Positions 1 through 64,000 of a DNA stretch of 64,000 nt are shown piece after piece. The notes beneath the pieces are model-generated. The model was given only the letters and a program-made list of their open reading frames with translations. It did no database searches and was not told where the DNA came from. Source of the DNA: Rhea pennata (lineage: Eukaryota > Chordata > Aves > Rheiformes > Rheidae); the NCBI RefSeq assembly GCF_028389875.1, contig NC_084679.1, positions 62,001 to 126,000 of the forward strand, in the 5' to 3' direction. Position 1 is the first letter of the stretch. Every line of letters starts with the position of its first letter. The position numbers were made by a program, and so were the translations under genes.

Positions 1-583
1 AAAGCTGAAAGAGTAATCCCGAGTGCACTAGAGGGTTTCTGAGGGGACTCCAAGGGGCAAAGATGACTGTGGGGGAGAAAGAAGAGAGCTGGAGGCATTC
101 TGAGGAGACTGGAGGGTTCGTGGGGAGTCTGGGGAGGCCACGAGACAGCTCTGGGACACACAGAAGGCTGAAACAGCAGTCCAGAGTGCACTAGAGCAGT
201 GCTAAGGGGTCTGGAGGGCCAACAGAGGTCTGAGTGTAGAAAATAAATGGCCAAAAGAGGTTGCTAAAGGGCAGCAGCAGCAGGCTGCTGAAGGGACTGG
301 AGCACGAACCAGGGGGGCCCAAGGCCAGAAGACGACCTCCAGTGGGATTCTGAGCGCACTCCAGGAGTGCTTCGGGGTGCAGAAGGCGAGGAGAGAGCTC
401 TGGGGCAGAAGAAAGGCTGGAAGAGTAGTCCAGAGTGCACTGGGGAGAGCCCAAGGTGTGCAGAGGGCCCCCAAAAGACTCTTGGGAACAAAGTAGGAAT
501 CCGGACGGGTTCTGAGAAGACTGGGTGGTTCTGAAGGGGTCCGCAAAGGCAGAAGCCTGCTCTCGGGCCGCCATTCCATCCAA
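1..583. repeat. Partial first higher-order unit
   Basis: Right-hand part of a unit that begins outside the window. It carries the usual TAGAAAATAAATGG and GCAGCAGCAGCAGGCTGCTG segments and ends at the first landmark. Confidence 0.9.
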
Positions 584-3500
584 AAGGGGTGTCCAGAGAG
601 ACCAGGAGGGGTCCTCGGGGCTCTAGAGAGCCAGGAGAAGACTCTGGGGCGCTGTGGAGGTCAAAAGAGGGGTGCGGAGCAGAGCAGAGGGTCACAGAGA
701 GGGCTGGAGGACCAAAGGAGTCCTCCGGGGCAGAATGAAAGCCTGCGGAGGGGCTCTGAGGGGGGAGTCGAGGGCTGCTAAAGAGGCTGACGGACTAGAA
801 GACAGCTGTGGGGCACAAGGAAGGCTGCGAGGTTAGTGCAGAGCGCACGAGAGAGGTGCTAAGGGGTCTAGAGGGATAACAGAGGTCAGCAGATGGAAAA
901 CAGAAGGCTAAACCAGAGCAGCAGGCTGCTACAGGGGCCAGAGCAGCAACTGAGGGCTGCAGGGCAAGAAGAAGGGCTCCTGGGGGATTCTAAGCGGGCA
1001 AGAGGGAGGCTAATGGGTCTAGAGGGCACCAGGACAAACCTCTGGGGCAGCAGGAAAGCTGAAAGAGTAATCCCGAGTGCACTAGAGGGTTTCTGAGGGG
1101 ACTCCAAGGGGCAAAGATGACTCTGGGGAAGAAGGAAGAGAGCTGGAGACATTCTGAGGAGACTGGAGGGTTCGTGGGGAGTCTGGGGAGGCCACGAGTC
1201 AGCTCTGGGACACACAGAAGGCTGAAACTGTAGTCCAGAGTGCACTAGAACAGTGCTAAGGGGTCTGGAGGGCCAACAGAGGTCTGAGTGTAGAAAATAA
1301 ACGGCCAAAAGAGGTTGCTAAAGGGCAGCAGCAGGCTGCTGAAGGGACTGGAGCACGAACCAGGGGGGCCCAAGGCCAGAAGACGACCTCCAGTGGGATT
1401 CTGAGCGCACTCCAGGAGTGCTTCAGGGTGCAGAAGGCGAGGAGAGAGCTCTGGGGCAGAAGAAAGGCTGGAAGAGTAGTCCAGAGTGCACTGGGGAGAG
1501 CCCAAAGTGTGCAGAGGGCCCCCAAAAGACTCTTGGGAACAAGGTAGGAATCCGGACGGGTTCTGAGAAGACTGGGTGGTTCTGAAGGGGTCCGCAAAGG
1601 CAGAAGCCTGCTCTCGGGCCGCCATTCCATCCAAAAGGGGTGTCCAGAGAGCACAAGAGGGGTCGCTGGGGCCCTCGGGGCTCTCTAGGGTGCTAAAGCT
1701 GAAAGAGTAATCCCGAGTGCACTAGGGGGTTTCTGAGGGGACTCCAAGGGGCAAAGATGACCCTGGGGAAGAAGGAAGAGAGCTGGAGGCATTCTAAGGA
1801 GACTAGAGGGTTCCTGAGGGAGCTGGGGAGGCCATGAGTCAGCTGTGGGGCACACGGAAGGCTGCAAGGGTAGTGCAGAGTGCACTAGAGCGCTGCTAAG
1901 GGTTCTGGAGGGCCAACAGAGGTGTGCAGATGCAAAATAAAAGGCCAAAGGAGGTTTCTAAAGCAGAGCAGCGGGCTGCTGAAGGGACTGGAGCACCAAT
2001 CAGAGGGCTCCAGGGCAGGAAGAAGGTGTCGTGGGGGATTCTGAGGGCACTCCAGGAGTGCTTCAGGGTGCAGAAGGCGAGAAGAGAGCTCTGGAGCAGA
2101 AGAAAGGCTGGAAGAGTAGTCCAGAGTGCACTGGGGAGAGCCCAAGGTGTGCAGAGGGCCCCCAAAAGACTCTTGGGAACAAGGTAGGAATCCGGACGGG
2201 TTCTGAGAAGACTGGGTGGTTCTGAAGGGGTCCGCAAAGGCAGAAGCCTGCTCTCGGGCCGCCATTCCATCCAAAAGGGGTGTCCAGAGAGCACAAGAGG
2301 GGTCGCTGGGGCCCTCGGGGCTCTCTAGGGTGCTAAAGCTGAAAGAGTAATCCCGAGTGCACTAGGGGGTTTCTGAGGGGACTCCAAGGGGCAAAGATGA
2401 CCGTGGGGAAGAAGGAAGAGAGCTGGAGGCATTCTGAGGAGACTGGAGGTTTTGTGGGGAGTCTGAGGGGGCCAGAAGACAGCTGTGGGACACACAGAAG
2501 GCTGAAACAGCAGTCCAGAGTGCACTAGAGCAGTGCTAAGGGGTCTGGAGGGCCAACAGAGGTCTGAGTGTAAAAAATAAATGGCCAAAAGAGGTTGCTA
2601 AAGGGCAGCAGCAGCAGGCTGCTGAAGGGACTGGAGCACGAACCAGGGGGGCCCAAGGCCAGAAGACGACCTCCAGTGGGATTCTGAGCGCACTCCAGGA
2701 GTGCTTCAGGGTGCAGAAGGCGAGGAGAGAGCTCTGGGGCAGAAGAAAGGCTGGAAGAGTAGTCCAGAGTGCACTGGGGAGAGCCCAAGGTGTGCAGAGG
2801 GCCCCCAAAAGACTCTTGGGAACAAAGTAGGAATCCGGACGGGTTCTGAGAAGACTGGGTGGTTCTGAAGGGGTCCGCAAAGGCAGAAGCCTGCTCTCGG
2901 GCCGCCATTCCATCCAAAAGGGGTGTCCAGAGAGCCCAGGAGGGGTCCTCGGGGCTCTAGAGGGCCAGGAGAAGACTCTGGGGCGCTGTGGAGGTCAAAA
3001 GAGGGGTGCGGAGCAGAGCAGAGGGTCACAGAGAGGGCTGGAGGACCAAAGGAGTCCTCCGGGGCAGAATGAAAGCCTGCGGAGGGGCTCTGAGGGGGGA
3101 GTCGAGGGCTGCTAAAGAGGCTGACGGACTAGAAGACAGCTGTGGGGCACAAGGAAGGCTGCGAGGTTAGTGCAGAGCGCACGAGAGAGTTGCTAAGGGG
3201 TCTAGAGGGATAACAGAGGTCAGCAGATGGAAAACAGAAGGCTAAACCAGAGCAGCAGGCTGCTACAGGGGCCAGAGCAGCAACTGAGGGCTGCAGGGCA
3301 AGAAGAAGGGCTCCTGGGGGATTCTAAGCGGGCAAGAGGGAGGCTAATGGGTCTAGAGGGCACCAGGACAAACCTCTGGGGCAGCAGGAAAGCTGAAAGA
3401 GTAATCCCGAGTGCACTAGAGGGTTTCTGAGGGGACTCCAAGGGGCAAAGATGACCCTGGGGAAGAAGGAAGAGAGCTGGAGACATTCTGAGGAGACTAG

Positions 3501-3968
3501 AGGGTTCGTGGGGAGTCTGGGGAGGCCACGAGTCAGCTGTGGGGCACACAGAAGGCTGAAACTGTAGTCCAGAGTGCACTAGAGCAGTGCTAAGGGGTCT
3601 GGAGGGCCAACAGAGGTGTGCAGATGCAAAATAAAAGGCCAAAGGAGGTTTCTAAAGCAGAGCAGCGGGCTGCTGAAGGGACTGGAGCACCGATCGGAGG
3701 GCTCCAGGGCAGGAAGATGGTGTCGTGGGGGATTCTGAGGGCACTCCAAGAGTGCTTCAGGGTGCAGAAGGCGAGAAGAGAGCTCTGGAGCAGAAGAAAG
3801 GCTGGAAGAGTAGTCCAGAGTGCACTGGGGAGAGCCCAAGGTGTGCAGAGGGCCCCCAAAAGACTCTTGGGAACAAGGTAGGAATCCGGACGGGTTCTGA
3901 GAAGACTGGCTGGTTCTGAAGGGGTCCGCAAAGGCAGAAGCCTGCTCTCGGGCCGCCATTCCATCCAA
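584..3968. repeat. Macrosatellite block M-S-S-M
   Basis: Four units with landmark spacings of 1,051, 640, 643 and 1,051 bp. M units contain the extra 411-bp module (AGAGCAGCAGGCTGCTACAGG) that S units lack. The same order, again followed by an L unit, recurs at 16,178-21,313. Confidence 0.9.
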
Positions 3969-6900
3969 AAGGGGTGTCCAGAGAGCCCAGGAGGAGTCGC
4001 TGGGGCCCTCGGGGCTCTCTAGGGTACTAAAGCTGAAAGAGTAATCCCGAGTGCACTAGGGGGTTTCTGAGGGGACTCCAAGGGGCAAAGATGACTGTGG
4101 GGAAGAAGGAAGAGAGCTGGAGGCATTCTGAGGAGACTGGAGGGTTCATGGGGAGTCTGAGGGGGCCAGAAGACAGCTGTGGGGCACATGGAAGGCTGCT
4201 AGGGTAGTGCAGAGTGCACTAGAGAGCTGCTAAGGGGTCTGGAGGGACAACAGAGGTCAGCAGATGGAAAATAGAAGGCTAAACCAGAGCAGCAGGCTAC
4301 TGCAGGGGCCAGGGCAGCAACTTAGGGCTGCAGGGCAAGAAGAAGGGCTCCTTGGGGATTCTAAGGGGGCATGAGGGAGGCTAATGGGTCTAGAGGGCAC
4401 CAGGACAAACCTCTGGGGCAGCAGGAAAGCTGAAAGAGTAGTCCTGGTGCTCTGGAGGGTTTCTGAGGGGACTCCTGGAGGCAAAGATGACTGTGGGGAA
4501 GAAGGAAGATAGCTGGAGGCATTCTGAGGAGACTAGAGGGTTTCTGAGGGAGCTGGGGAGGCCAGAAGATAGCTCTGGGGCACACAGAAAGCTGCTAGGG
4601 TAGTGCAGAGTGCTCGAGAGGGGTGCTAAGGTGTCTGGAGGGACAACACAGGTCAGCAAATGGAAAATAGAAGGCCAAAGGGACAGGCCAAAGCAGAGCA
4701 GCGGGCCGCTGAAGGGGCTAGAGCGCCAACAGAGGGCCCCAGGGCAAGAAGAGGAGTTCTGAGGGAATTCTGAGGGGCCTACAGGAGGCCTAATGGGTCT
4801 AGAGAGCCAGAAGGAAAGCTGAAAGAGTAGTCCCGAGTGCACTAGAGGGTTTCTGAGGTGAATCTTGGAGGCAAAGACAACTCTGGCACACGGAAGGCTG
4901 CTAGGGTAGTGCAGAGTGCACTAGAGTGGTGCTAAGGGTTCTGGAGGGCAAACACAGGCCAGTGGATGGGAAATAGAAGGCCAAAGGGGCAGGCCAAAAC
5001 AGAGCAGCGGGCCGCTGAAGTGGCTGGAGTGCCAACAGAAGGCTCCAGGACAGGAAGAAGGGTCTTGGGGATTCTGAGGGGACAAGAGGGGGCCTAATGG
5101 GTCCAGAGGGCACCAGGACAAACCTCTGGGGCAGCAGGAAAGCTGAAAGAGTAATCCCGAGTGCACTAGAGGGTTTCTGAGGGGACTCCAAGGGGCAAAG
5201 ATGACTGTGGGGGAGAAAGAAGAGAGCTGGAGGCATTCTGAGGAGACTGGAGGGTTCGTGGGGAGTCTGGGGAGGCCACGAGACAGCTCTGGGACACACA
5301 GAAGGCTGAAACAGCAGTCCAGAGTGCACTAGAGCAGTGCTAAGGGGTCTGGAGGGCCAACAGAGGTCTGAGTGTAAAAAATAAATGGCCAAAAGAGGTT
5401 GCTAAAGGGCAGCAGCAGCAAGCTGCTGAAGGGACTGGAGCACGAACCAGGGGGGCCCAAGGCCAGAAGACGACCTCCAGTGGGATTCTGAGCGCACTCC
5501 AGGAGTGCTTCAGGGTGCAGAAGGCGAGAAGAGAGCTCTGGGGCAGAAGAAAGGCTGGAAGAGTAGTCCAGAGTGCACTGGGGAGAGCCCAAGGTGTGCA
5601 GAGGGCCTCCAAAAGACTCTTGGGAACAAGGTAGGAATCCGGACAGGTTCTGAGAAGACTGGGTGGTTCTGAAGGGGTCCGCAAAGGCAGAAGCCTGCTC
5701 TCGGGCCGCCATTCCATCCAAAAGGGGTGTCCAGAGAGCCCAGGAGGAGTCGCTGGGGCCCTCGGGGCTCTCTAGGGTGCTAAAGCTGAAAGAGTAATCC
5801 CGAGTGCACTAGGGGGTTTCTGAGGGGACTCCAAGGGGCAAAGATGACTGTGGGGAAGAAGGAAGAGAGCTGGAGGCATTCTGAGGAGACTGGAGGGTTC
5901 ATGGGGAGTCTGAGGGGGCCAGAAGACAGCTGTGGGGCACATGGAAGGCTGCTAGGGTAGTGCAGAGTGCACTAGAGAGCTGCTAAGGGGTCTGGAGGGA
6001 CAACAGAGGTCAGCAGATGGAAAATAGAAGGCTAAACCAGAGCAGCAGGCTACTGCAGGGGCCAGGGCAGCAACTTAGGGCTGCAGGGCAAGAAGAAGGG
6101 CTCCTGGGGGATTCTAAGGGGGCATGAGGGAGGCTAATGGGTCTAGAGGGCACCAGGACAAACCTCTGGGGCAGCAGGAAAGCTGAAAGAGTAGTCCTGG
6201 TGCTCTGGAGGGTTTCTGAGGGGACTCCTGGAGGCAAAGATGACTGTGGGGAAGAAGGAAGATAGCTGGAGGCATTCTGAGGAGACTAGAGGGTTTCTGA
6301 GGGAGCTGGGGAGGCCAGAAGATAGCTCTGGGGCACACAGAAAGCTGCTAGGGTAGTGCAGAGTGCTCGAGAGGGGTGCTAAGGTGTCTGGAGGGACAAC
6401 ACAGGTCAGCAAATGGAAAATAGAAGGCCAAAGGGACAGGCCAAAGCAGAGCAGCGGGCCGCTGAAGGGGCTAGAGCGCCAACAGAGGGCCCCAGGGCAA
6501 GAAGAGGAGTTCTGAGGGAATTCTGAGGGGCCTACAGGAGGCCTAATGGGTCTAGAGAGCCAGAAGGAAAGCTGAAAGAGTAGTCCCGAGTGCACTAGAG
6601 GGTTTCTGAGGTGAATCTTGGAGGCAAAGACAACTCTGGCACACGGAAGGCTGCTAGGGTAGTGCAGAGTGCACTAGAGTGGTGCTAAGGGTTCTGGAGG
6701 GCAAACACAGGCCAGTGGATGGGAAATAGAAGGCCAAAGGGGCAGGCCAAAACAGAGCAGCGGGCCGCTGAAGTGGCTGGAGTGCCAACAGAAGGCTCCA
6801 GGACAGGAAGAAGGGTCTTGGGGATTCTGAGGGGACAAGAGGGGGCCTAATGGGTCCAGAGGGCACCAGGACAAACCTCTGGGGCAGCAGGAAAGCTGAA

Positions 6901-9900
6901 AGAGTAATCCCGAGTGCACTAGAGGGTTTCTGAGGGGACTCCAAGGGGCAAAGATGACTGTGGGGGAGAAAGAAGAGAGCTGGAGGCATTCTGAGGAGAC
7001 TGGAGGGTTCGTGGGGAGTCTGGGGAGGCCACGAGACAGCTCTGGGACACACAGAAGGCTGAAACAGCAGTCCAGAGTGCACTAGAGCAGTGCTAAGGGG
7101 TCTGGAGGGCCAACAGAGGTCTGAGTGTAAAAAATAAATGGCCAAAAGAGGTTGCTAAAGGGCAGCAGCAGCAAGCTGCTGAAGGGACTGGAGCACGAAC
7201 CAGGGGGGCCCAAGGCCAGAAGACGACCTCCAGTGGGATTCTGAGCGCACTCCAGGAGTGCTTCAGGGTGCAGAAGGCGAGAAGAGAGCTCTGGGGCAGA
7301 AGAAAGGCTGGAAGAGTAGTCCAGAGTGCACTGGGGAGAGCCCAAGGTGTGCAGAGGGCCTCCAAAAGACTCTTGGGAACAAGGTAGGAATCCGGACAGG
7401 TTCTGAGAAGACTGGGTGGTTCTGAAGGGGTCCGCAAAGGCAGAAGCCTGCTCTCGGGCCGCCATTCCATCCAAAAGGGGTGTCCAGAGAGCCCAGGAGG
7501 AGTCGCTGGGGCCCTCGGGGCTCTCTAGGGTGCTAAAGCTGAAAGAGTAATCCCGAGTGCACTAGGGGGTTTCTGAGGGGACTCCAAGGGGCAAAGATGA
7601 CTGTGGGGAAGAAGGAAGAGAGCTGGAGGCATTCTGAGGAGACTGGAGGGTTCATGGGGAGTCTGAGGGGGCCAGAAGACAGCTGTGGGGCACATGGAAG
7701 GCTGCTAGGGTAGTGCAGAGTGCACTAGAGAGCTGCTAAGGGGTCTGGAGGGACAACAGAGGTCAGCAGATGGAAAATAGAAGGCTAAACCAGAGCAGCA
7801 GGCTACTGCAGGGGCCAGGGCAGCAACTTAGGGCTGCAGGGCAAGAAGAAGGGCTCCTTGGGGATTCTAAGGGGGCATGAGGGAGGCTAATGGGTCTAGA
7901 GGGCACCAGGACAAACCTCTGGGGCAGCAGGAAAGCTGAAAGAGTAGTCCTGGTGCTCTGGAGGGTTTCTGAGGGGACTCCTGGAGGCAAAGATGACTGT
8001 GGGGAAGAAGGAAGATAGCTGGAGGCATTCTGAGGAGACTAGAGGGTTTCTGAGGGAGCTGGGGAGGCCAGAAGATAGCTCTGGGGCACACAGAAAGCTG
8101 CTAGGGTAGTGCAGAGTGCTCGAGAGGGGTGCTAAGGTGTCTGGAGGGACAACACAGGTCAGCAAATGGAAAATAGAAGGCCAAAGGGACAGGCCAAAGC
8201 AGAGCAGCGGGCCGCTGAAGGGGCTAGAGCGCCAACAGAGGGCCCCAGGGCAAGAAGAGGAGTTCTGAGGGAATTCTGAGGGGCCTACAGGAGGCCTAAT
8301 GGGTCTAGAGAGCCAGAAGGAAAGCTGAAAGAGTAGTCCCGAGTGCACTAGAGGGTTTCTGAGGTGAATCTTGGAGGCAAAGACAACTCTGGCACACGGA
8401 AGGCTGCTAGGGTAGTGCAGAGTGCACTAGAGTGGTGCTAAGGGTTCTGGAGGGCAAACACAGGCCAGTGGATGGGAAATAGAAGGCCAAAGGGGCAGGC
8501 CAAAACAGAGCAGCGGGCCGCTGAAGTGGCTGGAGTGCCAACAGAAGGCTCCAGGACAGGAAGAAGGGTCTTGGGGATTCTGAGGGGACAAGAGGGGGCC
8601 TAATGGGTCCAGAGGGCACCAGGACAAACCTCTGGGGCAGCAGGAAAGCTGAAAGAGTAATCCCGAGTGCACTAGAGGGTTTCTGAGGGGACTCCAAGGG
8701 GCAAAGATGACTGTGGGGGAGAAAGAAGAGAGCTGGAGGCATTCTGAGGAGACTGGAGGGTTCGTGGGGAGTCTGGGGAGGCCACGAGACAGCTCTGGGA
8801 CACACAGAAGGCTGAAACAGCAGTCCAGAGTGCACTAGAGCAGTGCTAAGGGGTCTGGAGGGCCAACAGAGGTCTGAGTGTAAAAAATAAATGGCCAAAA
8901 GAGGTTGCTAAAGGGCAGCAGCAGCAAGCTGCTGAAGGGACTGGAGCACGAACCAGGGGGGCCCAAGGCCAGAAGACGACCTCCAGTGGGATTCTGAGCG
9001 CACTCCAGGAGTGCTTCAGGGTGCAGAAGGCGAGAAGAGAGCTCTGGGGCAGAAGAAAGGCTGGAAGAGTAGTCCAGAGTGCACTGGGGAGAGCCCAAGG
9101 TGTGCAGAGGGCCTCCAAAAGACTCTTGGGAACAAGGTAGGAATCCGGACAGGTTCTGAGAAGACTGGGTGGTTCTGAAGGGGTCCGCAAAGGCAGAAGC
9201 CTGCTCTCGGGCCGCCATTCCATCCAAAAGGGGTGTCCAGAGAGCCCAGGAGGAGTCGCTGGGGCCCTCGGGGCTCTCTAGGGTGCTAAAGCTGAAAGAG
9301 TAATCCCGAGTGCACTAGGGGGTTTCTGAGGGGACTCCAAGGGGCAAAGATGACTGTGGGGAAGAAGGAAGAGAGCTGGAGGCATTCTGAGGAGACTGGA
9401 GGGTTCATGGGGAGTCTGAGGGGGCCAGAAGACAGCTGTGGGGCACATGGAAGGCTGCTAGGGTAGTGCAGAGTGCACTAGAGAGCTGCTAAGGGGTCTG
9501 GAGGGACAACAGAGGTCAGCAGATGGAAAATAGAAGGCTAAACCAGAGCAGCAGGCTACTGCAGGGGCCAGGGCAGCAACTTAGGGCTGCAGGGCAAGAA
9601 GAAGGGCTCCTGGGGGATTCTAAGGGGGCATGAGGGAGGCTAATGGGTCTAGAGGGCACCAGGACAAACCTCTGGGGCAGCAGGAAAGCTGAAAGAGTAG
9701 TCCTGGTGCTCTGGAGGGTTTCTGAGGGGACTCCTGGAGGCAAAGATGACTGTGGGGAAGAAGGAAGATAGCTGGAGGCATTCTGAGGAGACTAGAGGGT
9801 TTCTGAGGGAGCTGGGGAGGCCAGAAGATAGCTCTGGGGCACACAGAAAGCTGCTAGGGTAGTGCAGAGTGCTCGAGAGGGGTGCTAAGGTGTCTGGAGG

Positions 9901-12900
9901 GACAACACAGGTCAGCAAATGGAAAATAGAAGGCCAAAGGGACAGGCCAAAGCAGAGCAGCGGGCCGCTGAAGGGGCTAGAGCGCCAACAGAGGGCCCCA
10001 GGGCAAGAAGAGGAGTTCTGAGGGAATTCTGAGGGGCCTACAGGAGGCCTAATGGGTCTAGAGAGCCAGAAGGAAAGCTGAAAGAGTAGTCCCGAGTGCA
10101 CTAGAGGGTTTCTGAGGTGAATCTTGGAGGCAAAGACAACTCTGGCACACGGAAGGCTGCTAGGGTAGTGCAGAGTGCACTAGAGTGGTGCTAAGGGTTC
10201 TGGAGGGCAAACACAGGCCAGTGGATGGGAAATAGAAGGCCAAAGGGGCAGGCCAAAACAGAGCAGCGGGCCGCTGAAGTGGCTGGAGTGCCAACAGAAG
10301 GCTCCAGGACAGGAAGAAGGGTCTTGGGGATTCTGAGGGGACAAGAGGGGGCCTAATGGGTCCAGAGGGCACCAGGACAAACCTCTGGGGCAGCAGGAAA
10401 GCTGAAAGAGTAATCCCGAGTGCACTAGAGGGTTTCTGAGGGGACTCCAAGGGGCAAAGATGACTGTGGGGGAGAAAGAAGAGAGCTGGAGGCATTCTGA
10501 GGAGACTGGAGGGTTCGTGGGGAGTCTGGGGAGGCCACGAGACAGCTCTGGGACACACAGAAGGCTGAAACAGCAGTCCAGAGTGCACTAGAGCAGTGCT
10601 AAGGGGTCTGGAGGGCCAACAGAGGTCTGAGTGTAAAAAATAAATGGCCAAAAGAGGTTGCTAAAGGGCAGCAGCAGCAAGCTGCTGAAGGGACTGGAGC
10701 ACGAACCAGGGGGGCCCAAGGCCAGAAGACGACCTCCAGTGGGATTCTGAGCGCACTCCAGGAGTGCTTCAGGGTGCAGAAGGCGAGAAGAGAGCTCTGG
10801 GGCAGAAGAAAGGCTGGAAGAGTAGTCCAGAGTGCACTGGGGAGAGCCCAAGGTGTGCAGAGGGCCTCCAAAAGACTCTTGGGAACAAGGTAGGAATCCG
10901 GACAGGTTCTGAGAAGACTGGGTGGTTCTGAAGGGGTCCGCAAAGGCAGAAGCCTGCTCTCGGGCCGCCATTCCATCCAAAAGGGGTGTCCAGAGAGCCC
11001 AGGAGGAGTCGCTGGGGCCCTCGGGGCTCTCTAGGGTGCTAAAGCTGAAAGAGTAATCCCGAGTGCACTAGGGGGTTTCTGAGGGGACTCCAAGGGGCAA
11101 AGATGACTGTGGGGAAGAAGGAAGAGAGCTGGAGGCATTCTGAGGAGACTGGAGGGTTCATGGGGAGTCTGAGGGGGCCAGAAGACAGCTGTGGGGCACA
11201 TGGAAGGCTGCTAGGGTAGTGCAGAGTGCACTAGAGAGCTGCTAAGGGGTCTGGAGGGACAACAGAGGTCAGCAGATGGAAAATAGAAGGCTAAACCAGA
11301 GCAGCAGGCTACTGCAGGGGCCAGGGCAGCAACTTAGGGCTGCAGGGCAAGAAGAAGGGCTCCTGGGGGATTCTAAGGGGGCATGAGGGAGGCTAATGGG
11401 TCTAGAGGGCACCAGGACAAACCTCTGGGGCAGCAGGAAAGCTGAAAGAGTAGTCCTGGTGCTCTGGAGGGTTTCTGAGGGGACTCCTGGAGGCAAAGAT
11501 GACTGTGGGGAAGAAGGAAGATAGCTGGAGGCATTCTGAGGAGACTAGAGGGTTTCTGAGGGAGCTGGGGAGGCCAGAAGATAGCTCTGGGGCACACAGA
11601 AAGCTGCTAGGGTAGTGCAGAGTGCTCGAGAGGGGTGCTAAGGTGTCTGGAGGGACAACACAGGTCAGCAAATGGAAAATAGAAGGCCAAAGGGACAGGC
11701 CAAAGCAGAGCAGCGGGCCGCTGAAGGGGCTAGAGCGCCAACAGAGGGCCCCAGGGCAAGAAGAGGAGTTCTGAGGGAATTCTGAGGGGCCTACAGGAGG
11801 CCTAATGGGTCTAGAGAGCCAGAAGGAAAGCTGAAAGAGTAGTCCCGAGTGCACTAGAGGGTTTCTGAGGTGAATCTTGGAGGCAAAGACAACTCTGGCA
11901 CACGGAAGGCTGCTAGGGTAGTGCAGAGTGCACTAGAGTGGTGCTAAGGGTTCTGGAGGGCAAACACAGGCCAGTGGATGGGAAATAGAAGGCCAAAGGG
12001 GCAGGCCAAAACAGAGCAGCGGGCCGCTGAAGTGGCTGGAGTGCCAACAGAAGGCTCCAGGACAGGAAGAAGGGTCTTGGGGATTCTGAGGGGACAAGAG
12101 GGGGCCTAATGGGTCCAGAGGGCACCAGGACAAACCTCTGGGGCAGCAGGAAAGCTGAAAGAGTAATCCCGAGTGCACTAGAGGGTTTCTGAGGGGACTC
12201 CAAGGGGCAAAGATGACTGTGGGGGAGAAAGAAGAGAGCTGGAGGCATTCTGAGGAGACTGGAGGGTTCGTGGGGAGTCTGGGGAGGCCACGAGACAGCT
12301 CTGGGACACACAGAAGGCTGAAACAGCAGTCCAGAGTGCACTAGAGCAGTGCTAAGGGGTCTGGAGGGCCAACAGAGGTCTGAGTGTAAAAAATAAATGG
12401 CCAAAAGAGGTTGCTAAAGGGCAGCAGCAGCAAGCTGCTGAAGGGACTGGAGCACGAACCAGGGGGGCCCAAGGCCAGAAGACGACCTCCAGTGGGATTC
12501 TGAGCGCACTCCAGGAGTGCTTCAGGGTGCAGAAGGCGAGAAGAGAGCTCTGGGGCAGAAGAAAGGCTGGAAGAGTAGTCCAGAGTGCACTGGGGAGAGC
12601 CCAAGGTGTGCAGAGGGCCTCCAAAAGACTCTTGGGAACAAGGTAGGAATCCGGACAGGTTCTGAGAAGACTGGGTGGTTCTGAAGGGGTCCGCAAAGGC
12701 AGAAGCCTGCTCTCGGGCCGCCATTCCATCCAAAAGGGGTGTCCAGAGAGCCCAGGAGGAGTCGCTGGGGCCCTCGGGGCTCTCTAGGGTGCTAAAGCTG
12801 AAAGAGTAATCCCGAGTGCACTAGGGGGTTTCTGAGGGGACTCCAAGGGGCAAAGATGACTGTGGGGAAGAAGGAAGAGAGCTGGAGGCATTCTGAGGAG

Positions 12901-14486
12901 ACTGGAGGGTTCATGGGGAGTCTGAGGGGGCCAGAAGACAGCTGTGGGGCACATGGAAGGCTGCTAGGGTAGTGCAGAGTGCACTAGAGAGCTGCTAAGG
13001 GGTCTGGAGGGACAACAGAGGTCAGCAGATGGAAAATAGAAGGCTAAACCAGAGCAGCAGGCTACTGCAGGGGCCAGGGCAGCAACTTAGGGCTGCAGGG
13101 CAAGAAGAAGGGCTCCTGGGGGATTCTAAGGGGGCATGAGGGAGGCTAATGGGTCTAGAGGGCACCAGGACAAACCTCTGGGGCAGCAGGAAAGCTGAAA
13201 GAGTAGTCCTGGTGCTCTGGAGGGTTTCTGAGGGGACTCCTGGAGGCAAAGATGACTGTGGGGAAGAAGGAAGATAGCTGGAGGCATTCTGAGGAGACTA
13301 GAGGGTTTCTGAGGGAGCTGGGGAGGCCAGAAGATAGCTCTGGGGCACACAGAAAGCTGCTAGGGTAGTGCAGAGTGCTCGAGAGGGGTGCTAAGGTGTC
13401 TGGAGGGACAACACAGGTCAGCAAATGGAAAATAGAAGGCCAAAGGGACAGGCCAAAGCAGAGCAGCGGGCCGCTGAAGGGGCTAGAGCGCCAACAGAGG
13501 GCCCCAGGGCAAGAAGAGGAGTTCTGAGGGAATTCTGAGGGGCCTACAGGAGGCCTAATGGGTCTAGAGAGCCAGAAGGAAAGCTGAAAGAGTAGTCCCG
13601 AGTGCACTAGAGGGTTTCTGAGGTGAATCTTGGAGGCAAAGACAACTCTGGCACACGGAAGGCTGCTAGGGTAGTGCAGAGTGCACTAGAGTGGTGCTAA
13701 GGGTTCTGGAGGGCAAACACAGGCCAGTGGATGGGAAATAGAAGGCCAAAGGGGCAGGCCAAAACAGAGCAGCGGGCCGCTGAAGTGGCTGGAGTGCCAA
13801 CAGAAGGCTCCAGGACAGGAAGAAGGGTCTTGGGGATTCTGAGGGGACAAGAGGGGGCCTAATGGGTCCAGAGGGCACCAGGACAAACCTCTGGGGCAGC
13901 AGGAAAGCTGAAAGAGTAATCCCGAGTGCACTAGAGGGTTTCTGAGGGGACTCCAAGGGGCAAAGATGACTGTGGGGGAGAAAGAAGAGAGCTGGAGGCA
14001 TTCTGAGGAGACTGGAGGGTTCGTGGGGAGTCTGGGGAGGCCACGAGACAGCTCTGGGACACACAGAAGGCTGAAACAGCAGTCCAGAGTGCACTAGAGC
14101 AGTGCTAAGGGGTCTGGAGGGCCAACAGAGGTCTGAGTGTAGAAAATAAATGGCCAAAAGAGGTTGCTAAAGGGCAGCAGCAGCAGGCTGCTGAAGGGAC
14201 TGGAGCACGAACCAGGGGGGCCCAAGGCCAGAAGACGACCTCCAGTGGGATTCTGAGCGCACTCCAGGAGTGCTTCAGGGTGCAGAAGGCGAGAAGAGAG
14301 CTCTGGGGCAGAAGAAAGGCTGGAAGAGTAGTCCAGATTGCACTGGGGAGAGCCCAAGGTGTGCAGAGGGCCCCCAAAAGACTCTTGGGAACAAGGTAGG
14401 AATCCGGACGGGTTCTGAGAAGACTGGGTGGTTCTGAAGGGGTCCGCAAAGGCAGAAGCCTGCTCTCGGGCCACCATTCCATCCAA
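3969..14486. repeat. Six tandem 1,753-bp L units
   Basis: Landmarks are spaced exactly 1,753 bp apart six times (units end at 5721, 7474, 9227, 10980, 12733 and 14486). The copies look almost identical by eye. One internal site differs: CTCCTTGGGG in units 1 and 3, CTCCTGGGGG in units 2, 4, 5 and 6. Units 1-5 end with GTGTAAAAAATAAATGG and CAGCAAGCTGCTG. Unit 6 instead has GTGTAGAAAATAAATGG and CAGCAGGCTGCTG, plus G-to-A in the landmark (GCCACCATTCC). Confidence 0.95.
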
Positions 14487-17400
14487 AAGGGGTGTCCAGA
14501 GAGCCCAGGAGGGGTCCTCGGGGCTCTAGAGGGCCAGGAGAAGACTCTGGGGCGCTGTGGAGGTCAAAAGAGGGGTGCGGAGCAGAGCAGAGGGTCACAG
14601 AGAGGGCTGGAGGACCAAAGGAGTCCTCCGGGGCAGAACGAAAGCCTGCGGAGGGGCTCTGAGGGGGGAGTCGAGGGCTGCTAAAGAGGCTGACGGACTA
14701 GAAGACAGCTGTGGGGCACAAGGAAGGCTGCGAGGTTAGTGCAGAGCACACGAGAGAGGTGCTAAGGGGTCTAGAGGGATAACAGAGGTCAGCAGATGGA
14801 AAACAGAAGGCTAAACCAGAGCAGCAGGCTGCTACAGGGGCCAGAGCAGCAACTGAGGGCTGCAGGGCAAGAAGAAGGGCTCCTGGGGGATTCTAAGCGG
14901 GCAAGAGGGAGGCTAATGGGTCTAGAGGACACCAGGACAAACCTCTGGGGCAGCAGGAAAGCTGAAAGAGTAATCCCGAGTGCACTAGAGGGTTTCTGAG
15001 GGGACTCCAAGGGGCAAAGATGACTGTGGGGAAGAAGGAAGAGAGCTGGAGGCATTCTGAGGAGACTGGAGGGTTCGTGGGGAGTCTGGGGAGGCCACGA
15101 GTCAGCTCTGGGACACACAGAAGGCTGAAACAGCAGTCCAGAGTGCACTAGAGCAGTGCTAAGGGGTCTGGAGGGCCAACAGAGGTCTGAGTGTAGAAAA
15201 TAAATGGCCAAAAGAGGTTGTTAAAGGGCAGCAGCAGGCTGCTGAAGGGACTGGAGCACGAACCAGGGGGGCCCAAGGCCAGAAGACGACCTCCAGTGGG
15301 ATTCTGAGCGCACTCCAGGAGTGCTTCGGGGTGCAGAAGGCGAGGAGAGAGCTCTGGGGCAGAAGAAAGGCTGGAAGAGTAGTCCAGAGTGCACTGGGGA
15401 GAGCCCAAGGTGTGCAGAGGGCCTCCAAAAGACTCTTGGGAACAAGGTAGGAATCCGGACGGGTTCTGAGAAGACTGGGTGGTTCTGAAAGGGTCCGCAA
15501 AGGCAGAAGCCTGCTCTCGGGCCGCCATTCCATCCAAAAGGGGTGTCCAGAGAGCACAAGAGGGGTCGCTGGGGCCCTCGGGGCTCTCTAGGGTGCTAAA
15601 GCTGAAAGAGTAATCCCGAGTGCACTAGAGGGTTTCTGAGGGGACTCCAAGGGGCAAAGATGACCCTGGGGAAGAAGGAAGAGAGCTGGAGGCATTCTAA
15701 GGAGACTAGAGGGTTCCTGAGGGAGCTGGGGAGGCCATGAGTCAGCTGTGGGGCACACAGAAGGCTGCAAGGGTAGTGCAGAGTGCACTAGAGCGCTGCT
15801 AAGGGTTCTGGAGGGCCAACAGAGGTGGGCAGATGCAAAATAAAAGGCCAAAGGAGGTTTCTAAAGCAGAGCAGCGGGCTGCTGAAGGGACTGGAGCACC
15901 AATCAGAGGGCTCCAGGGCAGGAAGAAGGTGTCGTGGGGGATTCTGAGGGCACTCCAGGAGTGCTTCAGGGTGCAGAAGGCGAGAAGAGAGCTCTGGGGC
16001 AGAAGAAAGGCTGGAAGAGTAGTCCAGAGTGCACTGGGGAGAGCCCAAGGTGTGCAGAGGGCCTCCAAAAGACTCTTGGGAACAAGGTAGGAATCCGGAC
16101 GGGTTCTGAGAAGACTGGGTGGTTCTGTAGGGGTCCGCAAAGGCAGAAGCCTGCTCTCGGGCCGCCATTCCATCCAAAAGGGGTGTCCAGAGAGCCCAGG
16201 AGGGGTCCTCGGGGCTCTAGAGGGCCAGGAGAAGACTCTGGGGCGCTGTGGAGGTCAAAAGAGGGGTGCGGAGCAGAGCAGAGGGTCACAGAGAGGGCTG
16301 GAGGACCAAAGGAGTCCTCCGGGGCAGAATGAAAGCCTGCGGAGGGGCTCTGAGGGGGGAGTCGAGGGCTGCTAAAGAGGCTGACGGACTAGAAGACAGC
16401 TGTGGGGCACAAGGAAGGCTGCGAGGTTAGTGCAGAGCGCACGAGAGAGGTGCTAAGGGGTCTAGAGGGATAACAGAGGTCAGCAGATGGAAAACAGAAG
16501 GCTAAACCAGAGCAGCAGGCTGCTACAGGGGCCAGAGCAGCAACTGAGGGCTGCAGGGCAAGAAGAAGGGCTCCTGGGGGATTCTAAGCGGGCAAGAGGG
16601 AGGCTAATGGGTCTAGAGGGCACCAGGACAAACCTCTGGGGCAGCAGGAAAGCTGAAAGAGTAATCCCGAGTGCACTAGAGGGTTTCTGAGGGGACTCCA
16701 AGGGGCAAAGATGACTCTGGGGAAGAAGGAAGAGAGCTGGAGACATTCTGAGGAGACTGGAGGGTTCCTGGGGAGTCTGGGGAGGCCACGAGTCAGCTCT
16801 GGGACACACAGAAGGCTGAAACTGTAGTCCAGAGTGCACTAGAGCAGTGCTAAGGGGTCTGGAGGGCCAACAGAGGTCTGAGTGTAGAAAATAAATGGCC
16901 AAAAGAGGTTGCTAAAGGGCAGCAGCAGGCTGCTGAAGGGACTGGAGCACGAACCAGGGGGGCCCAAGGCCAGAAGACGACCTCCAGTGGGATTCTGAGC
17001 GCACTCCAAGAGTGCTTCGGGGTGCAGAAGGCGAGGAGAGAGCTCTGGGGCAGAAGAAAGGCTGGAAGAGTAGTCCAGAGTGCACTGGGGAGAGCCCAAG
17101 GTGTGCAGAGGGCCCCCAAAAGACTCTTGGGAACAAGGTAGGAATCCGGACGGGTTCTGAGAAGACTGGCTGGTTCTGAAGGGGTCCGCAAAGGCAGAAG
17201 CCTGCTCTCGGGCCGCCATTCCATCCAAAAGGGGTGTCCAGAGAGCACAAGAGGGGTCGCTGGGGCCCTCGGGGCTCTCTAGGGTGCTAAAGCTGAAAGA
17301 GTAATCCCGAGTGCACTAGAGGGTTTCTGAGGGGACTCCAAGGGGCAAAGATGACCCTGGGGATGAAGGAAGAGAGCTGGAGCCATTCTAAGGAGACTAG

Positions 17401-19560
17401 AGGGTTCCTGAGGGAGCTGGGGAGGCCATGAGTCAGCTGTGGGGCACACAGAAGGCTGCAAGGGTAGTGCAGAGTGCACTAGAGCGCTGCTAAGGGTTCT
17501 GGAGGGCCAACAGAGGTGGGCAGATGCAAAATAAAAGGCCAAAGGAGGTTTCTAAAGCAGAGCAGCGGGCTGCTGAAGGGACTGGAGCACCAATCAGAGG
17601 GCTCCAGGGCAGGAAGAAGGTGTCGTGGGGGATTCTGAGGGCACTCCAAGAGTGCTTCAGGGTGCAGAAGGCGAGAAGAGAGCTCTGGAGCAGAAGAAAG
17701 GCTGGAAGAGTAGTCCAGAGTGCACTGGGGAGAGCCCAAGGTGTGCAGAGGGCCCCCAAAAGACTCTTGGGAACAAGGTAGGAATCCGGACGGGTTCTGA
17801 GAAGACTGGGTGGTTCTGAAGGGGTCCGCAAAGGCAGAAGCCTGCTCTCGGGCCGCCATTCCATCCAAAAGGGGTGTCCAGAGAGCACAAGAGGGGTCGC
17901 TGGGGCCCTCGGGGCTCTCTAGGGTGCTAAAGCTGAAAGAGTAATCCCGAGTGCACTAGGGGGTTTCTGAGGGGACACCAAGGGGCAAAGATGACTGTGG
18001 GGAAGAAGGAAGAGAGCTGGAGGCATTCTGAGGAGACTGGAGGGTTTGTGGGGAGTCTGAGGGGGCCAGAAGACAGCTGTGGGACACACAGAAGGCTGAA
18101 ACTGTACTCCAGAGTGTACTAGAGCAGTGCTAAGGGGTCTGGAGGGCCAACAGAGGTCTGAGTGTAGAAAATAAATGGCCAAAAGAGGTTGCTAAAGGGC
18201 AGCAACAGCAGGCTGCTGAAGGGACTGGAGCACGAACCAGGGGTCCCAAGGCCAGAAGACGACCTCCAGTGGGATTCTGAGCGCACTCCAGGAGTGCTTC
18301 GGGGTGCAGAAGGCGAGGAGAGAGCTCTGGGGCAGAAGAAAGGCTGGAAGAGTAGTCCAGAGTGCACTGGGGAGAGCCCAAGGTGTGCAGAGGGCCCCCA
18401 AAAGACTCTTGGGAACAAAGTAGGAATCCGGACGGGTTCTGAGAAGACTGGGTGGTTCTGAAAGGGTCCGCAAAGGCAGAAGCCTGCTCTCGGGCCGCCA
18501 TTCCATCCAAAAGGGGTGTCCAGAGAGCCCAGGAGGGGTCCTCGGGGCTCTAGAGGGCCAGGAGAAGACTCTGGGGCGCTGTGGAGGTCAAAAGAGGGGT
18601 GCGGAGCAGAGCAGAGGGTCACAGAGAGGGCTGGAGGACCAAAGGAGTCCTCCGGGGCAGAACGAAAGCCTGCGGAGGGGCTTTGAGGGGGGAGTCGAGG
18701 GCTGCTAAAGAGGCTGACGGACTAGAAGACAGCTGTGGGGCACAAGGAAGGCTGCGAGGTTAGTGCAGAGCGCACGAGAGAGGTGCTAAGGGGTCTAGAG
18801 GGATAACAGAGGTCAGCAGATGGAAAACAGAAGGCTAAACCAGAGCAGCAGGCTGCTACAGGGGCCAGAGCAGCAACTGAGGGCTGCAGGGCAAGAAGAA
18901 GGGCTCCTGGGGGATTCTAAGCGGGCAAGAGGGAGGCTAATGGGTCTAGAGGGCACCAGGACAAACCTCTGGGGGCAGCAGGAAAGCTGAAAGAGTAATC
19001 CCGAGTGCACTAGAGGGTTTCTGAGGGGACTCCAAGGGGCAAAGATGACCGTGGGGAAGAAGGAAGAGAGCTGGAGACATTCTGAGGAGACTAGAGGGTT
19101 CGTGGGGAGTCTGGGGAGGCCACGAGTCAGCTGTGGGGCACACAGAAGGCTGAAACTGTAGTCCAGAGTGCACTAGAGCAGTGCTAAGGGGTCTGGAGGG
19201 CCAACAGAGGTGTGCAGATGCAAAATAAAAGGCCAAAGGAGGTTTCTAAAGCAGAGCAGCGGGCTGCTGAAGGGACTGGAGCACCGATCGGAGGGCTCCA
19301 GGGCAGGAAGAAGGTGTCGTGGGGGATTCTGAGCGCACTCCAAGAGTGCTTCAGGGTGCAGAAGGCGAGAAGAGAGCTCTGGAGCAGAAGAAAGGCTGGA
19401 AGAGTAGTCCAGAGTGCACTGGGGAGAGCCCAAGGTGCCCAAGGTGTTCCCAAGACTCTTGGGAACAAGGTAGGAATCCGGACGGGTTCTGAGAAGACTG
19501 GGTGGTTCTGAAGGGGTCCGCAAAGGCAGAAGCCTGCTCTCGGGCCGCCATTCCATCCAA
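14487..19560. repeat. Macrosatellite block M-S-M-S-S-M
   Basis: Landmark spacings are 1,051, 640, 1,051, 640, 642 and 1,050 bp. The last M unit ends in a variant where the usual GTGTGCAGAGGGCCC stretch is replaced by GTGCCCAAGGTGTTCCC (about 19,435-19,451). Confidence 0.9.
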
Positions 19561-21313
19561 AAGGGGTGTCCAGAGAGCCCAGGAGGAGTCGCTGGGGCCC
19601 TCGGGGCTCTCTAGGGTGCTAAAGCTGAAAGAGTAATCCCGAGTGCACTAGAGGGTTTCTGAGGGGACTCCAAGGGGCAAAGATGACTGTGGGGAAGAAG
19701 GAAGAGAGCTGGAGGCATTCTGAGGAGACTGGAGGGTTCGTGGGGAGTCTGAGGGGGCCAGAAGACAGCTGTGGGGCACATGGAAGGCTGCTAGGGTAGT
19801 GCAGTGTGCACTAGAGAGCTGCTAAGGGGTCTGGAGGGACAACAGAGGTCAGCAGATGGAAAATAGAAGGCTAAACCAGAGCAGCAGGCTACTGCAGGGG
19901 CCAGGGCAGCAACTGAGGGCTGCAGGGCAAGAAGAAGGGCTCCTTGGGGATTCTAAGGGGGCATGAGGGAGGCTAATGGGTCTAGAGGGCACCAGGACAA
20001 ACCTCTGGGGCAGCAGGAAAGCTGAAAGAGTAGTCCTGGTGCTCTGGAGGGTTTCTGAGGGGACTCCTGGAGGCAAAGATGACTGTGGGGAAGAAGGAAG
20101 ATAGCTGGAGGCATTCTGAGGAGACTAGAGGGTTTCTGAGGGAGCTGGGGAGGCCAGAAGATAGCTCTGGGGCACACAGAAAGCTGCTAGGGTAGTGCAG
20201 AGTGCTCGAGAGGGGTGCTAAGGTGTCTGGAGGGACAACACAGGTCAGCAAATGGAAAATAGAAGGCCAAAGGGACAGGCCAAAGCAGAGCAGCGGGCCG
20301 CTGAAGGGGCTAGAGCGCCAACAGAGGGCCCCAGGGCAAGAAGAGGAGTTCTGAGGGAATTCTGAGGGGCCTACAGGAGGCCTAATGGGTCTAGAGAGCC
20401 AGAAGGAAAGCTGAAAGAGTAGTCCCGAGTGCACTAGAGGGTTTCTGAGGTGAATCTTGGAGGCAAAGACAACTCTGGCACACGGAAGGCTGCTAGGGTA
20501 GTGCAGAGTGCACTAGAGTGGTGCTAAGGGTTCTGGAGGGCAAACACAGGCCAGTGGATGGGAAATAGAAGGCCAAAGGGGCAGGCCAAAACAGAGCAGC
20601 GGGCCGCTGAAGTGGCTGGAGTGCCAACAGAAGGCTCCAGGACAGGAAGAAGGGTCTTGGGGATTCTGAGGGGACAAGAGGGGGCCTAATGGGTCCAGAG
20701 GGCACCAGGACAAACCTCTGGGGCAGCAGGAAAGCTGAAAGAGTAATCCCAAGTGCACTAGAGGGTTTCTGAGGGGACACCAAGGGGCAAAGATGACTGT
20801 GGGGGAGAAAGAAGAGAGCTGGAGGCATTCTGAGGAGACTGGAGGGTTCGTGGGGAGTCTGGGGAGGCCACGAGACAGCTCTGGGACACACAGAAGGCTG
20901 AAACAGCAGTCCAGAGTGCACTAGAGCAGTGCTAAGGGGTCTGGAGGGCCAACAGAGGTCTGAGTGTAGAAAATAAATGGCCAAAAGAGGTTGCTAAAGG
21001 GCAGCAGCAGCAGGCTGCTGAAGGGACTGGAGCACGAACCAGGGGGGCCCAAGGCCAGAAGACGACCTCCAGTGGGATTCTGAGCGCACTCCAGGAGTGC
21101 TTCGGGGTGCAGAAGGCGAGGAGAGAGCTCTGGGGCAGAAGAAAGGCTGGAAGAGTAGTCCAGAGTGCACTGGGGAGAGTCCAAGGTGTGCAGAGGGCCC
21201 CCAAAAGACTCTTGGGAACAAGGTAGGAATCCAGACGGGTTCTGAGAAGACTGGGTGGTTCTGAAGGGGTCCGCAAAGGCAGAAGCCTGCTCTCGGGCCG
21301 CCATTCCATCCAA
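19561..21313. repeat. L unit (1,753 bp)
   Basis: Isolated 1,753-bp unit with the same internal module order as the six-copy run. It has small differences, for example CCCAAGTGCACTAG near 20,749. Confidence 0.9.
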
Positions 21314-23416
21314 AAGGGGTGTCCAGAGAGCCCAGGAGGGGTCCTCGGGGCTCTAGAGGGCCAGGAGAAGACTCTGGGGCGCTGTGGAGGTCAAAAGAGG
21401 GGTGCGGAGCAGAGCAGAGGGTCACAGAGAGGGCTGGAGGACCAAAGGAGTCCTCCGGGGCAGAATGAAAGCCTGCGGAGGGGCTCTGAGGGGGGAGTCG
21501 AGGGCTGCTAAAGAGGCTGACGGACTAGAAGACAGCTGTGGGGCACAAGGAAGGCTGCGAGGTTAGTGCAGAGCGCACGAGAGAGGTGCTAAGGGGTCTA
21601 GAGGGATAACAGAGGTCAGCAGATGGAAAACAGAAGGCTAAACCAGAGCAGCAGGCTGCTACAGGGGCCAGAGCAGCAACTGAGGGCTGCAGGGCAAGAA
21701 GAAGGGCTCCTGGGGGATTCTAAGCGGGCAAGAGGGAGGCTAATGGCTCTAGAGGGCACCAGGACAAACCTCTGGGGCAGCAGGAAAGCTGAAAGAGTAA
21801 TCCCGAGTGCACTAGAGGGTTTCTGAGGGGACTCCAAGGGGCAAAGATGACCGTGGGGAAGAAGGAAGAGAGCTGGAGGCATTCTGAGGAGACTGGAGGG
21901 TTCGTGGGGAGTCTGGGGAGGCCACGAGACAGCTCTGGGACACACAGAAGGCTGAAACAGCAGTCCAGAGTGCACTAGAGCAGTGCTAAGGGGTCTGGAG
22001 GGCCAACAGAGGTCTGAGTGTAGAAAATAAATGGCCAAAAGAGGTTGCTAAAGGGCAGCAGCAGCAGGCTGCTGAAGGGACTGGAGCACGAACCAGGGGG
22101 GCCCAAGGCCAGAAGACGACCTCCAGTGGGATTCTGAGCGCACTCCAGGAGTGCTTCGGGGTGCAGAAGGCGAGGAGAGAGCTCTGGAGCAGAAGAAAGG
22201 CTGGAAGAGTAGTCCAGAGTGCACTGGGGAGAGTCCAAGGTGTGCAGAGGGCCCCCAAAAGACTCTTGGGAACAAGGTAGGAATCCGGACGGGTTCTGAG
22301 AAGACTGGGTGGTTCTGAAGGGGTCCGCAAAGGCAGAAGCCTGCTCTCGGGCCGCCATTCCATCCAAAAGGGGTGTCCAGAGAGCCCAGGAGGGGTCCTC
22401 GGGGCTCTAGAGGGCCAGGAGAAGACTCTGGGGCGCTGTGGAGGTCAAAAGAGGGGTGCGGAGCAGAGCAGAGGGTCACAGAGAGGGCTGGAGGACCAAA
22501 GGAGTCCTCCGGGGCAGAACGAAAGCCTGCGAAGGGGCTCTGAGGGGGGAGTCGAGGGCTGCTAAAGAGGCTGACGGACTAGAAGACAGCTGTGGGGCAC
22601 AAGGAAGGCTGCGAGGTTAGTGCAGAGCGCACGAGAGAGGTGCTAAGGGGTCTAGAGGGATAACAGAGGTCAGCAGATGGAAAACAGAAGGCTAAACCAG
22701 AGCAGCAGGCTGCTACAGGGGCCAGAGCAGCAACTGAGGGCTGCAGGGCAAGAAGAAGGGCTCCTGGGGGATTCTAAGCGGGCAAGAGGGAGGCTAATGG
22801 GTCTAGAGGGCACCAGGACAAACCTCTGGGGCAGCAGGAAAGCTGAAAGAGTAATCCCGAGTGCACTAGAGGGTTTCTGAGGGGACTCCAAGGGGCAAAG
22901 ATGACTGTGGGGAAGAAGGAAGAGAGCTGGAGACATTCTGAGGAGACTGGAGGGTTCGTGGGGAGTCTGGGGAGGCCACGAGTCAGCTGTGGGGCACACA
23001 GAAGGCTGAAACTGTAGTCCAGAGTGCACTAGAGCAGTGCTAAGGGGTCTGGAGGGCCAACAGAGGTGTGCAGATGCAAAATAAAAGGCCAAAGGAGGTT
23101 TCTAAAGCAGAGCAGCGGGCTGCTGAAGGGACTGGAGCACCGATCGGAGGGCTCCAGGGCAGGAAGAAGGTGTCGTGGGGGATTCTGAGGGCACTCTAAG
23201 AGTGCTTCAGGGTGCAGAAGGCGAGAAGAGAGCTCTGGAGCAGAAGAAAGGCTGGAAGAGTAGTCCAGAGTGCACTGGGGAGAGCCCAAGGTGCCCAAGG
23301 TGTTCCCAAGACTCTTGGGAACAAGGTAGGAATCCGGACGGGTTCTGAGAAGACTGGGTGGTTCTGAAGGGGTCCGCAAAGGCAGAAGCCTGCTCTCGGG
23401 CCGCCATTCCATCCAA
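21314..23416. repeat. Two M units
   Basis: Spacings of 1,054 and 1,049 bp. The second ends with the GTGCCCAAGGTGTTCCC variant near 23,291, like the M unit ending at 19,560. Confidence 0.9.
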
Positions 23417-25169
23417 AAGGGGTGTCCAGAGAGCCCAGGAGGAGTCGCTGGGGCCCTCGGGGCTCTCTAGGGTGCTAAAGCTGAAAGAGTAATCCCGAGT
23501 GCACTAGGGGGTTTCTGAGGGGACTCCAAGGGGCAAAGATGACTGTGGGGAAGAAGGAAGAGAGCTGGAGGCATTCTGAGGAGACTGGAGGGTTTGTGGG
23601 GAGTCTGAGGGGGCCAGAAGACAGCTGTGGGGCACATGGAAGGCTGCTAGGGTAGTGCAGAGTGCACTAGAGAGCTGCTAAGGGGTCTGGAGGGACAACA
23701 GAGGTCAGCAGATGGAAAATAGAAGGCTAAACCAGAGCAGCAGGCTACTGCAGGGGCCAGAGCAGCAACTTAGGGCTGCAGGGCAAGAAGAAGGGCTCCT
23801 GGGGGATTCTAAGGGGGCATGAGGGAGGCTAATGGGTCTAGAGGGCACCAGGACAAACCTCTGGGGCAGCAGGAAAGCTGAAAGAGTAGTCCTGGTGCTC
23901 TGGAGGGTTTCTGAGGGGACTCCTGGAGGCAAAGATGACTGTGGGGAAGAAGGAAGATAGCTGGAGGCATTCTGAGGAGACTAGAGGGTTTCTGAGGGAG
24001 CTGGGGAGGCCAGAAGATAGCTCTGGGGCACACAGAAAGCTGCTAGGGTAGTGCAGAGTGCTCGAGAGGGGTGCTAAGGTGTCTGGAGGGACAACACAGG
24101 TCAGCAAATGGAAAATAGAAGGCCAAAGGGACAGGCCAAAGCAGAGCAGCGGGCCGCTGAAGGGGCTAGAGCGCCAACAGAGGGCCCCAGGGCAAGAAGA
24201 GGAGTTCTGAGGGAATTCTGAGGGGCCTACAGGAGGCCTAATGGGTCTAGAGAGCCAGAAGGAAAGCTGAAAGAGTAGTCCCGAGTGCACTAGAGGGTTT
24301 CTGAGGTGAATCTTGGAGGCAAAGACAACTCTGGCACACGGAAGGCTGCTAGGGTAGTGCAGAGTGCACTAGAGTGGTGCTAAGGGTTCTGGAGGGCAAA
24401 CACAGGCCAGTGGATGGGAAATAGAAGGCCAAAGGGGCAGGCCAAAACAGAGCAGCGGGCCGCTGAAGTGGCTGGAGTGCCAACAGAAGGCTCCAGGACA
24501 GGAAGAAGGGTCTTGGGGATTCTGAGGGGACAAGAGGGGGCCTAATGGGTCCAGAGGGCACCAGGACAAACCTCTGGGGCAGCAGGAAAGCTGAAAGAGT
24601 AATCCCAAGTGCACTAGAGGGTTTCTGAGGGGACTCCAAGGGGCAAAGATGACTGTGGGGGAGAAAGAAGAGAGCTGGAGGCATTCTGAGGAGACTGGAG
24701 GGTTCGTGGGGAGTCTGGGGAGGCCACGAGACAGCTCTGGGACACACAGAAGGCTGAAACAGCAGTCCAGAGTGCACTAGAGCAGTGCTAAGGGGTCTGG
24801 AGGGCCAACAGAGGTCTGAGTGTAGAAAATAAATGGCCAAAAGAGGTTGCTAAAGGGCAGCAGCAGCAGGCTGCTGAAGGGACTGGAGCACGAACCAGGG
24901 GGGCCCAAGGCCAGAAGACGACCTCCAGTGGGATTCTGAGCGCACTCCAGGAGTGCTTCGGGGTGCAGAAGGCGAGGAGAGAGCTCTGGGGCAGAAGAAA
25001 GGCTGGAAGAGTAGTCCAGAGTGCACTGGGGAGAGTCCAAGGTGTGCAGAGGGCCCCCAAAAGACTCTTGGGAACAAGGTAGGAATCCGAACGGGTTCTG
25101 AGAAGACTGGGTGGTTCTGAAGGGGTCCGCAAAGGCAGAAGCCTGCTCTCGGGCCGCCATTCCATCCAA
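23417..25169. repeat. L unit (1,753 bp)
   Basis: Single L unit between M units. It shares the CCCAAGTGCACTAG change (about 24,604) with the L units at 19,561 and 26,222, which sets these three apart from the six-copy run. Confidence 0.9.
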
Positions 25170-26221
25170 AAGGGGTGTCCAGAGAGCCCAGGAGGGGTCC
25201 TCGGGGCTCTAGAGGGCCAGGAGAAGACTCTGGGGCGCTGTGGAGGTCAAAAGAGGGGTGCGGAGCAGAGCAGAGGGTCACAGAGAGGGCTGGAGGACCA
25301 AAGGAGTCCTCCGGGGCAGAACGAAAGCCTGCGGAGGGGCTCTGAGGGGGGAGTCGAGGGCTGCTAAAGAGGCTGACGGACTAGAAGACAGCTGTGGGGC
25401 ACAAGGAAGGCTGCGAGGTTAGTGCAGAGCGCACGAGAGAGGTGCTAAGGGGTCTAGAGGGATAACAGAGGTCAGCAGATGGAAAACAGAAGGCTAAACC
25501 AGAGCAGCAGGCTGCTACAGGGGCCAGAGCAGCAACTGAGGGCTGCAGGGCAAGAAGAAGGGCTCCTGGGGGATTCTAAGCGGGCAAGAGGGAGGCTAAT
25601 GGGTCTAGAGGGCACCAGGACAAACCTCTGGGGCAGCAGGAAAGCTGAAAGAGTAATCCCGAGTGCACTAGAGGGTTTCTGAGGGGACTCCAAGGGGCAA
25701 AGATGACTGTGGGGAAGAAGGAAGAGAGCTGGAGGCATTCTGAGGAGACTGGAGGGTTCGTGGGGAGTCTGGGGAGGCCACGAGACAGCTCTGGGACACA
25801 CAGAAGGCTGAAACAGCAGTCCAGAGTGCACTAGAGCAGTGCTAAGGGGTCTGGAGGGCCAACAGAGGTCTGAGTGTAGAAAATAAATGGCCAAAAGAGG
25901 TTGCTAAAGGGCAGCAGCAGCAGGCTGCTGAAGGGACTGGAGCACGAACCAGGGGGGCCCAAGGCCAGAAGACGACCTCCAGTGGGATTCTGAGCGCACT
26001 CCAGGAGTGCTTCGGGGTGCAGAAGGCGAGGAGAGAGCTCTGGGGCAGAAGAAAGGCTGGAAGAGTAGTCCAGAGTGCACTGGGGAGAGCCCAAGGTGCC
26101 CAAGGTGTTCCCAAGACTCTTGGGAACAAGGTAGGAATCCGGACGGGTTCTGAGAAGACTGGGTGGTTCTGAAGGGGTCCGCAAAGGCAGAAGCCTGCTC
26201 TCGGGCCGCCATTCCATCCAA
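25170..26221. repeat. M unit with variant end
   Basis: 1,052-bp unit that again ends with the GTGCCCAAGGTGTTCCC variant (about 26,095) just before an L unit. Confidence 0.9.
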
Positions 26222-27974
26222 AAGGGGTGTCCAGAGAGCCCAGGAGGAGTCGCTGGGGCCCTCGGGGCTCTCTAGGGTGCTAAAGCTGAAAGAGTAATCC
26301 CGAGTGCACTAGGGGGTTTCTGAGGGGACTCCAAGGGGCAAAGATGACTGTGGGGAAGAAGGAAGAGAGCTGGAGGCATTCTGAGGAGACTGGAGGGTTT
26401 GTGGGGAGTCTGAGGGGGCCAGAAGACAGCTGTGGGGCACATGGAAGGCTGCTAGGGTAGTGCAGAGTGCACTAGAGAGCTGCTAAGGGGTCTGGAGGGA
26501 CAACAGAGGTCAGCAGATGGAAAATAGAAGGCTAAACCAGAGCAGCAGGCTACTGCAGGGGCCAGAGCAGCAACTTAGGGCTGCAGGGCAAGAAGAAGGG
26601 CTCCTTGGGAATTCTAAGGGGGCATGAGGGAGGCTAATGGGTCTAGAGGGCACCAGGACAAACCTCTGGGGCAGCAGGAAAGCTGAAAGAGTAGTCCTGG
26701 TGCTCTGGAGGGTTTCTGAGGGGACTCCTGGAGGCAAAGATGACTGTGGGGAAGAAGGAAGATAGCTGGAGGCATTCTGAGGAGACTAGAGGGTTTCTGA
26801 GGGAGCTGGGGAGGCCAGAAGATAGCTCTGGGGCACACAGAAAGCTGCTAGGGTAGTGCAGAGTGCTCGAGAGGGGTGCTAAGGTGTCTGGAGGGACAAC
26901 ACAGGTCAGCAAATGGAAAATAGAAGGCCAAAGGGACAGGCCAAAGCAGAGCAGCGGGCCGCTGAAGGGGCTAGAGCGCCAACAGAGGGCCCCAGGGCAA
27001 GAAGAGGAGTTCTGAGGGAATTCTGAGGGGCCTACAGGAGGCCTAATGGGTCTAGAGAGCCAGAAGGAAAGCTGAAAGAGTAGTCCCGAGTGCACTAGAG
27101 GGTTTCTGAGGTGAATCTTGGAGGCAAAGACAACTCTGGCACACGGAAGGCTGCTAGGGTAGTGCAGAGTGCACTAGAGTGGTGCTAAGGGTTCTGGAGG
27201 GCAAACACAGGCCAGTGGATGGGAAATAGAAGGCCAAAGGGGCAGGCCAAAACAGAGCAGCGGGCCGCTGAAGTGGCTGGAGTGCCAACAGAAGGCTCCA
27301 GGACAGGAAGAAGGGTCTTGGGGATTCTGAGGGGACAAGAGGGGGCCTAATGGGTCCAGAGGGCACCAGGACAAACCTCTGGGGCAGCAGGAAAGCTGAA
27401 AGAGTAATCCCAAGTGCACTAGAGGGTTTCTGAGGGGACTCCAAGGGGCAAAGATGACTGTGGGGGAGAAAGAAGAGAGCTGGAGGCATTCTGAGGAGAC
27501 TGGAGGGTTCGTGGGGAGTCTGGGGAGGCCACGAGACAGCTCTGGGACACACAGAAGGCTGAAACAGCAGTCCAGAGTGCACTAGAGCAGTGCTAAGGGG
27601 TCTGGAGGGCCAACAGAGGTCTGAGTGTAGAAAATAAATGGCCAAAAGAGGTTGCTAAAGGGCAGCAGCAGCAGGCTGCTGAAGGGACTGGAGCACGAAC
27701 CAGGGGGGCCCAAGGCCAGAAGACGACCTCCAGTGGGATTCTGAGCGCACTCCAGGAGTGCTTCAGGGTGCAGAAGGCGAGAAGAGAGCTCTGGGGCAGA
27801 AGAAAGGCTGGAAGAGTAGTCCAGAGTGCACTGGGGAGAGCCCAAGGTGTGCAGAGGGCCCCCAAAAGACTCTTGGGAACAAGGTAGGAATCCGGACGGG
27901 TTCTGAGAAGACTGGGTGGTTCTGAAGGGGTCCGCAAAGGCAGAAGCCTGCTCTCGGGCCACCATTCCATCCAA
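26222..27974. repeat. Last regular L unit
   Basis: Final 1,753-bp unit. Its landmark reads GCCACCATTCC, the same G-to-A change seen only at the end of the unit finishing at 14,486. In both cases the following sequence is the CCCAGGAGGGGTCCTCGG form. Confidence 0.9.
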
Positions 27975-30900
27975 AAGGGGTGTCCAGAGAGCCCAGGAGG
28001 GGTCCTCGGGGCTCTAGAGGGCCAGGAGAAGACTCTGGCGCACCATGCAGGTCAAAAGAGGGGTGCGGAGCATAGCAAAGGGTCACAGAGAGGACTGGAG
28101 GACCAAAGGAGTGCTCCGGGGCAGAATGAAGGCCTGTGGAGGGGCTCTGAGGGAAGTCGAGGGCTGCTAAAGAGGCTGACGGACTAGAAGACAGCTGTGG
28201 GGCACAAGGAAGGCTGCGAGGTTAGTGCAGAGTGCTCGAGAGAGGTGCTAAGGGGTCTAGAGGGATAACAGAGGTCAGCAGACGGAAAACAGAAGGCTAA
28301 ACCAGAGCAGCAGGCTGCTACAGGGGCCAGAGCAGCAACTGAGGGCTGCAGGGCAAGAAGAAGGGCTCCTGGGGGATTCTAAGCGGGCAAGAGGCTAATG
28401 CCTCTAGAAGGCATCAGGACAAACCCCTGGGGCAGAAGGAAAGCTGAAAGAGTAGTCCCGAGTGCTCTGGAGGGTTTCTGAGGGGACTCCTGGAGGCAAA
28501 GATGACTGTGGGGAAGAAGGAAGAGAGCTGGAGGCATTCTGAGGAGACTGGAGGATTCGTGGGGAGTCTGGGGAGGCCATGAGACAGCTCTGGGACACAC
28601 AGAAGGCTGAAGGGGAAGTCCAGAGTGCACTAGAGCAGTGGAGCTAGGGGTTCTGGAGGGCAAACACAGGTCAGTGGATGGAAAATAGAAGGCCAAAGGG
28701 GCAGGCCAAAACAGAGCAGCAGGCCGCTGAAGCGGCTGGAGTGCCAACAGAAGGCTCCAGGACAGGAAGAAGGGTCTTGGGGATTCTGAGGGGACAAGAG
28801 GGGGCCTAATGGGTCCAGAGGGCACCAGGACAAACTTCTGGAGCAGAAGGAAAGCTGAAAGAGTAGTCCGGAGTTCCTTAGAGGGCTTCTAATGGGGACT
28901 CCTAGAGCCAAAGATGACCCTGGAGAAGAAGGAAGATAGCTGGAGGTTTCTGAGGAGACTAGAGGGTTCCTAAGGGAGCTGGGGAGGCCACGAGACAGCT
29001 GTGGGGCACACAGAAGGCTGCAAGGGTAGTCCAGAGTGCACTAGAGCGCTGCTAAGGGTTCTGGAGGGCCAACAGAGGTGTGCAGATGCGAAATAAAAGG
29101 CCAAAGGAGGTCTCTAAAGCAGAGCAGCAGGCTTCTGAAGGGACTTGAGCACCAATCAGAGGGCTCGAGGGCAGGAAGAAGGATCCCCCTCATGCAGTGT
29201 TCTGAGGGGACTCCAAGTGTGCTCAATGGTATAGAAGGTGAGAAGAGAGCTCTGGGGCAGAAGAAAGGCTGGAAGAGTAGTCCAGAGTGCACTAGGGTGA
29301 TCCTAAGGTGTGCATAAGGCCCCCAAAATACTCTTGGAACTAGAAGACAGCTGTAGGGCACAAAGAAAAGCAGTAGTCCAGAGTGCACTAGAGGGGTGCT
29401 AAGAGGTCTAGATGGCCAAAAAAAATTCTCTGAGAAACAAGAAAGATATCTGGAGATTTTCTTTGGAGATTCAATGGCTCCTAAGGGGGCTGGAGTGGCA
29501 GAAGAGAGCTCTGGGAAGCAAGAAATACTGAGTCATCCAGAGCACTGTGCAGCGTTGCTAAGGTGTCTGGGGGCCAACAGAGGTCTGCAGGTGAAAGATG
29601 TAATGTCAAAAGAAGAGGCCAAAGCAGAAGAGAAAGCTGTTAAAGGGGCTCCAGGGCAGGAAGGGTAGTTCCAGAGGGATTCTGAGGTCACTACAGCTGT
29701 CCTAATTGGGCTGGAAGACCTGAAGGCAGTTCTGGGGCACAAAGAAGCCTAAAAGAGTAGTCAAGAGTGCACTAGAGGGGTGCAATAGTGCCTACATGGT
29801 GCAAAAATCTCTAGGGAACAAGCAACAAATCTGGGGGAATTCTGATGAGACTAGATGATGCCTGATAGGGTTGGGGGATCACAGGACAGCTCTGGAGCAC
29901 AACAAGCACCCAGGAGGCGTTCTGAGTAGACCAGAGGACTCTTAAGGGGACTAGGTGGCCAAGAAATAAAAAATGGTTAACAAGACAGAAGTCAGGAGGT
30001 GCTCTAAGGGAACAGGAGGGGATGCTATGAGATGCAGATAGCCAACAGAGGGCGCCAGGGCACAAAGGCCTCAGGAGGGCTTCTGAGCAGACTACATGGG
30101 TCCGAAAGGGTCTAGAGGACCAAGACAGAGCTCTATGGCACAAAGTCGACTTGGATAGTCATCCAGAGTGCACTAGAGAGGTGCTAAGGAGTCTAGAGGG
30201 TGAGAAAAATGACTCTGGGGAAGAAGGAAGATAGCTGGAGGCATTCTGAGGAGGCTAGAGGGTTCCTAAGGAGGCTGGGGAGCCCACAAGACAGCTCTGG
30301 GGCACACAGAAGGCTGCAAGGGTAGTACAGAGTGCACAAGAGGGGTGCCAAGGGGTCTAGAGGGTCAACAGAGGTCGGGGGGGTCAAAACAGGAGGCCAA
30401 AACATAGCAGAGGGCCGCTAAAGCAGCTGGTGCACTAACAGAGGGCTCCAGGGCAGCTTGAAAGGGTTTCTGAGGCAACTACAAGAGTGTTAAGGGGTCT
30501 AGAGAGACATAAAAGAGATCTGGGGCACAGGGAAGCCTAAAAGAATAGTTAAGAGCACACTAGAGGGGTACAAAGTGGTCGACTTGGCCAAAAAAGTAAC
30601 TATAGAGAAGAAGCAAGAAATCTAGGGAGGTTCAGAGGCGACTAGATGATTCCTAATGGAGCTGGGGAGTGGGCACAGTACAGTTCTGGGGCACAACAAG
30701 CACTCAGAAGGTGTTCTGAGCAGACCAGAGGGCTCCTAAGGGAACCTGGAGGCCAAAAAAATACAAACTGAGTAACAAGACAGGATTTGAAGGATCCTAT
30801 GGGATGTGGATGGCCCAAAAGTCTTCAGGGTATAACAAAGGTCTTAGGAGGGCCTCTGAGCAGACAGGATGAGTCTTAAGTGGACTTCAGGCCAGAAGAC

Positions 30901-33510
30901 ATCCTTGGGGCATGACAAAGTGCTTTGGAAGGGTTCTGAGGGGACTAGAAGGGTGCTAAGGGGACTAGAGGGCCAACAGAGGTCTGCAGGTGGAAAAGAA
31001 AAGGCCAAATAAAAGCACAAAGCATAGTAGAGGGCTGCCGAAGGGACTGAAGCACCAACAGAGGTCTCCAGAGGAGGAAGAGGAGCTCTGGAGGGATTCT
31101 AAGGGGACTACAGGGGTCATAAGGGCTCTAGAGGGCCAAGACAGAGCTGTAGGGCACAAAGATTCTAGGAAGAGTCATCTAGAGTGCAATAGAGGGGTGC
31201 TTAGAGTTCTACCTGACCAAAAAAACAAAAACAAACAAAAAAAATACTCTGGGGAAGAAGGAAGAAATATGGGGTGATTCTGAGGAGACTGGACAGTTTC
31301 TAAGGAGCCCATGGTCCAAAAGATAACTCTGGAGTACAACAAGTACTTAGATCGTGTTCTGAGCTGAGCAGAGCAGAGGGCTCCTAAGAGGACTAGGTGG
31401 CCAAAAAATAAAAACGGGTTACCAAGACAGAAGTCAGTGCTCTGAGGGGCAGAAGAGGGTCTTATGGGAGATGTGGATGGCCAAAAGAGGACTCCAGGGC
31501 ACAATAAAAGCCTCAGGAGGTCTTCTGAGTGGACTAGATAGGTCCTAAGGGGACACAAGGGCCAGAAGACAGCTCTAGTGCACAAAGAGCACAGAAAGAG
31601 TCATCCAGAGCACACTAGAGAGGTGCTAAGGGGTTTAGAGGGTCAAAAAAATGACTCGGGAACAAGGAAGATAGCTGGAGGGGTTCTGAGGAGACTAGGG
31701 AGCCAGAAGACAGCTCTGGGGCACAACAAAGGTCTCGAGGGATTTGGAGGTATCTAAGGGGTCCTAATGGTTCTAGAGAGCCCAAATAGGCCTCTGGGGC
31801 ACAAGGAAGGCCAAAAGAAGGGTCCAGGGTTCACTAGAGGTATCCTAAGAAGTTCAGGCGACCAAGAGAAGCCTCTAGGGAACAACGGTCCCAAAGGGTC
31901 CTAAGGCAAAACAGAGGTCTTAAGAGAGCTAGCAGGCCAAAAGAGGGCTCTAGCCACAATTTTGGCCACAAGAGGCATCTAGAGTGGACTAGGGGACTTG
32001 TAAGGGGCCTAGGAGGCCAAAAAGAAAAGAAAAGGAGCTATAAGGCACAATGAAGGCAAAAGGAGGGGTCCTGATAGAAGTAGAGGGACCAACAAAGGGC
32101 TTCTGCCTAATGAAGGCCAAAAGAGAGGTATTGAGAGAATTAGATAGGTCCTACAAGAGGTGTTGGACCAAAAGAGGGCTCTAGAGGCACTAGGAAAGCT
32201 ACAGAAGGGCTTCCGAGAGTACTAGAGGGATCCTAAGGATTCTACATGCCCAAGAGAGGCTCTGGTGCACAGTGAAGGCCAATGGAGGACTTCTGAGAGG
32301 ATTGGAGCAGTCCAAGAGAACTAGACATCACAGGCCTGTAGGGCACAATGAAGACTTTGGGAGCAGTTTTAAGTTCATTTTATTGGAAAACAGAAGAGTC
32401 TTGAGAAGATCAGAGGGCACGAATTTGGTTCTAGGATGGCTTTTCTCTGGTACACACTAAAGGCTCGTGGCAGGGGTGGAGGGGGGTCGTTAGGGAGCCA
32501 AAGGACCAAAGGAAGCATTCTGTAAGGATTAGAAGGCAAATGTGGGAGTCCTGAGGGGAAGAGAGAGCACATAGTGGGCACCAGGGCACACCAAAATGGA
32601 AAAGGATGGGTCCTGATAGGATTAGGGTGCAGAGGCCTGGAGCACAACAGGAGAACACAGGGGTTCTGAAGGGAGCAGAGAGCAATTGAGAGGATGTGAG
32701 GCACACTGAAAGGAAATGGATATGGTGTGTGCTAAGAGGCAAACAAAGAGATCTGAGAGAAACAGAGAACTTCCAAGTAGGAGCTGAGGTAGGATTTGAG
32801 GGCATTTCGGGGGTGCTGGAGCACAACAAAGGCCCCACCATTTTGAGACTACATGCCACATGGATCAATTCTGACCAGACTAGAGGACATATGGAGTGTT
32901 CTGAGGGACAACAAAGGAAGACAGAGGAGTCTTGAAGGGATTAGAAAGAAAGGGGTCCTGATGGGATAGAGGGCACACAAAATGGTCATAGGGATAGGTC
33001 GTAGAGAGAACTCTGTAGTCAATGAAAAAGGAGAACTCTAGGGCACACTGAAAGGCTGCAATGAACACATAGGATTTTGGGGTGTCCCCAATGCAAAACC
33101 AGGTGTCCCAGGGGGAGCGTGTAGCAATCGGAGGAGTTCTGATGGGACTAAAGGGCAGTGAGATGGGCCCTAAGAGGCTCAGAGAGCAGAGGCATCCTGA
33201 GAGGACTAGAGGGAAAAACAAAGGCTCTGGGATGCACCAATAGCAAACAGAAAGGTTTTGAGGGGACTAAAGGAAAAAGAAAGAGGACTTAATAGGACAA
33301 GAGGACAAACATAGCAGTCTTGATGCTACTAGAAGGCAAATAGCAGAGTAATCTTGCAGGAACTAGAAAGAAACAAAGAATTTTGAAGGGACAAGAGAAC
33401 TAATGGAGTGCCTTGGAGCACACCTAAAAGCAAACAGATAGGTGCTGAGGGATGTAGGGAGTAAATGGATGAGTCCTGAGGAGACAAGGGGGAAAACCTG
33501 AAGATTCTGG
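27975..33510. repeat. Degenerate right edge of the macrosatellite
   Basis: From about 28,040 the unit sequence starts to accumulate substitutions and small indels. By 29,100 only the short phrases survive (GAGTGCACTAGAGGGGTGC, GCTCTGGGGCACA, GTCTAGAGGGCCAA), and by 32,500 little beyond purine richness and CTAGAGGGC-like words is left. Regular S/M/L spacing is lost. No gene is seen. The open frames in this stretch (for example 31,175-31,585 minus) follow composition. Confidence 0.85.
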
Positions 33511-34782
33511 GGGCATTAACTCATCTGCTCTAATCTTCCTACTTGAACGCTGCCTCTTACCTCTGAGAAGCTGGCTTTTGCTTTCATTCCACAGGCAGCT
33601 GTCAGCCGTTGGGCAGTCTTGGCAGGCAAGTTGGGGATCGCTGCCCAAGTAGTTGTGACCTGCAATACCACGTGTTGAGAACAGTTCTCAGGAAATCATG
33701 CAGATTCATAACCTGAAGGATAAGAAACAAGTATCTCTTAAAGATAGTTTTTATTTCATCATAGGAACAATATTTTCCCTCTTTTCTCCACTGTACTGCC
33801 TCTAACAACACACCTTGTCATCATCATTTTCTGCTGCTACTTCCACTGCTCTCAGTTGCCCCTGCATTTTAGTCCTCTAAAGTGGCTGTTTCTCATCCAC
33901 ATGTATTTTCATGTCTGGTCACTGCTGATTCCCCCTCCCATTTGTCCTATAGCAAGCAGCTAAGACACCCTGGCCTAGCTCTTAGCTGCACATCCCTTCT
34001 AGTCTGGCCAGCAGCTCTGATAGAGCAGAGGGCAACAAGAGTGGATCTAAATGTAGTAGACCTGGGCACCGAGCAACACAGAAGCAGCAGCAAAGCATCC
34101 AAGAGATCACATCTTTCTAAAGAAAATACATATAGCTCCAAGTGACTGAGGATTCCCTTTATCTGTACCCAGGGCTCCTGCAGGCTCTTTCCACACAGTT
34201 AAAAGTACCTGAATGTGACTGTTTCAGGGCCTCTCAGGCTGTTTAAGGGTCCTTGGACAGAAACAGCACTGATCACATGTCCCTGAGGATTTTGCCTTGT
34301 GCTTCATAACAGGACAGCTCTGCACCAAGCCTTCCCAGCACCACTGCTGTCTAAGAGGCCCCAATCCTGAGCAAAGCTATGACTACCAAGAGCCCACACC
34401 ACACCTTGCACTCCTGCTTGCCTCCCCCATTGCCAAGAGGGAAGGCCTCAGCCCCTGGGACAACTTGCCTGCTTGCACCAGAGATGGAAAACACTTTCTG
34501 CCCTGCACCAGGGAAAAATAGGGAAATTCCACTGGCCCCAATGACCTACAGGGACTCTTGTATGAGTAGCACTTATCCAGTAAGGAGCAGACACAGCAGG
34601 CTGCTGCTGCAGGGCTGAGAAGGCAGAGGCACCTGGAGCTACAGCTCCTGATTGCCACCAAGCACAATGTGGCTGGCTGGTAGGAGCCCTACTGACAGAG
34701 AACTGCACCTTCCAGTACCTCGAGAGGCACAACATGATCCCCCAGAAGCCCAGCATGGGAATGTTGTCCCAAAATTGGGTTC
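33511..34782. other. Single-copy-looking sequence at the array edge, no clear gene
   Basis: The purine bias stops at about 33,510. I see no recognisable protein. A possible minus-strand exon of about 100 bp (33,563-33,661) is flanked by TATTGCAG and AG|GTAAGAGG. The opposite strand also has an acceptor-like TTCATTCCACAG here, so the strand is unsure. The stretch 34,280-34,782 may be internal or leader sequence of the LTR element to its right, because it lies downstream of that LTR on the minus strand. Confidence 0.4.
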
Positions 34783-35177
34783 TGTTACACAGTGTGCAAG
34801 GAACCAATAGACACACAGGATTGAGATATTTGTTTATTTCCTTTCTCTGCAGAGATAGGTGCTAAGTGGTAGATCCACAAAGGTAGCACCCCTTCTCCTT
34901 TCCTCACTCTTTATTTATATACACGCTTTTCAGGGAATACTTTACATAACTTTTGCTATTGGTTACAATTTTATCACATCATCCATTAACTCCATGATTG
35001 CACTTTAACGTTCCTGTTAATTAGCATAAGAAGTTGAGAAGGTGGTAACATGATTAACATGTCATTCTCATGTCATTATTGCTTTAGGGGAGCGTAATTT
35101 AATATGTTAATAAGCCTTAATGAACTTGTAGATTACTCTGAGTTATTCCGCTGTTTTTGTTTTGCCAACTCTTCACA
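34783..35177 (-). mobile_element. Candidate LTR of an endogenous retroelement
   Basis: Read on the minus strand, a 395-bp segment begins TGTGAAGAG and ends TGTGTAACA, giving TGT...ACA termini. In the expected order it has a CCAAT box (complement of 34,958-34,962), a TATA-type box TATAAATA (34,912-34,919) and an AATAAA signal (34,833-34,838). This layout fits U3-R-U5 of an LTR. The sequence just past the 3' end (complement of about 34,768-34,782) could be a primer-binding region, but I cannot assign its tRNA. No target-site duplication is visible at the two ends, so it may be a 5' LTR with some leader rather than a solo LTR. No gag, pol or env frame is seen. Confidence 0.5.
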
Positions 35178-35317
35178 TTGAACAAAGCGTTGTGATTTAC
35201 TTGATGTTATTTGGCTGGAACTGGTTGTCCTTCACATTACTGTGTTATGACAGCCTCTCTCCCTTGTTCTTAAGTCTTGTCAACTATTTGCAGGGTTTCC
35301 ACAGCAGCATTCCAACC

Positions 35318-36590
35318 AGAGGACTACAATTCCAAGCATGCACTGCAGACAAAAGTGACTTTCCAGAAGCCCGGTACTGGAAGACTAAACTCCTGGCATG
35401 TGCAGCATATGAAGATGGCCTTCCTGAAGCCAGGTGCCGGAAGACTACAGTTCCTGGCATGCGTGGCAGGCTAAAATGGCCTCCAGGAAATCCTTGCAGG
35501 AAGACTACATCTCCCGGCATGAAGCGCAAAACAACATGGGCGACCGGAAGACTAGACCACCAGGCATCAGCCGCAGACTAAAATGGCCTCCCGGAAGCCC
35601 GGTGCCGGAAGCCTACTGCTCCCGGCATGCCGCGCAAAACCAACATGGCCTCCCGGAAGCCTGGCACTGGAAGCCTACCGCTCCCGGCATGCCGCGCGAA
35701 AAAACAACATGGCCTTCCGGAAGCCCGGTGCCGGAAGACTACTGCTCCAGGCATGCCGCGCAAAAAAAAAAATGGCCTCCCGGAAGCCCGGTGCCGGAAG
35801 ACTACTGCTCCCGGCATGCCGCGCAAAAAAAAAAAAAAAAAAAAAAGCCTCCCGGAAGCCCGGTGCCGGAAGACTACTGCTCCCGGCATGCCGCGCAAAA
35901 ACATCATGGCCTCCCGGAAGCCCGGTGCCGGAAGACTACTGCTCCAGGCATGCCGCGCGAAAACAACATGGCCTCCCGGAAGCCCGGTGCCGGAAGACTA
36001 CCGCTCCCGGCATGCCGCGCAAAAACATCATGGCCTCCCGGAAGCCCGGTGCCGGAAGACTACCGCTCCCGGCATGCCGCGCAAAAACAACATGGCCTCC
36101 CGGAAGCCCGGTGCCGGAAGACTACTGCTCCCGGCATGCCGCGCAAAAAAAAAATGGCCTCCCGGAAGCCCGGTGCCGGAAGACTACTGCTCCCGGCATG
36201 CCGCGCGAAAACAACATGGCCTCCCGGAAGCCCGGTGCCGGAAGACTACTGCTCCAGGCATGCCGCGCGAAAACAACATGGCCTCCCGGAAGCCCGGTGC
36301 CGGAAGACTACCGCTCCCGGCATGCCGCGCAAAAACATCATGGCCTCCCGGAAGCCCGGTGCCGGAAGACTACCGCTCCCGGCATGCCGCGCGAAAACAA
36401 CATGGCCTCCCGGAAGCCCGGTGCCGGAAGACTACCGCTCCCGGCATGCCGCGCAAAAACATCATGGCCTCCCGGAAGCCCGGTGCCGGAAGACTACCGC
36501 TCCCGGCATGCCGCGCAAAAACAACATGGCCTCCCGGAAGCCCGGTGCCGGAAGCCTACTGCTCCCGGCATGCCGGGAGGGCGACACAAC
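35318..36590 (+). repeat. 62-bp minisatellite made of ETS, ZNF143/THAP11-like and YY1-like motifs
   Basis: About 16 well-matched units (35,581-36,575), spaced about 62 bp, follow about five degenerate ones (35,318-35,580). Each unit carries CCGGAAG twice (ETS/GABPA core), then ACTACYGCTCCCGGCATGC (compare the ZNF143/THAP11 element ACTACAATTCCCAGCATGC), then GCGCAAAAACAACATGGCC (YY1-like AACATGGC). The first unit at 35,323-35,341 reads ACTACAATTCCAAGCATGC, one base from the canonical element. Units differ mainly by TGCTCC/CGCTCC, CCAGG/CCCGG and the length of the A tract; one unit has about 24 A at 35,825-35,846. Because 62 is not a multiple of 3 and the unit has no stop in any plus frame, three overlapping frames stay open for about 390-410 codons. 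These are not taken as genes. Confidence 0.93.
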
Positions 36591-37090
36591 CTGCTGACGT
36601 TTCACCCTGCAGCCATTGCGTTCTCGCCCGCCCCTCTCTCCTCCCCACTCCCCCCCGCACCCTCTGGAGCCGAAAACCGCCGCACAGCCCGGACCGCAGC
36701 CCCGCAATCGGGCCCGGGGCTCCCCGACTACCTCGCAACCGGCCCCAGGTCAGCTCCGACACTACCCCTGCCACGCGACCCTCCCCAGGGCTTCCCCTAG
36801 GAAACCTCCTGCCCCTCCGCAACACAGCCCGATCTGACCCCAGACCCACCTCGCACTGATCTGACTGTACACTAAACCCCACCACAGCCCCGGCGCAAAC
36901 CCTTCCTCTTCCCTCTCCAGCCCCAGCAGACCGCCTTCCTCTCCACCCTCCATGGTCCTGACACACCGCTCTTCCCCACCATGTAATCACTCCCCACTGT
37001 CCTGATTCATGGCTGCCCCTGGCCCCAGTGCAGTTTTCCCCAGCATGCTCCGCCTCGGTTGTGCTGCATTGCTGGGGACACTCCCATCCA
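36540..37090. promoter_or_regulatory. CpG island at the 3' end of the motif array
   Basis: C-rich, CpG-containing sequence begins at the last array unit and fades by about 37,100. The first bases after the array (about 36,575-36,640) resemble the sequence after the isolated unit at 44,113, with GTTTCACCCTGCAGCCATTGCG matching a GTTTGACCCTACGGCGATTCCG-like stretch in broken form. A degenerate ZNF143-like element (CAGTTTTCCCCAGCATGC, about 37,031-37,048) follows. A promoter is likely, but the transcript it drives is not identifiable. No TATA box is seen. Confidence 0.55.
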
Positions 37091-37420
37091 CTAAGACCTC
37101 CAGCACTCACAGGACCCATACGCTGGACCTCCCCAGCCCTGCTCACCTCCTGCGTGGTGCAGCCAATGTTCGGGTCTCAGCAGGTGGTGCATGCCAGCAG
37201 CTCCATTGTCTTGGACCAACCCCAACATGAGCCTCTTCCAAATGCAAACCCTGGTCCCAGCATGTGCCCACTTCCTGCCCTTGAAATCAATCCAACAGGC
37301 CCCACCTGGGACTTCTCCCAGCCACAGGGCCCACAGCTGCACCCTATCAGGGACAGCTGGGTCTGCCAAGGCAGTAGAGGCATCCCCACTATTGAAAGCA
37401 GCTTCCTGAAAGCTCAAGGC
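37091..37420. other. No recognised feature
   Basis: Mixed-composition sequence between the CpG island and a purine-rich block. Open frames on both strands have no family signature that I recognise. A donor-like AGGAG|GTGAGC lies on the minus strand near 37,146. Confidence 0.4.
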
Positions 37421-37765
37421 AGCAAAGGGTCATTCAGGGGACAAGGGAACAAATCGAGAGCTGTGCGTGCAACGAAAGTTAAAAAATAATAATAAAAAGG
37501 GGGGGCAATGAAAGAGTCAACAGTGCAACTCTGGGGGCACCAAAAGGCAAAGGGAGAGCCTTGGGGCTCACTCAGAAGCTCTCAGAAAACTCTGGGACAG
37601 AGGAGAAATCTAAACAGAGAACATTGTGGCATTCTGCAAAGCATACACAGGGAACTGGGGCACATCAGTAGCACGGAGGCAACCCAAAATGTGAATTGAA
37701 GGCTCCTGAGGACATCAGAGGATAAACACAGGGCTCTGGAAAAAAAAAGGGGGGGGGGGGCTTTG
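37421..37765. repeat. Degenerate purine-rich block resembling the macrosatellite
   Basis: It contains phrases typical of the array's decayed edge (CTCTGGGGGCACCAAAAGG, GGCTCCTGAGGACATCAGAGG, ACTGGGGCACA) with no regular spacing. It ends in an A8-G12-like tract at 37,741-37,762. It is probably a detached relic of the macrosatellite, about 4 kb beyond the array's edge. Confidence 0.45.
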
Positions 37766-38204
37766 GGGCACACAAAAGGGGCCATACGGCACGTTGCAGG
37801 GCTCAGTGCAGCTGATGAGACAGTGCCTGCAGGCTCCTCCTGTCTCAGAGAAACTCTAGCTACCAGCTCCAGGCAGAGAGGCCCCGGCCCCAGACACACA
37901 AAGGATGTTGTAAAGTGCTGAAAACAAATCCGTAATAAGTCTAGACACCTGAGAAACAGCCCTGGAGGGGCCCTGGCTGCACCCACTATGACGGGAGTCA
38001 CCCCCAAGAGTCCCGAGGGTCCAGGCCACGCAAGGGCAACTCCCCACAGCCCCGGGAAGAGCACCGAGTTCCCTGGGAACCACAGGCACTCCAAAGTGCA
38101 AGGGACTTGGGCACCAGCTCCGGGCCCCAGGCACAAAGTGTAACCTCCTCCCCTGGGCATCACCTTCAGGCAAGGGCACATCCGGAACCACAGACACAAC
38201 CACA

Positions 38205-38226
38205 AAGAATAAAGCAGCTGTTTATT
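38205..38226 (-). terminator. Candidate poly(A) site for a minus-strand transcript
   Basis: On the minus strand AATAAA (complement of 38,221-38,226) is followed by a GT-rich stretch (GTGGTTGTGTCTGTGG, complement of about 38,186-38,201), the usual downstream element. A plus-strand AATAAA also sits at 38,208-38,213, so the site may serve both strands. Confidence 0.35.
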
Positions 38227-40897
38227 GTTTTACTGCACACAAACACCACCTGGGAGCGAGTCTGCCACAGAGCTCAGTGCCAGCACACTTCCCCTTACCC
38301 TGTGACACCTGAAGTCATCGTCACGCCAATGTCCATCCGTCAGGGAAGGGTCAACTCCCACCGCAGCCCCTGATGCAGCAGGTGTCTGTGTAGCCGACGG
38401 CCTGCCCTTTCTGCTTTTCCCTTCAGGGATAGGATTCAGCTCTGAGAATTAGAGAGGACAATGCCTGAGCTCGCCTGTCTGTGCTTCCGCTCTGCCCCAG
38501 ACTACAGCCCTGCATGACACTCGCACGGCTCTCGGCTTGCCCGACGCACATCGCCAGTGTCGGTGCGGTGGGCCTGCACCCTATTAAATCCAGACCTCAG
38601 CCCAGCGCAGAGAGCTGAACGCTAGTACAGGGGAAGATGACAAACCCTGAAGGAGGGTTGGCAGCCCGCTGCTTAGGCTTCAGGCCTTACAGTTTATTAT
38701 CTACAGATTTTTCCCTTATCACGGAGCCCTAAGCTCCTGAACCGGAAGTGACAAACTGCACATCTTGGCACCCAAATGGTTCCTGAGGCTGAAAAGCCTA
38801 GGGATGAGGTTGGATTTTAAATCCTGCACCCTAGTCGCTAAATGAGCGACCTGTAAACTCTGACTGATACAGACTGAGCCCCAGAAAATACAGTGACGAA
38901 CCATAACCCCTGCCTGAGACACCCTCAACAACAAACTACATAAACCTCAAGTGGAAAAGTCGAAACCCTTAGCTTTAAGCAAGAAACATCAAAGCACCCA
39001 CAGGCTTGAGAACAGTAAGAAGAAGCCAAAGAGTTTTGCCCACGGCTTAGGAAGTTCCCCCTTCATTTAGAAGGGCAGCAGAACAGGAAGACACGCACCA
39101 CAATCCTGCTACAGTTGCTGTTCAGAGGCTTGGGTTGAGCCACCATTCAAATGTGAACACGTGCACGAATCATGCCACTGGATTGCACTAGGCTGCACTA
39201 CCACCAAACGCACCTGAAACATCGCAAGTGCTAATTCACCTCCCTTACAGACCGTTAAAATTTTTGCTCCTCTCAGCTCTGTAGGCAACCATCCACAGCC
39301 AGTGACACCTGTAACCACTAAGGGCAAAACCACTGCCACCTCCCAGCCCTGCTCACATACAACACAGCCCCAGGACTTAGCTGCGTCCACGCTGCAAGTC
39401 AGGGCTCGCCTTCCGCGGCCAGACAGATCTCTGCAGAAAGCTCCCAGCGATGACAACGCTCTTTTGATGGCCAGACTAGGCTTCCACACCTGCAAAGAGG
39501 CCGGAACAGCTACCAGGAGGCCAGGCAACTGCACAGCCCTCCTAGAGCTATTCCCTAGTCCACAATTACGATTGACTGTAACCGACCAATAACCCCTGTA
39601 AGGAAAGAAGGCTCAGAGTAGATGAACGCAGGCAAGATGCCCCTGAAGCTCGGGAACAGTGTAAGTGCATACGTGGCTCAGCCCAACAGCAAGTATAAAG
39701 CCTAAACAACTAACAAAGGAATTTTTGAAGGGGGCAATGGGCTGGAGCTGGCTTCAACCCACACATTCCTTCCCGGAGCCTGGGGACGCCCAGCGTTGTG
39801 ACAGTGAGCGTATTATAGAGACCAGTAAGAACAATTACACTCGTACTGTGTCCTCAGTATATTACTGTATCACTCCTTTAAATCAAAAATTCTGCATAAC
39901 ATCACATACCTTTAAATCAAGCCTTTATATTAAACGTTGCACTCTCTGTATATGTGGAATATCTAAAAGAACCTGGTCAGAGAGTACTAGACAGACACCA
40001 ACCTCCTACGCAAATCAAACCACTAAGGGCCCTGGGAGATTCTCGTTTTAGAGCTTTTTCCCTACCAAAGCTTTAACGATGGTTCCCTAACCCGGGCAAA
40101 TGCAGTTCCCCCCCACCCCACCCCAAGCACTGTAACAGTTTTTATCCTGGCGTCCCAAGTTGCCATTACGACACGAAGCAGCAAAGCAAGGCAAAAGGCA
40201 GGTGGGATCCCAGCTTACTCATTTTGCCACAAAAATTCTTATTTTAAGGCCTCACTGCTTCTTCCAGGTAAATAGAGCAAAATACAGCTGCAAGCAGGCA
40301 GCTGAGGCTTCACACAGACCTGGTGGCCCTGTTAGCAACAGCAATGCTATAGTGACCGGGCTACCCGTCGCTATTCCCTCACTTCCTTTCCCCGTCTGTG
40401 AATCATGGCTTATTACTCGCAAGTTCTGTAAGGATGAGGCCACCTTCCTACAGCTGAAAGCTCCTTGTTGGGACTGGCAGCAGAACTTTTCCATTGGCAT
40501 TTGGATCCTCCTGGCTGCTCTCAACATGTGATACCTTACAGAGGTCTGAGAGTGGTAGCCTGTACTTCTTCACGGCAGCGTGCAGTCGTTCCCCGATGTT
40601 ATGAACGCCTAGGATCAACACAGTTTATAAATACTACCGCTATGGGGTGTAAAGACACGCTCAAACGTCTGCAACCAAAGAAAACGTCTCCGGGTCTGAC
40701 GGGACAATCCATACGCATCGGCACCTAGAGCTCAAGAGGGGGCTAGCACCCCCTCTTGGGTGACGTTCTTCTAGCAGGCTGTCTATCTGAACTCCCCCGT
40801 CTTGCCTAAGAGTCCCCCCGAGACACCATAACTTTGTCAGCCAGCACTTGCTGATGGAGGCATAGTAAAATCCATGACCCTGTAAAAGCATAGGGCA

Positions 40898-40980
40898 AAG
40901 CAAAACAAAAAAAAAAAAAAACCCCAAAACCAAAAAAAAAAAAAACCCACAAACCACAAAAAAGACACAAAAAAACAAAG
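40898..40980. repeat. A-rich low-complexity tract
   Basis: Runs of A interrupted by CCCC, CC and CAC. Low-complexity sequence only, though A-rich tails of this kind often mark old retrocopies. Confidence 0.9.
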
Positions 40981-41768
40981 CTCCGCAGAAAATCGTAAGA
41001 ATCTAAAGCTGTTTTTAAGCACAAAAGCAGCTCTAACACACACACACAAGCAAGGTAGACAGGGAATACGCAGGCCACAAATACCACTTCCCCCACTCCT
41101 GTTTCGGAAGGTGTGAGGACACTCGGGCGTGCTGTGAAAGGGAAGTTAGACTAAGTAGCCGCTAGACAGGAATCTGTCGGAACCCTTCTGCGTCCACATT
41201 TCTGGCGCAACTGTGCTCTGCCCCTCAGTCAGACGCGCAAGAAGATTCACTGCTTGCGACGCTTGCACAGAACCCCCTCCGCTCGTTAAGATGAGTGCCC
41301 ACCGAGCCACTTGGAGAGATGATCCCCTGCTATCTAGTCGTATGCCTGGCATTAATACTACAGAGGGACCTGAGCGTGTTGGATTGCCTCTGTCCTATCA
41401 AAGGTAGAAGTCTCAAAGACAGTTACAGCCCAGATTGCTGCTAAATGGTCTTTCTCACACTCAGAGAATTTGCGTTCTGGCCCCAAAGGGGATGTGAGAA
41501 TGGTGCTACTGGCACCTGCTTTCCCTTACTGCTGTTTTCTAATGGCACTGCTCCCACAGAGTCAGCAGATGTGGAAAGCATTACTGAAAAAGGCTTGCCT
41601 TTTCCTGGGAGTTTGAGGGCAGGAAGTGTTAGTTAATTCCACGAGGCTTTAACATTTCCTCTATCTACTGTCTTCCTCTTTCCCCAAATACCACTGCCCA
41701 GTAACTAACTGGGGGTTGCTCTAACTGAGCCCTCTGAAAACAATCTCTTAATTTTACAGTTCACATGC

Positions 41769-41812
41769 TTTCTCCCTCTCTCTCTCTCTCTCTTCCTCCC
41801 TCTCCTTCTTCA
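41769..41812. repeat. CT-rich microsatellite
   Basis: About nine perfect CT dinucleotides in a longer pyrimidine tract. Confidence 0.9.
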
Positions 41813-42736
41813 GTAACTCTGACTACTTGACTATCATTCCCCTAAGATAATTATTTGCTGCCTTGCAGCTTTTAAAATAGGATCTCTCGTAGACACAAAG
41901 TCACGCGTACAGAAATACACGTAGGTGGCATACTCGCCTGTAAGGCGGACAAACCTTCCGTACACTTCGGTGATCTATTATTCCGATCGCTAGTAATGGT
42001 GAGCCTTCCTAATCAGGAAGGATGGGCTTTCCTTTGCGGGAGATGGAGACAGCTCTCAGCTGGTTCCATGTGGTTTTCTCACTTCAGCTTGCTTATGTTT
42101 TTCTGGTCTCTTCAACTTCAGCCATGGCAATTCGTCTGAAAGAGTAAGTATTGCATCCTTCCCCTTCTATCTACACATGTCCGATAACAAAACAAAACAG
42201 AAACAGCCAAAGCAAAACTAAAGCAGATACAGTTAATGATATCCACAGGGCAGGAACGGGTTGCTTAGCCCTCAATGCTCCCTCCGAGAGGCCGAAATAA
42301 CAAACAGTTATTACCAAGTCAGCTTACTTGCCCATGGCAGAACACCTCCTTCTGCAGCAGTTGCTGGGGATATCAGAGGTCCACTGCGTTTTTCCATTCT
42401 TGTTTCATTCACTTTATCCCTTAGGTATTAATCACCAAAAGACTGCTTGTCCAGCTTTCCTCTCCATCAGCATTTGCTATCGATGGTTCCAGCTCAGTAA
42501 CAAAGAGAAAGCTAGCATTTTACTCTCAATGAAAGGCAACGAAAGCATTTATATATGTTCTTTTTCTCTTTCCCGTGTTCTTTTCCCTTTGCTTTTTTTT
42601 TTTCCTCCCCTCCTTTCTTAAAGAAAAGGTCTCAATACAGCACTTTACATCATACAATACATGGCAAACTGGAAACATTGCGTACAGCAATTACAGCTAG
42701 GTTATTAGATAGGCAGGCATATCACCTAATACTTAC

Positions 42737-42940
42737 CTACGCCATCTTCCGTGAAACCTTGTTTTTATCCTGCTTCAGTATTATCCTGCTTTTTCAGTAT
42801 TATCGTTACTGTTCAGGGTGTCTGGGGACGTCTTTCTTCTATCTCTCTGCTCGCTTGCTCACTTGCTCACCTGGCCACGCTTCTCAAGGGAACAACTCGG
42901 GGCTGCGCTAATCATACCTGACTCGCATTCTCCTTCAGCT
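42737..42940 (-). ncRNA. Candidate first exon of a minus-strand transcript
   Basis: On the minus strand, running out of the CpG island, there are two good 5' splice sites: GGCCAG|GTGAGC (exon end at 42,871) and GCGTAG|GTAAGT (exon end at 42,737). The second follows GGAAGATGGCG, an ETS/YY1-like initiator region common at housekeeping starts. The only ATG there is followed at once by a stop (ATGGCGTAG), so this would be non-coding or 5' untranslated. No downstream exon could be assigned. Confidence 0.35.
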
Positions 42941-44330
42941 GGTTTGCTCCAGAGGGTTCCACCTTCCCGGGACTCACCGGCGCTCCGGGCCACGCCTGCC
43001 GCAACAGGAGCTGACCTCCCGCCGACGCCGCAACCCTGCTCCAGGGCCCGCCCGCGGCCCCGCTCCTCCAGGCTCCGTCCACAGGGGCGAGCGCACGCTC
43101 CGGCCCGCGCTGGGCAGGAGCCGGGGACCTAAAGGCGACACACGACGAAGGCAAAGTCAGACCCGCGCTGCGGCACACGCGGCGCAGCGCAGACCCCGCC
43201 CGGCACTCCCGGCGGGGCCGAGCCGGGCCCCAGCCCCCGCCGCCCCGAGCCCCGCACCGCCGCCTCCGCGCAGCGACGGTCTCAGCGGGCAGGCGGCAGC
43301 CCGATGCCCGCGGCCACCCGAAGCGACGCGCTCGCCTCATGGCCGCCCCCCGATCCTCCACTTCAGCCGGCCTCGGCCCGTACTCGCCGCCGCAGGAAAG
43401 CTCCGGCCTTGCTCGCCGCCATGCTGCTTCCCAGGGCCGCGCGTGCGCCGTGCGTGAACGGGGCGCGGCCGCAACGGGAGGGGCGGGGGTAGGCGAGACC
43501 CGGGGAAGAACCCTCGCGTACCCACGTTGCAGCGCTGTTCGTGGGCGGCTCCCGCGGGCGAACCGCAGTCCGCCACGGTCCCGCGGGGCTCTCCCTGCGG
43601 CTGCTCTGCGCGTGCCCAAGAGCGGGAGGCGATCAGCGAGCAGCCTCTGGGACTGCCCCGGAGCGAGAGTCCCGCAGAGCAGCTCCGAGACAGCACTGCC
43701 CGTCCCCGCGACACCGGGAGGCAGCGATAAGGAAGAGCTCCCTGCGCTACCGCCCCGTGAGCGCCGGGAAGGGGCGAGGAGCAGGGCCCGTGCGCTTTCC
43801 CGTGATCAAAACACCGGAGAGGAGCGGCGAACATGGCGAGCGGCACTACGCGCGTGTGCGACGGCTGCCGGCCGTATACTCCGCCCGCGGCGGCAGTACT
43901 GGTTTGTGGACACGCGAGGGCAGCAGTGACGGCGGCGGAGCGCAGTGCGCATGCACGAGCCGTGGTCTGGTGCAGTACCGCCTGTTCAACATGCGGTGGC
44001 AAAAACGAGCACGGCGGAACACCGTGCGCATGCGCTTACTGGGTCGGTGGCAGATGACCGGCATGGCCGACCGGAAGCCCAGTGCCGGAAGACTACCTCT
44101 CCCGGCATGCCGCGGGGGTGCCCCGCCCCGTCGTTCAAGTTTGACCCTACGGCGATTCCGTTCTGTCCCGTTCCCCAGTACCGTCCGGGGCTTCTCCCGC
44201 GATCGGCTGCGGGACTGTTCCGACTCTGCCTCTCTTCCCCCACACCCCACTATCCGCAGAGCGTGGGAGGGGAAGGGCTAGGAGGTGGCGAGGCGGGAAA
44301 TGACACTCTCGCGTATTCACAGCCTGGTGC
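42940..44330. promoter_or_regulatory. CpG island, probably bidirectional promoter
   Basis: Very high G+C with dense CpG, no TATA box, and NRF1-type sites TGCGCATGCA (43,946-43,955) and TGCGCATGCG (44,025-44,034). Splice donors lie on its minus-strand side. Long open frames occur on both strands (for example minus 42,912-43,619 and plus 43,339-43,929), but stop-poor frames are expected in such sequence and none shows a known domain. An ATGG in good context at about 43,833 plus (MASGTTRVCDGC...) and one at about 43,421 minus (MAASKAGAF...) could be starts of unrecognised proteins. I cannot support either. Confidence 0.7.
44060..44175 (+). promoter_or_regulatory. Isolated copy of the ETS/ZNF143 unit with related flank
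   Basis: CCGGAAGCCCAGTGCCGGAAG is followed by ACTACCTCTCCCGGCATGC, the same order and spacing as the units at 35.6-36.6 kb, then GCGGGGGTGC and a GACCCTAC...GATTCCGTTCT stretch that parallels the sequence after the last array unit. This marks the two sites as duplicates of one ancestral promoter segment. Here the unit is present once. Confidence 0.75.
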
Positions 44331-44399
44331 TGCAGCACTGGGAACAAAGAGTGGTTTGGAAGAGATCAGTGATCGCTGGAGGTATTAATGAGCTGCGAA

Positions 44400-44655
44400 T
44401 CAATAATCTGTTTGGGGAATAATAACTGGTCTAGGGGGCAAGTATAGGACTCGGGAGCAATTATAGGTCTGAAGAGCAATAACTGGTTTGGGTGCAATTG
44501 CTGGTCTGGTGAGCAATTACAGGTCTGGGAAGCAATTACAGGTCTGGTCGGCAATAAGTGGTCTGGGTAGCAATTATTGGTCTCGGGAGGGCAAAAAGAG
44601 TTCGGGGAGTGATAAGTGATGTAGGTGCTGTTATTGGTCTGGGGAGCAGACCAGT
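44400..44655 (+). repeat. Degenerate minisatellite of about 22 bp
   Basis: About eleven imperfect units of the form GGTCTGGGGAGCAATTACA. The best-preserved neighbours are at about 44,500-44,560. Confidence 0.85.
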
Positions 44656-44699
44656 GACACTGGGGAACATTGTAACTGTCTGTCACAGATGGCCTTGCT

Positions 44700-44935
44700 C
44701 AAACCAGCAACATCTTTTTCTGCCTACATGCTTCTTTTTCTCTTTCCATCCTTCTGTCTCCTTCTCTATCCTCCTTTTCCTGACTCTATCCCTCTTTTCC
44801 CTTCTCCATCTTTCTTCTGCTTCCCATCCCCTCTCCATCCTTCTGCCTTGCTCTCCAACGCTCTGAGTTGCTGTCCCTCCTTTCCTGTTTCCATCCCTCT
44901 GTCCATCTCTCCATTCCTTCTGCAGTCAGACCTGG
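44700..44935 (+). repeat. Pyrimidine-rich degenerate minisatellite
   Basis: Repeated TTTCCATCCTTCTG / CTCCATCCTTCTG / TTTCCATCCCTCTG words, almost all C and T on the plus strand. It directly follows the 22-bp array. Confidence 0.75.
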
Positions 44936-45129
44936 AGGCACATCCCAGCTGGAGGCACTGGAGCCGGTGGGATCCTGTTACATCTTGCCAGGGGAGGTAT
45001 CTCTTTGGCGTGTGTAGAGGGTTTCTGTTCGGATAATAAAGTTACTGTGTGTTCTCGTGTCCTCCATGCCTCAGCCAGAGGTGCAACAGCGCAAGAAAGG
45101 GCGTTAAAGACCCTTCTCCCACTAACACA

Positions 45130-45890
45130 GCCCCTTCGATGTCTTCATAAGGGCAGCGGCGAGCCCGCCGATGGCAGTGCGCATGCGTGGGAGCCCGGGC
45201 TGCAGTATTGACTTGCGCTCACACGGGGGCAGCGGCGGGGGCAGCGGCGAGCCCGCCGACAGCACTGCGCATGCGTGGGAGCCCGGGCTGCAGTATTGAA
45301 TTGCGCACACACGGGGGCAGGGGCGGGCCCGCCGACGGCACTGCGCATGCGTGGGAGCGCCGGCTGGCGCGCTGGATTGCATTCACACGTGGGCAGTTCA
45401 CCGCAGTGGCAAAGTCGGCCCAAAGCGGCAGCGAGCTGCTGAAACACGCCTGACTGTCCTTAAGACAGAGATCACCAGTGGGAAGGCCTGTCTATGGTGC
45501 AGGACCCAGGGCTCCGGTGAGGGTCAGGGAGCCCGGCTGGCTTTAGCGGCAATGCCAGAGAACACGGGAAGCTCGAGGGTGAAAACGGCCTGTCGGACGC
45601 AGTGGGCAGTGTGCACGGGGTATTGCGCATGCGCGAGCCTCCTGGCCGTGTGCCGGCTGGAGCACAAATCGGCGCGGTTGGCGGGTCCAGGCACTGCGCG
45701 TGCGTTGGGCCGCGAGCCGAGCTCGCGCCGGCGGCGTGCGCACGCCGTGGGCTGGTCTCGCTGCTGTGTGGTGGTGGGCGGGCGGCAACGCTGGCTGCGA
45801 GGACGTAGGCGGCCACGCTCCCTCCCAGGGCTGCCAGAGGGCTCCCTCCCAGAGTCTGCAGTACTGCTCCATGGTCACCCGAAGGCAGCG
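45130..45890. promoter_or_regulatory. CpG island with clustered NRF1 sites
   Basis: TGCGCATGCG occurs at 45,178, 45,266, 45,342 and 45,624, with TGCGCGTGCG at 45,695. A 5' splice site AAGGCAGCG|GTAAGC sits at the plus-strand edge (exon end about 45,892), preceded by an ATGG (MVTRRQR...), so a plus-strand first exon is possible. No protein is recognised. Confidence 0.6.
45151..45378 (+). repeat. NRF1-site minisatellite, three units of about 76-88 bp
   Basis: Units starting near 45,151, 45,240 and 45,317 share GGCAGCGGCGAGCCCGCCGA, TGCGCATGCGTGGGAG and GGGCTGCAGTATTGA-like segments. The first spacing is 88 bp (with about 12 extra bases, AGCGGCGGGGGC-like) and the second is 76 bp. Each unit carries one near-perfect NRF1 palindrome. 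Confidence 0.88.
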
Positions 45891-45892
45891 GT

Positions 45893-46132
45893 AAGCTATA
45901 TGTTAGTGCTGGTAATCACACGATGGCAGCAGCCAGCACACGCTGGTTTTAAACACTTGCCTGTGTCCCTTTTAATGTCTGAACTACTATGAGGCCTCAT
46001 GCTGCAGAGGGAATCTGCAGGTGCTGTGGAAGACCAGCAAAGGGCACGGGCTAGGGGACAACAAATGGCCAATGGAGAGCCCTGTAGGGGCATCAGGGGG
46101 CTAACAGAGGCATTCCCCACACGCAGAATCTT
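45893..46132. other. Short gap with macrosatellite-like purine words
   Basis: At 45,990-46,110 phrases such as GGGCACGGGCTAGGGGAC, AACAAATGGCC and GGGGGCTAACAGAGG recall the decayed macrosatellite. This is too short to be sure. Confidence 0.3.
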
Positions 46133-46462
46133 CTACATAAGCAGGAACCAACAAGAGCAAGTGGAGCCTGTGGCCCCTGCCACTGTGCCCCAAACCTTCC
46201 CTGCCATAAGTGCTTTGATACGAGGTAAACAATCCGCATCTTGACCTGTAGATGTTGTCTGATGTTCCAGCCACTGGAACTCCACTGCCTCTCCTGCCTG
46301 TAGCCACTCATCCTTGCCTGATCTGCTTGCATGCACTCCTATCACTTGTTCCACCCAGTCAGGACACCTGACACAGCAAAGAGAGCAATACTTGGATATA
46401 TTGCATTCTAAAACATACTCCGTGATGTAGCTCTTGTTCTTTCTTTTGGCACGGGATGCCAT
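46133..46462 (-). CDS. Weak candidate: small unrecognised ORF after a splice acceptor
   Basis: On the minus strand, ATTTGTTTTGCAG (acceptor, exon start about 46,478) is followed 16 bases later by ATGG opening a frame of about 109 codons to 46,133. The product begins MASRAKRKNKSYITE and contains a cysteine cluster CSLCCVRCPDW and a mixed charged stretch, unlike the low-complexity frames elsewhere in this region. I do not recognise the family. No domain, no clear donor and no companion exon could be found, and an LTR-like repeat begins 70 bases upstream. It could be an exon of a small gene, a relic of a mobile element or chance. Confidence 0.2.
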   Translation of the reverse strand: MASRAKRKNKSYITEYVLECNISKYCSLCCVRCPDWVEQVIGVHASRSGKDEWLQAGEAVEFQWLEHQTTSTGQDADCLPRIKALMAGKVWGTVAGATGSTCSCWFLLM

Positions 46463-46532
46463 GATTGTTCTGACACAGCTGCAAAACAAATTATAAAGGT
46501 TACTTCTGCAGCAAAGGAATAAACAGCCAAAC

Positions 46533-46800
46533 TGTCAGGGCCCTGAGTGTACTAATAGGCCTTAATGGCCCTGCTTGTCTCACCTGGAGCCATCCTCCAC
46601 ACTTCTGCCCATAGATCCAGGAGCTTAAATAAGCTCAGGCCTGAGCCTTCAAACTTTGCCTGAGCCATATCATAGATGTAGCTATCTCCAGTTCTGTTCT
46701 GGCCTTACCTCCTGGCCAGATCTCAGATCTATGTTTTAGGTAGCTAGGTTCCTGCATAGACCCCTCAGCTGTATGTTGTAGCTTGTCTCCAGTCTTCTCT
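46533..46800 (+). mobile_element. LTR-like interspersed repeat, copy 1
   Basis: Begins TGTCAGGGCCCTGAGT and has an AGCTTAAATAAGCTCAGGCC region that could act as a promoter or R region, then TGAGCC/CCTGAGCCATA words. It matches the reverse complement of 59,052-59,276 over most of its first 170 bases (shared CTAAYAGGCC, CTCACCTGG, GGCYTGRGCCTTCA, TGCCTGAGC). Two dispersed copies in opposite orientation show that this is an interspersed repeat. The 3' end is not clear, and the class (LTR) is inferred from TGTC...GACA ends in the other copy. Confidence 0.55.
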
Positions 46801-49384
46801 CTGGACAATTTCCTTTTCTTCCTGACTGAACTTCTTGAGCAATCCTGGACCTGGTTCATATTGTTATCAGGGTCTTGTTCTGCCTCCTATGTTGAAATGC
46901 CGTGGGACTGCACCCTCTTTGGTAAGGGCATTGCTTGTTCTGGAGTCACCCTCAGCTCTGAGTTCCTCTTCCCTTTAAAAACAGCCCTTGCTGCTCCCTT
47001 TCACAAAGCACCCCAATTCTGAAAGTGAAGATCCCTTCTAGTTTTTAGTCTGCAGGCCCCTTCTAAGATATCTCACACAAAGAGGACACACACTCAGCCA
47101 CCTCTTCCTCAGGCAGCTGCCACCTGGTAAAGAGCTCTGCTTGTCTCTCCTTCTTCTTCCTGCTTGGAAGGAAAAATGCTCAAGTTTGTATAGTGAGCCA
47201 TTGCATTTGATCCCAGTTGACTCTATCTGGACTCACAATGCAGTGTCCCTTTCTGTCAGATGGGTCCAGGATAATCACTGATCCTCGCCATATCTTGCTC
47301 TCTCCCTTTGTGATGCCATGTCCCAACTAAGGAACCCTCCTTCTGGTAAGTGTCTTTCCCATTATGCCACTGCAATGCAAAGCTTAAACCAGCCTTGACT
47401 GAAAATCTGCAAGAGTTGCCAGAGAGTCTGCCTTTTCGCTGTGGCTGTGCAAGGCTTTTAGTGCTACCCATTGTGCTGCTGTGTCTCAGGACCTGGATGT
47501 AGTGGCATGGCCATCACCAGGTCTAGCAAAAGTATGAGGTCTTTTCCATCTGTCGTAGACGTAGAAGTCTCTGTCTCTGCTCAGGGCTGGTGCGGATGCT
47601 GCCATGTCTTTGAAGGCATTGCTGTGTGGGACCAGGCTGCTCCGCAGAGCCCTGGGTAGCTCTGGAGACCTCAGAGAAGCTCCAGAAATCATAGGAACAA
47701 TCCAGAGATCTTACAGCTGCCTCAGAGTTGATGAAGAAGCCATAGGGATAATAAAAAAAAGTCACAAAGACCTTGAAACAGACCCACAGAACCTACTGTA
47801 ACTCTGGAGACCCCAAAACTGGTGACCTGGAATAAGTGAACACAAGGAAGACCCAAAGATGAATTGAGATCACTGATAGTGTCATTTCCAGCTTGGCAGA
47901 GCAACCTGAGGAGTTCTGTCCTAGTTCATCAGATAGTTGTTGAAAATTTTTCGTGGGCTAAAGCAGCTTTAGTCATGCTCACATCCCTGCGTATGCTGCA
48001 ATTCTTGTACCCTCTGTGCTGCTGCCCCATGGCAAGAGGGAGAGTGCCTCTCGGGCACTCACCTCTATCCGCTGTGCGGGCACAGGAAGCAGGATGCTTG
48101 CTACAGGAATGAACAGAGTAGTATGAGGCGCTTGATCCTGCTCACAGTTGTCCTTCCTTCCACCAGGGAAGGAGAATGTATGTGAAGGATTTCTAAGTAG
48201 CAAGATGCCAGTTCAGGGCTGCCAGCTTCTTTAAGAAGTCCAATACAGAATAACACTTCTGCAAACAACAAAGAAGGGAAGGAGAAGGAGACAGAGAGTA
48301 CCCAAACCCCTAAAGCATTGCAAGTAGCTATTATGTTTCCTTTGCACTCAACCCAAACCTAGCTGTTTGTGACCTTTACTTGAAGAAGTGCAACATGGTC
48401 TACTGCTGCCTTCCCTAAATCAGAAGGAACGTGAATGAGAAATCCAAGTTTTGTTGTTTTTTCCTAACTTTAGCTCTGACTTATCTTGAATTCCAGTAAC
48501 CACTGCAAGTTATTCTCGTTCCCACCTTCCCAGTGAAGTGCAAGGTCTAAGTGACTGTTAGTACCAAGAGCACCCCTTAGCTGCAACTCTTGCTGTGCCA
48601 AGCAGCAACCAACAACAGCATTGTATGTTTCAGCATAAACCATGCTGATGATAGGCTGCTTTGACGCTACTGTAGACCTCCTTTTAATTCACATGCAATA
48701 AACCTCGGTTAACGCTGTAAAAATCTCCACTGCGCAAAGTCAGTGAAAGAAATACTCGCAAGCCTTCAAGCAGTGTGAAAAGTTAAAAAAAGAAACTTTC
48801 ATCATAAAGCTCCTTTCCCACTATTAGAACAAACAGTTATACAGTAACTTCTACAACACCAGCTCTGCAATATTTCTTTGAATATTATTCTACTTCTGTG
48901 AAATGGTCTCTATAGTCCATTTCTCTATCAGCATACTGCCATTTTCAATTATAGCTTCCTCAGAACTCTGTTTTCACTTCTCTCATTTACAATCCTATCC
49001 TGGCACACTTTATGCAGTAAACATGTGCTTTTTCAATATCTCAGAATTTCCTGAACAAAACTGTACTGTCAGCAGCTACTCTTTTGGCTCCTCTTATCGA
49101 TAACTGTTGTCATTCTCTCCAATAAAATTAAAACATTCACCTCATGCCACTGACCCCATAGTCCTGAACTTTGGAGCAGAAATGCTTGCAAAAACAACAT
49201 ACAGTTCCTTGCTTTTCAGAAAAAGTAACTGTTAAAGTAATATATAGTAATTCTACTGACTCTGGGTTTTTTTTGTCTTTTCCTGTTTACGCTTTTTCTA
49301 AATCAGATGAACTGTGAAAAGGAGCATCTCCTTCAGTTTGTTTTGCTTCAGTAACTTTAAACAAACCTTTGAACGCTGAGAATC
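46801..49384. other. Intergenic sequence upstream of SUSD2
   Basis: No recognised gene. Composition becomes AT-richer to the right. A 65-codon frame at 47,604-47,801 (MSLKALLCGTRLLRRAL..., basic and hydrophobic at its start) is noted but unsupported. Nothing resembling exons of a neighbouring conserved gene was found. Confidence 0.5.
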
Positions 49385-49468
49385 TGGGCACGTGTTTCTA
49401 TAAAAGGCTTTTCCCTGACAGGCACAAAGTCAGTTACAATCATTCACCTTGAATCATCTGGACAAGTC
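49385..49468 (+). promoter_or_regulatory. SUSD2: TATA-type promoter and 5' leader of SUSD2
   Basis: TATAAAA at 49,399-49,405 lies 64 bases before the start codon, so transcription would begin near 49,430, leaving a leader of about 40 bases. An E-box CACGTG sits just upstream at 49,389-49,394, and AACCTTTGAAC further up could be a TCF or nuclear-receptor half site. In contrast to the CpG-island promoters to the left, this is an AT-rich TATA promoter, which fits a tissue-restricted gene. Confidence 0.7.
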
Positions 49469-49535
49469 ATGAAATTCATTGGCATAGGTGTCTTTTTCTT
49501 CATTCCCGTCTCCCTTGCTGCCCTTTGGAATGCAG
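49469..49535 (+). CDS. SUSD2: SUSD2 exon 1: start codon and signal peptide
   Basis: Encodes [20 protein letters not shown] then NA: a short basic start, a hydrophobic core and a plausible cleavage near the exon end. The donor is GCAG|GTGAGT, phase 1. The next in-frame domain, after 51,480, needs exactly this phase. Confidence 0.88.
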
Positions 49536-52500
49536 GTGAGTGACTTTCAACAACTTCTCTGCTTTAAATTACAAACCTTTTTCACTTCTGAACCTTAGAC
49601 TATGCATCTCAATAATAAATTACTGATACCATTTGTATAAGATAAAGCAAAGGCACACAAGCTAGCTCTTATCCATACCTTGTAATTTCCAGCTTCTTCC
49701 TCCTGTCCATTTCCTGTAGGGTAGTGGATCTCTTCTGTAGGTAAAGAGACAATTTGGAGAACATGGTAGCAGCTATTTGTAAGGCTCTAGATTAACTCTC
49801 TAGCTCCCTATATTGAACAGGCTTTACCAATTCCATCACAGAGGGGTTTTCTGGCAGCAAATGAAGGCTGACCTTTATATCTGACCCACTACCATTCTTA
49901 TTCCTTACTGCCCCACATTCCCATAATATCCAAGCATGAAGGAGCTAGGCCATCAGAGAGAAATATTTTACTACTTTTTCTTATTCTTGCTCTCTCTATT
50001 CTACCAAGAAAACCAAATAACCTTCCACTCCCTCCCCCTCCCAAAACTAAACTCGAATACTTTCTCCTCGTTTGGACAAAAGATGACATGCCTGGAACTG
50101 GAAGCAATGCTCTTTAGCCTCATCAGAGGATAACTATAAACGATAAATTCTTTTTCCTCTCCTAGTCTGGTTTATACATTGTTAATGACCTTTAAGGAGT
50201 AACTGAATCCAGTAGGCTTTGAGACCCAGTAGATTTCTCTTTTCTAATCAACTACAGCTAGATCTGGTGAACTCTCAGATTCAGGAAGTTCTTCCTGTCT
50301 CAGTCCCATTGATACGGTTGCTGTTGTTTCTGTTTGTAGATCCAGCTAATACTGAGGCTGAGCTCCTGTTGCAAAGAGGCAGATACACATACCACACACA
50401 TCACACTAACACAGCCAGATAAAGACTAACACAGAACAGTGCCTTTGTTGGCACCCACATAAACACAGCTCTCACATAAAGATGCACACAGTTCAGCTCT
50501 GTTCCTCTTCTCCAGCTGATCAAGATGGAAGGTCACTAGCAAAAACCCTCTCCCTCCAGATTCACAGATCCCTTGCATACTAGCATGAACTTTAAAATCT
50601 GTCTGATGTCCATCTGATATCCCAGATCCCAAATCCCCTAGCCAGTCAACAGCTGAGACCTTGGGTCTTTCCAGATGTGGATCTCTTTCTACTTACTGTC
50701 TAGTCCAGCTTGAAGTTTGCTGGCAGATTACATGTGCACACACGGAACAGAGACCACGATCACACAGAAGATCGAAATGGGATGTAAAAAGAGATTGTGG
50801 TGATCAAGTGCAGTCACACAAGCATATCGACCAGCAGTCTGTTATGTTCAGTAATTTTTCATGTCATGGCTTGCAGTTTCTCACATTCTGTTCATCTAGC
50901 TAAACCTCGGGCCAGGGCCTCTCTGTCTGTTTACCTTAACAGCTACATTTTTAAGTTTAGGCTCGGACAAAATAAACAGAAATAAATTTTAATAGCTTTT
51001 TGTAATCTGATGTTGGGTACGTTGTGTCATTAATGTTAGCTTTCCAGTCACCCAAGAGTTCTAGCCTTCTGTTCTCATTGATTCCTGTGCAGTCTTGACA
51101 GTAGTGGGATCCCATTCTGGTTTGCTGCATAAGAGCTACTCTTATTAATAAATATGATTCATGATACTCACCAAAGGACTGCTCTGGAGATTTATGATTC
51201 TCCTTCTATTAGATGTAAAAAACCCATGAAGTTGGTGGCATTATATATCAGTGAGGAAGTAAATAAACGTATTTCTCTATTTAAAACAGAGCCACTTTAA
51301 TACACAGGAGATTATACCATTCATCTAAACACATTTCCAATCTAATGTCCATCTACCATAAATACGCTTATTTAGAATAGTTCTTTAGGCATTGCTTTTC
51401 TGTTTCAGAAACCATCTAGAGCAGCTCAGTAACATTCTTAACTAAGTCTTTTTCTTCCTTTACTTTCTTTTTTAACAAGGAACTCCAGATTCTTGCTCAC
51501 ACCGATGTGGGGAGTTGCTCAGTACATGTTCTTGCCAGGTGACATGCCAGTCCTTGAGGATTTGCTGTCCTGATTATAAAGAATTTTGCCTTCACATTTC
51601 TCCATACTCAGGATCCCTGATGGGAGGAAAAGATTTTGAGATTGAAAATACAACTTTTAATACCTCTTCTGGGCTGAGATGCAGGTGGGCCATGATTTAA
51701 TACTCCTGTAGCAAAGAGAGATGAACCTTGGTAATCTCACTGCGAATTTCCAACAGTAGGTGATTACCACAAAACAAGACTTGCCTGTGCAGGAATGAAA
51801 GCGTACTTTATAAAGACGTCAGAATTCTTTTAACTCCTCAAACATGCAAAGATTCTGCTAACCTTCACCCTCAAGAATATATCTTGTATGTATTTCTACA
51901 CAGTAGCATTTATTTCAGTTGAGTCATTTCATGATACAGTCATTGCCCTGATAGTCCTTCCCTTGACATACCACAACAGTGACTTTTCTAAAAGAGATTT
52001 CTTACAGAGCTTGTTCAGGATTGTTAATATTTTTTTAGCTTGCCATTTCTGGAAAAAGAAATAGTAGTTTCTCAAACTGAAACAGAACTCCAGCAAAGAG
52101 AAAGAAATCCAGGTAGGACACCTTATTTTTGGCCTGTAAGACAAAGCCGTAGATTCCAAGTATATGTCATTCTGTAAACCTTATGTACACGTTATGTAAG
52201 GTGTAGTGCATTTTTATGGTGCCAGTGTCCTGACATTTTTTCCACCAATGGCTCTAAGTTAGATTTTTAAATCTTTACCATCTGGATAGCAGCACCTGAA
52301 ATGATTTTAGTCCTACATCGGGAAATCTGTTACCTTTTTTTACAATGGACCTTTGAAAAACACAGGAATTCATTCTGTAAAATACAACTGTGTACTGTGA
52401 ATTACCTGCACGGTTGCTTTGTAATGGCCAGTACAAACTTCAGTGCAGATTAGCGAAGATACTACCTAGCAACAGGCCTCAAACTTCCTGTGGTACCTGG

Positions 52501-55500
52501 AGTAGCAATACGGTCACCATACAGCTATTATCTGGGAGAGTTCTAGGTAGGCTTATACTTTAAGATACTGGGCAAGAACCATACTTGCACGCAGATGGTT
52601 AAATTAGAACTAATGACCTCTTAAATAATATTTGCAACAGAAATTCTAGAATGGTGTTAAATAACCTTGCATTCATAGGTTTTACTAGCAAAAAAAAAAA
52701 AAATCAGAAATCTATTGGTGAAACCTATGTATCGCTGTCATTATTAGCCACTCTGTAATCCTACAACATTAACATCACTTTTGACTTACTGTTCTCCCTT
52801 TTGTTTTTTGTTACTAATTTATCACACTCCCTTCCGCCAGTAATTAAATAGTAAATCTGAGGCTTGCAGCTTGCTGTGTATTAGTGCAGTGCACAGCAGA
52901 ATCCACAATGCTGTAGTATAAGCACAAAGTACACATGAGCTTTTCAAGTTTATATTCACTGCTACAGGCAAAACCACCATGGGGCTTTGAATGATCTGCA
53001 CACAACACAAGATTGCTTAATGTAACACAACTGAGACATTCAGAATGTTTTGTCTCTCAGCAGCACATTGAAAAATGTTTTCAATATTAACAGGTTCAAG
53101 CAGAAAATTGAAACCAGTGGCTATGTTGCTAAGGATGGAAAAGCCCACTGCATCTCTCCGTTGCTGTATGAGACTGGTTTTGTCCCCTTTGAAGTTTCCA
53201 CAGATGATGGGCTGACGTTTCCATACTCTGGAACCTGGTTATCAGGTTACTTAACTAAATTTACAGTATCCTTCTTGTTTTCATATTCTTACTCCATGGG
53301 CACATTATGTAAGCCTTCCCTTCTAATCATTTCTCTTCTTCCTAAATGGGCTGTTTGACCTCAGAAAAGTCATTCTTGCTCCCCTCATGGTGATTTGTGT
53401 TTTGAGAGATGAGCTTTTGCAGCAATCTAGTTCTGCAGCTATTTAGTACCAGTAGCATTAAGTCATAAAAATTCCAAGTCAAAAGTAAGACTGACCAAAA
53501 CGGGGCCCTTTAGTAGCTACTTCTATCAGAAAATAGCGGCCTTCTGATGTTGAGATCTAAGGACCACAAGGACCACACACATTATTCAAGGTTCTGTATT
53601 CTCTCAGCTTCAGTTTACTGTTCTTATATCATGCATTGTGTTAGGAAACATGCACAGGGGAAATACTGCTAAATCTTGTGCTGAGGTGGCACCTTTTTAG
53701 GGCCACGCAAAGCAAAAATGCCATTAATCCTTCTTCTGTTCTGTAATGCAGTACATCACAGCAAAGTTTCAGATGGAGAAAAATCTGTGCTGGTAAATGC
53801 AACAAAATGGCAATATTATGGCACCCCCAACACTGACGGAAACTTAACTCTCACCTGGACTCACCAGGTGCTTCCAGCAACCCATATCAATATAGAAGTC
53901 TGGGGATACGAGGAAATAGGTAAAGTGACACTTTTAATATCTGCGTATAAGCAGCTATCTTCTTGTGTAACTTTTGTGCAGAGCTCTGTGCAGTCTGATA
54001 CTACCACTTTCACTGAAGCCCAAGGAAAAGGTATGCAAGTATAAATAACCTATGATTATAATGTCATTTTTTCCTCTTCATTTCCATACAGGTGGAGACA
54101 GGTAATTGCCATAGTGTAGGTAACTTCTTTTCCAGCATCCAAAAGCATTTTCTTCCTTTATGTGACAGGTGACAGTTACACAGAGAACTGGCTGGCCAAT
54201 TGGAAATATCTTTATACTTTGGTAAGAGAAGCACCCAATACTGGGACATTTTCTTTCACACCTGTACCTGCTAAAGGAAATTACAGTACTTGGGACTTTG
54301 GAATTTTGAGAATTACACCTGGCGTCTATTCTGATGGGCAGAGGCAAGTACTTCCAGACATTCATGTATCACAGATACCTTATTATGATTTTCTATGTTA
54401 AAGCTGCTATCTTCTTTGATATTTAAAACTGGGGCTCAAGCTCTATTTTGTAAAGAAAAGAACTTGCATATCCACTTCAAAAACTACACCGCTTACATTT
54501 TGGGCATAGATCATATCTAAAGAAAAACATGCAATTACCTACACTGGTTAGCAGAAAATAAAAATTAGTTGCAAACACAGTATTAAAGATAGCTAATGGG
54601 AGATACCACAGTGTGTTACTGCTCTAGGTATGTTATCTTGCTTTTTTTCTTACTAGAAAGAATAATGTCTGTCGGGGTTAGTGTCACCTTGTTTCTGTAA
54701 AATTTTATTTTATTTTGTTGTTAATAGCAACAGTTTGTTTTCTTTGCATTACTGGAAATTTTAGCTTATATGTGCATTTCCATAATATTCTACTTGTTGT
54801 TTTTTTTTGAAATGGCATCATGATCATTCCTCCAAACATAGCCACATTAAAATTATATGTTTGAAAAGGTCTGCTAGCAAAGACTAAGACAACAGTTCAG
54901 ACTTCTTAATTCCTTGCCATTGTTGGTAGGTGGAAATTTACAAGCCTTTTTTTATGTTCCCTTGTGCCACATCAGTTTCACTTGCAGTATTTAGCCCTCT
55001 GAGTTCATGGCTTGATTACTTAATATGATATATTTTGCTTTTTCTCAGTAAACTAGAACATGCTGATTTCTTTTTTTCACAACTGATTTCTTTTTTTCAC
55101 AACTGTGATATAGGCCCAAATTGTAGAATTTTTCTTCATGGCAACCACAAGTCCTCTTCTGCATTTTGCTTTTTTCTCTTTTGTATGCAGGCATTTGCAG
55201 GCCTACAGATTTTATACCCACTTCTTTTTATTTCATTATGTGTTTCCCCATGATTTTTGGTGATTTAGCTCTGTTAGTGCTCCATACATACTCTTTAAAT
55301 TTGGAGGCATTTGGCTTCATTATTTTTCTGAATGTCTGTAGATGGTATAGTCCCTGTGAATATGTTAATTTCATCTCCTCAGTGTTTGATCATACTGCTA
55401 ATCTATCACACCTATTTTTCTTATCAGTTTGGAGTAGCTAGACATAGGAGGATGACCATTATTCCTTCTGCAGGATTTTTTATTACACTTCTTGAAATTT

Positions 55501-58500
55501 TTCTTTTTATATATGATACTTTTCATGGGTGGAAAACAGTGGTCTTGGAACACTTATAGGATTCTCAGTGATTTCTTGCCACTTATTGCCATTGAGCCCC
55601 ATACTACCTGGGACAGGGTTATGTTTGGATTTCTTTTAAGAGAAGCCAGACATCCTTAATTCTGGCCTAAATGAAGCCATGGGTATGAAAAGAAAACGTG
55701 TCTTTAAAAAGATCAGTATAGGCCAGAAGCACAAATGCGAAAATATATTTCTGATGATTGCATACTTACTGCATGCATCATGTTGCCCTTTAAATTAGAA
55801 AAAATCCAGAGTACTATAAGTATTTGCAGGAAAAAGAAAACTGTGACCTTTGCAGTCAAAGAAAAATCTCAGGCTCCTTAGCCATCTGATAAACTTTTTT
55901 CCTTTTTCTTTCCTTTTTCTTCTTTCTTTTTTCTCTTTCCCCTCAGCAATATTCCATCAGTCTGGAGTCCAGAGCATGCATTGGCTTGGCACCTTGGGGA
56001 AGACTTCAGAAATGACCCAGCTGCATGGGCAACTGCTAAATGCCTAGAATGGGACAGGAAAGAGGAGAAACTTCCAAACTTCCTTGAAGAAATTACAGAT
56101 TGCCCTTGCACCTTGGCACAGGCAAGGGCTGACACTGGCAGGTTCCATGTAAGTCAGTAAATAGAACACTCTAATTTATTACTGTTCCATGTAGGAGTTC
56201 AGGAACTCCCTGCACACCCCTGTTCCCTCTAAAATTCAATATACGGAAATAAAATATTTAAATTTGCATGAGTAGCATGTCAAACAGCAGAGGCAAATAC
56301 AGTTTATCTGGGCAGTATGAATAAAAAAGTGCCTGTAAGACACCCAACTGAAAGCATCTTCAAACAGGGGATTAAGACAGTGAGTCAACAGATGGATAAA
56401 AAAACACTCAGGGAGGGTGCAGTGAGCCCTGTGGAGCTGGGAGCAGGGATGATTTCTTCAGCATCCTACAGGTTGGCAGTCTGTGTCTGTAGTTAACATC
56501 CTAGTACATTCCCATGCCAAAATAAGTAGACTGCATTTCTGCCTGGTATACCGTAACTTACTGCAAGCCCTTCCATTTTTTTCTTGAGTTCATAGTCTGT
56601 AATCCACTATTTCCAGTCTCTTGCTTCCTTCTGTCTTCTCTGCTTGGCTGTTAAGAAGGACACTTAAGAACTTACACACATGAAGAAATCAATTGCCATT
56701 TATTTTACATTTTCAGACTTATAACATGGGCTTAAGTTTGACTTATCACACTTAGTGGTAGTGTGGCTTTATCTCTTATTTATGATACCAAATGATGGCA
56801 GTGTATTTATGCATACTGAAAATAAACATTGGATATTTTTCTCTACCATCCTTTCCTGATTATGAAGCTCCAAACATGATATGCCTTTTAAATCATACAC
56901 ACAAGAACATATAAAGAGAAAAGATTAAATCTACTGCCTCTGTCTAAATACATGGAACAAAAATATAAGGTTAGTCTGACGTGATCTTTCTTACACTGGC
57001 AGTTGAATTCCCCATTTACCCTGATCTATTGTTCAAGGTCTGCTTTAATAGTCTGCAAAATACAGAGATTAGACTAACATGTTTATACTTGCTTCAATCA
57101 TTTCAGTAGTAAATTCACTATTTTTCCTATACCATGCTACACAACTACCCACTGAAAAGGACCATTACTGAATTTTCAGTCTTGGTATTTCAGATGCTCT
57201 TCCAGATGAAACTGATGGAAAAATCATGCTTATAGCATCAGGGTCAAAATATGAAGCAAACAGCAGAGCCACTACCAGGTCATTTAGACTATCCACATAC
57301 CTCTGAGACAAAGAGGAGGAAAGAGGACATACAAAAAGAAAAGACAAAACGAAAACTCATATTAAGTATGAGCATTGATTTTTTTCAGACTGATTATGGC
57401 TGTGACATTGAAAAAGGGAGTGTGTGTACTTACCACCCTGGGGCTGTGCATTGTGTGAGGGCCATTCAAGCCAGGTAAAGAACATTTTTTTTAATTGCAT
57501 TTTTTTATGATTTGTTCCGCTCAAGGTGATAGCATTACCAGAGAAGTCACAAAGGTCTCTGGACCCTCAGCTCTCAGGTGCATAGCTTCCCTCTTACTCA
57601 CTTATTAGCTCTTACTGCTGAGATGAAGTAAAGCTTTAGACTTACTAAACAAGTTAGTCTTTGCACTTATCCTATTAGAACAATTTTGAACAGTGCAATG
57701 TTCCTGTAGTTACAAGGCCTACAGAACTTCCTTACTGCCTTGGTTTTAACCCCCTCTGTCCCACTCCCTCATATAGTCTATCTTAAAAGAATTGAAAAAA
57801 AAAAAAAGCTGAGAAGTGTAATTTGCAGACATCACTTAAAGTTTGCTAACCAAAACATTTAGCTATGTCCATAAAAAAGCAATAGGTGAATTCCAAGCAC
57901 AGATGGACTTCACTGAGCTAAACAGTGACTTTCTTCTCACTGCATTTCTCAATCAGTCCCCAGTACGCAGCAGGGCAGCAGTGTTGCTATGATGCTACAG
58001 GGACCCAGATCCTCACACAAGACTCCACAGGAGGCAGCACACCTGATCGAGGCCATGACTGGGGTTCACCACCTTTCATGAAGCCTCCACGGATACCTGG
58101 ATTTTCCCATTGGCTTTATGATGTCATCAGCTTCTATTACTGCTGCTTGTGGTCTGATAATTGTCAGTTCTACATGAAACATCGGCCCTCCAGCGACTGC
58201 AGGATGTACCACCCACCTCGAGCTGGTGAGGGTTTCTGAATTCTGTTGTGGAGTACAGCTATTTTATACAGATTTGGTTTTGGTATGTTATGTAGTCTCC
58301 ACTGACAATGCTAAGGGTACAATATCCACTGGAAAATTTTCATGGGAGGCTTCAGCTGATCTGTCAGTGGCAAAAACTGTATATATTTTTTTAACTTGCA
58401 GGTTTTTCAACTATTGAGTATCTCATCAACCCCTGGAAGCTAAATAGCTGAAGTTTAGTAATCTTCATGCCTTTTTATTGTCTGTGGTCATGTCCTCAGA

Positions 58501-61500
58501 AAGAAGTTACAGATGTTTAATGACAACTTGGCAATAGCTAGAAAAATCTACCATGCTGAAAAATACTGTTCATCAAATATGGAAGTCTTACCATTTGCTA
58601 GTGCCTCTACTGCTCCTTCCCCTTGCTTTTAGGAACCAGTCCTTGAGTCTTGCATACTTCTATTGCTACCACATCTCACCTTGTTATGTGCTGGTAGGGT
58701 GCAGGTACCTCCAGCAGGGTTGTATCCTCCCTTAAGGAAGGAAACAGTAAGGAAGCAGTGGATTTCAGGCAAAAAAGAGAAAACTGTAAAGGGCACTAAG
58801 GAATCTAGCATGTCATGACATGACATGATATGACATGTCATGACATGACATGAGCTAGGGTTGGTGTCTTCGCTTTGCTACCCTCACCTGCCTCTCTTGC
58901 AAAGGTTAATTGATCTTTGATTTGGGGTTTTTTTGCATGTCTCCCATTTTAACAGATTTTTTTTTGATTCTTGATGATTCATTTGAGACTCTCCCAGGAC
59001 TAGCAATAGTGAATAGTCTTAGTCTCTGCTGATTTCCCCATTGAAAGTCCCTGTCGGGAAGCAGCAAGGACCAACTTCTCCCTAAGGATTGGGGAGCTGG
59101 GAGCCAAGTGTAGTAGCAAGGCTGGTGCGTCTGCAAAGTAGCTCAGGCAGAGACTGAAGGCCCAAGCCTGGGCTTAGACAGACTGCTTTGGCCAGCAGGC
59201 TGAATGTGTAGGTAGAGAGCCCAGGTGAGGCCAGTCAGGGCAATTAGGGCCTGTTAGTGTACTCAGGGCCCTGACAGCTCTTCTACATGAAAGAAAGGCT
59301 AAAATATGGCTCTCTTAGCAAAGACAGTTGATGAGGGATCTGAAGTACGTGGTCTCACAAGATTCCCAGATGTAGTTAGGCCATTACATCATTCAAACAT
59401 GACAAAATGAATCTTGCAATTCTCACTAAGCCCCAGAGATGCTTGGCTTTCTTCTGGGAAGTATACACCAAACTGCCTATGTAACTGCACATAGGCAGTT
59501 TGGTGTATACTCATAAACATGTACATTCATGCAGAATACTCATAAACCTTGTGCAAGCCTAAGCCTCTGAGAAGAGTAACCACCAAACTCTACCAATCCC
59601 TATACAAAGATTTGAATGCTAAAAAGCTTCTCAGAGCATGCCCAAAATGGACACAGTGGAGAAACACCTCAAAAAAGTGACCTCCCTTAGTACTTAGAGA
59701 ACTCTTCTAGAACATGAGATGCTGGACTTACATACCTACTTTGCCTGACGTGTTGAAACTTCTTGAACCTACCGCTTACAGGAAGGCTTTCATTACCAGG
59801 ATTTTATATTGGAAGTGTTAGATGTAATTAATCATAATAAGGACTTGCATTTTAGCCTGCAAATCCTAAGTGAGTGCACTAACTACTGCAGGGGAAAATG
59901 ACCTTCTTTCCCTTGGTCTAGTGAATATGATTTATGGAAGTGACACTCCTTCATGTCACATTTACCACAGGTCCGCCTCCTCCTTGCATTCTTTTTTCTC
60001 TAAGTGTCATTCTTTGGATTGCCACAGAGAGGTTTTGGGGTTTTTTTTTTTAAGCGAACCTAGGAAATGTAATGAGTTGCATTTTTCAGTTGTTCTGATT
60101 TCTTTCCACTGTTTAAAACAGCATCTGCTTTTGGGGACCCTCACTTCATCACATTTGATGGTCTGAACTTCACCTTCAAAGGCCAAGGGGAATACACATT
60201 CGTGGAGTCTGATCTGACATCTCTAAGAGTGCAGGGGAGGACCCAGCAGGCACGCTTTCCCAATGGTAAGTTGGTAAGAGATGAAGTGGTGATGACAGAT
60301 AGTAGCATATGAAGCTGCTTGATTTACTCTTTCATAGCATTTCTCCTATCTTCTCATTTCTTTTTTCCCTCTTTAACCAATTACCAAGCTATGCTACTAT
60401 CTCTCTGGGTTTTAACATTGTCCTTCCTCCATTTTCAGACAGAGGAGCATCTCAGATTGATGTTCCTATCAGTGACAGCATAACTTTTTATTTACAGTAT
60501 ACATTTGTGCTTTCTGAGTTGTCGGTATAGATATTCGAACTTCACTGTGAGATAACTGACAAAAGAATGAGTTGGGTTACTTGCATCATGTTCAAAAACA
60601 GAGTTATGAAGCACAGTATTTCTTCATATGTATGTAGAGTAGGGCTAGTGTTATCTGTTTAACTCTGTTTTTATTGACTTGAGACAGAAAGTAAAAACCC
60701 TGAAAAAAAGTAGTCAAGAGAACTGAAACTTTGCAAATCTCCAAAAGGAGTTTTACCTCGCTAGATAAACAAATGAGTCCCAGGTAAATCACAGAATCCA
60801 AAATGAAGTCAGGAATACAAAGTACTAGTTAAGGATAAATTTAAAGCTTTACAAGATTGTTCTGTAATAATTTAGCTTGGGGAAATACACCAAGGAAACA
60901 CATGTGAGTCAACATAAATAATTCCAAAATTAGGCATCTCTTTTGGGGCCAACTGATACTACATGCATGGGAAGAAAGACAAGCCTTTGGGTATGCAAGT
61001 CTAGAAGTGCCTTTAGAAGTATAACAGCAAGAAAGGAAAAATACCATTTTTTTTAAGAAGCATAAGAAAATAAATGGAAACATTTTTCTGAACTTTAATT
61101 ACAAAAAGCATTATTTTTCAAAGATGCAAAGAGCATGCTAGTGTCCTTTTTATTACTGGAATTGCCAAAGGTTTAAAAAAAAGAATGTCATTTTTTTTTA
61201 GGCATGTTGGCCATTTGTGAAAGATCAGCATTTTGAAGCTAATCAAAAGGCAGTCGAGATACTCAGGGGAAAAATAACTTCCCGATCAAAGGTTATTTGT
61301 TAGTTTTGTTGGGTTTGAATAATGAAAGTTTAAGGATATATGTTGCCTTTAAGAACTCAGGAAAACAGCTCTCATTTCTCTCCACTCTCATCTCCCTTTG
61401 TAAGGAAACATGAGGTCAATTCTAGGAATCAGTCAACAGGCATAACTGCTAGCTGACACATTCTGATAATACTGTAGCTGGTAATTAATAGGAAGCAGGT

Positions 61501-62849
61501 AGGTGCATGTCCTGGTTTATATTCCTCCTGTGTTATGTGTAGAGGTATGCATATGTTGACAGAGAAAAAATGTCCTAGAAGGAGCTGAGAGAACATCTTT
61601 GGTATGGAGAAAAAGTTGTTTCTAAATACCCCAAGCTAGCAGAAAAATTCTGAACGTCTGACATGAAGGTAGCTGAGGGGATTGTTTTTGTTCAGTGGTT
61701 CTGATTGTCCCACTCTTTTAGCTTGTTTGTAAAACAAAGCCTAGGGCACAAAACCTAGAGGTGCATGTGGTCTTCATCATCTGACTGGGCAGATGTTAAA
61801 CTAGCCTGTAAGATGGAGATGATCATATACGCACACTTTAAAATGAAGGAAGAATTTGAGTATAAAACAGCCGAATGGCATCTCATTTCTCATTAGAACC
61901 TGAAAAGCCTTATATCATATACATTAATTTTTACTTTTCCCATATCTAGTGCCGATGGAGCATAAAATAAGAGACTGGCTTCAGGAAAGAATATTCCATC
62001 TGACATCTGGAATGCCATTTAAGAATTTGATATTTCCAGTAAAACTGTTAGGATGGATTAAAAATTGTCTGTGGCAAGAGCATCCAAGTAGACATGAATT
62101 GAATGTCATACTGGATGGAATAGGGATTTTCAGGGAAACACTAGGCTCTTGATACATTTTGCTGTGGCTGTGGGAGTAGTGACATGAGTTACCGAGCAGT
62201 GCCATCTCAAGTTTACCATACTAGTATTGTATTATACTCTGAGATCAGCTGCTTAGTCGTTGTTCATCCCTGATCCTGTCTGCTGTTTTGTTCTCTTACT
62301 TTCCTCTGTTTGACATGCCTTCTGTGAGATTATGGGTTTTCCTAGGGCATACTCAGAGAAATGAATGTGCAAGGAGATAAACCATTCTTCTGACATACCT
62401 CTGCCACTGCCATTGGGTTGAAGAATTTAGTATTTACAGACTTTCTGAGTAGTTAACATTCTGCTTTCAATATATTACATTGGTAGGATGATTAAATTGT
62501 GGGTTTGTATGTGATTTATATCCTTAACAGTTCCCTCAAATACAAATAATAGTATTTATTTATTTTTAGCAAATATCTGTTTTTTCCTTACATGAGTATT
62601 ACTTTCCATATTTACTTTATATGATGTTGGGTATTTTGGGTTTTTTTGTTTGTTTGTTTGTTTTTTGTTTTTTTTGGTTTTTTTGTTTTGAAGGAACAGA
62701 GACTCAGGTGACAGGTTTGTCTGCAGTGGCTGTGCAGGAGAACAGCTCTGATGTGATCGAGGTACGCTATTCAGAGGATTTGAATATGGAAGTCCTGTTG
62801 AACCAAATGGTGGTCAACTTCTCTGAGCAAAGTTGGATAGACTTAAAAG
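49469..62849 (+). CDS. SUSD2: SUSD2, sushi domain-containing protein 2 (5' part, exons 1-10)
   Basis: SUSD2 is a single-pass type I surface glycoprotein with the order signal peptide, somatomedin B, Ig/IPT-like region, AMOP, VWD, sushi, transmembrane segment. Ten exons join in phase: 49469-49535, 51480-51684, 53094-53245, 53752-53919, 54169-54343, 55947-56148, 57389-57474, 57957-58225, 60122-60265 and 62694-62849. Together they give 1,624 bases (541 codons plus one base). Residues 1-22 form a signal peptide; eight cysteines at 28-59 make the somatomedin B domain; AMOP spans about 270-435; VWD starts with GDPH at 446-449, a motif cleaved by acid-labile autoproteolysis in related proteins and in SUSD2. 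Several N-glycosylation sequons (NTT, NTS, NAT, NLT, NYS, NFT, NSS, NFS) are present. The C-terminal third lies beyond 64,000. The human protein is about 820 residues, so the part seen is about two thirds. Confidence 0.93.
49536..51479 (+). other. SUSD2: SUSD2 intron 1
   Basis: 1,944 bp, AT-rich, with no other gene or clear repeat seen. Confidence 0.8.
51480..51684 (+). CDS. SUSD2: SUSD2 exon 2: somatomedin B domain
   Basis: Acceptor TTTAACAAG|G, donor GCAG|GTGGGC, phase 2 at the end. Cysteines follow C-x3-C-x6-C-x-C-x3-C-x5-CC-x6-C, the somatomedin B disulphide-knot spacing. The tail of the exon ([14 protein letters not shown]...) starts the next, IPT/Ig-like region. Confidence 0.93.
51685..53751 (+). 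other. SUSD2: SUSD2 introns 2 and 3 (flanking exon 3)
   Basis: Intron 2 (51,685-53,093) holds an A13 run near 52,691 and nothing recognisable. Intron 3 (53,246-53,751) is 506 bp with no feature. Confidence 0.8.
53094..53245 (+). CDS. SUSD2: SUSD2 exon 3: extracellular Ig/IPT-like region
   Basis: Acceptor AATATTAACAG, donor ATCAG|GTTACT (weak). Encodes [19 protein letters not shown] and on to FPYSGTWLS. The frame stays open past the donor into intron 3, but joining to 53,752 restores the family sequence. Confidence 0.9.
53752..53919 (+). CDS. SUSD2: SUSD2 exon 4
   Basis: Acceptor CTGTAATGCAG, donor AATAG|GTAAAG. Encodes [20 protein letters not shown] through the WTHQ...EVWGYEE stretch typical of the SUSD2 region before AMOP. 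Confidence 0.92.
54169..54343 (+). CDS. SUSD2: SUSD2 exon 5, with a GC donor
   Basis: Acceptor TTTATGTGACAG. Encodes [18 protein letters not shown] through [15 protein letters not shown]. The only donor that keeps the frame into exon 6 is CAGAG|GCAAGT, the consensus form of a GC-AG intron. Confidence 0.88.
55063..55102 (+). repeat. Perfect 20-bp tandem duplication
   Basis: CTGATTTCTTTTTTTCACAA occurs twice with no gap in SUSD2 intron 5; probably a replication-slippage event. Confidence 0.95.
55947..56148 (+). CDS. SUSD2: SUSD2 exon 6: start of AMOP domain
   Basis: Long polypyrimidine tract ending CCCCTCAG, donor CCAT|GTAAGT. Encodes [20 protein letters not shown] then the KCLEW and DCPC cysteine motifs of AMOP. 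Confidence 0.93.
56149..57956 (+). other. SUSD2: SUSD2 introns 6 and 7 (flanking exon 7)
   Basis: 1,240 and 482 bp, AT-rich, with an A13 run near 57,795. No gene is seen. Confidence 0.8.
57389..57474 (+). CDS. SUSD2: SUSD2 exon 7: middle of AMOP domain
   Basis: Acceptor TTTTTTTCAG, donor GCCAG|GTAAAG. An 86-base exon encoding [20 protein letters not shown] then HCVRAIQA, with three AMOP cysteines. Confidence 0.92.
57957..58225 (+). CDS. SUSD2: SUSD2 exon 8: end of AMOP domain
   Basis: Acceptor TTTCTCAATCAG, donor AGCTG|GTGAGG. Encodes the [15 protein letters not shown] and RPSSDC motifs that close the AMOP domain. Confidence 0.94.
58809..58853. repeat. Palindromic (TGACA)n microsatellite
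   Basis: Repeats of CATGA/TGACA read almost the same on both strands (TGTCATGACATGACATGATA, then TGACATGTCATGACATGACA), so it can fold on itself. Confidence 0.9.
59052..59276 (-). mobile_element. LTR-like interspersed repeat, copy 2
   Basis: Reverse complement begins TGTCAGGGCCCTGAGT and ends TTCCCGACA, giving TGTC...GACA ends over 225 bp. Its first part matches 46,533-46,700. No target-site duplication is evident. Confidence 0.55.
59461..59510. repeat. Perfect inverted repeat, 22-bp arms and 6-base loop
   Basis: GTATACACCAAACTGCCTAT plus GT, loop AACTGC, then the exact reverse complement. One more A-T pair is possible outside. It lies in intron 8 of SUSD2, about 185 bases after the LTR-like repeat. 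It may be a small palindromic element or a hairpin RNA. Confidence 0.95.
60122..60265 (+). CDS. SUSD2: SUSD2 exon 9: start of VWD domain with GDPH
   Basis: Acceptor TTTAAAACAG, donor CAATG|GTAAGT. Encodes [20 protein letters not shown], the standard opening of a von Willebrand D domain. GDPH is the Asp-Pro site cut in several mucins and in SUSD2. Confidence 0.95.
60266..62693 (+). other. SUSD2: SUSD2 intron 9
   Basis: 2,428 bp, AT-rich. It ends in a T/TTTG-rich low-complexity tract (62,639-62,690) that forms the polypyrimidine tract of exon 10. No other feature was recognised; the short open frame at 61,949-62,152 has no family signature. Confidence 0.8.
62694..62849 (+). CDS. SUSD2: SUSD2 exon 10: VWD domain continues
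   Basis: Acceptor TTTTGTTTTGAAG after a long T/G-rich tract, donor AAAAG|GTTAGA. Encodes [20 protein letters not shown] and ends [11 protein letters not shown], phase 1. The next exon is not found before 64,000. Confidence 0.92.
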
Positions 62850-64000
62850 GTTAGATACAAATATTCACCTTGAAAGCTATTGCCTACTGTGCTTGTGTTC
62901 CAGATGTTCTTTGTGTTCCCATGTAGCCCGTGTAGTATCTCTAGATGCATGTGTTTCAATTTTCTTTTCCCTATATTTTTGAAAAACAGGCTGCCTGTTA
63001 TGTGACAAATGAAACAGAGGCCTAGCAATATCCCAGCTAATGGTATTTTATTCTTTAACCAATCTTTCTTCAGTTCAGTTGCTGCCAGATGGTGAAAAGA
63101 GACATTGAGTCAAGGCAGAATTAGTGGTATTGCACAGCTAGCATGCGCCTCAGTGAAAGAAATCAAATTGACGGCAGCATGTTGGGGAGAATACTGTATC
63201 TATCTAATCTGCCTTGCTAGCCCTGTCTTTAGAGTAACCTGGTGTGTGGATTCCTCTGGCCTTTCAGATCAGTTACAGCGGTATCATTTGTACACTTGAT
63301 TGCTATGCTGTGGGGAGCAGTATGGCCACCAGCATTACAAGGTATGGATCCCCTTCAAAATAGCCATAGATCAAGCGTGCTGGCAAGACATGCACTGTGA
63401 CTATGTCCCTATGGAGAGGTATAGCAAGGAGTCAAAGTTTGGGTGAGCACATTGTATTCTGCAGCCTTCTTGCTTCTCATTACCATTACTTGTAAATAAC
63501 CTAGTTGTAGCTGGAAGTACCTATGCTATGTCTAGGAAGAAATGGAGCTGTCAGATTTGCTAGTAGGCTGGACTGTGGCATGTTCTCCTCTCCCAGCATG
63601 TCCGAATAACATAAATGGCTTTTATCAGCACTTGGTGCTTCCCTGAGCTTTCCGGGATGTAACAGGGGAGTACAAAGAGATGGCATGCAGTCCTGATACT
63701 GAAATGTTTAACAGCTGGCTTCAATGCCCACTTCTTCCATGCTGTGTTTAAGAGGCTTGTGGAAGGATGATTTTCCTTCTCATCTCATGAAGGGTGAATG
63801 GAATGAAGAACTCCTTACTACTCATTCGATTTTGAGCCTACTAGATCAAATGCAATTAAACCTACCTTAGTAATATGAAATACAACAAAATATAACCAAA
63901 ATATGTATTAAAATATAACTTAATTTCACATTCCCATACGAGGAGCTCTCTTGATTGATCAGATGCTATTCCATTATTCTTCTATCAAAAGATACTACGA
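62850..64000 (+). other. SUSD2: Start of SUSD2 intron 10, running off the window
   Basis: No segment resembling the next part of the VWD domain, the sushi domain or the transmembrane segment appears in any plus frame before 64,000. The intron is therefore at least 1,151 bp. Confidence 0.75.

Follow-up and report, generated by a model that had tools for sequence, protein, structure and literature searches.

A CpG-rich tandem array with ETS and ZNF143-type sites, found at many chromosome ends of Rhea pennata, is a candidate subtelomeric promoter module

What might an array of housekeeping-promoter motifs, repeated in tandem over 1.3 kb, be doing beside a satellite? The array lies in a 64,000-nucleotide stretch of Rhea pennata DNA (C17:62001-126000, hereafter the window). 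When it was analysed by wraparound alignment, 21 units of approximately 62 bp were found on the plus strand at 35316-36575; unit 1 was partial, units 2-5 were degenerate, and units 6-21 (n = 16) differed from the consensus by 0-5 mismatches. Independently, TRF reported 15.8 copies of 62 bp at 35583-36575 with a score of 1624. The position, and the count of about 21 units with 16 close copies given in the preliminary description, were thus borne out. The array and its inner flank were divided as follows.

35316..36575, plus strand: whole tandem array; order from telomere to centromere is YY1-like ATGGC, ETS, ETS, ZNF143/THAP11-like
35316..35582, plus strand: degenerate units 1-5 on the telomere side; CpG O/E 0.43
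35583..36575, plus strand: homogenised units 6-21; CpG O/E 1.02
36576..36900, no strand: CpG-rich flank of 325 bp on the centromere side; CpG O/E 0.80; also present in the copies at other ends; its outward strand is G-rich

The CpG O/E in three background stretches was 0.11, 0.16 and 0.23, so the surroundings of the array are CpG-poor, and the CpG island described earlier at the array was confirmed by the values of units 6-21 and of the next 325 bp. In units 1-5, 28 of 63 letters at CpG positions were off the consensus (11 of the deamination type and 17 others), compared to 34 of 202 elsewhere; this excess would be expected if the telomere-side units had lost protection from methylation. All three frames of the array are open, as expected for a stop-free unit whose length of 62 is not divisible by three, and a coding array was therefore rejected. 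It was also rejected as part of the 1753-bp satellite, to which its best match was 23 bp long (E 0.12).

The motif content was examined against printed consensuses and shuffled sequence. The heptamer CCGGAAG was found 33 times in the array compared to 0.23 expected (300 dinucleotide shuffles of the array), and the ETS (GABP/ELK) consensus SCGGAAGY was found 18 times on its plus strand compared to 0.21 in shuffles. The Staf/ZNF143 (SBS) consensus, as printed (YWCCCRNMATSCMYYRCR; PMC5006282), occurred with up to two mismatches at 25 places in the window, where 100 shuffles gave 3.08 on average and never more than 8. Seventeen of these places were in the array, one in its flank, one at 44099 and six in the satellite; the array sites carried one mismatch in 13 cases and two in four, and none was perfect. 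In the same paper the THAP11 module is given as ACTAYR and the M4/THAP11 motif as ACTAYRNNNCCCR (PMC5006282). The latter had a single exact match in the array, and with position 6 left free there were 11; in the inner units the THAP11 half was one base off, ACTAYR failing at position 6. The ETS sites of the array are strong, as is its ZNF143-type site despite the want of a perfect match, but the THAP11 half did not reach its printed form. That description had also given every unit the full motif set. Two CCGGAAG copies, and likewise ATGGC, were indeed present in 15 of the 16 close units, but only 10 units carried the exact long ZNF143/THAP11 string ACTACYGCTCCCGGCATGC, and the exact AACATGGCC occurred 8 times. 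No NRF1 site was found in the array of the window.

Copies of the array were then sought in the whole genome (1,268,942,789 bases in 180 contigs) with two queries, the array itself and its last unit with flank, which gave 247 and 253 matches, with 40 candidates scored out of 150 and of 99, respectively; further copies may therefore lie in chromosome interiors. Matches were grouped by hand into clusters, each holding at least part of a unit. Among the matches listed there were at least 43 clusters at at least 33 contig ends, at distances of 1.7-98 kb from the end (median 22 kb, maximum 97.6 kb); on contigs longer than 3 Mb, at least 34 of the listed clusters were at at least 25 ends. One orientation relative to the end was shared by 42 of the 43 clusters listed (two-sided sign test, 1e-11). 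The array, first viewed as a lone oddity between satellite and gene, is therefore one member of a subtelomeric family. The single reversed cluster among the 43 listed, at C29:5365597, is perhaps a local inversion.

The window's own contig starts with 245 copies of CCCTAA in 1.5 kb, and the array therefore sits 97 kb from a telomere-bearing end. Telomere repeats were present at 7 of 16 sampled ends (the starts of C1, C11, C17 and C45 and the ends of C16, C22 and C46); three sampled ends read N (the starts of C9, C26 and C41), and six were without telomere repeats (the ends of C1, C2, C18, C25, C28 and C29). The distance from array to telomere tract was roughly 11-16 kb on the four ends measured (C1, C11, C45 and C16). 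On C1 and C25, a degenerate (CCCTAA)n stopped approximately 35 bp from the first unit.

Thirty-two loci were parsed. Counting units of 43 columns or more, each locus contained 0-25, some of them truncated where the locus ended. A unit spacing of 61 bp was the commonest, and 62 bp was found on C17, C1 (26 kb) and C25. Many ends carried the same degenerate units in the same order on the telomere side, followed by homogenised units. The smallest copy in the family was part of one unit, and the largest was estimated at 790 units; the latter was on C22, where the array extended from 9331572 to approximately 9379898 (approximately 48 kb; array sequence was found at 5 of 5 sampled inner points) and telomere-like repeats lay approximately 10 kb farther out. 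Mean unit divergence was 0.033 within copies and 0.067 between copies, and it was greater between than within in 116 of 153 copy pairs. Taken with multi-unit variant patterns repeated inside the C17 array and the differing unit counts, these values support the amplification by unequal exchange that had been suggested for the window.

Conservation of the motifs was compared in the modal units of 18 copies (the remaining 14 parsed loci had fewer than two close units and were dropped) and in the innermost units of all 32, two sets of counts that are not independent because copies share classes. In the modal units, two CCGGAAG were found in 18/18, ATGGC in 7/18 (the YY1 core was thus missing from 11) and the exact M4 motif in 0/18, and the Staf consensus was matched with up to one mismatch in 14/18 and up to two in 18/18. 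In the innermost units, two CCGGAAG were found in 24/32, at least one in 30/32 and ATGGC in 14/32, and a Staf site with up to two mismatches in only 7/32, so the ZNF143 site is often disrupted there. These findings show that ETS pairs are the constant part of the family and that the complete motif set, earlier treated as uniform, is a feature of the C17 copy and a few others.

The other parts of the window near the array were as follows.

1..33000, no strand: G-skewed satellite, telomere-side neighbour of the array; period of 1753 bp over 1-28000, then a diverged edge as far as approximately 33 kb
33592..35310, plus strand: linker from satellite to array; keeps acceptor-like splice sites where a Rhea pennata gene model has its boundaries
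37356..42785, no strand: macrorepeat copy body; 65-77% identical to C5 in blocks, with indels that do not preserve frame
43000..44320, no strand: second CpG island (module B); O/E 1.03; relatives of C5 NRF1 units at 43893-44035
44062..44170, plus strand: single array-type unit with shared downstream sequence; second subtelomeric family member
45151..45396, no strand: short tandem repeat; TRF periods 88 and 76; NRF1-type sites at 45179, 45267 and 45343

The window from 36.3 to 44.2 kb was collinear with an approximately 9-kb macrorepeat on C5 (L099, C5:62301-71500). In L099, positions 7558-8785 held 16 units in tandem, 76-80 bp long and all containing the NRF1 site TGCGCATGCGC, and RCGCANGCGY was found 22 times in 9.2 kb compared to 0.6 in simple shuffles; relatives of these NRF1 units were also found on C4, C6 and C61. 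Only 19 of the 79 indels between L099 and the window were multiples of three, and the macrorepeat body therefore looks non-coding. The lone unit at 44062-44114 continued as similarity to 44170 (75% over 109 bp), and the region 44000-44260 was itself a subtelomeric family, with at least 17 copies approximately 9 kb apart at 48-204 kb from the C5 start. Further copies, among the matches listed, were at the C5 end (at least five), the C6 start (at least three) and the ends of C13 and C61, and also near ends of C2, C9, C10, C20 and C25; all listed places shared one orientation. The repeat at 45151-45396 looks like a reduced form of the C5 macrorepeat's 16-site NRF1 array.

At the protein level, one relative was found with the array translation, and six at E ≤ 1 from 7991 scored candidates with a cleaner query. 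The only annotated relative was LOC134153044 (P0001), an uncharacterised Rhea pennata model that reads inward and maps in order on the plus strand to the satellite edge (where GC skew over 1-33000 was approximately 0.3 and the translation of the diverged edge resembles the first exon of P0001), the linker, the array and 38242-38487. From codon positions, its four units would be spaced 61, 61 and 62 bases. The window keeps CAG acceptors at two P0001 boundaries; no GT was found in the window at the expected donor, and the reading frame is not kept there, with stops and frame changes. No fetched locus was identical to P0001 (61% at best for the array), and orthology of the C17 array with the P0001 locus is not claimed because the family is multi-copy. 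Five further proteins from ENA, JGI and Logan (P0032-P0036), all gene-caller output, read the same unit strand as P0001. P0032 and P0033 aligned without gaps in 62-bp register over 6.7 and 5.4 units (70/139 and 51/112 identical, respectively), and shuffled scores were far below theirs. With units in tandem in P0001, P0032 and P0033, the tandem form is therefore not confined to the assembly of the window. P0001 belongs to a separately deposited Rhea pennata annotation.

The closest known systems with this combination of features are at human chromosome ends. Human TERRA promoters consist of CpG-rich repeats in tandem, with units of 61, 29 and 37 bp (PMC6897513). The 29-bp repeats have promoter activity, occur at around half of the chromosome ends and, in 20 subtelomeres, lie within the final 3 kb; when a repressor is targeted to them, TERRA from those ends falls (PMC8213692). 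Class two TERRA promoters lie approximately 5-10 kb away, NRF1 is reported to bind human TERRA promoters (PMC6468625), and NRF1 and CTCF both act on them (PMC6468625, PMC5727389). The bird family is like the human one in its CpG-rich tandem repeats with a unit of approximately 61 bp, its presence at many ends with more than one repeat type and variable copy number, and its location and polarity. For the macrorepeat form, though not for the array of the window, the tandem NRF1-type sites may be a further likeness; the 20 bases printed as the core of the human 29-bp repeat contain an exact NRF1 match. In contrast, the bird array seems to be farther from the telomere tract (roughly 11-16 kb on the four ends measured; on C17, 97 kb from the end), although degenerate telomere repeats adjoin two copies, and its 61/62-bp unit carries an ETS/ZNF143 code and no CTCF-like site. 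For the latter, no match with up to one mismatch to the consensus was found in the array or the 420-bp flank at the 32 loci, whereas CTCF sites are present in human TERRA promoters. The human 29-bp core was rejected as a homologue of the 62-mer (10 mismatches, shuffled mean 8.45). The array is therefore not assigned as a member of the TERRA promoters, from which it differs in CTCF sites and sequence and seems to differ in distance.

Other systems share single traits with the array. HCFC1-linked promoters with ZNF143, THAP11, YY1 and GABP were reportedly described by Michaud in 2013, and promoters of this type normally have few sites and belong to single-copy genes. The motif vocabulary of these CpG-island promoters, including the M4 and SBS motifs (PMC5006282), is the same as that of the array. 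The bird array differs in being amplified and subtelomeric, with a THAP11 half one base off and YY1 often lost. The spacer promoters and enhancer repeats of Xenopus rDNA are likewise tandem repeats that derive from a promoter and lie next to a repeat unit, but they form an RNA polymerase I system that is not subtelomeric. D4Z4-type macrosatellites are subtelomeric, multi-kilobase, GC-rich tandem units; the bird macrorepeat, unlike them, has no conserved reading frame. A literature search that covered ZNF143 together with tandem repeats or minisatellites gave nothing relevant, and on that scope novelty is provisional.

These comparisons suggest that, within a subtelomeric repeat family, the array may form the promoter-like module and be a possible counterpart of the human repeats from which telomere RNA starts. 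That it works like the human 61/29/37-bp TERRA promoters, as a subtelomeric CpG-rich promoter array with another factor code, is the best reading, to which we give roughly an even chance. ETS factors and ZNF143, with NRF1 as well on the macrorepeat, would keep the island open, and the candidate island would start non-coding transcription of the subtelomere, with outward to the telomere judged the most likely direction. Unequal exchange and gene conversion among chromosome ends would amplify and spread the units. The flank bears on the direction: in all 32 parsed copies the outward strand of the centromere-side flank was G-rich (skew 0.30 on average), and on the telomere side of the array outward-strand skew was positive in 23 of 29. 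In human TERRA promoters the RNA strand is G-rich downstream of the start (PMC5286223). The G-rich outward strand of the flank argues against transcription that starts in the array and runs inward. It fits outward transcription, but, since this flank lies on the centromere side of the units, only if the start were at the flank's inner edge.

The main rival is passive subtelomeric spread, in which an old housekeeping-type promoter was caught in a duplication, spread and homogenised by exchange and has no present role, its high CpG coming from youth and biased conversion. We regard this as unlikely, though less so than the other alternatives. The C22 array is far longer than a promoter needs, many copies are largely degenerate (14 of the 32 loci have fewer than two close units), the loss of the YY1 core from 11 and of the exact M4 motif from all of the 18 modal units points the same way, and one ATGTCC class on many ends suggests simple spread. 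It also counts against the promoter reading that repeat-borne motifs can lack occupancy, as ZFP143-CTCF motif pairs in SINE/B2 did in a 2025 study (PMC11687419). The paired ETS sites of all 18 modal units, retained in 24 of 32 innermost units with at least one in 30, argue against passive spread, as does the fixed orientation of 42 of the 43 listed clusters, although subtelomeric exchange alone can preserve orientation.

An inward promoter, reading from the array to the centromere for a subtelomeric non-coding or fast-evolving gene family, would account for the order in which P0001 maps and its two CAG boundaries, and for the shared unit strand of P0032-P0036, though these are gene-caller output. 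The broken P0001 frame and missing GT, the one minus-strand ORF tested beside the array, which gave no Pfam match, the low share of in-frame macrorepeat indels and a flank GC skew opposite to that of an inward array start make such a promoter improbable. Much less probable still is a boundary or insulator, or a sponge titrating ETS and ZNF143 factors; the array does lie between the satellite and other sequence, and one copy is estimated at 790 units, but no CTCF-like site with up to one mismatch was close by at the 32 loci, and in the 2025 study ZNF143 is reported to act without dependence on looping or CTCF (PMC11687419). Tandem arrays are easily misassembled, and the number of units may be off; with distinct unit variants at many ends and the relative in the separately deposited annotation, an assembly artefact is given next to no weight.

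If outward transcription from the array is true, it would provide a case outside mammals of a telomere RNA promoter built from repeats, one whose factor code can be read, and it would open the question of why unrelated genomes put tandem CpG-rich promoters at chromosome ends. A broader, more tentative proposal, which we hold to be somewhat doubtful, is that ends of the palaeognath bird type have their own telomere-directed promoters of tandem ETS/ZNF143 and NRF1 units, which would have arisen independently of the human repeats and converged with them in CpG-richness, unit length and NRF1 use. Even if the family is passive, a housekeeping-type promoter segment has become a subtelomeric repeat at dozens of ends and is a ready system in which to measure exchange between chromosome ends.

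No known RNA families or tRNAs were found in the window, and viral and GTDB contigs held no match to the array unit. The minus strand at 46133-46534 has a 133-codon open frame with no convincing Pfam match (best E 0.078). Beyond it, no link was seen between the array and a gene whose plus-strand exons begin at approximately 51 kb (51476-60309). These exons encode Somatomedin B (E 2.2e-07), AMOP (5e-29 and 5.3e-06) and VWD (1e-06) domains, an order that suggests what we presume is probably SUSD2.
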